Assembly: GCA_947044405.1 (NCBI GenBank)
Contig: CAMRHE010000355.1
Span: 1,750,501 to 1,814,500, forward strand
Length of the DNA: 64,000 nucleotides
Reading direction: 5' to 3'
DNA from: Leptodactylus fallax
Lineage: Eukaryota > Chordata > Amphibia > Anura > Leptodactylidae
The notes beneath the pieces are model-generated. The model ran no database searches. It saw only the letters and a list, made by a program, of their open reading frames with translations, and had not been told where the DNA came from. Shown here in pieces: positions 1-64,000 of the stretch; position 1 is the first letter of the stretch, and every line of letters begins with the position of its first letter. The position numbers and the translations under genes are program-made.

Positions 1-1157
1 CCACCTATACCTGATGGTCCATGAATAGTCTAGGGGCGAGTGGTACTGAACTCTTAACTCTAATTTTGTCAAAGATGGGGCTTGTAAAGAGGCAGTTTCC
101 CAGGCCTTTGCAGACTTCATTCACATGACGAGACCCTTCTCCCGATGCAATGGGAAGTGCTAAAAAGCATTCTCTGGGGACTTTTTATACAACAAGTTGT
201 GAGGGTGTAACGGGAGAGTGCCCTCAAGATTACAGGCCTCCTTATCCAAATACAAACACTTCAATTCTCCCATAAACGCAATAGGGATCCACAAAAATTG
301 GCAGATTTATTGGAAGCTAGTTGTAAATTAAAAAACCTTCTAGATACCAAGTATGAAGTGCTGCATGAAAGCACCAAATGGTTCCATTACGAGGAAGTAA
401 GTGTGGTATCTCCCTAGCCAGATTTCTACATCTATGGGCACCCACTGCCTTTGTCCTTACCATTAAAAACAATGCTGGAGAATCCCTGTGCCATCCTGAT
501 GCTATTGCCCAATCTTTTCGAGACTACTACCATAATCTCTATAACCTTAGGGGTCTCCTCTTAGATCTAGCACCACAGAAGATGCGAAACAGAAACAATG
601 ACTATGTAGCCACAACAGCTCTCCCTAGGCTTACAGATGAGATTAGGGCTGTGTCCAAGGAGGATTTCTTGATAGAGGACTTATCTCAGGTGATCAAAAA
701 ACTACCCCAATGGTAGGAGCCCTGGCCCGGATGGACTCACTGTGAAAATTTACATCCTGTATGACGAAGGTATTCAACTCAGGATTTGAGGGTACCCCCC
801 TACAATAATGGTCATACCAAAACCAGGAAAAGATGCTAAGTTATGTGCAAACTACCTCACAATTTCCCTCTTAAACAACGATGTGAAATTCTTTGCGAAA
901 CTCATTGGCAATCGCCTTGTTCCTTTACTTTCGGGGGTCATCCGCATGGACCAAGCGGGGTTCGTTCTGGGACATAAGGCTCAGGACAACACAAATAAGG
1001 CCTATCTCCTCCTCGACCATATGAAGCGGATGGGCACCAAAGACTGTCCAGTCTTGGTTGACACCAAAAAGGCGTTCAGCCGAGTTCACTGGAGCTTTAC
1101 TAGATCCTCCTTGGACCAACTCAGTCTTAGCCTTCCATCCTGAGTAAGGTATTTGCC
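1..1157 (+). pseudogene. L1/Tx1-like LINE ORF2 fragment (endonuclease-RT linker and RT)
   Basis: Decayed reverse transcriptase of a non-LTR retrotransposon. Reading with frame changes, 378-716 resembles the region before the RT core, followed by the RT signature SPGPDGLT just after position 716 in another frame. At 808-1143 come IPKPGKDA, NDVKFFAKLIGNRL, DQAGFVLG and a degraded D-x-KKAF catalytic motif (VDTKKAFSRVHW). The order is that of L1/Tx1 RT motifs 1-4. Stop codons and frameshifts make it non-functional. The left end is cut by the window. The reading is interrupted at 1158 by a hAT element and resumes at 3248. Confidence 0.8.
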
Positions 1158-1455
1158 CTCTATGCCAGTGGTTCTCAAACTTTTCAAGTGAAGTACCCCC
1201 TGGTGAGCAAATTTCCCAACCGAGCACCACAAGTAGCGATAATTATAACAGTTAATAAAATAATGCTTTTTTGTAACTTTTGTTAACAATTTTATAAAAT
1301 CCCCCCACATGTAGTATAATGACCTCCTCAGTGCACTGACACTCAGTATAATGGCAACACTAGTACCCCAACATGTAGTATAATTGCCCTCACACTTCAG
1401 TGCCCCACTTGTAATATAATGGCCTCCACATGTAAAATAAGTGTCACAGCAGCCC

Positions 1456-2904
1456 TCATATATTATAATGTCCTATAGTGGCCTCCATACAGTATAATGT
1501 TCCATAGTGGCCCCTCCATGCAGTATAATGTCCCATAGTGGCCCCTCCATGCAGCATAATGTCCCATAGTGGCCTCCATACAGTATAATGTCCCATAGTG
1601 TGCCCCTCCATGCAGTATAATGTCCCATAGTGGTCCTTCCATGCGGTATTATGTCCCATAGTGGCCCTTCCATGCAATATAATGTCCCATAGTGGCCTCC
1701 ATACAGTATAATGTCCCATAGTGGCCCCTCCATGCAGTATAATGTCCCATAGTGACCTCCATACAGTATAATGTCCCATAGTGGACCCTCCATGCAGTAT
1801 AATGTCCCATAGTGTGCCCCTCCATGCAGTATGATGTCCCATAGTGGCCCCACCATGCAATATAATGTCCTGTAGTAGTCCCTCCATGCAGTATAATGTC
1901 CCATAGTGGCCCTTCCATGCAGTATAATGTCCCATAGTGGCCCCTCCATGCAGTATAATGTCCCATAGTGGCCCCTCCATGCAGTATAATGTCCCAAAGT
2001 GGCCTCCATACAGTATAATGTCCCATTGTGGCCCCTCCATGCTGTATAATGTCCCAAAGTGGCCCCTCCTTACAGTATAATGTCCCATAGTGACCTGCAT
2101 ACAGTATAATGTCCCATAGTGGCCCCTCCATGCAATATAATGTCCCATAGTGGCCTCCATACAATATAATGTCCCATAGTGGCCACTCCATGCAGTATAA
2201 TGTCCCATAGTGGCCTCCATACAATATAAAGTCCCATTGTGGCCACTCCATGCTGAATAATATCCCAAAGTGGCCCCTCCTTACAGTATAATGTCCCATA
2301 GCGACCTCCATACAGTATAATATCCCATAGTGGCCCCTCCATACAGTATAATGTCCCATAGTGTGCCCCTCCATGCAGTATAATATCCCATAGTGCCCCC
2401 TCCATGCAGTATAATGTCCCATAGTGGCCCCTCCATGCAGCATAATGTTCCATAGTGTGCCCCTCCATGCAGTATAATGTACCATAGTGGCCCCTCCATG
2501 CAGTATAATGTCCCATAGCGGCCCCTCCATGCAGTATAATGTAGTATAGTGGCCCCTCCATGTGGTATAATGTCCCATAGTGACCCCTCCATGGAGTATA
2601 ATGTCCCATAATGGCCCCTCTATGCAGTATAATGTTTCATAGAGGCCTCCATACAGTATAATGTCTCATAGTGGCCCCTCCACGCAGTATGTCCCATAGT
2701 GGCCCCTCCATGCAGTATAATATCCCATAATGGCGCCTCCATGCAGAATAATGTCCCATAAGTGACCCCACCATGCAGTATAATATCCCATAGTGGCCTG
2801 CATACAGTATAATGTCCCATAGTGACTTCCATACAGTATAATGTCTCATAGTGGCTCCTCCATGCATTATGTCCCATAGTGGCCCCTCCATGCAGTATAA
2901 CATC
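1456..2904. repeat. TATAAT-rich minisatellite, about 29-33 bp units
   Basis: About 45-50 imperfect head-to-tail copies of a unit built from CAGTATAATGTCCCATAGTG followed by GCCCCTCCATG, with shorter variants using GCCTCCATA. Both strands stay open over long stretches because the unit lacks stops in several frames, giving spurious frames of up to 309 codons. The array lies wholly inside the hAT element. Confidence 0.93.
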
Positions 2905-3135
2905 CTTGAGTGGTCTCTTCAGACCCTCAGAGTATAATTAGCAGAGGCTGCGGGCAGGTAATCAAACATAAAAACAGTGTTACTTACCTGTCCTGGGCTC
3001 CAGTGCTTCTCCCTGTGCTGCTCTGGCCTACAGAGATTACGTCAGGCGGTCCATATGTAACCCTAACACTGTTTTTATATTTGATTACCTGATCGCTTCC
3101 TCCGCTTATTATACTCTGAGGGTCCAAAGAGACGA
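2905..3135. repeat. Small foldback nested in the hAT element
   Basis: Inverted arms: AGACCCTCAGAGTATAAT near 2923-2940 pairs with ATTATACTCTGAGGGT near 3107-3123. Inside these, GGTAATCAAACATAAAAACA pairs with TGTTTTTATATTTGATTACC. Related arms occur at 9340-9385 and 38928-39285, so this is a mobile or recurrent cassette. Confidence 0.7.
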
Positions 3136-3247
3136 ACCCGACTAACTACCATTGGGGAAGACTCTCACTGCAGTGTGTAACCCTGGGGACAGTCGGATGT
3201 ACCCCCAGGGGTATGCATACCGCACCTTGAGAACCACTGCTCTATAC

Positions 3248-3845
3248 AAACCCTACATGTGTGTGTACAGATCTACAGGAGACTTGCGGACCCCTTTCCT
3301 GTCACCAATGGGAAGAGACAGGTGTAACCTTTGTTCTTTCTCTTGTATGTGATTGCAATGGAACATCTCGCAGTGTCCCTCTGGTGAGCCCCAGATCTCT
3401 CGGGCCTCCTTGTCGTGAATAAATCGTACAAGTTAGTTCTGTATACTGACGACCTACTCATATTTGTCACCAATATCCCTTCTGGTTTTGATCTCAGAGT
3501 TTGATTCGCTCGGTTAAGCAAACTTTCATAAAATGGAGGTTTTAAACATCTCTTTCCCACACATTCAACTCACTTTCCGCTGGCAGAAGGGGGCCATTAA
3601 ATATCTTGGCACTTGGGTCTCCTCCGATCCTGAAGAGGCGTTCTCATTGAATTTCCCTCCTCTCCTGTGGCACACAATTGATGACTTCGCGGAATATGAT
3701 TGCTCCCAATTACCTTGGTTTGGTCCAATGAATATCATTAAAATGGACATCTTTTCACGTTTTCTGTCCCTATTCCAGGCGGGCCCGGTCCTCCTATCTG
3801 ATGACTTGCTCAGACTTTACTCTATCATCACACTGCAATACTCTT
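3248..3845 (+). pseudogene. L1/Tx1-like LINE ORF2, continuation after the hAT insertion
   Basis: Continuation of the same LINE reading on the far side of the hAT element. LYTDDLLIFV, the YxDD catalytic box, lies near 3438-3470. The following IKYLGTWVSSDPEEAFSLN and NIIKMDIFSRFLSLFQ segments (about 3596-3780) are typical of the L1/Tx1 RT thumb region. There are several frame breaks. The coding match fades by about 3845, so the C-terminal domain is missing or displaced. Confidence 0.75.
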
Positions 3846-4420
3846 GCACTTTGTGGACTGGTTCCATGGAGTGCAAAGTAAACACCTCGGGCCCGCCGCA
3901 GCACAGGTTGCCCTCAATCATCAACTGCATCGGCATCTGCATGAAACCGATACAGTTGAAATACATAGAGAAGAAAGCCTCTCTACTCGTACGTCGCTCG
4001 TAAGCCACAAGCCACTTTAAGGCCTGTGGCCTACGAGCTTCCCTAAGACGTCTGCGTCCTGGCACAGACGTCTGCGCGATGACGTCACTGTCCTGTGCCG
4101 TTCGCGCCAGGACGCAGGTCCTGCTTCTTCAGTAAGTGGCGGCAGTGCCGGCGGCGGAGGCTCCTCCTCGGGAGATTGGAGGTAGGTAAGCGTCATCAAA
4201 TTTTTTTTTTTTTTTTTTTAACTCACTTTGGGCATTTGGGGTGGGGGGATGGGGGTAATACATTTATGAGGAAATTAGGGAATTTAGCAAGATAAGAGGC
4301 CATAACTAATATAAGGGTTATTAGGGGGCTTTAATAAAAGAGGATATAAATTATAGTGAAAAGTCAGTGGGATCTGTATGAGTATAAGGGGAGATAATAT
4401 TAGGGGGCATTGGGGCAGTA
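3846..4420. other. Unassigned intergenic sequence with poly-T
   Basis: No gene seen. GC-rich with short self-complementary stretches around 4020-4090 (GACGTCTGCG repeats), then a T tract at 4201-4219 and purine-rich GGGG/TTAGG-type degenerate repeats. Probably the remains of a hAT interior. Confidence 0.5.
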
Positions 4421-5072
4421 ATAAAGGGGTTTTTCTAGGGAATAATAAAGTTTACTCGTAAGGATTGTATTGGGAAAATTGGAGGAGGCGGGGAAGGTGA
4501 AACAAAAAAAAAAACTCACTTGTTCCCAGGCTACCGATGTCCTCAGCCCTCTGCTGCTGTCTGTTCAGGCACATGCACGCCGCTTCCCTGTCACAAGTCC
4601 TGCACTGCATGTGATTGGCCTCAGCGGTGGCTGGAAAAGACTCGGTGATGTCACTCATATACATGACTGGGTCCTTTACTGCCAACGCTGAGGCCACTGA
4701 CGGCTTCAGCACTTACATATGGCACGTGTCTGAACAGACAGTGGCAGCAGACACCAGAGCACTGGGGACAGGTAAAGTTAGGTTCACAATAGCACTCGGT
4801 TTCTGTTTTTCGGGTCCACTTGGGGACCCGAAAAACAGAAACCCAATCCTCTTGTAAAACGGTTACCCGCAGGCCCCATAGACTATAATGGGGTCTGCTG
4901 GGTTTCTGCCTGAAAAATGCGGAGAAAAAAGTCCTGCTTGCAGGACTTTTCTTTCCGCATTTTTCAAATGGAATGGGGGACAGAATCCCTCAACGGATCC
5001 ATCCTTAGTATGATTTTTTTTTATCACCTACCCCACCTCCACTGTGATTTGTCCACTTCCTGGACAACCCCT
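4421..5072. mobile_element. Degenerate TTAA-type MITE (AGGGGTTGTCC family) with nested hairpin
   Basis: The right end CCTGGACAACCCCT abuts TTAA at 5073-5076. A decayed left end (AAGGGGTTTTTCTAGG) lies near 4424. The interior shares the 'CTCAC(C/T)TGT..CCC' and 'GAGGCCAATCA' landmarks with better copies at 29492 and 63169. A palindromic repeat with an AAGTCCTGCTTGCAGGACTT core (4780-5000) is inserted inside. TTAA target sites suggest piggyBac-type mobilisation. Confidence 0.55.
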
Positions 5073-5076
5073 TTAA

Positions 5077-5538
5077 AGCGGACCTTTCATGTCCTCATGA
5101 ACCTGTGATTTTATATACCGCTAGAAAGACGACAGTTGGCTTTCCCATTATGTGCCCCGGTGGAGGAGATATCGGTGCCATTAGTTTCGGCACCGATCTC
5201 TCCCCACTGTCAGAAGGGCATTCCTGACAGTCTAGCATCATTGCTGGGCTTTAAGGAAGGCCCCCCCGACAGTACTCTAACATAGCCTTGTACTGTCAGA
5301 GGGGGCGTTCCTTACCACCCTGCGATGACGCTGAGCTATGAGGAAGGCCCCCCTCCCCCAGTACAAGTCTTGGGGGCCTTCTAACAGTGGGGAGACATCG
5401 GTGCCGAAACTAATGGCACTGATATCTCCTCCACCAAGGTACATAACAGGAAAGCCGACAGTGCGCTGAATTCAGTGCACTGTCAGCTTTCTAGTGGTAT
5501 ATAAAACTGCATGTGCATGAGGACGTAAAAGGTCGTAT
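5077..5538. mobile_element. TTAA-flanked foldback MITE
   Basis: Long inverted repeat: GCGGACCTTTCATGTCCTCA at the left matches, reversed, ATGAGGACGTAAAAGGTCG at the right. TTAA lies at both borders (5073-5076, 5539-5542). Arms of roughly 110-150 bp include the complementary AGATATCGGTGCCATTAGTT blocks. There is no coding capacity. It shares its left TTAA with the preceding MITE. Confidence 0.75.
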
Positions 5539-5542
5539 TTAA

Positions 5543-6189
5543 TACAAAGGGGTTATTAATAGGCATTATTAATCCAGAGGGGCATTTATGTAAGAGGGCA
5601 TAATTTATACAAGGAGACATAAGAGGGTATAATTAATAATAGAGGAAATGGGCAATATTAATTTTAGGTGGCACTTGGGCATTGATTTAAGGGGGTACAC
5701 AGGGCATTATTAATTAGGGGGAATTATTCATTGAGGGGCACATAGGAGCATTATTAAATTAAAGGCACATGGGATTATTATTCATTTCCAGGGGATTTTA
5801 TATCATATATTTTATAATTGGGGTAGCAGCAGGATGGAGATTTTATGTAGTTGAGGACAATGTGGGTCGGGTGCCTGGAAAAGTGAGGAGCCAAAGATGT
5901 CTGTGTTACAAACTTTACAGAGACAAGTCACAGCTGGAAGAAGTGGTCATGGTGGTCCAGATGGAAGAGACGATAAATGTAAACCGTCAGAGACGTCACC
6001 TGAAAGTCACAACAGTGTTTCTGTATTTACTTGTGTACTGTATTTACATAACTGGTCTTCACAGCCCTGTGTAGAACCTCTATCTACCACTATACGGTCA
6101 CGGTATAGTGATAATGTTGGTATACCTGAGTTGGGGGCCCATTTGCATGTGTTCGCCTCCCCTGGGCTGAACCCCTAGCTACGCCTCTG
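5543..6189. mobile_element. Right part of a hAT transposon
   Basis: Ends in CCCTAGCTACGCCTCTG at 6189, the complement of the hAT-like terminus CAGAGGCGTAGCTAGGG. Inside are degenerate repeats of GGGCATTATTAATT type (5555-5760), much like those at 11885-12190. No matching left terminus was found in the window, so this copy is truncated or rearranged. No transposase is seen. Confidence 0.5.
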
Positions 6190-6889
6190 CCTGGAGGGGA
6201 CTACTTCATTCCCTGCCTTGGGAATTCCCCCAGTGTCCCACTTGCCTAAGCTCACACATTATCTTTTGGAATAAGATGTTAGTACATTTTGAATTGTCAC
6301 ACCGACCGAGCGAAATGAATGAAGGGATTTGGAAATCCGACTCTCAGACCAAGATTGGCAGAAAATCTTCATTCTCTTCCATAAACTGCCCATGGATTGC
6401 CAAAGAGGCCTCTAAAATTGCCGGTTTGAGTGCCCATGCTGACCCATCAACTTCTAAAAACATCTATAGTGGGCTTCTGAACATCAGAACTAGTCCATGT
6501 GGTAGAAGATGAAGGTGGCCTGGTCTGTTGACAACATCTGTGCTGGGTGTCCATCCAGCACAGATCTGCCATAAATCACAACACAAAAAAGTGATGCAAG
6601 CCCGATTTTTTCATCTGGTGATTTCAGTTTATAAAGTCACACACCCAACAGACCCCATTGTAGTCAATGGGGTCCCTCAGGCTCCATTCGTGGCTGCTAT
6701 TTTTCGCGGTCCATTTTTCCATTCTTCTGGTCTTCCAACAGACCAGAAGAACGGTAAAAAATGCACAGATGTCAACTAACCGATATCTGAGGAATAGATC
6801 CTACCTGTTCTGAGTTCATTTTGGAGGCCTAGAGGCAGGTACACTATGGTAAGAAAGAAAGCAAGACTACTACGATACTACGGGCAGTG
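6190..6889. repeat. Non-coding; palindromic dispersed repeat at about 6540-6780
   Basis: No gene. A repeat with the block 'CCCATTGTAGTCAATGGGG' sits at 6654-6672, and related pieces are seen near 4870, 8740 and 46890. ATTCTTCTGGTC/GACCAGAAGA forms a hairpin at about 6721-6750. Confidence 0.5.
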
Positions 6890-7085
6890 TTTTGCTGATA
6901 GACCTTGAGTCCTGGCATTCATGCAGCAGTTTTTGACACATATCACCTACTAAACGTTATTTTAGACCACGTTCATGGCAATGGTATTCTCCATTTCAAA
7001 GATTTTTCTCAAATAGTTCAAGGAACATGACAAAGAGTTCAGAGTAATGCCTTGGGCTCTGCAATCACCAGACCTAAAGTCATAA
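6890..7085 (+). pseudogene. Tc1-like transposase fragment
   Basis: Short out-of-frame remnant. Conceptual pieces SFDTYHLLNVI..HVHGNGILHFKDFSQIVQ and EEHDKEFRVMPWALQSPDL-like text resemble the region between the second Asp and the SPDLNPIEH block of a Tc1 transposase. It is interrupted by stops, and no inverted repeats are attached. Confidence 0.5.
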
Positions 7086-7087
7086 TT

Positions 7088-8115
7088 GTGAACCGAGAGC
7101 AAGGCAGGTGGTTTGGACTCCGCAACCAGAAATGAACGCACACGCGGTAGTTCAAGAAAAGAATATATATTTACTATAAGTTAATAAAGGCTATTTGAAG
7201 GTAAAATGACAGGGATAAAGACAAGCAAAATATACAATATAGCATGAACAATTTCAAGGCAAATTCTGCAATGGTTTCTACTTTTACTCTGTCCACTTCT
7301 GCAGTATGGACACTGAATGAACAATATACTCAAAACTATCCCTAACTGACCCTGACATCACATTTGGGTGCACCCCCTTTTCCCCAGTGGTCCAGGTGGA
7401 CCGCTTACAGTCCGTAGAAGCGCGCGGTGGGGCCCAAAGTCGTTCCTTTCTTTTATAGTGAAGCGTCCTCTCCTCACTGTTATCAGGATCTCTGGAGAAA
7501 TGAAGTCCTCTTTAACAGGGAAACTCAATGAATGCAATGTAATCCAACAGCAGATTCCACTCAGCACACTGACAGTCCTGCCGAATCCATACACTGAGCT
7601 GGGATGTAAGCCGGGATTTAGCAGGTGCTGTCCAGTACATCAACGGCACTGCGAGTCTCTATCTGTGGTATCCATATACACAGTCACAATGTCAGTCTCA
7701 CTGATCAGCCACTGAGCACAGTTCCTTTCACGTGGACTCACTAGTCCTGTTGTCTCTTTACACTCTGTTTGTCTCTGGACCAAGATACAGCTTAGCTGTA
7801 CAGAAAAATATCCACACCAGTTCAACACAGCACAGACACCTGTCTTCTCTCTTGCCAAGATGGCTGCTGCTCTCTGTCTCGTCACTTCCTGCTTCTCTGC
7901 TCACACTCTGTCTGCAGAACAGGCAGGCTGACATAAAAGGGGGGGGTCTCACTCCAGCATCATGTCACAATTACAATGGCTGCTGTCTTAAAGGAACAGA
8001 ATCACAGAAATACATTCAACATTAACAATTTATACAGACAAATAAAGCTTAGGACAACATTGGCTGTCTCTTACATAATCATAAAAGTCCCACGCTGCAA
8101 CTTTGGATTACAACC
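7088..8115 (-). mobile_element. Possible long solo LTR or LTR-retroelement end
   Basis: Bounded on the plus strand by TGTGAACCGAG (7088) and GGATTACA (about 8115), giving TG...CA ends. On the minus strand there is no long coding frame, and promoter-like and A/T-rich tail sequence is present. I could not find a target duplication or an internal region, so the class is uncertain. It could equally be another interspersed repeat. Confidence 0.3.
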
Positions 8116-8874
8116 ATGGATATGCTGCTAATGTCTTGGTACCAGAAATGGTTCATCTTCATATGCCAATAGCAGAAATCACAAGCTTCACGAAGACTCT
8201 AGGAAATAAGGAAAATACATGAAATACATATACTGTGTATTTTATGTCATGTCAATTTACAATTTTTACAGATGGTAAAACTGTTTCTTAAATATGGCCA
8301 CTTACCACAGAAAATCATTGGAGAAACAATTTAATACATGTGTTTTTTAAGGTGTGACTTGGAGCATCAGTGTTACCTTCTGTGCCAGAATATTCATTGG
8401 AAAACTGGAAAAGAGGAGACCTTAAAGTTCTGTGAAAAAAGGGCTTTTATTGTTGATAATGGTGGTGGCAGCCAGTTTTGGTAAAGTTTCCCCAATATCT
8501 CTGTTTCTGACAGAACATCTGGGCACAATGCTCAACCTCTGCTCCATTTAAACTCCCCTCACTGCAGTTGCAAAGTTAGGTAATGGGGGGCTTAGGCCAT
8601 ATGCACATGATCAAGTGTGCATGCAAGGCTCTTCCAATGCTCAATTCCATTCTGATATTTAATAGGACCTGCTGAGCCAGAAAATGTTTGGACCAGAAAA
8701 ATTGATCTGTTCTATGACTGACACAAATGGAGCCCAAGGGACTGCATTGACTATAATGAGGTCTGTCCTTTTTAACTGAAAGCAGGCTTGCAGGACTTTT
8801 TTTTTTTCCAGCGATTTTAGGCTGTTCTTCACTAAAGACTCCAACACAGATGTAAACCCAGCCTTACTTGTACT
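8116..8874. other. Non-coding interval
   Basis: No gene seen. Around 8660-8830 is a decayed copy of the hairpin repeat with GCAGGCTTGCAGGACTTTT and GACTATAATGAGGTC blocks. Confidence 0.4.
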
Positions 8875-9379
8875 CAGGGCCGGCGTTAGGGGGGAGGGCA
8901 AACTGGGCAATTGCCCAGGGCCCTGACCCTAAAGGGGCCCCCAGGATCCGGAGCCTGATGACTCTGGATCCCAGAGTCAGGACTGGCCATATCGATAACA
9001 GAAAAGGACCCAGCGTCATGGGCCCCTTTCCGAGGTGAGTTAAAATAACAAACATTTTTACTCACCTGTCCTTGCGTCCAACGTCATCTTATGGCTTTCC
9101 GGATATCAATGCTGAGGCCTGGCCTCAGCCTTAGCGATCATGTGAGGCGTGCTCACGTAACCGCTGAGGCCCAATCACAGGCTTCAGAGGCGACGTCCAC
9201 AACGCGTGGCGTCAGCTGCATAGAAAAGGAAGCCTGGCACTGACGGGGATAGCGGAGCAGCGCCAGGAGGCCCAGGAGAGGTAAGGCAAGGTAAGTATAA
9301 CTGTTTGTTATTTTCCCTTACCTCCCCCAGGCCTTCGCTTATTATACTCTGGGGTCTGAAGAGACCCCAGAGTATAATA

Positions 9380-11580
9380 TAATACTAGCACTAAGGGAGT
9401 CTGTAGGGCCACTGTGGAGCATTATACTGGGGGGCCCCCTCTGGGTAGCATATTATACTGCGTGGGGCCCCTGTGGAGCATTATACTGGGGAGGGGGCCC
9501 TCTGGAGAGCATATTATACTGTGTAGGGCCACTGTGGAGCATTATAATGAGGGGGCCCCTCTGGATAGCATATTATATTGTTGTAAGGGAATTGCCAGCT
9601 GAGCAATTCCCCAGTGCCGCTGCAGAACCCTGGGGCACAACAAGACAGTGAGCCCTAAGCTGAACCCCCCACTGTCCCTGGCTAACTTGCCTATCTGTCC
9701 TAGGCGACAGCAGCAACTGGTCGACAGGCCCTACCTAATATAGGTGACAACACAGAACGCAGACAGGACAAACAACGGACAAAGGGAGATCGGCTAGCCA
9801 AGGGGTCGGTACAAGTCGAGCAATGCAGTACAAAATCAAAATCCAAAAGAATAGTCACAGACAAAGCCAGAGATCAGAAATAGGAATACAGGTAACAAAA
9901 CAGCACGGAGTAAAGGCAGGTACGCAGAAGCAATAACCAGCGCCACTGTGAATGTGAGCAAAGAATAAATAAGAAGAAAGAACCCGCCCCAGACTTGGTA
10001 GGAGGATAGGCTGTCAATCACACAGGCAAGGCCAAAATTAACTATTAGTGGAGCAGAGGAAAACCAAGGTAAAGGAGATGGGTGTGGTCAAAAATCAATT
10101 ACATAGTCTAGGACAGTGTTCAAACTGAGCAACAAGAATCTTAAACAAGGAATCAAACTGAGCACGCTTCCTGCGCCGCTGCGTGCGGGCGGAGGGTGGT
10201 GCAGAGACCTGTTACAACTGTGTGGGGCCCCTGTGGAGCAATATACTGGGGAGGGCGTCCTCTGGAGAGCATATTATACTGTGTGAGGCCCCTGTGGAGA
10301 ATTATACTGGGGAGGGGGCCCTCTAGAGAGCATATTATACTGTGTGGGGCCCCTGTGGAGCATTATACTGGGGGGCCCCCTCTGAATAGCATATTATACT
10401 GTGTGGGGCCACTGTGGAGCATTATACTGGGGGATCCCTTTGGATAGCATATTATACCGTGTGGGGCCACTGTGGAGCTTTTAACTAGGGGGGCCCCTCT
10501 GGATAGCATATTATACTGTATGGAGCCTCTGTGGAGCATTATAATGTGGGGGGCCTCTGGGGAGCATGTTATATTCTCTGGGCCACTTTGGAGCATTATA
10601 CTGGGGGACCCCTCAGGAGAGCATATACTGTGGGGCCACCGTGGAGCATTATACTGTGGGGGGGTCTCTGGAGAGCATATTATACTGTTTTGGGCCACTG
10701 TGGAACATTATACTGGGCAGTATATTATACTGTGTGGAGGCCATTCTGGAGCATGTTATACTGTGTGGGGTCACTGTGGAGCATTATTCTGCAGGGGCCA
10801 TCTGCAAAGCATATTATATTGCGTGGCACCACTGTGGGGCATTATTCGGGGGGAACTAAGGAGCATTATACTAGGGGGCCCTCTGGGGAGTATATTATAC
10901 TGCATGGGGCCTACTGTAGAGCATTATACTGGGGGAACACTCTGGGGAGCATAATATATTGCGTGTGGCCACTGTGGAGCATTATACTAGCAGGGGCCCT
11001 CTGGGGAGCATATTATACTATGGGCCACTGTGGAGATTTATACTGGGGGGAAGGGGCAGTGTGGGAAGCCTGTTATACCCTTGTGGGGCCACTGTGGAGT
11101 TTATTATATTGTGTGGGGCTTCTCGGGAGCATATTATACTCTGTGGGGCCATTGTAGAGCATTATACTGTGAGGGACCACTGTGGAGCATTATACTGGGG
11201 GAACCCCTCTTGGCAGTATATTATACTGTGTGGAGGCCAATGTGGAGCATGTTATACTGTGTTAGGCCACTGTGGAGCATTATACTGGTGGGGACACTGT
11301 AGGATGCATATTATACTGTATGGAGCATATTATATTGTGTGGGGCTTCTGGGGAGCGTATTGTACTGTCTGGGGCCACTAAGAGGTAGTATACTGTGTGG
11401 AGCCTTATATACCATGTGGGGCCACTATGGGGGGGCTCAGGGGAGCATTTTATACTGTGTGGGTCCACTGTGGAGCATTATATACCATGTGGGGAAACTG
11501 TGGAGGGATCAGGGGAGCATTTTATACCATGGAGCATTATATACCATGTGGAGCATTATATTATGGGGTGGCTCAAAATT
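9380..11580. repeat. Minisatellite, ~60-bp higher-order unit
   Basis: Units alternate GAGCATTATACTGGGG with AGCATATTATACTGTGTGGG, and GGCCACTGTG lies between. The first three units are spaced exactly 60 bp (9420, 9480, 9540), then become irregular. The array is interrupted at 9582-10216 by an LTR. Long open frames here (up to 208 codons) are repeat translations. The unit is homologous, in reverse orientation, to the minisatellite at 1456-2904. Confidence 0.9.
9582..10216. mobile_element. Solo LTR inserted in the minisatellite
   Basis: A 635-bp block beginning TGTAAGGGAATTG and ending CTGTTACA (TG...CA) interrupts the repeat between ATTGT (9577-9581) and ACTGT (10217-10221). The undisturbed unit reads ACTGT there, so these fit a 5-bp target duplication with one later change. 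No internal retroelement sequence is present, as expected after LTR-LTR recombination. Family not identified. Confidence 0.6.
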
Positions 11581-12553
11581 CCTGCTGGCAGCCCTGTGTG
11601 CTATGTCTGTATCACAGCTCCCTCACTATAATGCGCATACGGGTAGTGCTCCATGGCCATGTCATTCCCCATACAGTACTGTGCATGAAACAGCCATGGA
11701 GTTATTGGGGCCTGCACAGTACTATAGGGGCTGACTATACCGGGAACATACTCAGTAACACCGGATAGTCAGCACATATGTAAGACTTCAGTGAAGGAGC
11801 TGTGGTGTAGGCTATTAGCAGGAAGCTGTTGGGTGGGGCCCCAGAACAAGTTCCTCTGGTGGGCCTAAGGCCCTTCAGTCCGACACTGTATAACGGAGAA
11901 CTATTATATATAAGGGTGGGTTACTATATATAATTGGGAAACTTAAATATGAGGGGGCTATTATAAGGGGGAACTATTATTTATAAGACGGGCTATTATT
12001 TATAAGGGGGGAACTATTATATATAAGGCATCCATTATAAGGGGGAGCTATTATTTATAAGAGGGGAACTATTTATAAGGGGGGTATAATTGTTAAGTGG
12101 GCTTATTTATAAAGGGAGCTATTACTTATAAAGGTGTAATATTATTTATAAGCAGGGACTATAAGGAGGTGCTATAATAACTGATGACTGGGTGCAAAAA
12201 TCTATTAGGCGGTACAAAGGTGCTCATTTGAATTGTGTGTGGTAAAATGGGGCTTGTTATTACTTTTTTGTTGGCAGAAAGGAGGTGTTATTATAGGGGT
12301 TGCCACTGCAAGACGATGGTGTTGTTTGCATTTCAGCATTTGGGGCCCCGCCTTTAATTTTGCCCAGGGCCCCACTTTGTCTAAAACCGGCCCTGCTTGT
12401 ACTACACAAACTTCCAGGGAAGGTTACACATGCAGGATCACTTTTTGATAGCTGTAGCATGAGATTTTAGGAATGATTACTTGAGGGATAGTGGAAGAGT
12501 GAAGAAATCAGGCGATACCTTTTAGAGGCTAACTGAGTATATTTAAAGTAAGC

Positions 12554-12581
12554 TTTCAGGAGTGCTCGCTCCCTTCATCAG
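12554..12581 (-). ncRNA. Hammerhead-ribozyme-like core, left end of Penelope element
   Basis: Inverted copy of the motif at 14075-14102, reading CTGATGA then GAAA on the minus strand (12581 to 12554). It is the copy downstream of the coding region. Confidence 0.5.
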
Positions 12582-12848
12582 ACATGGTGTGATACAAGAA
12601 CTGAAAATTAACAGATTTTTATACACATGGTTTTCAAAGCATTTTAGAGTCCTTAAAAAAAATTGCAATCTAAGTAGAGAAGTTATTTACAACAGGTCAA
12701 AAAAACAGTCTGGAAACTTGTGGTGCGTGACGGAGGGATCAGTAATTCTTGCTGTTATCTGTTTGCTATCAGGAGGTGATTTGTGACCCTCACAGGTCAC
12801 ACATAGTGTGATTTGAAGCTGGCATGAATATTGAGTTCAGTTCATGGT

Positions 12849-14015
12849 TCAAACATAGTGTGACATGAAGCTGGCATGAATATTAAGTCCAAATTGCAGA
12901 GTTTGAAATTTTTGCATAAATTTGTACTCCATTTCTTTTCTTTTCTCCTGTGTCTTAAAATGTCCCATTAAAACCACAACCCGCAAATCTTCAATAGAGT
13001 GGTTTTCTCCGGAGAAATGTGCGGCCACTGGGAGATCGGTTCTGCTGTTATTAATGGTGGATCTGTGTGAGTTCATTCGTTGACTGAGTCTCTGCCCTGT
13101 TTCCCCCACATAGAGGCCTGTGGTGGGACATTGCACACACATTATGAGGTACACCACATTGGAAGACCTGCAGGAAAATGTCCCCCTAATTCTGTGCACC
13201 TGTTGTGACTGTGGGATAGGTACACTGTCAGCGGTGTGGATGTGCTTGCAGGTCATGCACCTTTTATGTAGGCAAGGTGAGGTGCCATTTTCAGTTGGGG
13301 CCTTCAGGGCACTCCGGATGATAATGCGCCTCAGGTTTGGTGGTTGTCGAAAGGAGAGGAGAGGGGGGACTGGAAATATGTCCTTGAGTCTGTTGTCCCT
13401 ATGTAGTACAGGTTGGAGCTCCTTGGCAATCCTTCGTAGGATCTCCAGCTGTGGGTTGTAGGTGACAACTAGGGGCACTCGGGCTTCTTTCTGGGTCTCT
13501 CTATATGTGAGCAGACTGTCTCTGTTAATGGCTGCTGCTTTGTTTAATTGGTTGTCTGTCACTTTTGGTTTGTATCCCAATCTGAGAAATTTCATCCTCA
13601 GATCCAGGAGGTGCTTGTCCAGGTCTGTTTTGTCGGAGCAAATACGATTGTATCGTATAGCCTAGCTGTAGATTATAGATTGTCTTGTGTGCTTGGGGTG
13701 GAAGCTGTCGTTTCTCAGGTAGGCCGTTCTGTCTGTGGGTTTGTGGTATATTGATGTGAGTAGCCAGTGGTCTTTAATGTATATTGTGGTATCCAGAAAG
13801 TGAATTTCACTCCCTGAATAGCTAAGTTTAAGGTTGATGGTCGGGTGAAAGTCATTGAAGTCATTATGGAATTGAAGTAGGGCCTCCTCACCTGCAGTCC
13901 AGATGACAAGGATATCATCGATATAACGAAGGTAAATCATAGGTTTGGTGGTGCATGTTGATAAATATGTTCCTTCCATTTCTGCCATAAAGAGATTTGC
14001 ATATTGGGGTGCACA
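12849..14015 (-). pseudogene. Penelope-like RT C-terminal part + GIY-YIG endonuclease
   Basis: One minus-strand frame covers the RT end and the endonuclease. The RT shows CAPQYANLFMAEMEG and the catalytic box YLRYIDDILVIW, then HFLDTTIY. A single in-frame TAG at 13662-13664 interrupts it. Downstream are the linker, a CLHKRCMTCKHI cysteine cluster, and the GIY-YIG domain (SNVVYLIMC...GLYVGETGQRL...MNSHRSTI), where 'VYLI' and 'YVG' stand for the GIY and YIG motifs. The N-terminal half of the RT is absent. In this family the endonuclease nicks the target and the RT copies RNA onto it. Plus-strand frames here are shadows. Confidence 0.88.
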
Positions 14016-14074
14016 TCTTTGAAAACCATGTGTATAAAAATCTGTTAATTTTCAGTTCTTGTATCACACCATGT

Positions 14075-14102
14075 CTGATGAAGGGAGCGAGCACTCCTGA
14101 AA
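14075..14102 (+). ncRNA. Hammerhead-ribozyme-like core, right end of Penelope element
   Basis: CTGATGA (14075-14081), a short hairpin (GGAG...CTCC) and GAAA (14099-14102) match the two conserved strands of a hammerhead core. Penelope-like elements are known to carry such ribozymes in their terminal repeats. I could not place the third strand with the cleavage site with confidence, so activity is uncertain. Confidence 0.5.
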
Positions 14103-14222
14103 GCTTACTTATAAATATACTCAGTTAGCCTCTAAAAGGTATCGCCTGATTTCTTCACTCTTCCACTACTTTCAATGGCTAACACGGTACAACATTATAC
14201 TACTATCTACTTGAGGGATAGT

Positions 14223-15113
14223 CTGGCAGATTCCTTCCCTAAGTTTGCATCAGGTTAGAGTATTTTCAAAAATTATAAATAAAATAGATCTCCAATAAAT
14301 TTCTTCCTTGGTGGTCTGAGATCTGCAGAACATACACAGTGTGCGAACCTCATTGTGCGAACCTCATTGTGCCTTCTATAGTAAACCTTGGGATATCACA
14401 AATAAAGTAATTTCTTTATGATGTGCTGGAGCAGTTACAGAATGTCTGAAATAATGAGTAATATGTGTCTTATGCTCCAGAAAGTGAGAATATCAGCCAA
14501 GTTGAGCACAGTGCACACACATCAGCGGAGGAGTTACACTGTAATATATTATATTATTTCCATATAAAGTAAAAGGACACTGCTCTTATCAACATGAAAC
14601 TAGAATATTCTGAGTGGTGGGCAATTATGATCAAAAAAGCTTCACAGCACATCAAATGTGATGAGAACGGGACCTAATCTGAACCTAGGCAGCATAATTG
14701 TGAGAATGATGAATACATAAGTATTTTATTTAAAAAAAAATAGAATTTAGAAATTTTTAACTTAGCTTATCTCATCATATACTGTAGTTCTGTAGTGTTC
14801 CATGTTTGGTTCAGATGAACTGTTGAAGGTTTGGGTGTTGTGGCTGTAAGATGTGGCTGTCTGAATGTTCAACTGTTAAGATTTAGCTACCCAAATGTCT
14901 CCTTTCCAACTTGAGGTTGGCCTTATGCAATACTGATGAGAAATCTTCAATGATTCCCTCTGTCTCGCAGTACAATACAGAAACAAAAAACTATAAAGAA
15001 AAAAATAGTGGAAGCGTCACATTGCAGAAACACAGCTTTTTTTGTTGCAGATTTTGCTGCGGTTTTTAAAGCCAAAGCCAAGAGAGACTACAAATAAAAG
15101 GGGATAATATATA
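14223..15113. other. Non-coding interval
   Basis: No gene, repeat array or recognisable transposon end seen, apart from a hairpin-repeat scrap (GCAGATTTTGCTGCGG) near 15048. Confidence 0.4.
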
Positions 15114-15404
15114 CAGTCATATGAAAAAGTTTGGGCACCCCTATTAATCTTAATCATTTTTAGTTCTAAATATTTGGGTGTTTGCAACAGCCATTTAAAT
15201 TTGATATATCTAATAACTGATGGACACAGTAATATTTCAGGATTGAAATGAGGTTTATTGTACTAACAGAAAATGTGCAATATGCATTAAAGCAAAATTT
15301 GACCGGTGCAAAAGTATGGGCACCTCAACAGAAAAGTGACATTAATATTTAGTAGATCCTCCTTTTGCAAAAATAACAGCCTCTAGTCGCTTCCTGTAGC
15401 TTTT

Positions 15405-16551
15405 TTTTTTTTTTAAACTGTAATTTTTATTGAAAAAGTTTTTTAAAAGAAATACAAGGCAATTGTAAAGCAAATAATCTGTTACATCAGAGAAAACAAA
15501 AACAGAAAGACTCAATTTGGGGGAAAACAAAAGACATGACAAAGGAAAGAAACAATAAGGGGAGAAACAAAGTTGGGAGTCAGGCATCAGAGACCCTGTG
15601 TGGCACAGTAGGAATCCCAGTGGGACCAAATTGCTTCAAATGCCTCTACCGTATGGTTGAGGGAGGCGGTCAAGTACTCCAGACTGCGGATGTCCTTCAG
15701 ACGGGCTATCAATTCTGAGACTGCTGGGGGAAGAGCCTTTCTCCAATGGCGTGCTATAAGTGTTTTGGCCGCGGTACACAAGTAAAGGAATAATTTAGAT
15801 GTGTTTTTACCGAGACCTTTTGGAGGGAGATTAAGCAGATAAACCATGGGATCCAGGGGTATACCCTGGATGAAAAGAATGTGAGTCATCCTCTCAACCT
15901 TGAGCCAGAAAGGGCGAACTAAGGGGCATTCCCAAAAAACATGAAACAGTGTTCCAAGTGTTGCCCGGCATCGCCAACAACTAGAAGAAATAGTGGGGTT
16001 AAGAGTATGTAATAAAGCTGGGGTATGATACCAGTGCATAAGTATTTTGTATTGCGTTTCCCTAAACGTTACACAGGAAGAGGATTTAGCTGCACGGGAC
16101 CATATGACCTGCCACTGGCTGTGCGGAATATGGGTGCCCAGGGTTCCAGACCACCGGGTCATATATTTGTGGGCCACCGGGGTCTGCCCCCCCCTGAGAG
16201 GTCAAGAGCCTATAAATATTTGAAATCAGGCCTCTAGTGGAGGTACCTGCCCGACACAGTCATTCAAAAACTGTGGGGAGGGAGACCCGGGTGGACCCAA
16301 ACTGGGAAACAACAAAATGGACTATTTGCTGATAATGGAACCACTCTGAGGTAGGCAAGTGCTGTATGGAAGTAAGGTAGTCGAAGGACCTGAGCTCCAA
16401 GGTCGACGGGTCCACCAAGTCTGCTATGTGGAACAAACCCAACCCACTCCAGGGCCTGACCATAGCGGTGGTGAGTCCGCTTGGAAGGAGTGGATTATAT
16501 AAAAAGGAAATCATAGATGAGTGCGGAGCGGCCAATCGAAAGAGCTTAGAA
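15405..16551 (-). mobile_element. 5'-truncated L1/Tx1-like LINE inserted in the Tc1 element
   Basis: A T run at its left edge is the poly-A tail of a minus-strand insertion. Target duplication CTTCCTGTAGCTTTT at 15390-15404 and 16552-16566 (15 bp). It codes for the ORF2 C-terminus only. Confidence 0.88.
15587..16535 (-). pseudogene. L1/Tx1-like ORF2 C-terminal domain
   Basis: Frames 16260-16535 and 15587-16177 together give the region after RT. They include LRSFDYLTSIQHLPTSEW, then the zinc-knuckle-like CWRC...GTLFHVFWECPLVRPFW (C-x2-C...H...C) typical of the ORF2 C-terminus in this clade. A frame break lies between the two parts, and the upstream RT is lost by 5' truncation. Confidence 0.8.
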
Positions 16552-17934
16552 CTTCCTGTAGCTTTTAATCAGTTCCTGGATCCTGGATGAAGGTATTTTT
16601 GACCATTCCTCTTTACAAAACAATTCCAGTTCAGATAAGTTTGATGGTCGCCGAGCATGGACAGCCCGCTTCAAATAATCCCACATATGTTCAATGATAT
16701 TCAGGTCTGGGGACTGGGATGGCCATTCCAGAACATTGTAATTGTTCCTCTGCATGAATGCCTGACTAGATTTGGAGCTGTGTTTTGGATCATTGTCTTG
16801 CTGAAATATCCATCCCCGGCGTAACTTCAAATTCGTCACTGATTCTTGTACATTATTCTCAAGAATCTGCTGATACTGAGTTGAATCCATGCGACCCTCA
16901 ACTTTAACAAGATTCCCGGTGCCGGCATTGGCCACACAGCCCCAAAGCATGATGGAACCTCCACCAAATTTTACAGTGGGTAGCAAGTGTTTTTCTTGGA
17001 ATGCTGTGTTTTTTTGACGCCATGCATAATGCCTTTTTGTATGACCAAACAACTCAATCTTTGTTTCATCAGTCCACAGGACCTTCTTCCAAAATGAAGC
17101 TGGCTTGTCCAAATGTGCTTTTGCATACCTCAGGCGACTCTGTTTGTGGCGTGCTTTCAGAAACGGCTTCTTTCGCATCACTCTCCCATACAGCTTCTCC
17201 TTTTGCAAAGTGTGCTATATTGTTGACCGATGCACAGTGACGCCATCTGCAGCAAGATGATGCTGCAGCTCTATGGAGGTGGTCTGTGGATTGTCCTTGA
17301 CTGTTCTCACCATTCTTCTTCTCTGCCTTTCTGATATTTTTCTTGGCCTGCCACTTCTGGGCTTAACAAGAACTGTCCCTGTGGTCTTCCATTTCCTTAA
17401 TATGTTCCTCACAGTGTAAACTGACAGGTTAAATCTCTGAGACAACTTTTTGTATCCTTCCCCTGAACAACTATGTTGAACAAACTTTGTTTTCAGATCA
17501 TTTGAGAGTTGTTTTGAGGAGCCCATGATGCCACTCTTCAGAGGAGATTCAAATAGGAGAACAACTTGCAATTGGCCACCTTAAATACCTTTTCTCATGA
17601 TTGGATACACCTGGTTATGAAGTTCAAAGCTCAGTGAGGTTACAAAACCAATTTTGTGCTTCAGTAAGTCAGTAAAAAGTAGTTAGGAGTATTCAAATCA
17701 ATAAAATGATAAGGGTACCCAAATTTTTGCACCGGTCAAATTTTGGTTTAATGCATATTGCACATTTTCTGTTAGTACAATACACCTCATTTCAATCCTG
17801 AAATATTACTGTGTCCATCAGTTATTAGATATATCAAATTGAAATGGCTGTTGCAAACACCCAAATATTTAGAACTAAAAATGATTAAGATTAATAGGGG
17901 TGCCCAAACTTTTTCATATGACTGTATATATATA

Positions 17935-19580
17935 CAGTCATATGAAAAAGTTTGGGCACCCCTATTAATCTTAATCATTTTTAGTTCTAAATATTTGGGT
18001 GTTTGCAACAGCCATTTCAATTTGATATATCTAATAACTGATGGACACAGTAATATTTCAGGATTGAAATGAGGTTTATTGTACTAACAGAAAATATGCA
18101 ATATGCATTAAACCAAAATTTGACCGGTGCAAAAGTATGGGCACCTCAACAGAAAAGTGACATTAATATTTAGTAGATCCTCCCTTTGCAAAAATAACAG
18201 CCTCTAGTCGCTTCCTGTAGCTTTTAATCAGTTCCTGGATCCTGGATGAAGGTATTTTTGACCATTCCGCTTTACAAAACAATTCCAGTTCAGTTAAGTT
18301 TGATTGTCGCCGAGCATGGACAGCCCGCTTCAAATTATCCCACAGATGTTCAATGATATTCAGGTCTGGGGACTGGGATGGCCATTCCAGAACATTGTAA
18401 TTGTTCCTCTGCATGAATGCCTGAGTAGATTTGGAGCTGTGTTTTGGATCATTGTCTTGCTGAAATATCCATCCCCGGCGTTACTTCAAATTCGTCACTG
18501 TTTCTTGTACATTATTCTCAAGAATCTGCTGATACTGAGTTGAATCCATGCGACCCTCAACTTTAACAAGATTCCCGGTGCCGGCATTGGCCACACAGCC
18601 CCAAAGCATGATGGAACCTCCACCAAATTTTACAGTGGGTAGCAAGTGTTTTTCTTGGAATGCTGTGTTTTTTTGACGCCATGCATAACGCCTTTTTGTA
18701 TGACCAAACAACTCAATCTTTGTTTCATCAGTCCACAGGACCTTCTTCCAAAATGAAGCTGGCTTGTCCAAATGTGCTTTTGCATACCTCAGGCGACTCT
18801 GTTTGTGGCGTGCTTTCAGAAACGGCTTCTTTCGCATCACTCTCCCATACAGCTTCTCCTTGTGCAAAGTGTGCTGTATTGTTGACCGATGCACAGTGAC
18901 ACCATCTGCAGCAAGATGATGCTGCAGCTCTTTGGAGGTGGTCTGTGGATTGTCCTTGACTGTTCTCACCATTCTTCTTCTCTGCCTTTCTGATATTTTT
19001 CTTGGCCTGCCACTTCTGGGCTTAACAAGAACTGTCCCTGTGGTCTTCCATTTCCTTACTATGTTCCTCACAGTGGAAACTGACAGGTTAAATCTCTGAG
19101 ACAACTTTTTGTATCCTTCCCCTGAACAACTATGTTGAACAATCTTTGTTTTCAGATCATTTGAGAGTTGTTTTGAGGAGCCCATGATGCCACTCTTCAG
19201 AGGAGATTCAAATAGGAGAACAACTTGCAATTGGCCACCTTAAATACCTTTTCTCATGATTGGATACACCTGGCTATGAAGTTCAAAGCTCAGTGAGGTT
19301 ACAAAACCAATTTTGTGCTTCAGTAAGTCAGTAAAAAGTAGTTAGGAGTATTCAAATCAATAAAATGATAAGGGTACCCAAATTTTTGCACCGGTCAAAT
19401 TTTGGTTTAATGCATATTGCACATTTTCTGTTAGTACAATAAACCTCATTTGAATCCTGAAATATTACTGTGTCCATCGGTTATTAGATATATCAAATTG
19501 AAATGGCTGTTGCAAACACCCAAATATTTAGAACTAAAAATGATTAAGATTAATAGGGGTGCCCAAACTTTTTCATATGA

Positions 19581-19583
<3 letters not shown>
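17935..19583 (-). mobile_element. Tc1-like transposon (copy 2), structurally complete
   Basis: 1649 bp from CAGTCATATG (17935) to CATATGACTG (19583), with long inverted repeats almost identical to those of copy 1. It lies only 10 bp of TA-repeat from copy 1, in the same orientation, and is followed by a (TA)n run. Confidence 0.93.
18163..19185 (-). pseudogene. Tc1 transposase with one in-frame stop
   Basis: The frame runs MGSSKQLSND... to ...AKGGSTKY, 340 sense positions, the usual Tc1 length, interrupted only by a TAA at 18481-18483 where copy 1 has TTA (Leu). HTH, GRPRK linker, and the DD34E residues in [23 protein letters not shown] and SPDLNIIEHLWDNLK are all visible. Start chosen at MGSSKQ rather than 15 codons upstream because this is the conserved family start. 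Confidence 0.9.

Positions 19584-19621
<38 letters not shown>
19584..19621. repeat. (TA)n microsatellite
   Basis: About 18 uninterrupted TA dinucleotides between two Tc1-type elements, the expected target for Tc1 insertion. Confidence 0.95.
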
Positions 19622-19624
<3 letters not shown>

Positions 19625-20240
19625 GGGAAAAAAAGTAGACCTTAACTATGAGAGACAAAATGAGAAAACATATCTAGAAAATCACATTGTCTGATTTTAT
19701 AAGAATTTATTATTTATGGTGGAAAATAAGTATTTGGTCATCTACAAACAAGCAAGATTTCTGGCTCTCACATCATGGGTTGCGGCTGTTTCTCTGCAAA
19801 GGGACCAGGACGACTGATCCGTGTACATGAAAGAAGGAATGGGGCCATGTATCGTGAGATTTTGAGTGCAAACCTCCTTCCATCAGCAAGGACATTGAAG
19901 ATGAAACGTGGCTGGGTCTTTCAGCATGACAATGATCCCAAGCACACCGCCAGGGCAACAAAGGAGTGGCTTGACCTCTGTCATTGCCAACAAAGGATAT
20001 ATAACAAAGTATTGAGATGAACTTTTGTTATTGACCAAATACTTATTTTCCACCATAATTTGCAAATAAGTTCTTTAAAAATCAGACAATGTGATTTTCT
20101 GGATTTGTTTTCTCATTTTGTCTCTCATAGTTGAGGTCTACCTATAATGTCAGTTACAGGCCTCTCTCATCTTTTTAAGCGGGAGAACTTGCACAAGTGG
20201 TGGCTGACTAAATACTTTTTTTTCCCCATTTTTCCCCACA
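19622..20240 (+). mobile_element. Internally deleted Tc1 element (AGTGGGGAAAAAAAGTA family)
   Basis: Left end AGTGGGGAAAAAAAGTA, right end complementary (TACTTTTTTTTCCCCATT...CCCCACA). Subterminal blocks such as GAGACAAAATGAGAAAACA and AATCACATTGTCTGATTTT match the larger Tc1 element at 49754-58170. It carries only the middle of the transposase. Confidence 0.8.
19775..19975 (+). pseudogene. Tc1 transposase middle fragment
   Basis: [20 protein letters not shown] to [20 protein letters not shown] contains the second catalytic Asp region. Both the HTH domain and the SPDLNPIE block are deleted. Confidence 0.85.
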
Positions 20241-20248
20241 TATATATA

Positions 20249-21122
<874 letters not shown>

Positions 21123-21661
21123 ATAATATAGGAAGTTCTTATACTTCTACCTTCTACTCAATCCACTCCTGGCTTTTGGCTCAAAAAAAACACATCCGAA
21201 CCTGCAACAATAGTTGACGGGTTTTTTGTATGTGTAGCTGTAGGTTTTTTTTTTCTTCAGTGTGTGAGTGGCCACCTTAGCTGCCGAATCTCCACCGTAA
21301 TATACAGCCCTGTATATTGTCCTGGCGACAATGCCTGCAATCAGTTCCCACAGGCACCACTATTTTGGGGTGGATCGCCTCCCCCCTTTGGAGCGAGATT
21401 TATTGCCTAGGCAGCCTGTAACAGACCTAAAGGCATTTCACAATACATTGCAATGCATTAGCATTAGGTTGAAGCCCCATGTTGCAAAAACGTTGCGTTT
21501 TACAGTACCTGCAAAGTGAATTGGGTTTCTGGCTAATCCCATCCACACAATGCAGAAAGAAATCCACAGCGAAGCATTTCCGCAGCATGTTTTTCCACAG
21601 CGTTTTATTTTGCTGCGTTTTGCTATATATATGGAAAAGTGTTAAATCATAACCAGAGCTA
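21123..21661. other. Non-coding interval
   Basis: No gene. Hairpin-repeat fragments with TTTCCGCAGCATG and CAGCGTTTTATTTTGCTGCG near 21575-21620. Confidence 0.4.
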
Positions 21662-21846
21662 CAGTGGGTATGGAAAGTATTCAGACCCCTTTAAATTTTT
21701 AATTCTTTGTTTCATTGCAGCCATTTGCTAAAAGCAAAAAAGTTCATTTTATTTCTCATTAATGTACACTCAGCACCCCATCTTGACAGAAAATGAAACA
21801 AAGAGTGAAAAATTTAAAGGGGTCTGAATACTTTCTGTACCCACTG
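21662..21846. mobile_element. Tc1/mariner MITE, 185 bp
   Basis: Perfect-looking inverted ends CAGTGGGTATGGAAAGTATT and the complement ending GTACCCACTG, flanked by TA on both sides (21660-21661, 21847-21848). GACCCCTTTAAATTTTT and AAAAATTTAAAGGGGTC extend the arms. No coding sequence. Confidence 0.9.
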
Positions 21847-21849
21847 TAT

Positions 21850-22165
21850 ATAAATTTGGTACCGCCATGCCGAACTGCAAAATATAGGTAATGTGATTTT
21901 GGCGGCACAGTGAACGCTGTAAAACAAAACCCAAAAGTGGTGCAAATGCAGTTCTTCACTATTTCCACCCATCTATTTCTGACAAGTTTTCCAGCTTCCC
22001 AGTACATAATATGAACTATTAAATGGCACCATTACAAATTATAGTTTGTCCCACAAAAAAATAAGCCCTAATATGGCACTGTGAACAGAAAAGTTAAAAA
22101 GTTATGGCTTTTGGAAGGAGGGGAGTAAAAAAAAACAAAAATCAAAAAATGGCAGAAAGGGGTTA
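21850..22165. repeat. Dispersed repeat, shorter copy
   Basis: Blocks AAATTTGGTACCGCCATG, CCAGCTTCCCAGTACAT and TTATGGCTTTTGGAAGG recur in the same order at 36955-37220. Non-coding on both strands. Class not recognised. Confidence 0.7.
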
Positions 22166-23410
22166 AATCCCATCCACTATTCTGCTACTGTACATCACAA
22201 TGGGCTAGCTGCTGGTCATTCCACCATGACTAACCCATTGCAAACTCGGACGGTGTCTCCCCGGTCTTAAAGGGGGTATTTTTGGCTTTTGGTAAAGAAA
22301 AATGTCAGCAGATCATGTCCTACCATTCCAATTTAATATGCTACTTTTATCTGCTACTAATGTTGCAGACATTTTTGTGTCTGTTCCAGTTATCTAAATA
22401 GGACTTGCAACAACCCATATGTGCTGCTAAAACAATCCCATTCAGATGAGTGGAACTTATTTTCAGTCATATAGATTTCTGCAACATAATGGTTTCGCAC
22501 TTATGCATGTACAAAAAAAAAATAAAAATTATATATAGGCCGATAAAGTGTGCCACCTTGTGGCTAGTTGTAAAGATTGAACTGAAGTGTCAATATTCAG
22601 TAAAAATCTGCAGTAATTCCACATAATAATAGGCATTAGAATTATTAAACATTACCTGAATTATACAAATGAAAAAAAAACAAAAAACTATTCTACTAAT
22701 TTGTTATTATCTGCTGCAAATCCACCGTATTAAAACATAATTTATCTGGCAGTATTCTGGCATACTTCCCAACGGTTCCTATCTTGAGAGGACATTACCA
22801 CCTAGTGAACCACAAAAGGGGTGGGATTTACGTAAATACCACCAAAAAGTGCCAGTTTGGGAGTGTTCTTAGAGTGGAGCATACATGTCTTGCCAATTTC
22901 AATGTTTGCAAGTATGTTAAGAATTCTATTTTGATTCCATCTGATATAGACTTTAAGGTATGTTCATTGGATGTAAAGCTTAAGTTCTGTATTTACATCA
23001 CATTATAATAAACACATCACACATGTACAGTGACGGAGTAGCATATACATCTAGAAAAAGATTAGAGGTGCATATACAAATGAAACAGTTATTTCCATAA
23101 ATTATGAAAACATTTCCAGCACCACAGGCGCTTTATCGTCATTAAACAAAAAAAAGGGGTTGAATCCTCAGCTCACCATGTCCACATGCAGATGAATTCC
23201 ATAAAAAACGCCAAAGAATGCAAAGGAACGCTCTCCGGACTTCCTCAGAGCAAGATGTATTAGAAATGAAAATTAAAAACGGTTCCAGCATCCAAGAATT
23301 GTAATTATTTGAATAAAATATAGCTTTTAATTCATAATGGATTTAAAAAGTAACAACAGTTACATGGGAAAAAGATCCACGGAAAAGCCTACGCGTTTCA
23401 GGGCGTATAG
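22166..23410. other. Non-coding interval before the foldback
   Basis: No gene. 22760-22900 resembles one end of an interspersed repeat (GCATACTTCCCAACGG). 23190-23410 holds, on the minus strand, a CCTGAAACGCGTAGG hairpin region followed by AATTAAAAGCTATATTTTAT, a tail typical of interspersed repeats. Confidence 0.4.
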
Positions 23411-24174
23411 CCCCTTAGTCATGGCTACATAAGGATCAAAACACAACTGCATTTAAAACACAAATGGATCAAGGATCTCCACCCACTAGCAGATTTAACT
23501 ATTAACATACCTATACGATATAAATATATATATATATGATATATAAAAAAAGATTTTATAACCTCAATCATATATAAAATACATACAGTACATATAAATA
23601 TATCCCAAATGTACAAAAATAAAAATAAAAAATATAAAATTACATATAGTGTTTCATTGAAATGAGGTATATAACTGTAACAAATGACGACATTCCCTCC
23701 ACGAAATTCAAAATTCAAAAAGAAAAGATCACATGATCAAATCACATGTGACCATTAATTATTCAAAAGGATGAGCGGCAAAATGCCATCACCCTATGTA
23801 ATAGCTGTATGAATTATAAACAGCAACATTCCCTCCCTGAAATTCAAAAAGACAAAGTCATGTGAATAGATAACACATAATCAACACAAATAAATCACAT
23901 GACACAACCCCTAAGTAAATTCAGAAAAACGAACGGCAAATAATGTCGTCGTTTAATGAAATAAAGATTACACATTAAATTATCCGAAGGGAACATTGCA
24001 AAATGAATCACATAATATATCCCATGAATAAATTCAAAAAGAAAAACAGGAAAAATTTCATCATCCATAAAACAATATGTATAACATATAATGGCATTCT
24101 CTTCATTTCCCTCCATAAAATTCAAAAGAGGGAAGAAGGTCACATGAATATAATAGAAAAAAAGGTCACGTGTT

Positions 24175-25560
24175 ATTCCATATAACTATATTCAAAAGTA
24201 TGGGCGGCAAAAAAATTGCCGTCATCCGATATAATAGCCGTATATACTATAAACGGCAAATTCACTCCATAAAATTCAAAGGGAAAAAGTCATGTGAAAG
24301 AATAACACGTGATCAAAGAAATAGATCACATGATACATCCCTTAAATAAATTTAAAAAAGACGAACAGCAAATGATGCCGTCGTCCAATACAATAACAAT
24401 AACACATTAAATTACTAAGCGGGAAAATCGCAAAATGGAACAGACGATGCATCACTTGAATATGCCTCCATAAAATTCAAAAGAAGGAGGAAGGTCACAT
24501 AAATACAATGCAAAAAAGATCACGTGATATTCCATATGACTATATTCAAAAGGATGAGCGGCAAAAAATTGCCGTCATCCGATAAATAGCCGTATATACT
24601 ATAAACGGCAAAATCCCTCCATCCCTCCATAAAATTCAAAAGGAAAAAAGTCATGTGAAAGAATAACACGTGATCAAAGAAATAGATCACATGATATATC
24701 CCTTAAATAAATTCAAAAAGACGAGCGGCAAATAATGCCGTCGTCCAATACAATAACGGTAACACATTTCCCTCCATAAGATTCAAAAGAGGGAAGAAGG
24801 TCACATGAATACAATATAAAAAAGATCACGTGATATTCCATATGACTATATTCAAAAGGATGGGCGGCAAAAAAATGCCGTCATCCGATATAATAGCCGT
24901 ATATACTATAAACGGCAAATTCACTCCATAAAATTCAAAGGGAAAAAGTCATGTAAAAAAATAACACGTGATCAAAGAAATAGATCACATGATACATCCC
25001 TTGAATAAATTCAAAAAAGACGAACGGCAAATAATGTCGTCGTTCAATACAATAACGGTAACACATTAAATTACTAACTGGGAAAATCGCAAAATGGAAC
25101 AGACGATGCATCACATGAATATGCCTCCATAAAATTCAAAAGAAGGAGGAAGGTCACATAAATACAATGCAAAAAAGATCAAGTGATATTCCATATGACT
25201 ATATTCAAAAGTATGAGCGGCAAAAAATTGCCGTCATCCGATAAATAGCCGTATATACTATAAACGGCAAAATTCCTCCATAAAATTCAAAAGGAAAAAA
25301 GTCATGTGAAAGAATAACACATGATCAAAAAAATTAAATCACATGATACATCCCTTGATTAAATTCAAAAAGACGAACGGCAAATAATGCCGTCGTCCAA
25401 TACAATAACGATAACACATTAAATTGCTAAGCAGGAAAATCGCAAAATGAAACACACGATGCATCACATGAATAAATTAAAAAAAGAAAGCGGGAAAAAT
25501 GCCGTCATCCAATGAAATAAATACATCATATGTCAAATATTTAAATTGTAAAGCGGGAAT
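24175..25560. repeat. Tandem ~300-355-bp units in the foldback's left side
   Basis: The palindromic box GGCGGCAAAAAA(T)TGCCGTC recurs at about 24207, 24561, 24866 and 25217, spaced 354, 305 and 351 bp. Between these lie CGGCAAATAATGCCGTCG boxes, TCACGTGATC motifs and CCGTATATACTATAAACGGC palindromes. Dense short palindromes are the theme. Confidence 0.85.
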
Positions 25561-25692
25561 ATCGCAAAAAATTAAACACCAATGAATAAAATATGAATTA
25601 TTACATTACCATTATATGAAAATTATATGTATGTATATATATGATTGTAATATAGCTGTGACATAACTAATTAATAAATAAATGACAAATCC

Positions 25693-27591
25693 ACCTTGCA
25701 GACAGATCTGAAATGCTGGGACACCAAAGGCCTCTCTTGGCTGGAACGCATTAATTTGCTAAAAATTAATGTCCTCCCCAGACTATCTATTTCAGACTGT
25801 CCCTATAATGTTACCCAAACATTTCTTTACAACTATCCAGTAAACATTTACTACTGTAAATTCATATGGGCATTCAAGCCACCGAGAATTGCAAGAAGTA
25901 TCTTGACCAAACCCAAAGAGTGCGGCGAACTTGCGGTACCGGATTGCTCTAACTACTTCCTGGCTGCGGTCACTTTGCGCATTTTGGATTGGCATCACTC
26001 GGAGCGCTCTAAACTCTGGGTCGCTTGGAGGGCTCCTTGAGTTCACTTCCTTTTACTGCCCTCCCGTGGCTTAATAAGCGCTACTGGACACATAGCTCCA
26101 CCCATACTCTTCCATACGTCACGCATCAGGTTCTTGGATCGTGCCGACGACATGGTGCTGTGCATGGACTGTTTCTAAACGATGGACCTATGACACCTAT
26201 TTCGGGCAACCCAGATTTTCCTGCTGTGCTCCACTCCTCCTTTTTATCCTATACCCGGGGCTAACCAATCCTTCGATTCCACCAAGTCACAAGCACGACA
26301 TCTCTTCTCCCCCGCCAAGAGCTGACCCCCCTGGGTCAGACCCTGATTCTGCCATATCCCATTGGCAATATGCCCAGCTAACTCACCTATATGCCACTCT
26401 TAAGATAACGCACAATCTGCACAGAGAGTTACTGCCCTTTGAACGCATATGCCTCTCTTCCCATACCCCAGCTCACACAATCTCGCTTATCTATGGCATG
26501 CTGCGGGAGACCGCTACTGACTCCCTACCTGCTTATGCGGGTGGATGGGAGAGGGAGCTGGGGGTCTCATTCGCGCCAGATGTGTGGTCATCGGCATTCC
26601 AGACGTGCCACAAATTCTCTATTTCCTGCAAGGCACAGGAGACTAACTATAAGATACTCTCCCGATGGTACAGAGTCCCATCTGTTCTCCATGAGATGTA
26701 TCCCTCCACCTCAGATTGATTCTGGAGATGTAACTCTGGCCGGGGTACGATGAAGCACGTCTGGTGGGAATGCACACTCTTACGCCCCTTCTGGTCAGAA
26801 GTCCGTCGTATAATTAAGACGGTTACAGGCATTTCATTAGGCAATAACCCGGCCCCCCTTCTTCTTTCCATCTTCCCGTGTAAATATGATAAACACACCC
26901 GCAAATTGATAGGCTTCATGCTCGTGGCCGCAAGGTCTGTGATTCCTGGACTATGGAAATCTCAGATGCCCCCCTCTCTGGTGTCCTGGCTTAAGGAGAT
27001 TTTGCTCATTCGTAGTATGGAAAATATGCTGGCGGAGCTGCGACAGGATGACAGGACCCAGCAACAAACATGGCTCCTTTGGAATCATTTTTACCATTCC
27101 AATGAATTTCAGTCTGCCTTCCCCTCTATATCCCCCCCCAACAGGGACCTTCCCCCCCCTTGACTTCTTCTAATCTTTTGTCATAATAATGTAATTGTGT
27201 TTTGATTTTACCCTGCATTTTATTGAATTCTGTGTTCGGCTCTGCTGCGACAGAACCTATGTTATTCCCTATATCCTACTCCATTAACCTCTCCTCACCT
27301 CCTATCCCCTAGCCTCCCTCCCCTCCCCATCCATGAACTTCCCTGATCATTTTGTTGTTTGTACTGTTTTATCTCTGTCGATATGAAAAGTGAATTCTTT
27401 GTTCGGCCCTGCTGCGACAGAGCTCATGTTATTCCTCTCTAATTTGCTCCATTTGTCATTTCTCAACACCTATCTCCATCCCCTCCCTCCCTCCCTTCCC
27501 CGCCCATGTGCTTCCCGCTTCATAATGTTGTTTGAAATGTTTTATTTCTGTTTATATGTAAAAATTTAATAAAATCCTTAATGTTAAATAT
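25693..27591 (+). mobile_element. 5'-truncated L1/Tx1-like LINE in the foldback
   Basis: Flanked by the duplication ATGACAAATCC (25682-25692 and 27592-27602). It begins inside ORF2 and ends after AATAAAATCCTTAATG at about 27570-27585. The 3' UTR contains a duplicated block of about 160 bp (TTCGGCTCTGCTGCGACAGA near 27236 and its variant near 27402). Confidence 0.87.
25696..27163 (+). pseudogene. L1/Tx1-like ORF2 C-terminal half
   Basis: Segments in shifting frames: ERINLLKINVLPRLS (RT thumb, 25750), KECGELAVPDCSNYFLAAVT (25914), SILSRWYRVPS-like text (26650), and WWECTLLRPFWSEVRRII with an upstream cysteine region (26760). The tail is WLLWNHFYHS. Order and motifs match the C-terminus of L1/Tx1 ORF2. 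Frame breaks occur near 26040, 26140 and 26720. Confidence 0.8.
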
Positions 27592-28910
27592 ATGACAAAT
27601 CCGACCTAATATTAAGACCATACGGATATCTAGTATTTCATTTTAGAAGTATCATGTGATTTAATTTTTTTGATCACGTGTTATTCTTTCACATGACTTT
27701 TTTCCTTTTGAATTTTATGGAGGGATGGAGGGATTTTGCCGTTTATAGTATATACGGCTATTTATCGGATGACGGCAATTTTTTGCCGCTCATCCTTTTG
27801 AATATAGTCATATGGAATATCACGTGATCTTTTTTGCATTGTATTTATGTGACCTTCCTCCTTCTTTTGAATTTTATGGAGGCATATTCAAGTGATGCAT
27901 CGTCTGTTCCATTTTGCGATTTTCCCGCTTAGTAATTTAATGTGTTATTGTTATTGTATTGGACGACGGCATCATTTGCTGTTCGTCTTTTTTAAATTTA
28001 TTTAAGGGATGTATCATGTGATCTATTTCTTTGATCACGTGTTATTCTTTCACATGACTCTTTCCCTTTGAATTTTCTGGAGTGAATTTGCCGTTTATAG
28101 TATATACGTCTATTATATCGGATAACGGCAATTTTTTTGCCGCCCATACTTTTGAATATAGTTATATGGAATATCACGTGATCTTTTTTCTATTATATTC
28201 ATGTGACCTTCTTCCCTCTTTTGAATTTTATGGAGGGAAATGAAGAGAATTCCGTTATATGTTATACATATTGTTTTATGGATGATGAAATTTTTCCTCT
28301 TTTTCTTTTTGAATTTATTCATGGGATATATTATGTGATTCATTTTGCAATGTTCCCTTCAGATAATTTAATGTGTAATCTTTATTTCATTAAACGACGG
28401 CATTATTTGCCGTTTGTTGTTCTGAATTTACTTAGGGGATGTGTCATGTAATTTATTTGTGTTGATTATGTGTTATCTATTCACATGACTTTCTCTTTTT
28501 TAATTTCAGGGAGGGAATGTTGCTGTTTATAATTCATACAGCTATTACATTGGATGACGGCATTTTGCCACTCATCCTTTTAAATAATGGTCACATGTGA
28601 TTTGATCATGTGATCCTTTCTTTTTGAATTTTGAATTTCATGGAGGGAATGTCATTTGTTATATATATCGTTTCAATGAAACACTATATGTAAGTTTGTA
28701 TTTTTTATTTTTGTACATTTGGGAAATATGTATATGTATGTATTTTATATATGATTGAGGTTATAAAATCTTTTTTTTATATATCATATATATATATTTA
28801 TATCGTATAGGTGTGTTAATAGTTAAATCTGCTAGTGGGTGGAGATCCTTGATCCATTTGTGTTTTAAATTCCGTTGTGTTTTGATCCTTATGTAGCCAT
28901 GACTAAGGGA

Positions 28911-29487
28911 CTTTATCATCATTGCCTAGGTGTCACAGTATGCATCTCTCACAATGTTAGTTGTCATTCAGGTTTAAAAGGTATGTCAAGCCTAGTGAGG
29001 CTTACCGCTCAAGTCATTATATTAGCACTAGGGTAGCAAAGTTATACATCAGCAGTTGAAGTGGTATGATGTGATGACATTGTGGTCAGGATATGGTGGT
29101 CAGTGATCAGGTCAGTTTGAGGATACCCAGAGTTCCCTTGTGGTTCTCCGTATGATACCAGAAGGTCTGCTGAAATTTAGTGATTAGCTCAGTGATTTCA
29201 GCATTTGTGAGGCAAGGTGTAATAAATCTACACCATTTCGGGAAAAAATGTGGCATTTTTGTGTCACATCGGTTTTTGGCTTCAATTCTGTCCACCAATA
29301 AATATTTTTTAATGTCTACAATTATTTCAGAGAGGCTTTGTATCGTTGGTTTAAGCCAGCGCCTTCAGTCTGCCTTCAGGTTTTCCTTCACCTTTAGATG
29401 AACTGCCGATAGGCTGTTTAAATTTTTCTCTGCCCACTGAAAAATTAACTAAGCCAGGGACTGTAAGGAAGCAGATTTTGTGCGTCC
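28911..29487 (-). other. Unassigned; weak LINE-like minus-strand text
   Basis: A minus-strand frame at 29107-29298 (MVDRIEAKNRCDTKMPHFFPKW...) faintly resembles the very end of a LINE ORF2. I do not recognise it firmly. No other gene seen. Confidence 0.25.
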
Positions 29488-29491
29488 TTAA

Positions 29492-29935
29492 AGGGGTTGT
29501 CTAGGACTTTTTTTGCAAGTTGGCTGGGGATGGTGAAAAAAACAAATACAAAAGCAAAAAAAAACAAAAAAAAAATAACATGCTCACCTGTCCCCGCCCT
29601 GGTGTCCCCCACCGTGGTCTGGTCCTGCTGTTTCAGGGTCTTGTTTTGTTGGAAGTCCCCATCGCACCTGACTGCTGAGGCCAATCAGTGGCCTCAGGAA
29701 AGAACACGGGACATCACAGGTGACATATGCGAATGACGTCCCAGTTCCTATACTTAGGCCGCTGATTGGCCTCAGCGATGACTGCGGCGGCAAGTTCCAC
29801 CAAAACAAGACCCCGGAGCAACAGGACTAGACCTCAGTGGGAGACACTGGAGCACCGGGGACAGAAGAGTATGGCATTATTTTATTTCAACTTCCCCCAC
29901 TTCCTTGCCAAAAATAGGTTCTCCTGTTATCCTGA
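29492..29935. mobile_element. TTAA-type MITE (AGGGGTTGTCC family), right end lost
   Basis: Left end AGGGGTTGTCTAGG directly after TTAA (29488-29491). The interior matches 63169-63544 (CTCACCTGTCC, GTGGCCTCAGGAAAG, CATCACAGGTGAC, GCCGCTGATTGGCCTCAG). The right terminal CCTGGACAACCCCT is missing; the sequence passes into DIRS-like DNA at GATTGAGATGTGAAACCACC. Confidence 0.75.
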
Positions 29936-31405
29936 TTGAGATGTGAAACCACCGTCGTGTTGTCGAAAATTTATTTTTACATCTTTCTTCTGAAATAGAT
30001 GTTTCGCACTCAGAAGAGCTAATCTGACCTCCATAAGTTCTTTGAAGTTTAATGTTGCAGTTCTTGATTTTAAGTCCCACCTTCCCTGCCATAGGCTTTC
30101 CTCTAGGTGAGCATTCCAGTGTTTACTGACAAAGGAACCAGTCAAATTATCCAAAAGGGACAGGATAGCATACTGTAGGCACCTGGAATGATGAAGAGCC
30201 CACTTTACTGCTGGAATAGTTGACATCATCAAGCCTAGAACTGACATCGCTTCTCTGATGGTACATAGATGAGAAATGAATAAGACTGAGGTTCTGGCTT
30301 TTTCTATCAGTAGGAAAGACTTCTGGAAGGAAGATATTGTACTATTAACCCTTTTTGTCTCACTGAAGATGCCACTTCTGCCATTACCTTGGTGACAAAC
30401 CTGTGGGTCTGTGCTACTCCAAATGGCAGAGCCCTGTACTGAAGATGGAGTAAATTGCCTCCCCCCAGGCTGCTAAACTCAGAATTTTTTGAGAAGACAG
30501 GTGTATCAGGATGTGATAATATGCAACTTCAAGGTCTAATGTAGCCGTCACACATTAAGGAAACAGGAGAGGAATAGTTGAGGATATAATCTCCATTTTG
30601 AATATCTTCTATAAGAGAAACTTGTTTAATTTGTTCATGTTCATTATAACCCAAAAGGATCATTGGGCTTTCTTACCAGGAACAGGTAAGTAAGTAAAAA
30701 TCTCTTCCTGGTGAATGGCAGTCACAACCTTCTTGTGAATTATGTACAGAATTTCTGATTCTAAGGCCTGTCCTTTTTTTCTTGGATCCCAGGGAGGTAG
30801 TGATCTAACCTGAATCCCTCTTTTATGCCAGAAAGGACCCATCTGTCTGAAGAAATTTCTTCCCAAGTGGAAGCAAAGAGGCAACCTTCCTACGACATTG
30901 CTGACTGGGACAGGATCTATCTTGTTGAGAACAAATAAGGGCTTTTTAGAGAATGATGTCTTCTTGCATCCCTGACCCCTATCTTGGGATCTATTTTTTG
31001 GGAGAAAAAATTATTTCCCTAAAATGTTCTTTCCTAGAAGGCCATCAAGACTGTAGAACTGGGAAGACCCTTTTTTGTCCTATCTGAGGTATTCTCAAAA
31101 ATTTCATCTAGTTTTGGTTAAAACAGAAGATTGCTAGAAGATTGTCCCCTGATCTCCTCTTTTCAGTTCTTAAGCCACAATACCCTCCTAGCTGAATATT
31201 ACATAGTGGCAGATCTAGCCGCTAATCTAGTGGCATCAGCAGAAGAGTCTGCTAAACATTCAGAGGCGTTGACAAAAGAGGAATAAGATGCTAAGGTCTG
31301 ATCTCCCAGAGAGTCAGCTTTTAAATGTTCTTCTAATTGATTGAGCCAAACCCTAAGAGAATGGGCCACGCAAGTGGACGAAGACTACTGGTTGCTGCTT
31401 CCAAA
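29936..31405 (-). pseudogene. DIRS-like retroelement: gag end, RT and start of RNase H
   Basis: On the minus strand, from about 31340 down, the order is: gag C-terminus (SADATRLAARSATM, ARRVLWLKN), RT (FASTWEEISSDRWVLSGIKE, LQYRALPFGVAQTHRFVTKV), then MSVLGLMMSTIPAVKWALHH and the RNase H start NFKELMEVRLALLSAKHLFQ. This is the domain series of DIRS-type tyrosine-recombinase retroelements. Multiple stops and frameshifts are present. The partner YR domain is not present here but appears in the related copy at 62385-62975. Confidence 0.78.
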
Positions 31406-31414
31406 TCCTCTTAA

Positions 31415-31625
31415 AGGTGTTGTCCAGGAAAACTTTTTATTTATTTATTTATTTTTTATGAGGACGGGGAAGACAAAAAAAAAAACACAAAACCCATACT
31501 CACCTGTTCCTGGTGTCTCCCAGTGCAGTCCAGTATTTTCTTCTAGCAGAAGTCCCCACCGCACGTGACCCGTGAGGCCAATAAACGGTGACGTCTCATC
31601 TCCTTTCCTTAGGCCGCTGATTCAC
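31415..31625. mobile_element. TTAA-type MITE, left part
   Basis: TTAAAGGTGTTGTCCAGG near 31411 followed by the family's poly-A, ACTCACCTGTTCCTGGTGTC and AGGCCGCTGATTC blocks. It is cut off at about 31625, where another repeat starts. Confidence 0.65.
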
Positions 31626-33490
31626 TGTTCTGGTACTTCAGGGTCCCTGCAAATGGGACATGGTGCCTGAAAACTATTTATGGGAATTCTGCCCTACAAA
31701 TAGAATTTTATCCCTTCTTAGTCCTGCTGTGTGCCCACACATTAGTTTATATCCACATGTGGGACATTTCTGTAGTTAGGAAAAATTACTTAGCAAATTT
31801 GGAATGCATTTTCTACTTTAACCCCTTGTAAAAATGAAAACAAATATGGTAAGTCCTGGGCCCCATGTGGCACAAACAGTCACTGAAACAGTCACTGTAT
31901 AGTATCTAGCGAATCCCATCCCCACAATGCAGGAAAATATGCGCTGCAGACACGCCACGATTTCCAAAACCATTGCAGTTTTGGAAATCGCATGTCAATT
32001 ATACCTACGGAAAAGCTGGCGGTTTCCCTATAGGTATAATTGAAGCAGAAAGTCCACAGAGGAAACCTCTCCGGACTTTCTGTGAAAAGCGCTGTGAGAA
32101 AAACTGTGATGCGTTGCCACTGCGGTTTTCCCCACATCGCTTTATTGCTGCGGCTCGCTATGTGGGGCCTTAGCCTTAAACCAACATTTTATTTGAAAAT
32201 ATGTCATGTTCCAAATTTACTGCTCAATTATGTGAATCACCTGTGGGGTCCAAATGCTCACTATACCCCTTGATAAGTTGTCTAGTTTACAAAATGGGGT
32301 CATATGTTGGGAGTTTTCATTTTTCTGACACCTTGGGGGCTCTGCAAATGAGACATGGTTCCTGAAAACTATTGCAACAAATTCTGCCCTCCAAAAACTG
32401 TTCTGTCCCAATATGTGCCCATACATCAGTTTACATCCACATGTGGGGTATTTCTGTAGTTGGGAAAAATACTTAAATTATGGGGAGTATTTTCTCCCTT
32501 TTAACTCCATGTGGCAATGAAAAAATTAGGGTTAAAACAACATTTTATAGAAAAAAATGTTGATTTCCATTTGACCTGTAGGGTCAAAGTACTCACTATA
32601 CCCCTTGATAAATTTCTTGAGGGGTCTAGTTTACAAAATGGGGTCATATGTTGGGAGTTTTCATTGTTCTGACACCTTGAGGGCTCTGCAAATGAGACAT
32701 GGTTCCTGAAAACTATTCCAACAAATTCTGCCCTTTGAAAACTATTCTGTTCCAATGTGTGCCCATACATCAGTTTACATCCAAATGTAAATGTTTAACA
32801 AAATGTGGGGTGCAATTTCTTCTTTAACCCCTTGTGAAAATGAAAAATTTGGGGCTTAAGTGACATTTTATTGTTAAAAAAAAAAAGGAATTTTTCATTT
32901 TCATGTCTCAATGGTAAAAAAAAATCTGTGAAACACCTGTAGGGTCAAAGTACTCACTATACCCCTTGAAAAATTCCTTGAGGGGTCTAGTTTCAAAAAT
33001 GAGGTAATTTGGGGTGGGGGGTCCACTGTTCTGGCACTTCAGGGGTTCTGCAAATGTAACATGGTGCCTGAAACAGATTCCAGCAAAATCTGCCCTTCAA
33101 CATCCCAATAGTGCTCCTTCCGTTCTGGACCCTACATTGTGGCCATACATCAATTTACATCCTCATGTGGGATAATTTCATGCTTGGGAGAAATTGCATA
33201 GCAGATTATGGAATGCATTTTCTCCTTTAACCCCTTGTGAATGTGTAAATTCTAGGGCTAAATGAATATATTAGTGACAGAAAGTGAAAAGTGTAAATTT
33301 GACCTCCATTTTGTTTTGAGAATGGGGTGATTTATGGGTGTTTCTATTAGACAGGTCTTTCAAGATCCCTTCAGAACTAAACCGGTCCCTTGAAAATGTG
33401 TTTTGGAAATATTCTTGAAAATTTGGAAAATTACTGCTTGACTTGTAAGCCTCATAATATCTGAAAAACATGAAAGTGTGATTAGAGTTT
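31626..33490. repeat. Tandem-like dispersed repeat, ~320-340-bp units, plus hairpin repeat
   Basis: Landmarks GAGGGGTCTAGTTTACAAAA, TTCTGACACCTTG, CTCTGCAAATGAGACATGG, CCCATACATCAGTTTACATCC and TTTAACCCCTTGTG recur in the same order at about 31640, 32285-32520, 32615-32840 and 32975-33240, with increasing divergence. 31865-32175 holds a separate palindromic repeat. No coding sequence. Confidence 0.75.
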
Positions 33491-33559
33491 TATTGCAAAT
33501 TTTCTATTTTTTCATAATGAAAGACAAAACATATCGACCAGACTTTACCACTGATACGA

Positions 33560-35195
33560 AGTACAATGTGTCCCGAAAAAAATAATCTCAGAATCACTTT
33601 GATAACATCTCAAAGTTATTACGACATAAAGGTGTTCTGGGCAGTCAATGTTGACCGGATTCCTGTGTCAACGCCATTACAAGAGGTGGGGGAGAAGTCA
33701 GCCACAGCCATCCCAGGTCGCCTGCTACCATCAACCACAGGCTTTGTGTACGGGCTGCACCCGCGGCACCAGTAATACCGCCACACCCTGCTCCTGCTTC
33801 ATCACCGCCTGCTGCCCTGAGCACCATCATAATCTTGGGGGGGGACCATATTTCTGTGGGAAGTCACTCTGCTACAACAGCAGCTGCACAGCAGGTTGAA
33901 CCACTTGTGTACAGGAGCACCATGAATCCGACCACCGTGACTGCCTTCTACCAGGTCATGAAGAGAGGAAGTTGGCCCAAGAACTGCAACAGAAGTCCAG
34001 ATTGCTGGAGTCATCAACATCATCCATGCCAGCCTCACCTCCCAAGCCATCGGGACCATCACCTGCAGAGGCTGAGCAGTGAGGAGGCTGCCACCAGTAA
34101 GCATTGTGCCTCCTATTCAACACCTGATTGGGGAGAGCAAGATTTGTGACCCCTGGAGTGATTACCTGAACTCTTTACAGTTGAACATAGCCACCAAGTT
34201 TTTGCCCCTTAGCTTGGTGCCAAACTTGTGGCCACTACCCTAGTTACTTCTTGTTTCATCATACAGTGTGAACAGTGGACACTGCCCCAGTTCATCCTCT
34301 TGTGTCATTTCCCCATGCTCCAGGATTGGACACTTACACACCTGTGCTCTGGAGTCCCTTATGTTTTTGTTGAGGCCCTGGGATTGGACACTCACACATC
34401 TGTGTCTCAGGGTCTTCTTTGTATTGTTAACACTCCTTTTCCCCATTTGTTTACCGGTACCTGAGATGGACACAAATGTACCTGTGCTTCAGGTACTAGG
34501 TCTTCGCCCATGTTCTCCCTTCCTCAACCTTGGACCGGACTTTTGACTGCTGTATATGTTGTATATATTGCCTTGTTGTTGTTTAACCCTTTTTTTCCTT
34601 GTAGGTTTTGTCTTGTCCGCTGTAATTCCTTCCCTAATGTGGGCCTGGTAGTTGGCGTGGGCGGCTCATGTTAAAATAGGGGGGAATTGTAGCATCGCAG
34701 AGTGCTCCTGCTTATATTTTGTTTGTATTTGTGCTTCTGGGTTATGTTTGTATGTCCTGTCTATATGTATTGTGTTCTATGTATTTGTTTGCAGCTTTCC
34801 CCTTGTTATTTCCCTGTGGTTCCCCTTTGTTCAAACTCTTGTACTTGGTGGGGTCTGGGAGTCTTAGTGTTAGAAATGTGTTAGTAGTGTGAGAATGCAG
34901 AGGAGACATCACTGACCACTGAGACCTAGCAGTACTTTTACAGCCCCTGAGGAGGATGATTCAAGTCCAAGGCTCATCTTTAGACAGCCTTGAGTCAGGG
35001 AAGATCAGCTGTCAGCACTTTGGACATTGTGCCAGGAGGAGTAGTGGAGTTCATTAACAGGAGGTATTGTCCCGGCACCTTCTACAAGGTAACCAGACCC
35101 CTGTCAGGACTACCCTGGAGTACAGTCCCCAATATCTGCTGCTGCTGGAGGAGGCTGAGGAGTGGAGTTAGAGTTGCAGTGGAATACGGCACTAG
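33560..35195 (+). mobile_element. Possible LTR-retroelement remnant (3' internal region and 3' LTR)
   Basis: A polypurine-like AAAATAGGGGGGAAT (34673-34687) is followed directly by TGTAGCATCGCAGAG, as at a PPT/3' LTR border. Upstream 33640-34560 is proline/serine-rich in several short frames but contains no RT, RNase H or integrase motif. The 5' LTR and LTR end were not found. The class is a guess. Confidence 0.3.
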
Positions 35196-35430
35196 AGCCT
35201 AAACATCACTGGGCATCCTCTCAAGACCAAGGCTATAGTGGGAGACTACAACCCCCATTTGGAAGCTGCTGGTTTTATTCAGTTGCTGAGTAAAGTTCAA
35301 ACCTGTTTCAACTGCACAACTGCCTTCCTGAGTTGTTCCTGCAATTACCATCAGGGCCCTTCCGAACACGATCACACCGGCTATGTCAAATGTTCGCCTT
35401 GGGGCCCAGCCATTTCTAGTTACGCCACTG
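35196..35430. mobile_element. Terminal piece of a hAT-like element
   Basis: Ends with TTCTAGTTACGCCACTG at 35430, the complement of a CAGTGGCGTAACTAG hAT-type terminus. GGGGCCCAGCC and AATGTTCGCCTTGG precede it. The opposite end was not found. Confidence 0.45.
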
Positions 35431-36159
35431 TCTGGTGGCAAGTCATCTTACACTACTACTCTCATCCTACGATTGCCTTCATCTAGGCTGCGGCATATTG
35501 AGCCTCATTTTCCTCTTAAAATGGCCCATTAACCATAGACAAACCAAGGGCTTCCATCACAAATATCTGGACCTCATAATGGCAAATGGTCAGGCAGCAG
35601 AACTCCATATTATTTTCATAAACCTCCATCTTATACCCTATTGACTACAGATGGTGGGCACCTGAGGAAGCATGTGTTGGCAGATATACTGACAGTAATG
35701 AACACCTGATTTGAAATGAAAATTAAATACTACTTATTGCAAAATAAGGACATTTATGTATGATATTACACACTTGTCAGAATTCTAGACTATACAGAAT
35801 ATAGAAGCTATTTACTCCTATCATGTTCATGCAGGAAGATCTGTTCTTGTACTACTGTATATCTATCATTACAATAGCAGAAAATTGTAACAGATCACTT
35901 TCTACCATTTGTTCCCTCCTAGATATTCCACGATCAGCAGAAATTGGCATTTTTGAAAAATGGAAGCATTTATGCACCACAGCCATGTACAGTTAGAGAG
36001 CGGGGTCCCTGAGTACCGAGGCACATAAAAGTCTCTGCTCTGCTGAACCAATAACTACATCGCTCTGCATCTCCTCCTTCTACTGACTGATCACATCTCT
36101 CCACTGCCAGCCATATGGATGAGACTGAATTTGGAGAATGCCAGAATGTATCTGCTGGA
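35431..36159. other. Non-coding interval
   Basis: Nothing recognisable on either strand. Confidence 0.4.
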
Positions 36160-36487
36160 CTGCATTGTACGTTCAGTTAAGACTGGTGGAGGAGGGATAA
36201 TGCTATGGGGTTGATTTTCATGGGTTGACTTTTTAGTTTCACTGAGAGGAAATCTTAATAATTCAGCATGAATAGACATTTTGGACAATTGTATGCTTCC
36301 AGCTTTGTGGGAACATTTTTGGGAAGGCCCTTTCCTGTTCAAGCATGACTGTGTCCCAGTGTACAAAGCAAGTTCCATAAAGGTATGGTCAGATGAGTTT
36401 GGTGTAAAAGAACTTGACTGGCCCACAAACAGACCTGACTTCAACCCCATCGAACACCTTTGGGATAAACTAGAGCAGAGATTGTGA
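36160..36487 (+). pseudogene. Tc1-like transposase fragment
   Basis: Reads VRSVKTGGGGIMLWG (the GGGS region), an intermediate frame-broken part, then FLFKHDCVPVYKASSIKVW, where the DN-D-PxH motif is degraded, and NRPDFNPIEHLWDKLEQRL with the catalytic Glu. No inverted ends were found. Distinct in sequence from the other Tc1 families in the window. Confidence 0.78.
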
Positions 36488-36559
36488 TTGGTTGTCATGA
36501 CAGCCGGGAACCTATTCAAGGCTCTCAGGCTTGCCATTAGCATGGCTCTATTACAGGCT

Positions 36560-37225
36560 GCCATGGGCAGTGTGTAATAGAAGTCATAGGATTTTACTAT
36601 TCACTGCAATACATTAGTATTGCAGTGAATAGTATGAGCGATCAGACCCCATGGGGTTCATGGTCCCTAGGTGAATGGCGTAACGGGGAAAAAAAATCAA
36701 AATAGCCAAATAGATGTTTTTTCAACTTTTTGCCTCCTATAAAAAATGGAATAAAAGTTGATCAAACTATCAGACCTTCCCCAAAATTGTATCAATAAAA
36801 ACGCAATCTTTTCCCGCATAAAAGATGCCTTACCCAGTCTCTAAACACATAAATATAAAAAAGTTACAGGTGTCACAATATGGCAACAGAAATTTTTTTT
36901 TTCTATTTGCAAAGTTTTTAATTGTTTAAAAGGTATCAGCACATTACAAATACTATATAAATTTGGTATCACCGTGATTGTACTGACCTGCAGAATACAG
37001 GTAACATATCAATTCCATCTCATTCTGAATTTTTTTCCAGCTTCCCAGTACATTGCACAAGATATTGAATGGTGCCATTACAAAGTACATTTTGTTTCGC
37101 AAACAATAAGCCATCATGTGACTCTGTGAACTGAAAAATGAAAAAATGATGGCTCTTGGAATGGGGGGAGGGAAAAACAGAAATGCAAAAACAAAAATTG
37201 GCTGTGGCATGAAGGGGTTAAAGTG
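36560..37225. repeat. Dispersed repeat, longer copy
   Basis: Shares AAATTTGGTATCACCGTG, TTTTTTTCCAGCTTCCCAGT and GATGGCTCTTGGAATGGGG with the copy at 21850-22165, and extends further upstream with AAAAAACGCAAT-type sequence. Non-coding. Confidence 0.7.
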
Positions 37226-38054
37226 AAAGGGAAATGAGCTGCAATACCAAGTACAGCTACTGTACCCTGTGCTTGGTTTACAGTGGATAGGTCACAGCAT
37301 TCATCTGAATGCTATAGTGTCTCCAAACAGTTTATCTGTATGGGTTATGATCTTCGATGAGTGACTTAAACAAATGATAGACCATCAGTCTTATAAGTCC
37401 AGAAATAATAATAATGCCTGTGGGTTTAGAATGGGATGTCATAAAAGCACCTCCACGTGTAATGTGTAGATGTCCCAATACATTTATACATATATACTGA
37501 TCCTGGTTCTGGTACCATAACTATACATTTAGACTGATCATTTTATTATCTCTCTATAATGAGCTAATCTTTGATCCTTCTCATAAAAGGGCTTGAATGT
37601 GTCAAGATGTGCTAAATATGTATTAAGGTTGATTTGTAAAATTCTGGGTCTGAATGAAACTACAAGGTGGTGTAAACCTAGACCAGACAGTATAAAGATA
37701 CACCAGATTTATCATCCAGCATCGGCCACTGTGAAAACTGTGATAAATCTAGTAGATTTTCAGATAGATGTTTAACTTTACACCGTCTATTAGTAAATCT
37801 GGGCTTGAGACTTTCAAGGTTGAAGACATTCTTGAACATGGTTTAGTATTACAAATGTCAAGTAAGTAAGCTTCATTCTGCAGGCTAGATTTGTCCCCAT
37901 ATTCCATAAAAACGGTACAAAAAAGAAGCCTGGTCACAAGAAAGAAAGAAAGAAATTACTCAAACAGTTACACAAATCTCATTCTCATTCTAGATTGTAA
38001 ATAAAACACTTATTCACACACAAAAACAGAAGAAATAACACAGAGGCGATATAT
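37226..38054. other. Non-coding interval
   Basis: No gene or repeat array recognised; a short GAAA-type run at 37941-37956. It lies just beyond the probable polyadenylation end of the minus-strand gene. Confidence 0.4.
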
Positions 38055-38488
38055 AAAGTTAATGTGAAGTTTATTCTATGTATTTGTATGTTCTATATGT
38101 GCTGGTTACCTCCCATCACTCACGAAGAGCATACAGCAACACTCAGGGCAGGAAAAACCCCCAGTGGAGGAAACCTGCAGGGAAACCATGGCCACTGTAT
38201 TGCCCCACCTCTGGGCATACTAAGGGAGGTTACCACTATAGCATGTATTAGTGTATATGTGTATGCATGTGTGTAATGATTGTGTGTATGTGCAGTGACT
38301 GTGTATAGTGATGAAATGTGTGCATTTATGTGTGTTTTTGTGTGTGTGTGACCATAAAAAATACTTCTCTCCTTGATTTAGGTCTTCATCCATCCTGCGT
38401 TGTTCTTCTCTCTAGAGGTCTGGCCGATGTCTTCATCCATCGTGTCTTCTTAGTTGTTGTTCTCCTTGTCGGTCTGGCAGCAGTACAT
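38055..38488 (-). other. Probable 3' UTR exon of the Speedy/RINGO gene
   Basis: The stop-bearing exon ends with a strong CTG|GTAAGT donor at 39554/39553, downstream of the TAA. The next good acceptor is TTTCATTTCTACTTAG at about 38504-38489. An AATAAA polyadenylation signal is present on the minus strand at 38075-38070. A TG-rich stretch (38250-38355) lies within. An intron in the 3' UTR could expose the transcript to NMD only if the stop lies far upstream; here the stop is about 11 bp from the junction, so this is not expected. Confidence 0.5.
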
Positions 38489-38927
38489 CTAAGTAGAAAT
38501 GAAAGAAGGAAAACTTTAGTAACACATTTATTGTAGAATAGAGGCAGATCAATGTCCTACAATATGCCATAACAATCCCATAGATGTGGCTCCAACCCCT
38601 GACCTCCAATATGAAGAATAAAGGGGTAGAGGTCTCTGCCACAGAGCCCCATTCAACTGTTAGGTTTCAACCTCTAAGATTTGTAGTTAGGAGCCGTTCA
38701 CATCACGTTTTTTTCTTTCAGTGGAACAGACACATTTTGATACAAAAAAAAAAAGTCAAAACGTGTTGCTCAACATCTCCATAGACTTCTCTATGTAAAA
38801 CGAATGTCAAAAGTGCATACTTTTACCTCCAGTACATCATATTCCGTTGTATTTAACGGACAGAAAAGTGTGGCATACCACACATATCCTTCCATATGAA
38901 AAACGGATGGAAATATATACTTTGGGG

Positions 38928-39285
38928 ACTTCTCAGACCCCAGTATAATAAATAGAGGCCCAGGGGAGGTGAGTGAAAATAACAAACAGCTATTTCTCAC
39001 TTCTCTTGTTCATCCAGTGGTCCCTTGGCATTGTCTTTTGGTCTCTTTTGGCCCCTGGATGATATTATGCACCCAAGGGTTACCGCTGAGGCCTGTGATT
39101 GAACCTCATTGGTCACATGGGGCATGGTAAGATCACAATGCTAGGTCAATGTTGTGATGTGAGCATGCCCCTTCTGACTGCTGAGGCCAAAACACAGGTC
39201 TCATCCATGACCCAGGACTGTTTATTTCATTCACCTCCCCTGGGTGTCCACTTATTATATTTTAGGGTCTGATATGACCCAGAGC
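38928..39285. repeat. Foldback MITE in the 3' UTR intron
   Basis: AGACCCCAGTATAATAA at the left pairs with TTATTATATTTTAGGGTCT at the right, and GGCCCAGGGGAGGTGAG pairs with CACCTCCCCTGGG. The interior resembles 9030-9385 of the second hAT element (CTCAC, CTGAGGCC, GCCCC...GACTGCTGAGGCC). Confidence 0.7.
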
Positions 39286-39562
39286 ATAATGATAGCACTT
39301 TTGGAAATGAAGCGGGGGAGGGGCGAACCTCATGAATATTTGTCAAACCAAATCTCGTGAGGTTCGCCCATCTCTACACACCGGTATTCATGGCTCTGTT
39401 CAACCAAACTGATCTGTTTTTTAATGTACAAACAGATGCATATTTGTATCCATTTTTACTATTAAAAAAAAAACAACAGATCAGTTGAACGGACAGCAGA
39501 AACGTCATGTGTCCCTTACTTGAAGTTCTCTTCCACACAATGGATACACTTACCAGAGATGA

Positions 39563-42500
39563 TTATGACTCTGCTGTTCCGGGTTCCTCCTCTGCGTCTG
39601 TCTGATGATGAATGTCTTCCGCCTCTTCTTCCTTGCCCGAATGTAGATTGGTGTTGCAAAGGGAACAGGTTGGAGGGGTGATCCATGGTCCTCTTATGCT
39701 GAATTCTTCAATGTCCCTCCTGAACCAGCGTATAGCCCAGCTGTGATGGTCTTCTCTCTCTCTCTTCCATGCCCAATGGTTGGGGTCTTGTGCCATGATC
39801 TAGAATTTAACATCATCTAGAATTATTATAATCACCACAAGCTTTTGTTCAAAGTTTATATCTTTCTGTTTAATGCTACACACCAGATCGCAGGTGTCCT
39901 GGTCTACCCAGGCTCTAAACTCCATCTTGAAGAGCACTAGGTCACGAAGGTGAAGCAGCTGGTCCTTCTTCATAGTCCATGTCGATCCAGGGGTCCAGGC
40001 GTAGATCTCCTGTCGAAATTGCAGATCCTCTTCAAATTGGTTGGCTAAAAACCTGGCAGAAATAAAAAGTAGGGCAAACAAATTATAGAACATGTAAAAG
40101 GGAGATAATGAGGAGAACAAAGTGGTGATATCATTAATCTTAAAGGGGTTCCCAGGCAATTAAAATTATATTAAAAGCAGCTCTGTTTTGTAACAAATAA
40201 CACAAGACATACTTACCTTATCGATCCCCTGCTGCTCCAGTTCCAATGCAGTTTTGTAACAAATAACACAAGACATACTTACCTTATCGATCCCCTGCTG
40301 CTCCAGTTCCAATGCAGTTTTGTAACAAATAACACAAGACATACTTACCTTATCGATCCCCTGCTGCTCCAGTTCTAGTGCTTTTAGGGAACCCACTGGT
40401 CTCTACTTTTTGCTGCAGCAATGATGTCCTAACACCGAAGATGTGACTGCGACAGCCAGTCACTAGACACAGCAGTGACCCGCTCTAGCCAGTGACTGGC
40501 TGCAGTGGTGACATGTTCTGGTGTCAGGATGTCACTGCTATTAACATACTGTTGTTTTCTAGTAGCGTATGAATGGCATGCTATGTTAATAGCATACAGT
40601 GCTGTGGCGCATTATATTAACAGAACAGTGATCTACGGTTGTGCAATTAATGGCTGCTATAAACCTATAAAGGCAATTTGATGACTGTCTTCTCTGAAAC
40701 ACATACCATATGTATAGATTGGGTTAATAATAATAGAAACTTACAGACACGGAAAAAAATACTGGCGATATTCCTCTATACGCAGTCTGGCTCTTCTGAA
40801 GTAGATCAGGACCATGGCCAGGAGATACTATTGGGATAAAAGGAGAGTGAGAAGCTTGTTATAGATTTCTTAATACATAATAGTATGCAGTACAGTTATA
40901 TGAGCTCAGTATATTCTTGTGGTTACTGATATCTGCTTACAACCTGACTGCAGCATAGATTGGGGCTATATTTCATTGTATAACATCTACTCATCAAAGG
41001 TCATGGTTTCCAGAGCTCAGGAATATTTTCTATTCTTTCCCTCAATATTATAATACCTTGTCCGAGGTCTTAAGACAGCTGTCCCTGTCTAGATATAACT
41101 TGATATCCTCGTCGTCTATAAAAGTAACCGAAATAAGACATCAGTTTAATGTATTTCATCAATACCTTCTGAAATGTTCAGAACACCTTTATATCTATAG
41201 GGAAGGAAGAAACTGCTTTATCATTGTTGTATTATAAAAATAAACAAACATCAAGATAGCGTCCATCATTTTGTTTACATGAGTGTCAATGGGAACAGAC
41301 ACAGATGGAGGGGGCTCTGTCTGCATCCGTAACTCGGCTACAGTTAATGTCCTTTGTTGTCATCCTGGATGACAGCAATAAACATTGACAACAGTTGTTG
41401 TCACCCTTAGTGTTAGCCTGTGAAAAGGCTAGCACTAAACACTCAAATATTACCCTGGTACCCAACGCCATCAGGGGTGCTGGGAAGTGCTGGCTATCAT
41501 CCAATACCTGGCCACTTAAGAGAAGGCCAGGCACTGGAGAAGTCATAGCCTGATATGCGAAGGGCCAAAAACCGTGGTTATAAAAACTAGGGGGGGGGGG
41601 GGCATGTCACTAAAAAAAAAAAAAAAGATTGAAAAAATAATTAATTGATAAAAAATGACACTCCCCCCAATTTTTCATAACCAGCCAGATATAACAAGTA
41701 GCAGAAGCCTGACATTACCAGGGTGGGAAGGGCCACAGGTTTCAGCCCTTCACAGCCTAATAATAACAGCCTGTGGCCGTGCCACTTTCCAGCAGTCTCT
41801 TTAGACCCATTATGTATAATTTTGTGTAAAAATTAGATACTTTCCGTCTGGTTGTAGGAGCTGGAAGGAGTATTTTACCCAGGAGTTTGAAGAAAGCAGT
41901 CTGTTCTTCTGTCTGCAAGATGCTGTCATCTGTCTTCCTCTTCTTGGATTCCTCTTGGGGGTCAGGCCGTGAACTGTGAGAGAAGAAAGAGATATTAAGC
42001 CTCACATTCACGACCCATTATGGTAAATAATAATATGATGAAAAAAAGACATGTAAGGGACCATAGTGGGCCACAACATGCCTATGAATTAATATTTAGA
42101 CATATGGAGGTTTCTATTATTTATTCTTATGATATCTGAAAGATTAAAAATAATGTTTCATCAGATGCCATATTAAGAAGATTTCTTTCTCTTAAATGCA
42201 CTGCATTCGTCTAAGAGAATAATCTTCCATTGTATAAAGGGCACATTCATAGGTACATGGAGTGCATATGGCTCTGTAGTTTAGAACCCTACAAACCCCA
42301 AGTGACAAAATAAGTGAACCTTTACATAAGACGTTGCTATGCCCATGAAGTCTTACTGCAGGTTTATACAGTATAGTATGTGTAAGGTACAGACACATAA
42401 TAACAAAAGGCAACATTCATCCTGGTCTCCTCATGGGTAAATCTCATAATAAATTGGTTGTCCAAGATTAGATATTGATGTGCTATCCTTAGGTTAGGTC

Positions 42501-42877
42501 ATTAATATTAGATCAGTAGCGCTCCGACATCAGACCCCCCACTGATCAGATGACATGTGTACAGAGTTGGAAATAGATGGCTCCTTAAACTGTGTAGTGT
42601 CTGTGCTTCAAGTGAATGGGAGCTGAGCTGCCAAAGAACAAGGCCACCATGTAGTGGATGAAGCCATCTTCTTCTGGCTCTGTGCGGAAATTAGATGATA
42701 GGTGGTGGTGTCAGTTGACAGATTCTTACCGATCTAACATTGATGACCTATTCTAAGGATAGGCCATCATTGACTGATCTTTGTAATACAGTGATATACA
42801 CTGTTGCACTTACGACTCCTCTTCATATTGGGCAATAAGTTCTCTCTTCCTTTTTCGCATCATATCTCCTCTTCTTC
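39563..42877 (-). CDS. Speedy/RINGO-family cell-cycle regulator, spliced
   Basis: Speedy/RINGO proteins bind and activate CDK1/CDK2 independently of cyclins (family knowledge). Exons on the minus strand, each with AG acceptor and GT donor and matching phase: 42877-42814, 41973-41879, 41115-41057, 40827-40763, 40052-39884, 39799-39563 (stop TAA 39565-39563). Together they give about 230 residues: a basic, acidic-tailed N-terminus (RKRKRELIAQYEEES), then the Ringo domain (TAFFKLL, DIKLYLDRDSCLKTSDK, YLLAMVLIYFRRARLRIEEY, FLANQFEEDLQFRQEIYAWT, QLLHLRDLVLFKMEFRAWV, MAQDPNHWAWKRERE) and an acidic C-terminus. The last coding intron is only 84 bp. The join between the 40763 and 40052 exons lacks about seven residues usually present before the LAN motif, so a micro-exon may be missing. 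The 5' end is uncertain: exon 42877 enters in phase 1, or an internal ATG starts it. No frame-breaking lesion is seen. Confidence 0.85.
40185..40383. repeat. Three tandem 66-bp repeats in a Speedy intron
   Basis: GTTTTGTAAC starts at 40185, 40251 and 40317, an exact 66-bp period, with near-identical copies. On the minus strand each copy contains the donor-like GATAAG|GTAAGTATG. A multiple of three, the array stays open in one frame, but no coding role is supported. Confidence 0.9.
41116..41878. other. Speedy intron with G and A homopolymer runs
   Basis: Intronic sequence between coding exons; G run at 41591-41602 and A run at 41611-41627. No other gene seen. Confidence 0.6.
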
Positions 42878-43050
42878 CTGGGAAATGTGAAGGGAAAGAA
42901 AATTGTACATGAATACTTGGGGATGTGACTGAACAAGACCTTACAGAGAAGTTTAAGCATAAACTTAGAAAAATCCACGCACCACAACACCAGTCAGATG
43001 CGCTGTCCTATCTAAGAACAGGAGAAAAGCTATGCTCTGTGATATAAAGG

Positions 43051-43092
<42 letters not shown>

Positions 43093-43200
43093 GAGAAAGT
43101 GACAGGACAAGTGCTGGAGTCACGGTATGTCAGTCCCCGGGTTTTGTCATATAGCTGGTCCAGCACGGGGTTTTGAGTAAGCCCCAGCTCAGGTGCGGGT

Positions 43201-44077
43201 ATGCTTCAGCCTACCTAGATGACATTGTCATCTTTAGTACGGACTGGGAGAGTCACTTACCAAAGGTCCAGGCCGTACTAAATTCCCTTCGGGCAGCTGG
43301 TTTAACCGCCAACCCAAAAAAAATGTGCTTTGGGTCTGGAAGAGGCCAAATACCTGGGGTACATAATAGGCCGAGGGGTAATAAAACCACAGGTTAATAA
43401 AGTAGAGGCCATCCAAAATTGGCCCAGACCCTTGAATAAAATGCAGGTGAGAGTTTTTTTTGGGAATCGTAGGGTACTATCGTAGGTTCATCCCTAACTT
43501 TGCGACTATTGCAGCCCCGCAGACAGACCTGACTAGGGGAACTAGCTCTGTAATGGTTAAGTGGACTGAAGAGGCTGAGGGGGCCTTTCAGGAGTTGAAG
43601 TCAGCTCTCTGCAAGCAGCCGGTGTTGATTACACCTGACTTTGCGAAAGAATTCATAGTTCAGACTGACGCCTCTGATGTGGGGTTAGGGGCAGTGTTGT
43701 CCCAAATGGTAGGTGGTGAAGAGCACCCAGTTACCTATCTGAGTAGGAAACTTACACCGCCAGAAAAAAATTACAGTATTGTGGAAAGGGAGTGTTTAGC
43801 CATTAAGTGGGCCCTCGAATCCCTGAGGTATTACCTACTGGGCCGACACTTTAAATTGATCACTGATCACTCTCCCCTTACTTGGATGTGCCATACCAAA
43901 GAGAGAATTGCCAGAGTAACCAGGTGGTTTCTAACGTTACAGAACTTCAAATTTACAGTGGAACACAGAGCAGGCAAGCTGCAGGGGAATGCCGACGCCC
44001 TGTCCAGGACCCATTGTATGTTGGCTAGAGGTGTCCGCCCCTACAGGTCCGAACAAAGGGGGGGGGGGGGTATGTGA
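43201..44077 (+). pseudogene. Gypsy pol fragment: RT end and RNase H
   Basis: RT catalytic box SAYLDDIVIFS (about 43206), then GIVGYYRRFIPNFA (43460), and RNase H with FIVQTDASDVGLGAVLSQ, YLSRKLTPPEKNYSIVEREC and ITDHSPLTWM, ending in the HRAGKLQGNADALSR tail. One frame shift around the T run at 43452-43459, and another before it. Everything upstream of the YLDD box (gag, protease, most of RT) is deleted. Confidence 0.88.
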
Positions 44078-44563
44078 GAAAGTGACAGGACAAGTGCTGG
44101 AGTCACGGTATGTCAGTCCCCGGGTTTTGTCATATAGCTGGTCCAGCACGGGGTTTTGAGTAAGCCCCAGCTCAGGTGCGGGTCTTGAGGCTCATTACTG
44201 GCCCATATAGACCTGCAGAGCCTGCACTTGAATGCAGATCCTGGGGAGTGAGAGCAGGCGTCTGGATCTGTCCTGATCTCCCAAAAACAGTTATTGTGCA
44301 AAACTGGTTGCTGGTGTGGCTGACAGACAGCCACACAGGTTAGTAAGCAGTGTTCTGTTTAGGTAGCCGCTCAGACGAGCAGGAGTTTTGTTTATTTTTG
44401 TGCCTGATGTTAAGGCTGATATTGTTTTGCCTGTTTCCCTGAAGAGAAGGTTTATTTATTTTGTTGTCATTTTTCAATAAACCTGTTACACCTAAGTTTT
44501 CGTGTCACTGTCTCTGACTGTTTGGGCCCGCACCTAGGCTGCTACCGAGCTACCTCCCTCACA
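44073..44563 (+). repeat. Gypsy 3' LTR, 491 bp
   Basis: Begins TGTGAGAAAG directly after the polypurine tract and ends CCTCACA. AATAAA at about 44476 is a polyadenylation signal candidate. Confidence 0.85.
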
Positions 44564-44579
44564 ATATATATATATGAAC

Positions 44580-44934
44580 AGGTTTTCTAAGAAAGAGGTA
44601 AAGTAAATCCTGACAGGACTCTTAGGAGACATAGTGAGATTCCTGCTTACCCTGCCCACAGACAATGATTGACAGTGTTCTGTGTACACACATGAATAAA
44701 GGGAAATTTGTCAATTGAGAGTATGAGGGGCAGCGCTAGGCAGACTTTTTGGCTGAGATTCTAAACTGGAAATGCCAGGCTCTGAATCTTGTAGTACATA
44801 TTGCTGAAAACTGTTTTCCCCAGTAATGTAGAATTTTTTCACCAATATGGAGATAGGAGCTTGGTGAGGGGGATGTGCCCTACAATGTACTGTAGGTAGC
44901 TTCACATTGATTAGTCAGATAACAGACTCCCTTT
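44580..44934. mobile_element. Possible TTAA-type MITE (AGGGAGTCT family)
   Basis: The right end CAGACTCCCT abuts TTAA (44931-44936 region). A related end, GATAGACTCCCTTTAA, lies at 63155-63168. The left end is not clear. Confidence 0.4.
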
Positions 44935-45589
44935 AAAAATGTCTCATAAATAATATAAGCTTTTATTACTGACATGAAACGTTAACAAAAAGTATCTGGA
45001 AACAATGTCAGCTAATGGGTTTGTCTGGTATCTCAGCACAGCTACATGTACTGGATTGGGAGTAACACTGTGTCTAAATAAAAGAGACTTTTCCTAATTC
45101 CTCACAATCTCTGTAACAGTTAACATGTCAAGAATGAGCACCAAAAATTATTCAAATGATCTATTGGTACCTGAGTTTTTCACTATTTACCTATTTAATC
45201 AAATTTCTCCATATTTCATCTTTTTTCCCAATATTTATCCATATATAGCTATAATTACTCAGGGTTCCCCATAGTTTATTTATTGTCACCCAAGTATCTT
45301 CATATTTATGTATAGTCTCTTCAGTTTCTCCATATTTATCCACAGTCACCCAAGTGTATATATAACCTTAGTTTATGTAGTTTAAGTATCTTCATATGGA
45401 TAAACCCAAGTTTCTAAAATTCAGTTATATTTTTCCTATAGTCTCTCAAGTTTATCCATGTGCATCCAAGCCAGCTATTATATCTCACACAGTGTAAATA
45501 ATTTCTATTCCCTAATAACAGGGGTTCCCTCACTGCCACTTTCTAGGTTACATAAATCCGGATTTCACAATAAAGTGATGATATTTTAC
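44935..45589. repeat. Degenerate short repeats in a possible intron
   Basis: 45180-45480 contains irregular repeats of TTTCTCCATATTTATCC and AGTCACCCAAGT. No gene otherwise. Confidence 0.45.
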
Positions 45590-45742
45590 CTCTGTTGACT
45601 TTCTACTAGCAGTTCTCTTCTTAATCCACAGATATCGATCGGGTTTCAGTAGTCGCTTTCTCTCTTGTGGGATAAATAGGGAGCCGGTCTCAACTCTAAA
45701 AGAGCAATCGCTGACTGGCACCAACTGACGTTTCTTTTCCAT
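45590..45742 (-). CDS. Candidate first coding exon of the Speedy/RINGO gene
   Basis: An ATG at 45742-45740 opens 51 codons (MEKKRQLVPVSDCS... ending ...TASRKSTE) followed by a GTAAAA donor at 45589. The peptide is basic with a serine/proline flavour, plausible as an N-terminus. It ends in phase 0 while the next recognised exon (42877) starts in phase 1, so an intermediate exon would be needed, or it belongs to another transcript. A gypsy element lies in the gap. Confidence 0.45.
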
Positions 45743-47288
45743 GTTTATATTCACATACTGCGATGCTATTGGCTGATGTTTGCGGCACATGCCAGGATAA
45801 GTCATGCGGCACACGCCAGTGCCAGGATAAGCCATGCAGCGCTGAATGTAAAGGGAAAGCAAAGGCTAATAATGTTATACTGCATTAAATATATTACATG
45901 TATTCTCTATCATGAGATCTTGACAATTAATAGAAATTTAGAAAATTACAGCATTAAAAGCCACATATAAAACTAATCCAAAAACATTAACATTAAAGTC
46001 ATGTCAGAAGAGAAATGTAAAGAGCCTAAAGTATAAATATGTTACACATGGCCAATAGTGTGTGCATCTCCATCCTTATTATACAGTAAGTCCTCATGCA
46101 CAGGACGTGCGCACAGTTAATGTGCTAGTCGTGTTTTTCACAGCTAGCACTCTGACCCTTTCATTTCTATGGCCCCATACACTTAGTGTATAGGGCCGTG
46201 AGCAAAACTTAGGACTGGTCCTATTCTTGTCCATTTTGCGGATTGTGCTCACTGGCCTTAATGTGGTGCACAGGTATTACACGGATGACATCGATGTTCC
46301 GTCCATGCCGTTCAATCATGGCCCAGCGACATGCACCCAAACCTTGTACATCCTTTGCCTGCCGTTTGTGTATTAGACCTTGGCTTCCCCTGGACTTCAC
46401 CTTGGTCTGCTTATTTGGTGCCATGAATGTCCTTATATTGCTGCCTCAGACTCTTGCCTCTGAATCAATTGATCTCTGATATGACCCTGACACCTATCCG
46501 GATTCCTTAGGCTTGGAGGACTTACGTCGATTATCTATCTACCCATCCATCCTGGATTCATATTTCCATCTTTACATAGGAAGTACATTAGGTGAGTATA
46601 TTTATGGACTTTTGATCCTGGGATTATTTTCCAACAGTCATATTTGAAGTCAGGAAAGAATGTTTCCACTTACATTTTACAAAGGGTTTTTTTTTAACTG
46701 GTCCAGTAATTTTATTTATTGCTGGATCACCATTCATCCAACAAAAAAAAAAAGGATGTCTAAACACGGCCTTAATCCCTTGTTTCTCCCATAAAAGTGC
46801 TTTAATAAGGCAGAAGTATAAAAAGCAGATAGGGACCAGAAAGAAACCCAATCCGCTTAAAAAGCAGCAACACGCGGAAACCCACCGACCCCATAGACTA
46901 TACTGAAATCGGCGAAGAGAAAAGTCCTCCTTCCAGGACTTTTCTCTCTGACAATTTTAAGAGGAATCTGGGGTGGAGTGCCTGAACACTAGTGTGAACA
47001 TAGTGTGAACAAGTCTACAGTTTTGGCACAGCTACAAATGTAAGGACAAGAGGCTTAACTCAAGGAAATTTTCTTAAAACGCTATGCCCAAATAAAAATG
47101 GTGGTAAATATCCCAAAGTGACACCAATGCGGTACTACAGCTCGCCCCTCTAGAATGGCTCTAGGAATGTAACAAGCTTTTATTGAGAATATGTGAAAGA
47201 ATAAAGAAGGTTGCATTGTGTAATGTTATAAACATTATTCCTTACACAGCCCACATGCTTGCCATGTCCGCGCTGCAGAGCCTCTAAT
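45743..47288. other. Non-coding interval with one unrecognised short frame
   Basis: A minus-strand frame at 46221-46424 (67 codons, MAPNKQTKVKSRG...) is basic and not recognised. Its base composition is less A/T-rich than its surroundings, so it may be an old coding fragment. A hairpin repeat with AAAGTCCTCCTTCCAGGACTT sits at 46840-47000, and another MITE-like piece (GGCCCCATACACTTAGTG) at 46165-46200. Confidence 0.35.
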
Positions 47289-47445
47289 GGGGACATACTA
47301 AAAAGCACGAAGAAAAAGAATGAACAATGTTATAAATTGCTATAATTATTAAGACAAGTATAATGATTTTTTTGTGCTTTGGAGACATAAAATGATAAGG
47401 TTATACATATAGTTTATACTGGAATAAACACATATTCCACATTTC

Positions 47446-48985
47446 CTATTCGTCCTGAGGCAGCACAGAAGGGTCTTTATCCCCGTCTTTAACTCCTCCC
47501 AGGACTGGCTCACCTACATAGAAATGAGACAGGTTGGGGTGCTCATCTGCAAACTTCTTGGGCACAAGGACTATGGGACAAATTAGACAGGCTCCATTAC
47601 TTAAATTTTCAAGAGATGAAAGCTGTCAGGTTGGCACTTCTGCATTTCAATCCATCAATTCAGGATAAATTAGTCCTAATTCAGACAGACAGCCTATTTC
47701 AGACAGCCTATTATTTGAACAAGCAGGGTGGAACACAAAGCAGGTTACTGATGACAAAATGTAGGAAGATTTTCCAACTGGCATAATCTGACCTGCTGGA
47801 CTTAAAAGCTCTGCATATAAGCAGATCTTCTGATCCGGACGACACTCAGATCACCGGAATGGGAATTAAATCTCAAGTTTTTCCATCTTCTGACAGACGG
47901 ACGGGGAATGCCACAGATAGACTTGATGACAACCAGAAACAATGCAAAACTTCCAATGTTTTGTTCTCTGAACCCACAAAATCACCCATACACAGTGGAT
48001 GCGTTCTCCATGAGCTGGAGACACAAATTTTTTAATGTCTTCCTCCAGTCCAGATCATCCAGAGACTCCTGCAGAAGATATTGCTGGAAGGTTCATCAGT
48101 GATAATAGTAGCACCATTCTGGTCCCGGGCTTGGTGTCCTCTATTATTTCAAATTTTGAACAAAAAGCACAGGCCTCTTCCTCAGCATCTGGATTTGTTA
48201 ACCCAGAAATCTGTTCCATCCAGAGTTAGCTAACTCCATCTTTCAGCTTGGTTTGTGAAGGGCTAAGAACCTAAAGTTTCTTCTTTTGAAAATATTAATA
48301 AAGAATCCTTCTAACAGTTTTCTATCCTCATCCTGTTACGGAAGAACAGATACGTTTCCACACAGTAGATGTCAAAAGAACTATTCTGACTTATCTGGAT
48401 AGAACCAAAGATTTCAGAAAGCAGGAAAATGTATATGTACTCTTTTCAGGTGCTAGGAAGGGGATGAAATCCTCTAAAGACCCATTAGCCAGGTGGATCA
48501 AATCTACTATTTTTGCAGTTTACAGATTAGCAGATCTCTCTTTACCAACTTCACCAAGGGCACATTCTACACGTTCCAAGGCAACTTCATGGGCTGAAGA
48601 CGTGCAAGTATCTATTCTGGATATTTGTAATGTTGTTTTCTGGAGCTCTTCCTCTACATTTATCAAGCATTATCATCTGGACATCCACTCTGAGGGTCCA
48701 GCATTGCTTAATATGGATTCCAAATGATCATCCCCCCCTCTCCCTTAGGTAGCTAGTTAGGTCCTTTCTGTGCTGCTGCAGGACGAATAGGAAAGACAAA
48801 ATTTGTGTTTCACCTGGAATTTTACTTTCCTTGAATCCTAAGGCAGCACAGCATACCCACACATTATATTATACCATTGATTATGCTAATTAGCTGTCAT
48901 TGGTACTTGGGTGGATCGGTTCTGGGAGGAGTTAAAGGCGGGTATAAAGACCCTTCTGTGCTGCCTTCAGACTCAAGGAAAGTAA
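47446..48985 (+). mobile_element. DIRS-like retroelement, internally deleted, with inverted ends
   Basis: Starts CCTGAGGCAGCACAGAAGGG (about 47456) with AACTCCTCCCAG. The right end carries the complement, CTGGGAGGAGTTAAAGGCGG and CCCTTCTGTGCTGCCTTCAG (48919-48969). An internal CAGGACGAATAGG (48779) complements the left CCTATTCGTCCTG. Inverted ends plus an internal complementary region are the DIRS structural signature. Confidence 0.85.
47560..48727 (+). pseudogene. DIRS-like RNase H and tyrosine recombinase fragments
   Basis: RNase H-like: FQEMKAVRLALLHFNPSIQ (47615), VLIQTDSLFQTAYYLNKQGG (47670). Then the adjoining domain: DLMTTRNNAKLPMFCSLNPQ (47920) and FNVFLQSRSSRDSCRRYC. YR C-terminus: FSGARKGMKSSKDPLARWIK (48445), PRAHSTRSKATSWAEDVQVS with the catalytic R, and VVFWSSSSTFIKHYHLD with the H-x3-Y nucleophile region. 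Stops and frameshifts throughout. Confidence 0.82.
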
Positions 48986-49640
48986 AATTCCAGGTAAATT
49001 TTGTCTATACAGACATATAGTCAATTCCCTGTGGTTCCTAGGCATGAAATGAACAGGTTATATGTGTAATTTGGAGTGGAATCAATACATATTCCACATA
49101 TACAGGCATGCAGTAAATTCCCTGTGTTCATAGATGTGGAATGAACAGGTGATCTGTGTAGCTCAGTGAAATAAACATATATTTCACCTATACAGGCATG
49201 TAGTGAATTCCCTGCGCTTCGTAAACGTGGAATGAACAGGTTATATGTGTACTTTACAGTGGAATCAACACATATTCCACATATACAGGCATGTAGCAAA
49301 TTCACAATGCTAGGTAGATCTGGAATGAACAGGTTATTTGTGTAGTTTACAGTCAATTCAAGACATATTCCATATATACAAGTATATTGTAAATTCTCTG
49401 TGCTTCATAGATGTGGAATGAACAGTTTATATGTGTAGTTTATAATGGAATTTACACAAATTCCACATATACATGGATGTAGTGAATTCCCTGCGCATTG
49501 TAGATGTGGAATGAATAGGTTATATGTGTAGTTTAAAATGGAATGAATGCATATTCTACACATACAGGCATGTAGTAAATTCCCTGTGCTTCGTAGGCGG
49601 GAAAAGAACAGGTTGTATGTTTATTTTATAGTGGAGTCAT
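48986..49640. repeat. 93-bp satellite array, block 1
   Basis: Units contain AGGCATGTAGTGAATTCCCT, GTAGATGTGGAATGAACAGG, TTATATGTGTAGTTTA and CACATATTCCACATATAC; spacing is 93 bp between 49194 and 49287. About seven copies. Confidence 0.92.
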
Positions 49641-49753
49641 AATAATAATAACTTTATTTATATAGCGCCAACATATTCCGTAGCACTTTACAAATCAGAG
49701 GATACATGAACAGACAATATGAGACATTACAATGTGACAAAGAAATAAACAAA
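49636..49753. repeat. Dispersed tetrapod-type repeat, left half
   Basis: AATAATAATAACTTTATTTA followed by TATAGCGCCAACATATTCCG and TAGCACTTTACA, a familiar vertebrate interspersed sequence. It is split by the Tc1 element and continues at 58171-58225 (GGGCCCTGCTCGCAAGAGCT). Confidence 0.7.
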
Positions 49754-50361
49754 CAGTGGGGAAAAAAAAGTATTTAGTCAGCCACCACTTGTGCAAGTTC
49801 TCCCACTTAAAAAGATGAGGCCGGCCTGTAATTAATCATAGGTAGACCTCAACTATGAGAGACAAAATGAGAAAACAAATCCAGAAAATCACATTGTCTG
49901 ATTTTTAAAGGATTTATTTGCAAATTATGGTGGAAAATAAGTATTTGGTCAGTAACAAAAGTTGATCTCAATACTTTGTTATATATCCTTTGTTGGCAAT
50001 GACAGAGGTCAAACATTTTCTGTAAGTCTTCACAAGGTTGGCACACACTGTTGCTGGTATGTTGGCCCATTCCTCCATGCAGATCTTCTCTAGAGCAGTG
50101 ATGTTTTGGGGCTGTCGCTGGGCAACACGGACTTTCAACTCCCTTCAAAGGTTTTCTATGGGGTTGAGATCTGGAGACTGGCTAGGCCACTCCAGGACCT
50201 TGAAATGCTTCTTATGAAGCCACTCCGTCGTTGCCCTGGTGGTGTGCTTGGGATCATTGTCATGCTGAAAGACCCAGCCACATTTCGTCTTCAATGCCCT
50301 TGCTGATGGAAGGAGGTTTGCACTCAAAATCTCAGAATACATGGCCCCTTTCATTCTTTTA

Positions 50362-50538
<177 letters not shown>

Positions 50539-50869
50539 CTATATGACATTCTCCCAATACTCTTCTGGAACATCCAAATGCTGTCTAGCAAATTTCAGAC
50601 GGGCCTGGATATGTACTGGCTTAAGCAGGGGGACATGTCTGGCACTGCAGGATCTGAGTCCCTGGCGGCGTAGTGTGTAACTGTTGGTAGTCTTTGTTAC
50701 GTTAGTCCCAGCTTTCTGCAGGTCATTCACTAGGTCCCCGTGTGGTTCTGGGATTTTTGCTTACCGTTCTTGTGATCATTTTGACCCCACGGTGTGAGAT
50801 CTTGCGTGGGAGATTATCAGTGGTCTTGTATGTCTTCCATTTTCTAATTATTGCTCCCACAGTTGATTT

Positions 50870-51318
50870 TGTGGGGGGAATTCCCCCGGGTTATGTTGTC
50901 TTGGGCCTAATTAATAAGGAACAATTATCGAGCGCTCGGGAAACAGACAAACAGACAGCAAGGTGTCATGTATAGAATGCTTTAGTTTATTGATTGGCAG
51001 AGCTAGGTTATATAGGAAACACAGTTATACATCAATCACATGACACGATACCCAAATTTCGTCTTAGAGTCCTGGTGTCACGTATATGCCAAAACCAGTT
51101 TAGACCAGATTGACACAAAAGCATATTTCAAGACATCACTTAATGTTAAAAGGTCAAAGATAGCAACTTTTGGACGTTTGTGCTATAGCCTTATCTTAAC
51201 CACATCCTGTACTGGCATACAGCGCAGACTTCGTGGTGGGCCACATGCTTTGGGCAATAACTTCTATTTTTCTTAACAGCATATATGTCTGGCAAACAGA
51301 ATATTTTTAACCCTTACA
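50870..51318 (-). repeat. Provirus 3' LTR
   Basis: Same length and ends as the 5' LTR; about six substitutions between them. Confidence 0.93.
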
Positions 51319-51332
51319 TTTCCCCCATTTTA
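51319..51332 (-). promoter_or_regulatory. Polypurine tract
   Basis: Minus strand AAAATGGGGGAAA immediately before the 3' LTR TGTAAGGG; the primer site for plus-strand synthesis. Confidence 0.85.
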
Positions 51333-51416
51333 GACATCTAATTACTTCCCCAACGAGTACATTCACCCTCGAGTGCCAGTCCAGCTGGATTCCCCGTTGG
51401 AGTCATTACCAGATGT

Positions 51417-52958
51417 CTACCACTTATGCTTATCTCTATTACAGCGATTAATGAAAATTAAAACGATTTTTGCAAAGCAATATATCAGTAATATAATCAT
51501 TGCTATTTGTATGACCATCTTGATCAATCCTGCCACCCACCCACCTATACCTTTAAACCAATTGACCGGATTTAAGAATGAAAATGTTTCGGACCACCAA
51601 CTGTCTTTGTTCTGAACATTCATCCTCTCATACTCTTCTCTTAGCCTGTATACTTCCTCCAATTTTTGTTTTTCTTTCATGTTGCCTTCTTGGTCTATGT
51701 AGAGGCAGCATGTAGGTCCCACTATCTGGCACATTCCTCCCTGAGCTGCAGTTACATAGTCTAATACCAATGTGTGTTGATTAGTGACTATTATCAATTG
51801 ATTCTGTACTGCAATAGTGGTATTAAGTATCTCCAGAATTTCCCATATTTGATCATCAAGATAGTTAGTACTTTGCACTAGCTTGTCCCACATCTGCATT
51901 ATCATAGGATATATGAGTATTGTGCTTACTATCTTATTCCCAGTGCTTGACTGTACCAAGTGAGGTCTACCACTTTTCCTAGGAGTGTTGTCTGCAGCTC
52001 TCTTATACAGAGTGTATTTAGGTATGGATTTTGTATTTAATTTATCGACAACAAAGGTAGCAGGAGTAAGTCTTACTAATGTACATGTGCCCTTCACTCC
52101 TACTGGCAACCACTTATATGCACTGCTGCCACATGCCCAATACATCTGAGGAGGTAAATCGAATAAGGCTGAGTGTTGTGTAATACGTTTGTGTACAAGA
52201 TCCACAAAGCCAGATACATTCTTTAGCATACACCAAGAGGGTAGTTTACCCAGTGCTCCACAGTACCCCAGGTCTCGATTTCCACAAACAAATGAAAGGT
52301 TCTTTTTCCTGTAAAGCCTTTCTTCAACCGTCTCATTCACACACTCTATGTTCCCGGGTATCCCTTTACATGTATGATTGTCTCCCTCTACAAATAGGTG
52401 TGCGTGTTCCCAGGAAGTGTTGTGTACTGTTCTTTCTATGACCCAAGGTGCCCAGAAATCACTTCTTTTCTGTCCATCATCCCCAAAACTTATCTGTATT
52501 CTGGTCTGGGGAATCTTACCCAATATGGTGGCAGTGGATCTATTCCTAAAAACCCATCTTTCCCCACTATATGCCACGTATTGGATATTCTTATTGTTTC
52601 CAGTAAGGTTACCTTGCCACCACGGATAGTCTGTCCACCCCACTATTGGTATACCCACAGTAACATTTGCCCATGACCTGGTCTTGAAGTCACCTGCAAC
52701 ATTATCTAGACACCCTGGCCACTGCAGTAGTTCATCAATAGGGACAGGTATGGCCAGAAAGGGTAAGCTAGTGGAGGTGATAGGAGAGTGTGTACAGATC
52801 CAGCAATCTTTGAGGGCATTATTGAACCCTTCTACCATTACAAAATGGTGTCTAACAAATTTATTGTCCACCTCTTTAAGTCCCTGGAGGGATTTCCAGG
52901 TTCCACTGGTTGTAAGTCCTTTAAGAAAGCATAAAACAAATAATATCCATCTTTTCAT
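51417..52958 (-). CDS. Endogenous retrovirus envelope, open frame of 513 codons
   Basis: Uninterrupted. It starts with a hydrophobic signal peptide (WILFVLCFLKG). The surface part has CWIC (CXXC) at about residue 54 and many N-glycosylation sites (for example NVT, NRS, NTS, NHT, NVS). The transmembrane part has the CX6CC motif CQIVGPTCC near residue 420, preceded by coiled-coil-like heptads, and a membrane anchor near residues 475-500 (GLIKMVIQIAMIILLIYCF). A clear RXXR-type cleavage site is not obvious; PRKSGR around residue 333 is the nearest basic stretch. Function cannot be judged from sequence. Confidence 0.88.
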   Translation of the reverse strand: MKRWILFVLCFLKGLTTSGTWKSLQGLKEVDNKFVRHHFVMVEGFNNALKDCWICTHSPITSTSLPFLAIPVPIDELLQWPGCLDNVAGDFKTRSWANVTVGIPIVGWTDYPWWQGNLTGNNKNIQYVAYSGERWVFRNRSTATILGKIPQTRIQISFGDDGQKRSDFWAPWVIERTVHNTSWEHAHLFVEGDNHTCKGIPGNIECVNETVEERLYRKKNLSFVCGNRDLGYCGALGKLPSWCMLKNVSGFVDLVHKRITQHSALFDLPPQMYWACGSSAYKWLPVGVKGTCTLVRLTPATFVVDKLNTKSIPKYTLYKRAADNTPRKSGRPHLVQSSTGNKIVSTILIYPMIMQMWDKLVQSTNYLDDQIWEILEILNTTIAVQNQLIIVTNQHTLVLDYVTAAQGGMCQIVGPTCCLYIDQEGNMKEKQKLEEVYRLREEYERMNVQNKDSWWSETFSFLNPVNWFKGIGGWVAGLIKMVIQIAMIILLIYCFAKIVLIFINRCNRDKHKW

Positions 52959-53974
52959 TCTTGCTGTGGTTCAGGAACCTTTTTACAAGCGTGTATCCAG
53001 GTAGATTTTCCCTCCGATTTGACTGAAGTGGCAGTTGTCAGCAGTACTTGGAAGGGACCGTCATATCTGGGTTCAAGAGACTTCATGGTGTGTCTTTTCA
53101 TGACCACCCAATCACCAGGCTGCAAGCTATGTGTTCCTGAAAAATCAGAAGGGTCTGGAATAGAAGAAAACACTTGTTTATGTGTTACTTTCAGTCTTTG
53201 ACACAAGCTCTGAACATAGCTGGCAGTGCTGTCATAATTGAGTTGTAAAGTCTGAGGAAAATACAACCCCAACCCAGGCACACTTCCAAACAATATCTCA
53301 AATGGTGATAACCCTGTCTTCCTGTTAGGAGTAGTCCTTACTGAATATAAAGCTAAGGACAGACATTCGGGCCAGGGCTTTCTTGTCTCTGCCATGGCTA
53401 TCTGAATCTTCAATTTAAGTGTGCCATTCAACCTTTCCACTTTGCCTGAACTCTGAGGATGGTAGGGTGTGTGGAAAGCTTGCTCAATCCCCAATGCAGA
53501 CAATATTTCTTTCATTATCTCACCTGTGAAATGTGTACCTCTATCAGATTCTATCACCTCAGGTATCCCAAATCTACACACAAGCTCAGACAGCAATTTC
53601 TTGGCAGTTACTTGTGCAGTCGCTTTGCTCACAGGGTAGGCCTCAGGCCACCCTGAAAACAAATTCACACAGACCAATACATACTCGTACGTTCCAGACT
53701 TAGGCAACTCTATGTAATCTATTTGTATTCTCTGGAATGGGTACAGGGATTTTGGTGTGCATTTGGTAGGTGTTTTAACTACCTGTCCTGGATTGTGTAG
53801 GGCACATATGTGACATGCTTTTACGTGATTACTAGCAGCCCTTCCAAAACCTGGGGCAAACCATAATTTACCTACTAATGACTCCATGGCATTTCGAGAG
53901 GCATGCACCTTACCGTGGGCCAAGCCAGCCATTTGGGGGTATACTGCTGCAGGTAGACACAGTCTATCCCCCAT
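52955..53974 (-). pseudogene. Endogenous retrovirus integrase
   Basis: Same frame as RNase H after one stop. Zinc domain (HGKVHAS...CHICALH), catalytic core IQIDYIEL, ESDRGTHFTG and HPQSSGKVERLNGTLK (D, D-35-E), and a C-terminal tail with YDGPFQVLLTTATSVK, the GPY/F-type module of gamma/epsilon elements. 339 codons are open, so integrase is nearly complete; the very N-terminus lies upstream of the chosen Met. Its end overlaps env by 4 nt. Confidence 0.88.
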
Positions 53975-54013
53975 TTTCCACGTTCCTTCATACTCTCTGG
54001 CACCAGCCTTTTT

Positions 54014-54811
54014 TCATTTTTCAGTTTCCACGCTGGTTACATTAGAGTACAGCCCCTTGGGGTCTGTTAGGTCAATGTCCATTTTGCTCACTTGGTTGAG
54101 ACCCTTCCATGGCAGCAGTGCCGCTGCTTTGGCTGCTGTGTCAGCCTTCTCATTTCCAAGACTTTCAGGGTCTCTTCCTTTTGTGTGAGCTCTGACTTTC
54201 ACAATTGCCAACTGCTTAGGGAGCAATATGGCCTCCATCAATCGACTTACCGAATCTCCATTTTTGATTGGCTTGCCCTGTGCCGTCAGGAAGTTTCTTG
54301 ACCTCCATATAGGACCATAATCATGCGCAATGCCAAAAGCATACCTGGAGTCAGTGTAAATGTTTGTTGTGCTATCTTTAGCTATTTTGCAAGCCTCTGT
54401 AAGGGCTTTCAATTCAGCTTCTTGAGCTGACATGTGTGGTGGAAGGGCTTCTTGTACTATGATGTCGTGTGTAGTGACTACAGCATACCCTGTAACAAAT
54501 TTGCCTTCATCTGTTAAGTACCTAGAACCATCCACAAACATCTCATAGTCAGGGTTCTGTAATGGGATGTCCGTGACATGGCTGAAACCCACCGTCTTTT
54601 GGGACATTAGGGCCACACAGTCATGCTCATGTTGACTGTCAAACAAGTCATCTACAGAGAGGGAGTTTAAAAATATCTCATCATCTACTCCCCCCTTTGA
54701 ATCATGAACTCCTACTGGTAAAAGAGTTGCAGGATTCAGGGTTAAACAACACTGAAATGAGATGTTGGAGGAGGATTGCAGAGCAAATTCCATTTTGCTC
54801 TGTCTCGCCAA
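54014..54811 (-). pseudogene. Endogenous retrovirus RT connection + RNase H
   Basis: Open frame of 265 codons. Connection-like text, then RNase H with MFVDGSRY (D), SAQEAELKAL (E), IYTDSRYAFG (D) and GNEKADTAAKAAA (D). It cuts RNA in RNA:DNA hybrids. It ends at a stop (54014-54016) that interrupts the frame leading into integrase. Confidence 0.87.
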
Positions 54812-54828
54812 GGAAAGATGACGTCTGT

Positions 54829-55060
54829 CTACCTGTGTGAGGATTGCATGGATGTCATGTGGTGTATATCCTTACTGGCCTTGCAGCCGCTCTGGCAGAG
54901 GAAACACAACAGGCTTATGCTAGCAGCTTCACATGTCTTTTTATCTGGGGCACAAAGAAGAAGATCATCAACATATTGTAGCAACACAACATCATCTGAG
55001 GGTGGTTCCCAGGCATTCATGATCAAAGTAAAACATCTCGTAAATTGATTTGGACTATAT
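54829..55060 (-). pseudogene. Endogenous retrovirus RT remnant
   Basis: Only the palm end survives: a SPNQFTRCFT-type segment, then VVLLQYVDDLLLCAPD with the YVDD box, then loss of frame. The fingers and first catalytic Asp are deleted, as is most of the region after YVDD. Confidence 0.85.
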
Positions 55061-55574
55061 CTGTTTTACTTGTTGCCCAGAGACTTTCTGGCACCTGTAA
55101 CAATAGTATATTCTCTTCTTCAGTGAGGGTGAACACAGAATGTGGAGTATTCACTATAGCAGATACTAGGCACAGTATCTCATGGTTTGTGTGTGTGGTC
55201 TGCACATAAGCTTCACCAGAGGGATGTAACATGATGTTACAACCTAAGACCCCCATCACATCCGTACCCAATATATTATCTGAGGTGTCAGAAACAAGGT
55301 ATCTAGTTAGAATTCTACATCCTTGAAATGATGTCTCTATGGGATCTGTTTGGTCAAGGGTAACAGGGAGACCTGACACTCCCTGAACCACCTGGCTATC
55401 TCCTGACAATGATAGATTAAATTTGTTAACGATGTCTTTACTGACACAAGATTTTGTGGCCCCAGTGTCTATTAGAAACGGCACCTCCTTTCCATTAATC
55501 AATACAGGTTGAAAGATTTGTATACCTCTCTCTGCTGAAGATAAGAGGGACACTGGGGCAGGAGGGCCTAACCT
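55023..55574 (-). pseudogene. Endogenous retrovirus protease (pol start)
   Basis: Retroviral aspartic protease, in frame with gag across a TGA. Catalytic LIDTGATKS, and ILGTDVMGVLGCNI near the C-terminal helix motif. The frame is open from the TGA to 55023. Its end runs into a deletion that joins it, out of frame, to the late part of RT near 55050. Protease itself looks undamaged. Confidence 0.82.
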
Positions 55575-56473
55575 TCATTGTGAATTATCCTGGCCTTGGT
55601 TGGGGCCAGGTGGGCAGTTTCTAGACTGTCCTCTGTTATTGTCACTTTGCTTGGGACACCAGCAATCTCTGGCCAAGTGTCCTTGCTTTCCACAATTAAA
55701 ACACTTCCTGGTTTCCCTCTGTCCATGTTGTCTAGGGCGGGTACCTTGTCTGCCCTGATTACTCTGGTTACCCGGATTTGGAGTAACTGAATTAGTGTAA
55801 CTCTTTACTGGGGCTGCTGCCTTTTTCTCTCTTTCATCTACAGCAAAACCAACAGCTTTGGCATACAAATTATCAGGATCTACACATCTCCAGTCTGGGG
55901 TACAACCCTTAATCTTTTCTGCTAGGGTACATCCGATTCCTTGCATAAAGGCCTCAGTGACCATAGTATTCCTTAAAACATTTGGGGCATCCCCCCATCC
56001 GGAATCCACTACCTTTGTGAGCAATCTGCCATAATATGCTTCAACAGACTCTCCTTTCTCTCGTTTACAAGTGGTTAAGTCAGTTCGTCTAGTCTCTGCT
56101 TATCTATCACACCATTCTTTTAGCCTTTCTAAGAAGGTGTCTCCACTTTCTGTGGTTTCTGGGTTAGGGGGTTCATATCTACCAAATCGAGCAGTAATAT
56201 TTATAGTCCCTAATAGTCCCTCAGTACATTTAACTTGTATGAGGGCCATAAGGTCCCTCCAACTGGCTTTATAATTTTGTTGAATCCGTTTTTCTGAATT
56301 TGTCCTGCATGGTCTAGTCTCCAATGGTCCCAAAATCTACTATCGAACAGTCCTGTCTTGTGAACCCCTGCTCTCTTAAGGGTCGTTTTTACTTGGGCGG
56401 CAACTTCTTTCCCTTCCCTTATCTCTATTAGTTCATATGGGGTGTACCATATCTTAGAGGGTCCCTTCCCCAT
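55575..56473 (-). pseudogene. Endogenous retrovirus gag, broken
   Basis: Gag forms the virion core. It starts with a Gly-2 (MGKGPSKIW, possible myristoylation), then changes frame near 56270-56330 and meets an in-frame stop at 56100-56102. The C-terminal part (56024-55575) has the nucleocapsid zinc knuckle CFNCGKQGHLARDC (CX2CX4HX4C) in a Gln/Asn/Arg-rich setting. It ends with TGA at 55575-55577, after which the same frame continues into protease. Confidence 0.82.
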
Positions 56474-57216
56474 ACTGGCTGGTAGCTAATCATCCGTGAA
56501 TTCCCACTCCTCTAGGGCAAGTAAGACAATAGAGGGTCACTTTGACTTCTCTAGTGGGAACTCCCAAACAGACACTCTGTTTTCCTTGAACTAATTCTTG
56601 ATGTGCAAGTTCTGGTGTAGTGCTCAGGGCAAAACCTCAATTGGTTTCCACAGACTGAACTTTCTGCCTGTGTCCCCTTACCGAAACACACCTGAATTAT
56701 TGCACCTACCTGCGCGGATTCTACTCAGTTCTTCGTGCTACTACTCGGGTCTCATTCGACCCTGACCGTCCAGGCACAGCTGGAGGCTAGTGTTCCAAAA
56801 CAAGGACTTTTCAATCACTCAGTACTTTTCTTTCCGGACCTTGTCCGCAACTCTAAGGGTTAAGGATGGAGAATGTCGCTGCCTTATACACTTTATGACA
56901 GATGTAGTAACCAAATGACAGTATGACCAGCAGACAAAGAACAGTATACTTGATCTACCACAGACAACATACCCTTTAATTAGGGTTCTTTCGTACTATA
57001 TACTATGGCATCAAGTGTCACAAAAACATGCAGCAACTAACCTCACTCATCGATATACAGGATCAAAGACACGTAGGAACTCAGATAAGTTATTTGGCAA
57101 GACAAGGGCTTACCTTACAGCGCTGTTTTATTTATCTGAGGTCCTCCGGTCCCGTCTCCAAATCGGTCGGTGAGTGGATTGGCACACTATCGGCTGCACA
57201 TCGGATGATCTTTGAT
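56474..57216 (-). other. Provirus leader between PBS and gag
   Basis: Non-coding; presumably holds packaging and donor sequences, but no specific element recognised. Confidence 0.5.
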
Positions 57217-57234
57217 GCCCCACGCTGGGCCCCA
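57217..57234 (-). promoter_or_regulatory. Primer-binding site, tRNA-Lys1,2-like
   Basis: Minus strand TGGGGCCCAGCGTGGGGC lies 5 nt inside the 5' LTR. It differs at two positions from the Lys1,2 PBS as I remember it. Confidence 0.6.
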
Positions 57235-57239
57235 GGTTC

Positions 57240-57688
57240 TGTGGGGGGAATTCCCCCGGGTTATGTTGTCTTGGGCCTAATTAATAAGGAACAATTATCG
57301 AGCGCTCGGGAAACAGACAAACAGACAGCAAGGTGTCATGTATAGAATGCTTCAGTTTATTGATTGGCAGAGCTAGGTTATATAGGAAACACAGTTATAC
57401 ATCAATCACATGACACGATACCAAAATTTGGTCTTAGAGCCCTGGTGTCACGTATATGCCAAAACCAGTTTAGACCAGATTGACACAAAATCATATTTCA
57501 AGACATCACTTAATGTTAAAAGGTCAAAGATAGCAACTTTTGGACGTTTGTGCTATAGCCTTATCTTAACCACATCCTGTACTGGCATACAGCGCAGACT
57601 TCGTGGTGGGCCACATGCTTTGAGCAATAACTTCTATTTTTCTTAACAGCATATATGTCTGGCAAACAGAATATTTTTAACCCTTACA
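57240..57688 (-). repeat. Provirus 5' LTR
   Basis: 449 bp, TGTAAGGG...CCCCCACA on the minus strand. A TATA-like CCTATATAACC and, just downstream, AATAAA are visible on the minus strand around 57355-57385. Confidence 0.93.
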
Positions 57689-58239
57689 ATTTCTTCAAAC
57701 CAAGCTGCTTGCCTATTGCAGATTCAGTCTTCCCAGCCTGGTGCAGATCTACAATTTTGTTTCTGGTGTCCTTTCACAGCTCTTTGGTCTTCACCATAGT
57801 GGAGTTTGGAGTGTGACTGTTTGAGGTTGTGGACAGGTGTCTTTTATACTGATAACAATGTCAAACAGGTGCCATTACTACAGGTAATGAGTGGAGGACA
57901 GAGGAGCCTCTTAAAGAAGAAGTTACAGGTCTGTGAGAGCTAGAAATCTTGCTTGTTTGTAAGTGACCAAATACTCAAATACTTATTTTCCACCATAATT
58001 TGCAAATAAATTCTTTAAAAATCAGAAAATGTGATTTTCTAGATATGTTTTCTAATATTGTCTCTCATAGTTGAGGTCTACCTATGATGACAATTACAGG
58101 CCTCTCTCATCTTTTTAAGTGGGAGAACTTGCACAATTGGTGGATGACTAAATACTTTTTTTCCACACTGTATCAAACAATAGGAGTGAGGGCCCTGCTC
58201 GCAAGAGCTTACATTCTATAAAAACATATACCACATAAT

Positions 58240-58560
58240 CAGGTATGTAATACATTCCCAGCGTTTTGTAGATGTGGAATGAATTAACAGGTTATATGTG
58301 TAGCTCATTGCAGTCAAGTAGTCAATTCCCTTTGCTTCGTAGATGTGGAATGAACATGTTATATGTTTAGTTAACAGAGGAATCAATACATATTCCACAT
58401 ATACAGGCAAGTAGAAAACTCTCTGCACTAATTTAATCTGTAGATTAGGAATGAACATGATATATGTGTAGGTAATAGTGGAATGGACACTTGGACATTC
58501 CAAATATACAGGCATGTGCTATGCAGACAAGGAATTAACAGGTTTTATGTCTAGTTTATA
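58240..58560. repeat. 93-bp satellite array, block 2
   Basis: About three to four decayed copies of the same unit (AGATGTGGAATGAACATGTT, CATATTCCACATATACAGGC), cut on the right by a Tc1 element at 58561. Confidence 0.85.
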
Positions 58561-60196
<1,636 letters not shown>

Positions 60197-60198
60197 TA

Positions 60199-60975
60199 GT
60201 GTAATCAATGGAAGAGTGAAGAAATCAGGCGATACCTTTTAGAGGCTAACTGAGTATATTTGATAGTGAGTTTTCAAGAGAACTAGCTCTCTTCTTCAGA
60301 CATTGTGTTATACAAGAAACTGAAAATTCACACACTCTTTATATACACACAAGACATGGATCTTAAAAGAATCTTAGAATAAGAAAATGCAATATAAGTA
60401 GAGAAGTTATTTACAACAGGTCAAGAAATAAACAATCTGGAAAACTTGTGGGGCGTGACAGAGGGATCAGTAATTCTTGCTGTTATCTGTTTGCAATCAG
60501 GTGGTGATTTGTGACCCTCACAGTTCATACATAGTGTGACATGAAACTGGCATGAATATTAAGTCCAAATTGCAGAGTTTGAAATTTTTGCATTAACTTA
60601 TATTCCCATCCCTTTCTCTCCCTCTTATGTCCTATGTAGTACAAGTTGGAGCTCCTTGACAATCCTTCATAGGATCTCCAGCTGTGGGTTGTAGGTGACA
60701 ACTAGGGGCACTTGCGCTTCATTTTGGGTCTCTTTATATGTGAGCAGACTATCTCTGTTAATGGTTGCTACTTTGTTTAATTCGTTGTCCTTCATTTTTG
60801 GTTTGTATCCCAATTGGAGAAATTTCGTCCTCAGATCCTGGAGGTGCTTATCCAGGTCTGCTTGGTCGGAACAAATATGATTTTATCGTATAGCCTGGCT
60901 GTAAATAATAGATTGTCTTGTGTGCTTGGGGAGGAAGCTGTCATTTCTCTGGTAGTCCATTCTGTCTGTGGGTTT
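60199..60975 (-). mobile_element. Penelope-like remnant
   Basis: Same family as 12493-14208: shares GGCGATACCTTTTAGAGGCT, AACTGAAAATTCAC, GCATGAATATTAAGTCC and AGGATCTCCAGCTGTGGGTT. The GIY-YIG region is deleted (junction near 60636). The rest matches the linker and end of RT only. A CTGAAGA...GAAA motif survives at the left end. Confidence 0.8.
60272..60299 (-). ncRNA. Hammerhead-like core in the Penelope remnant
   Basis: Minus strand CTGAAGA (60299-60293) and GAAA (60275-60272), separated by 17 nt that can form AGAGA/TCTCT. CTGANGA and GAAA are kept although the rest has diverged. Confidence 0.4.
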
Positions 60976-61484
60976 GTCAGGTATATAGTAAATTATCTGT
61001 GCTTCGTAGATGTGGAATGAAAAGGTTACATGTGTGATTTACAGAATCAACAAGTATTCCACATTTAAGCACATAGAATTTACTACATGACTGTATATAT
61101 GTAGTTTACAGTGGAATCAAGGCATATTTCACATATACAGGCATGTAGTAAATTCCCTGTGCTTCATAGATGTGGAATGAACAGATTATACTGTATGTGT
61201 AGCTCCTAGTGAACTGAGCAAATTTTTCACATATACAGTCATGTAGAAAATTCTGTGTAGAATGAAATGAACACATATTTCACATACTTAAGGAAGTAGT
61301 AAATTTCCTCTACTAGGTAGATGTGGAATGAAAAGATTATATGTGTAGTTAATAGTGGAATGAACACAGGGAATTTAGTACATGCCTGTATATGTGACTT
61401 ATGTATTGATTCCACTGCAAACGACTCATAGCCTTTTAATTCCATACCTAGGAAGCACACGGAATTGACTATATGTCTGTATAT
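60976..61484. repeat. 93-bp satellite array, block 3
   Basis: Decayed copies, some in inverted orientation near 61370-61480 (ACATGCCTGTATATGTG), leading into the right foldback arm. Confidence 0.8.
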
Positions 61485-61628
61485 GTGTTCATTCCAGTAT
61501 AAACTATATGTATAACGTCTTCATTTTATGTCTCCAAAGCACAAGAAACTCATTATACTTGTCTTAATAATTATAACAATTTATAACATTGTTCATTCTT
61601 TTTCTTTATGATTTTTAGTATGTCCCCT

Positions 61629-62384
61629 TTTAAAGATATGGCTTCCATGGGGATGTGAAAATCCCCCTGTCGGTGCCATTGTGGAGGAAACAAGAATTAC
61701 TCTAACTGCTAATTGTTTTTCTGAAGCCCACAACAACACCCTTGAAAGAAGGACATCCCTTCCTGGGGCAGGAAACCTTGGAAGACAAATTTTGTCCATA
61801 CCCCTCCACACTTCAATGAAAGAGTAGTCCAAAGATGTGAAACACACACAAAGAGAAAAAAACAAGAAGGACCCAGTTTGGAAAATGATGTCCTCATCTA
61901 CCTATTTTAGGTGGACCTCACTTAACAACAATAACTACAAAAATTTAAAGAAAAACACTTCTCCTACTGGGAGTGAAATTAATGGTGTGCTGTCATGGGC
62001 TTCAGAAAAATTACCAGTAAGAGAAATTCTTGTGTACTTCCCCTCCCACCCATGATACACCCGATTGAGACTAAAATAGTAATAGTTTTGGTAGTTTTGG
62101 GGGATGAAGGGGGAAGGGGGGGCGAAGCTACAGCCTGAAGCACTTTTTGTCCATATGATGCCCCATCTTCAAAACTCAGATGAAGTCTGTAATGTGGTGG
62201 TGATCGATGTGGCAGCCCTACAATTTTAAGACAAGGTGGTATCAGCTTTCTCATCCCAGGAGGGTGCCATACAGAGATGTATCTATCAAAGATGGATCGC
62301 CTGTTTAATCCATCTAGCAATTGAGGAGGTAGACACTTTAAAACCTCTACGAGGATCCTGAAACTAAAGGAATACATTTTCATC
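61629..62384 (-). repeat. DIRS-like terminal region with inverted repeat
   Basis: AATTGTTTTTCTGAAGCCCA (61709-61728) is inverted relative to TGGGCTTCAGAAAAATTACC (about 62000-62020), and CAAGAATTACTCT pairs with AGAGAAATTCTTG. This fits the inverted ends of DIRS elements next to the recombinase fragment. No intact gene. Confidence 0.55.
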
Positions 62385-62975
62385 TCGTCTCCACTCTGTG
62401 GAAGCTTCTAAAAATTTGACGAGGCAACCAGGAATATTCTTGTTCCTTAGCTATTTTAGGATTGGGGAAAAAGGACGGTAGAATGATATCCTGAGGTTTA
62501 TTAAAATCAGAGTTGACCTTGGAGATGATCCCTGTCACAGGCCTAAGAATAACTTTATCCTCCAAGATCTTTGTGTAGGGAGGACGGGATGAGAGAGTTT
62601 GAATTTCTGAGATACATCTCGTAGAGGCAAGATATTTAATAGAGATACTATCTAATGGTTCAAAAGGTGGATCATTGAGAGTCCTTAACACCTTGTTAAG
62701 ATCACATGAATGAAAAACAAATCTAGACTGTAGAGAGATCTGTGAAGATGTTCTAAAAAATCTCCTAATCCACAGATGTTCCACTAATTTGACATAAAAA
62801 AACAACTAAGGGCCTCGACCTGTACTTTTCTTGCAGAGCCAACAGCGCATTTGCGGAATCTCTCAGAAGATAGATGCTGCTGATGACGTAGCGAAGAGGA
62901 GGCAGACCGTGAGAGATCATCATTGAAGGAGGGCATGAAGAAAACGGCCAGGAAGAAGGAATGAACACTCTCAAG
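62385..62975 (-). pseudogene. DIRS-like tyrosine recombinase fragment
   Basis: Minus strand HSCDLNKVLRTLNDPPFEPL, SISIKYLASTRCISEIQTLS and ILEDKVILRPVTG resemble the N-terminal half of DIRS recombinases, including the region carrying the first catalytic Arg. The C-terminal catalytic motifs were not found. Frame breaks at both ends. Confidence 0.72.
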
Positions 62976-62989
62976 GGTACGACGCTACT

Positions 62990-63164
62990 GTGCTCAAAGC
63001 ACAGGGGAACACCCCCTGTGCTCCGTGAGATTCATTAACATAAAAGCAAAAAGTTATTTTATGCAGAAACGGCTGCCTGCATAAGAAATACAAAGTTAAG
63101 ACTAGAAAAGCCTTTATAAACGTGGGGTTAGTGAAAAATATGATTTTTGAATGATAGACTCCCT
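62990..63164. mobile_element. Possible TTAA-type MITE (AGGGAGTCTATCA family)
   Basis: The right end TGATAGACTCCCT type abuts TTAA at 63165-63168. The interior has CTAACCCCACGTTTATAAAG (minus strand). The left border is not clear. Confidence 0.5.
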
Positions 63165-63168
63165 TTAA

Positions 63169-63544
63169 AGGGGTTGTCCAGGGTAACACGTCTTTGGCAA
63201 GTAGGCTGGGGAATGTGAAAAAAAAACAAAACAACGTACTCACCTGTCCCTGGTGTCTCCAACTGCGGTCCAGACCTGCTGCTCCAATCAGTGGTCCTTC
63301 TGAGGCAAATTCAGCGGCCTCAGGAAAGGACACGGGACATCACAGGTGACGTATGCGAGTGACGTCCTGGTTCCTTTATTTAGGCCGCTTATTGGCCTCA
63401 GCGGTGACTGCCACAAGAACTTCTAGCAAAACAAGACCCCAGAGCAGCAGGACTGCACCGCACTGGGAGACACCGGAGACAGGTGAGTATGGGTTTATTT
63501 TTTTTCACCTTCCTGCCAAAAACAGGTTATCCTGGACAACCCCT
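63169..63544. mobile_element. Complete TTAA-flanked MITE (AGGGGTTGTCCAGG)
   Basis: Inverted ends AGGGGTTGTCCAGG and CCTGGACAACCCCT, with TTAA at both sides (63165-63168, 63545-63548); 376 bp. The best copy of the family in this window. TTAA duplication suggests mobilisation by a piggyBac-type transposase. Confidence 0.9.
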
Positions 63545-63548
63545 TTAA

Positions 63549-64000
63549 TGATTGAGATGTGAAACCACCGTCATCTTTCTTTTGAACTAGATGTTTCGCA
63601 CTCAGAAGAGCTAATCTGACTGCCATGAGTTCTTTGAAGTTTAATGTTACAGTTCTTGATTTTAAGTCCTATCTTCCCTGCCATAGGCTTTACCCTTAGT
63701 GAGCTCTCCAGACTTTATTGACCAAGGAACTGGTCAAATTATCTAAATTCATCCACCAGGGAAGGGATATCCTCATCTGAGATGGAAGATAAATCTTTTT
63801 GTCTGACAAAAATTGTGATCCGTTCCAAAAGGACTGGATAGCATACTGTAGGCGCCTGGAATGATGAAGAGCCCACTTTACTGCTGGAATAGTTGACATC
63901 ATTAAGCCTAGAACTGACATCGCTTCTCTGATGGTACATAGATGAGAAATGAATAAGATTGAGGTTCTGGCTTGTTCTATCAGTAGAAAAGACTTCTGGC
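63549..64000 (-). pseudogene. DIRS-like RT/RNase H fragment, second copy
   Basis: Closely matches 29936-30300: MSVLGLMMSTIPAVKWALHH and downstream RNase H text. Cut by the window end. With a ~60-bp difference (an inserted VRQKDLSSISDEDIPSLV-coding segment) relative to the other copy. Confidence 0.8.

Follow-up and report, generated by a model that had tools for sequence, protein, structure and literature searches.

The 64-kb stretch of Leptodactylus fallax DNA analyzed here (hereafter the window; C355:1750501-1814500 in a 2.5-Gb assembly) carries on its minus strand an ordinary, well-supported gene that belongs to a known family, Speedy/RINGO, whose proteins act as non-cyclin switches of cell-division kinases, and to a frog-specific expansion of that family. 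Very probably, it is intact and codes for protein, and it belongs to a Speedy/RINGO branch that is specific to anurans and has been duplicated repeatedly. In the literature covered, i.e., titles and abstract openings, with subscription papers outside the scope, no description of a frog Speedy expansion was found.

The coding sequence is divided over six minus-strand exons (42877-39554), each preceded by AG and followed by GT, which join in phase, without stops or frameshifts, into a 230-amino-acid protein that runs from an ATG at 42863 to a TAA at 39565-39563 and ends in ...GTAES. An earlier note on this DNA had proposed such a set of open exons; that proposal was borne out, and the structure is repeated at four other loci of the same genome. 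In the direction of transcription, the features of the locus are as follows:

45744..45772, minus strand: promoter-like block (consensus match only), with CCAAT at 45772-45768 and TATAAA at 45749-45744
about 45590..45790, minus strand: 5' non-coding leader exon, with donor GTAAAA
43090..44565 (ends approximate), plus strand: retrotransposon remnant in intron 1, with an RT-RNase H ORF at 43460-44077; Ty3/gypsy type by our reading
42814..42877, minus strand: exon 2, coding from the ATG at 42863 (MMRKRKREL...); size and splice dinucleotides are the same in all four other full copies of subfamily A (the window gene's own; see below)
41879..41973, minus strand: exon 3, which recurs in the other full subfamily-A copies
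41057..41115, minus strand: exon 4, containing D67 (equivalent to D97 of Spy1)
40745..40827, minus strand: exon 5, its end corrected from 40763 to 40745
39884..40052, minus strand: exon 6, containing E104 and D105 (equivalent to E135 and D136 of Spy1)
39554..39799, minus strand: exon 7, with the TAA at 39565-39563 and 9 nt from there to the donor
38055..38488 (3' end approximate), minus strand: 3'-UTR exon, with AATAAA at 38075-38070, which recurs in subfamily-A loci

Four of the five junctions given in the earlier note (42814/41973, 41879/41115, 41057/40827, and 39884/39799) proved to be exact, but the remaining one, 40763/40052, was wrong and should read 40745/40052. Both donors keep the frame, but the use of 40763 would remove six residues (YFFPCL) from a stretch that is present in relatives, while the donor at 40745 (CT/GTAAGT) retains them; within this region, F93, L96, and L98 are invariant in an alignment of 16 proteins. 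A 66-bp repeat (40185-40375; 2.9 copies, 100% matches) lies in the intron that separates exon 5 from exon 6.

The gene had also been drawn as reaching from 45742 to 38055, and here the two ends fared differently. At the 5' end, the ATG at 45742 is not part of the coding gene, since it lies in an exon that is a real, conserved, non-coding leader. Spliced to exon 2, the ORF starting at this ATG runs into a TGA there in the window copy, and its reading frame is not conserved among five copies, one of which has no ATG at the site and another of which is frameshifted. As DNA, the leader exon is found in five of the six subfamily-A loci (the sixth is 5' truncated) and, with 72 to 77% identity, in 8 of the 14 other loci, and CCAAT and TATAAA stand immediately before the 45742 ATG in all five subfamily-A copies compared. 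The leader-exon DNA is also matched by a protein of E. coqui (P0055; frame -3; E 4e-5) and, weakly, by one of Rhinoderma (P0010; frame -2; E 0.05). The most probable start of translation is 42863. When the minus strand was searched by pattern from 42878 to 50000, no N-terminal exon of the 'MSSRFP' type seen in some relatives turned up, and reinitiation, for which the TGA of an upstream ORF would overlap the ATGATG in exon 2, was dismissed, that arrangement being missing in two of the five copies.

At the 3' end, the span down to 38055 does belong to the gene, but as a spliced 3' UTR, the stop having been reached already at 39565-39563. With the last junction only 9 nt past the stop, it is too close to trigger nonsense-mediated decay under the 50-nt rule, the usual criterion for that process. 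The 3'-UTR exon is matched in all five other subfamily-A loci (90 to 99%) and, over almost its full length, in eight of the 14 other loci (76 to 81%); five of the six subfamily-A loci (L014 being the exception) and those eight others have an AATAAA close to the end of this exon. The predicted 3' UTR was also inspected for Pumilio and cytoplasmic-polyadenylation elements, a candidate that was rejected: it contains no TGTANATA and a lone TTTTAT, approximately 284 nt before the polyadenylation signal. Finally, a match to the C terminus of a relative (P0006) at 34377-34168 of the window has an internal stop and is repeat-like, and it was excluded from the gene model.

A search of the assembly with the window protein returned 75 exon matches, which correspond to 21 places of the expansion and, in addition, to one SPDYC (C138) and one SPDYA (C1147), the latter two found through this same search and assigned by tblastn. 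The 21 places are a lower bound, but certain small contigs could represent second haplotypes; possible pairs are C1898 and C184, whose proteins are identical, and C2154, which resembles the first copy on C1307. Twenty of the 21 loci, that of the window included, were examined, C2154 having been matched by tblastn only. Five of these 20 have all six exons intact: the window copy, a second copy on C355, and copies on C69, C51, and C450. They make up the full copies of the window gene's subfamily (A), the four others having exons, GT/AG dinucleotides, frame, and stop as in the window gene; in one of these four, L014, exon 5 has lost 3 nt without a change of frame. The copy on C1604 is 5' truncated, with exons 4 to 7 open and exons 1 to 3 not found within about 15 kb upstream. 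Another eight loci are open over exons 4 to 7, on which openness was judged, exon 2 or exons 2 and 3 often falling under the alignment threshold in these loci; two of them, C184 and C1898, are open over all six exons. The remaining six (L016, L017, L018, L019, L027, and L028) are broken. On C1307, a contig of 137 kb, five Speedy copies of a second subfamily (L018 to L022) are spaced approximately 14 kb apart; two are broken, and two have identical proteins over exons 4 to 7.

The immediate surroundings of the window gene have themselves been duplicated. A 19.4-kb span (30332..49751, i.e., approximately 30.3 to 49.8 kb of the window) recurs piecewise 34 to 41 kb onward on the same contig, in pieces that are mostly 91 to 97% identical (one is 87.5% identical) and that include the second Speedy copy, 38 kb away. 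A third, partial repeat follows the tandem copy, and no Speedy gene was detected there. The retrotransposon piece in intron 1 has two identical 111-bp flanks and no counterpart in the tandem copy, and it was therefore probably inserted after the duplication. Since introns are retained in the copies examined, copying occurred at the DNA level, which disposes of an origin as a retrocopy; the family has grown by DNA-level, intron-keeping duplication, both tandem and dispersed, and not by retroposition.

The window gene's subfamily is under purifying selection, although this is not proven for the window copy alone. Over exons 4 to 7, dN/dS values between the window copy and the five other subfamily-A copies are 0.15, 0.12, 0.19, 0.39, and 0.61, and those against the eight other open copies range from 0.20 to 0.24; the values against frame-broken copies (0.27 to 0.50) were not counted as evidence. 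Among the five full copies, 24 synonymous and 26 replacement sites are variable, compared to an expected synonymous fraction of 19.8% (binomial p 7e-6). In the second subfamily, two pairs gave dN/dS values of 0.43 and 0.58 and one gave 0.98, so that constraint seems weaker there.

While these data concern the subfamily, the window copy could in principle be a young segmental duplicate that is still open but non-functional, being either not expressed or not needed, a reading that we consider unlikely. The changes private to this copy (two synonymous, two replacement) would allow it, as they are powerless to reveal selection on a single copy, but in close pairs the window copy does show a synonymous excess relative to L010, L011, and L012 (p from 0.0003 through 0.0005 to 0.001), if not relative to L013 and L014 (non-significant; 0.10 and 0.32). 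The proximity of the tandem copy and the retrotransposon piece, absent from that copy (the only one to which this comparison extends), would likewise suit a dispensable duplicate, and recent loss would be unremarkable in a family with 6 of 20 loci broken and one 5' truncated; nevertheless, all exons, splice dinucleotides, the leader, the promoter-like block, the 3' exon, and the polyadenylation signal have been retained. Moreover, 52 domain columns are common to 90% or more of the 38 remaining family rows, and in the window protein every one of these columns is intact; six of the 38 likewise break none, and the remainder break one to eight.

To place it among the Speedy lineages, trees were built from rows hand-picked to cover the groups, out of the best 120 of 700 and the best 120 of 492 proteins. 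In a 72-row tree, the window gene lies in an anuran-only group (100/100; 44 rows including the window gene). This group was recovered in a 59-row tree to which Xenopus and anuran SPDYA had been added (100/100; 26 rows including the window gene; bootstrap not settled), where the SPDYA rows form a separate 100/100 group, with the window gene outside. The window gene is likewise separate from the SPDYC rows, X. laevis Speedy 1-A being one of these; in the 59-row tree, the SPDYC rows form an unresolved set, into which a long-branched Mixophyes '1-B-like' row (P0172) fell instead of joining the anuran-only group. A one-residue deletion before an FF motif is common to the window protein and its 10 closest rows and absent from the Pelodytes, Ascaphus, and Leptobrachium rows; with the anuran-only clade, it assigns the gene to the anuran '1-A/1-B-like' group. 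The suggestion that the gene might belong to an expanded family as a lineage-specific member is therefore supported, both by the anuran-only group and by the 21 expansion places in the species' own assembly.

It is highly improbable that the gene is instead orthologous to Xenopus Speedy 1-A (SPDYC) or to SPDYA. The names of its relatives in databases, 'speedy protein 1-A-like' and '1-B-like', do point to Speedy 1-A, but the X. laevis Speedy 1-A record shows 79% identity to SPDYC of Rhinophrynus along its whole length and sits with the SPDYC rows, not in the 100/100 group that holds the window gene. L. fallax, for its part, has an SPDYC of its own (C138; pieces 72 to 100% identical to SPDYC of L. 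fuscus) as well as an SPDYA (C1147; pieces 47 to 80% identical to SPDYA of Bufo), although the AU test stops just short of rejecting a union of the group with SPDYA (p 0.063, a poorer fit than the free tree). In practice, this means that frog annotations reading 'speedy protein 1-A-like' or '1-B-like' often do not denote an orthologue of the Xenopus gene.

As for the origin of the anuran-only group, trees in which it was forced together with anuran SPDYC were as good as the unconstrained one (AU p 0.508), and an early duplication of anuran SPDYC therefore fits equally well. Because Ascaphus, Pelodytes, and Leptobrachium each have both members of the group and SPDYC, the split probably predates living frogs; long-branch effects are possible, given the long stem of the group (0.62 to 0.78). 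A wider scenario, for and against which we find the balance about even, would see in this group a third frog Speedy lineage, derived from an SPDYC-like ancestor before living frogs arose, that has evolved fast and multiplied repeatedly, in parallel with primate SPDYE and perhaps as a result of conflict over CDK activation at the level of gametes or meiosis. Primate SPDYE is a lineage-specific expansion of a Speedy gene, and the likeness lies in just this kind of multiplication; it concerns another lineage and presumably another parent gene, our trees having been made without mammalian SPDYE rows.

The identity of the protein itself, proposed on the strength of recognizable Ringo-domain motifs, was confirmed by a highly significant domain alignment: the Pfam Spy1/RINGO model (PF11357) matches residues 39 to 167 over its entire length (1-131/131) with an E value of 6.4e-40 and 137 bits, compared to a cut-off of 25. 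In a PDB sequence search up to E 1, human Speedy A (two distinct sequences, in chains from CDK2 complexes) was the sole match (E 3.3e-34), and a single-sequence search retrieved 72 relatives, with E values down to 1e-113. That a chance chain of open stretches had been assembled from exons that are short (59 to 246 nt) and set among repeats is already refuted by E values of 3e-34 to 1e-113 and by the same structure in sister copies.

The closest relative, the L. fuscus 'speedy protein 1-A-like' P0001 (79% identity over 94%), stood in for the window protein in an AlphaFold model built from database proteins (mean pLDDT 75.9, higher in the domain). Of 52 PDB matches to this model up to E 10 (Foldseek), the five at E ≤0.001 are all Spy1/Speedy A (TM 0.86 to 0.89 by target length), and the model shows the single cyclin-box-like helical fold of Spy1-CDK2. 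According to PMC6170502, D97, E135, and D136 of Spy1 touch the CDK2 activation loop and its arginines. Their equivalents in the window protein, numbered from the 38-residue spacing in the alignment, are D67, E104, and D105, so that, as judged from the alignment, the predicted CDK2-contact residues are kept. Among 39 aligned family rows, including the window gene's, D67 is present in 35 and E104 in all 39, while position 105 is occupied by D in 26 rows and by E in 13; of the four rows without D67, the three that were read look mis-modelled at exon 4.

Judged by homology, the window protein is most likely a working CDK1/CDK2 activator. The 230-amino-acid protein would bind CDK1 or CDK2 through its single cyclin-box-like domain, and the acidic pair E104/D105 would act with D67 to keep the activation loop of the CDK in an active state without T-loop phosphorylation, as in human Spy1-CDK2; its basic N terminus (RKRKRE) may direct it to the nucleus. 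RINGO was discovered in the oocytes of frogs, where it triggers meiosis without being a cyclin, and the analogy with Xenopus RINGO and with RingoA of the mouse suggests that the setting is perhaps the germline here too, in the oocyte or the testis. In PMC7348711, Speedy/RINGO is described as activating Cdk1 by direct binding and as inducing meiotic resumption upon injection into Xenopus oocytes; when its synthesis is blocked, resumption is delayed but not prevented.

Compared to the human protein (Speedy A/Spy1; PDB 5UQ1-3 and 7E34), the domain and the contacts corresponding to D97/E135/D136 are common to both, as is the fold seen on P0001, but the window protein is one residue shorter before the FF motif and the tails differ. 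X. laevis Speedy 1-A, which we take to be the RINGO/Speedy of the 1999 papers, shares the RINGO domain but has 300 amino acids and belongs to the SPDYC tree group. Nearer at hand, P0001 and proteins of other hyloid frogs have the Spy1 domain in common with the window gene and join it in a tree group (100/98). The five L. fuscus rows cluster by themselves (100/100) beside the window gene's subfamily, apart from the L. fallax copies, so that copies probably multiplied independently in the two species. Where the window gene has its 3'-UTR exon, L. fuscus P0001 and P0003 have a basic, arginine-rich tail, which appears to be translated, their stop being displaced compared to that of other hyloid relatives; the ...GTAES-plus-stop ending of the window gene resembles the ...GTADS or ...GTAES of some of the latter. 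A frog-only, multiplying set of RINGO-like genes, at least one subfamily of which is under purifying selection, offers a testable case of CDK-activator dosage and diversification.

As regards the remainder of the window, the statement that Speedy was the only host gene to be supported was a fair one. The window contains 19 ORFs of at least 150 amino acids, none of them from the Speedy exons. Pfam was run on 15, of which nine had domains above the cut-off (retrovirus, retrotransposon, GIY-YIG, or Tc1/mariner), one had a reverse-transcriptase-associated domain below it, and five, including two of tandem-repeat type, had no accepted domain; the other four of the 19 are tandem-repeat ORFs, and further spliced genes with short exons may exist. 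On the minus strand, 51417-55553 is a gammaretrovirus-like endogenous element with separate protease, RNase H, and integrase (MLV-type C-terminal domain) ORFs and an envelope-like ORF of 513 amino acids. Tc1/mariner (Sleeping Beauty-like) transposase ORFs are found at 16546-17208, 18481-19230, and 58780-59859, the last of which is open over 359 amino acids. An ORF with a GIY-YIG domain (12849-13595) possibly belongs to a Penelope-like element. Finally, the long repetitive ORFs that arise from tandem repeats of approximately 31 and 59 bp, at 1464-2900 and 10217-11323, are unlikely to be genes.
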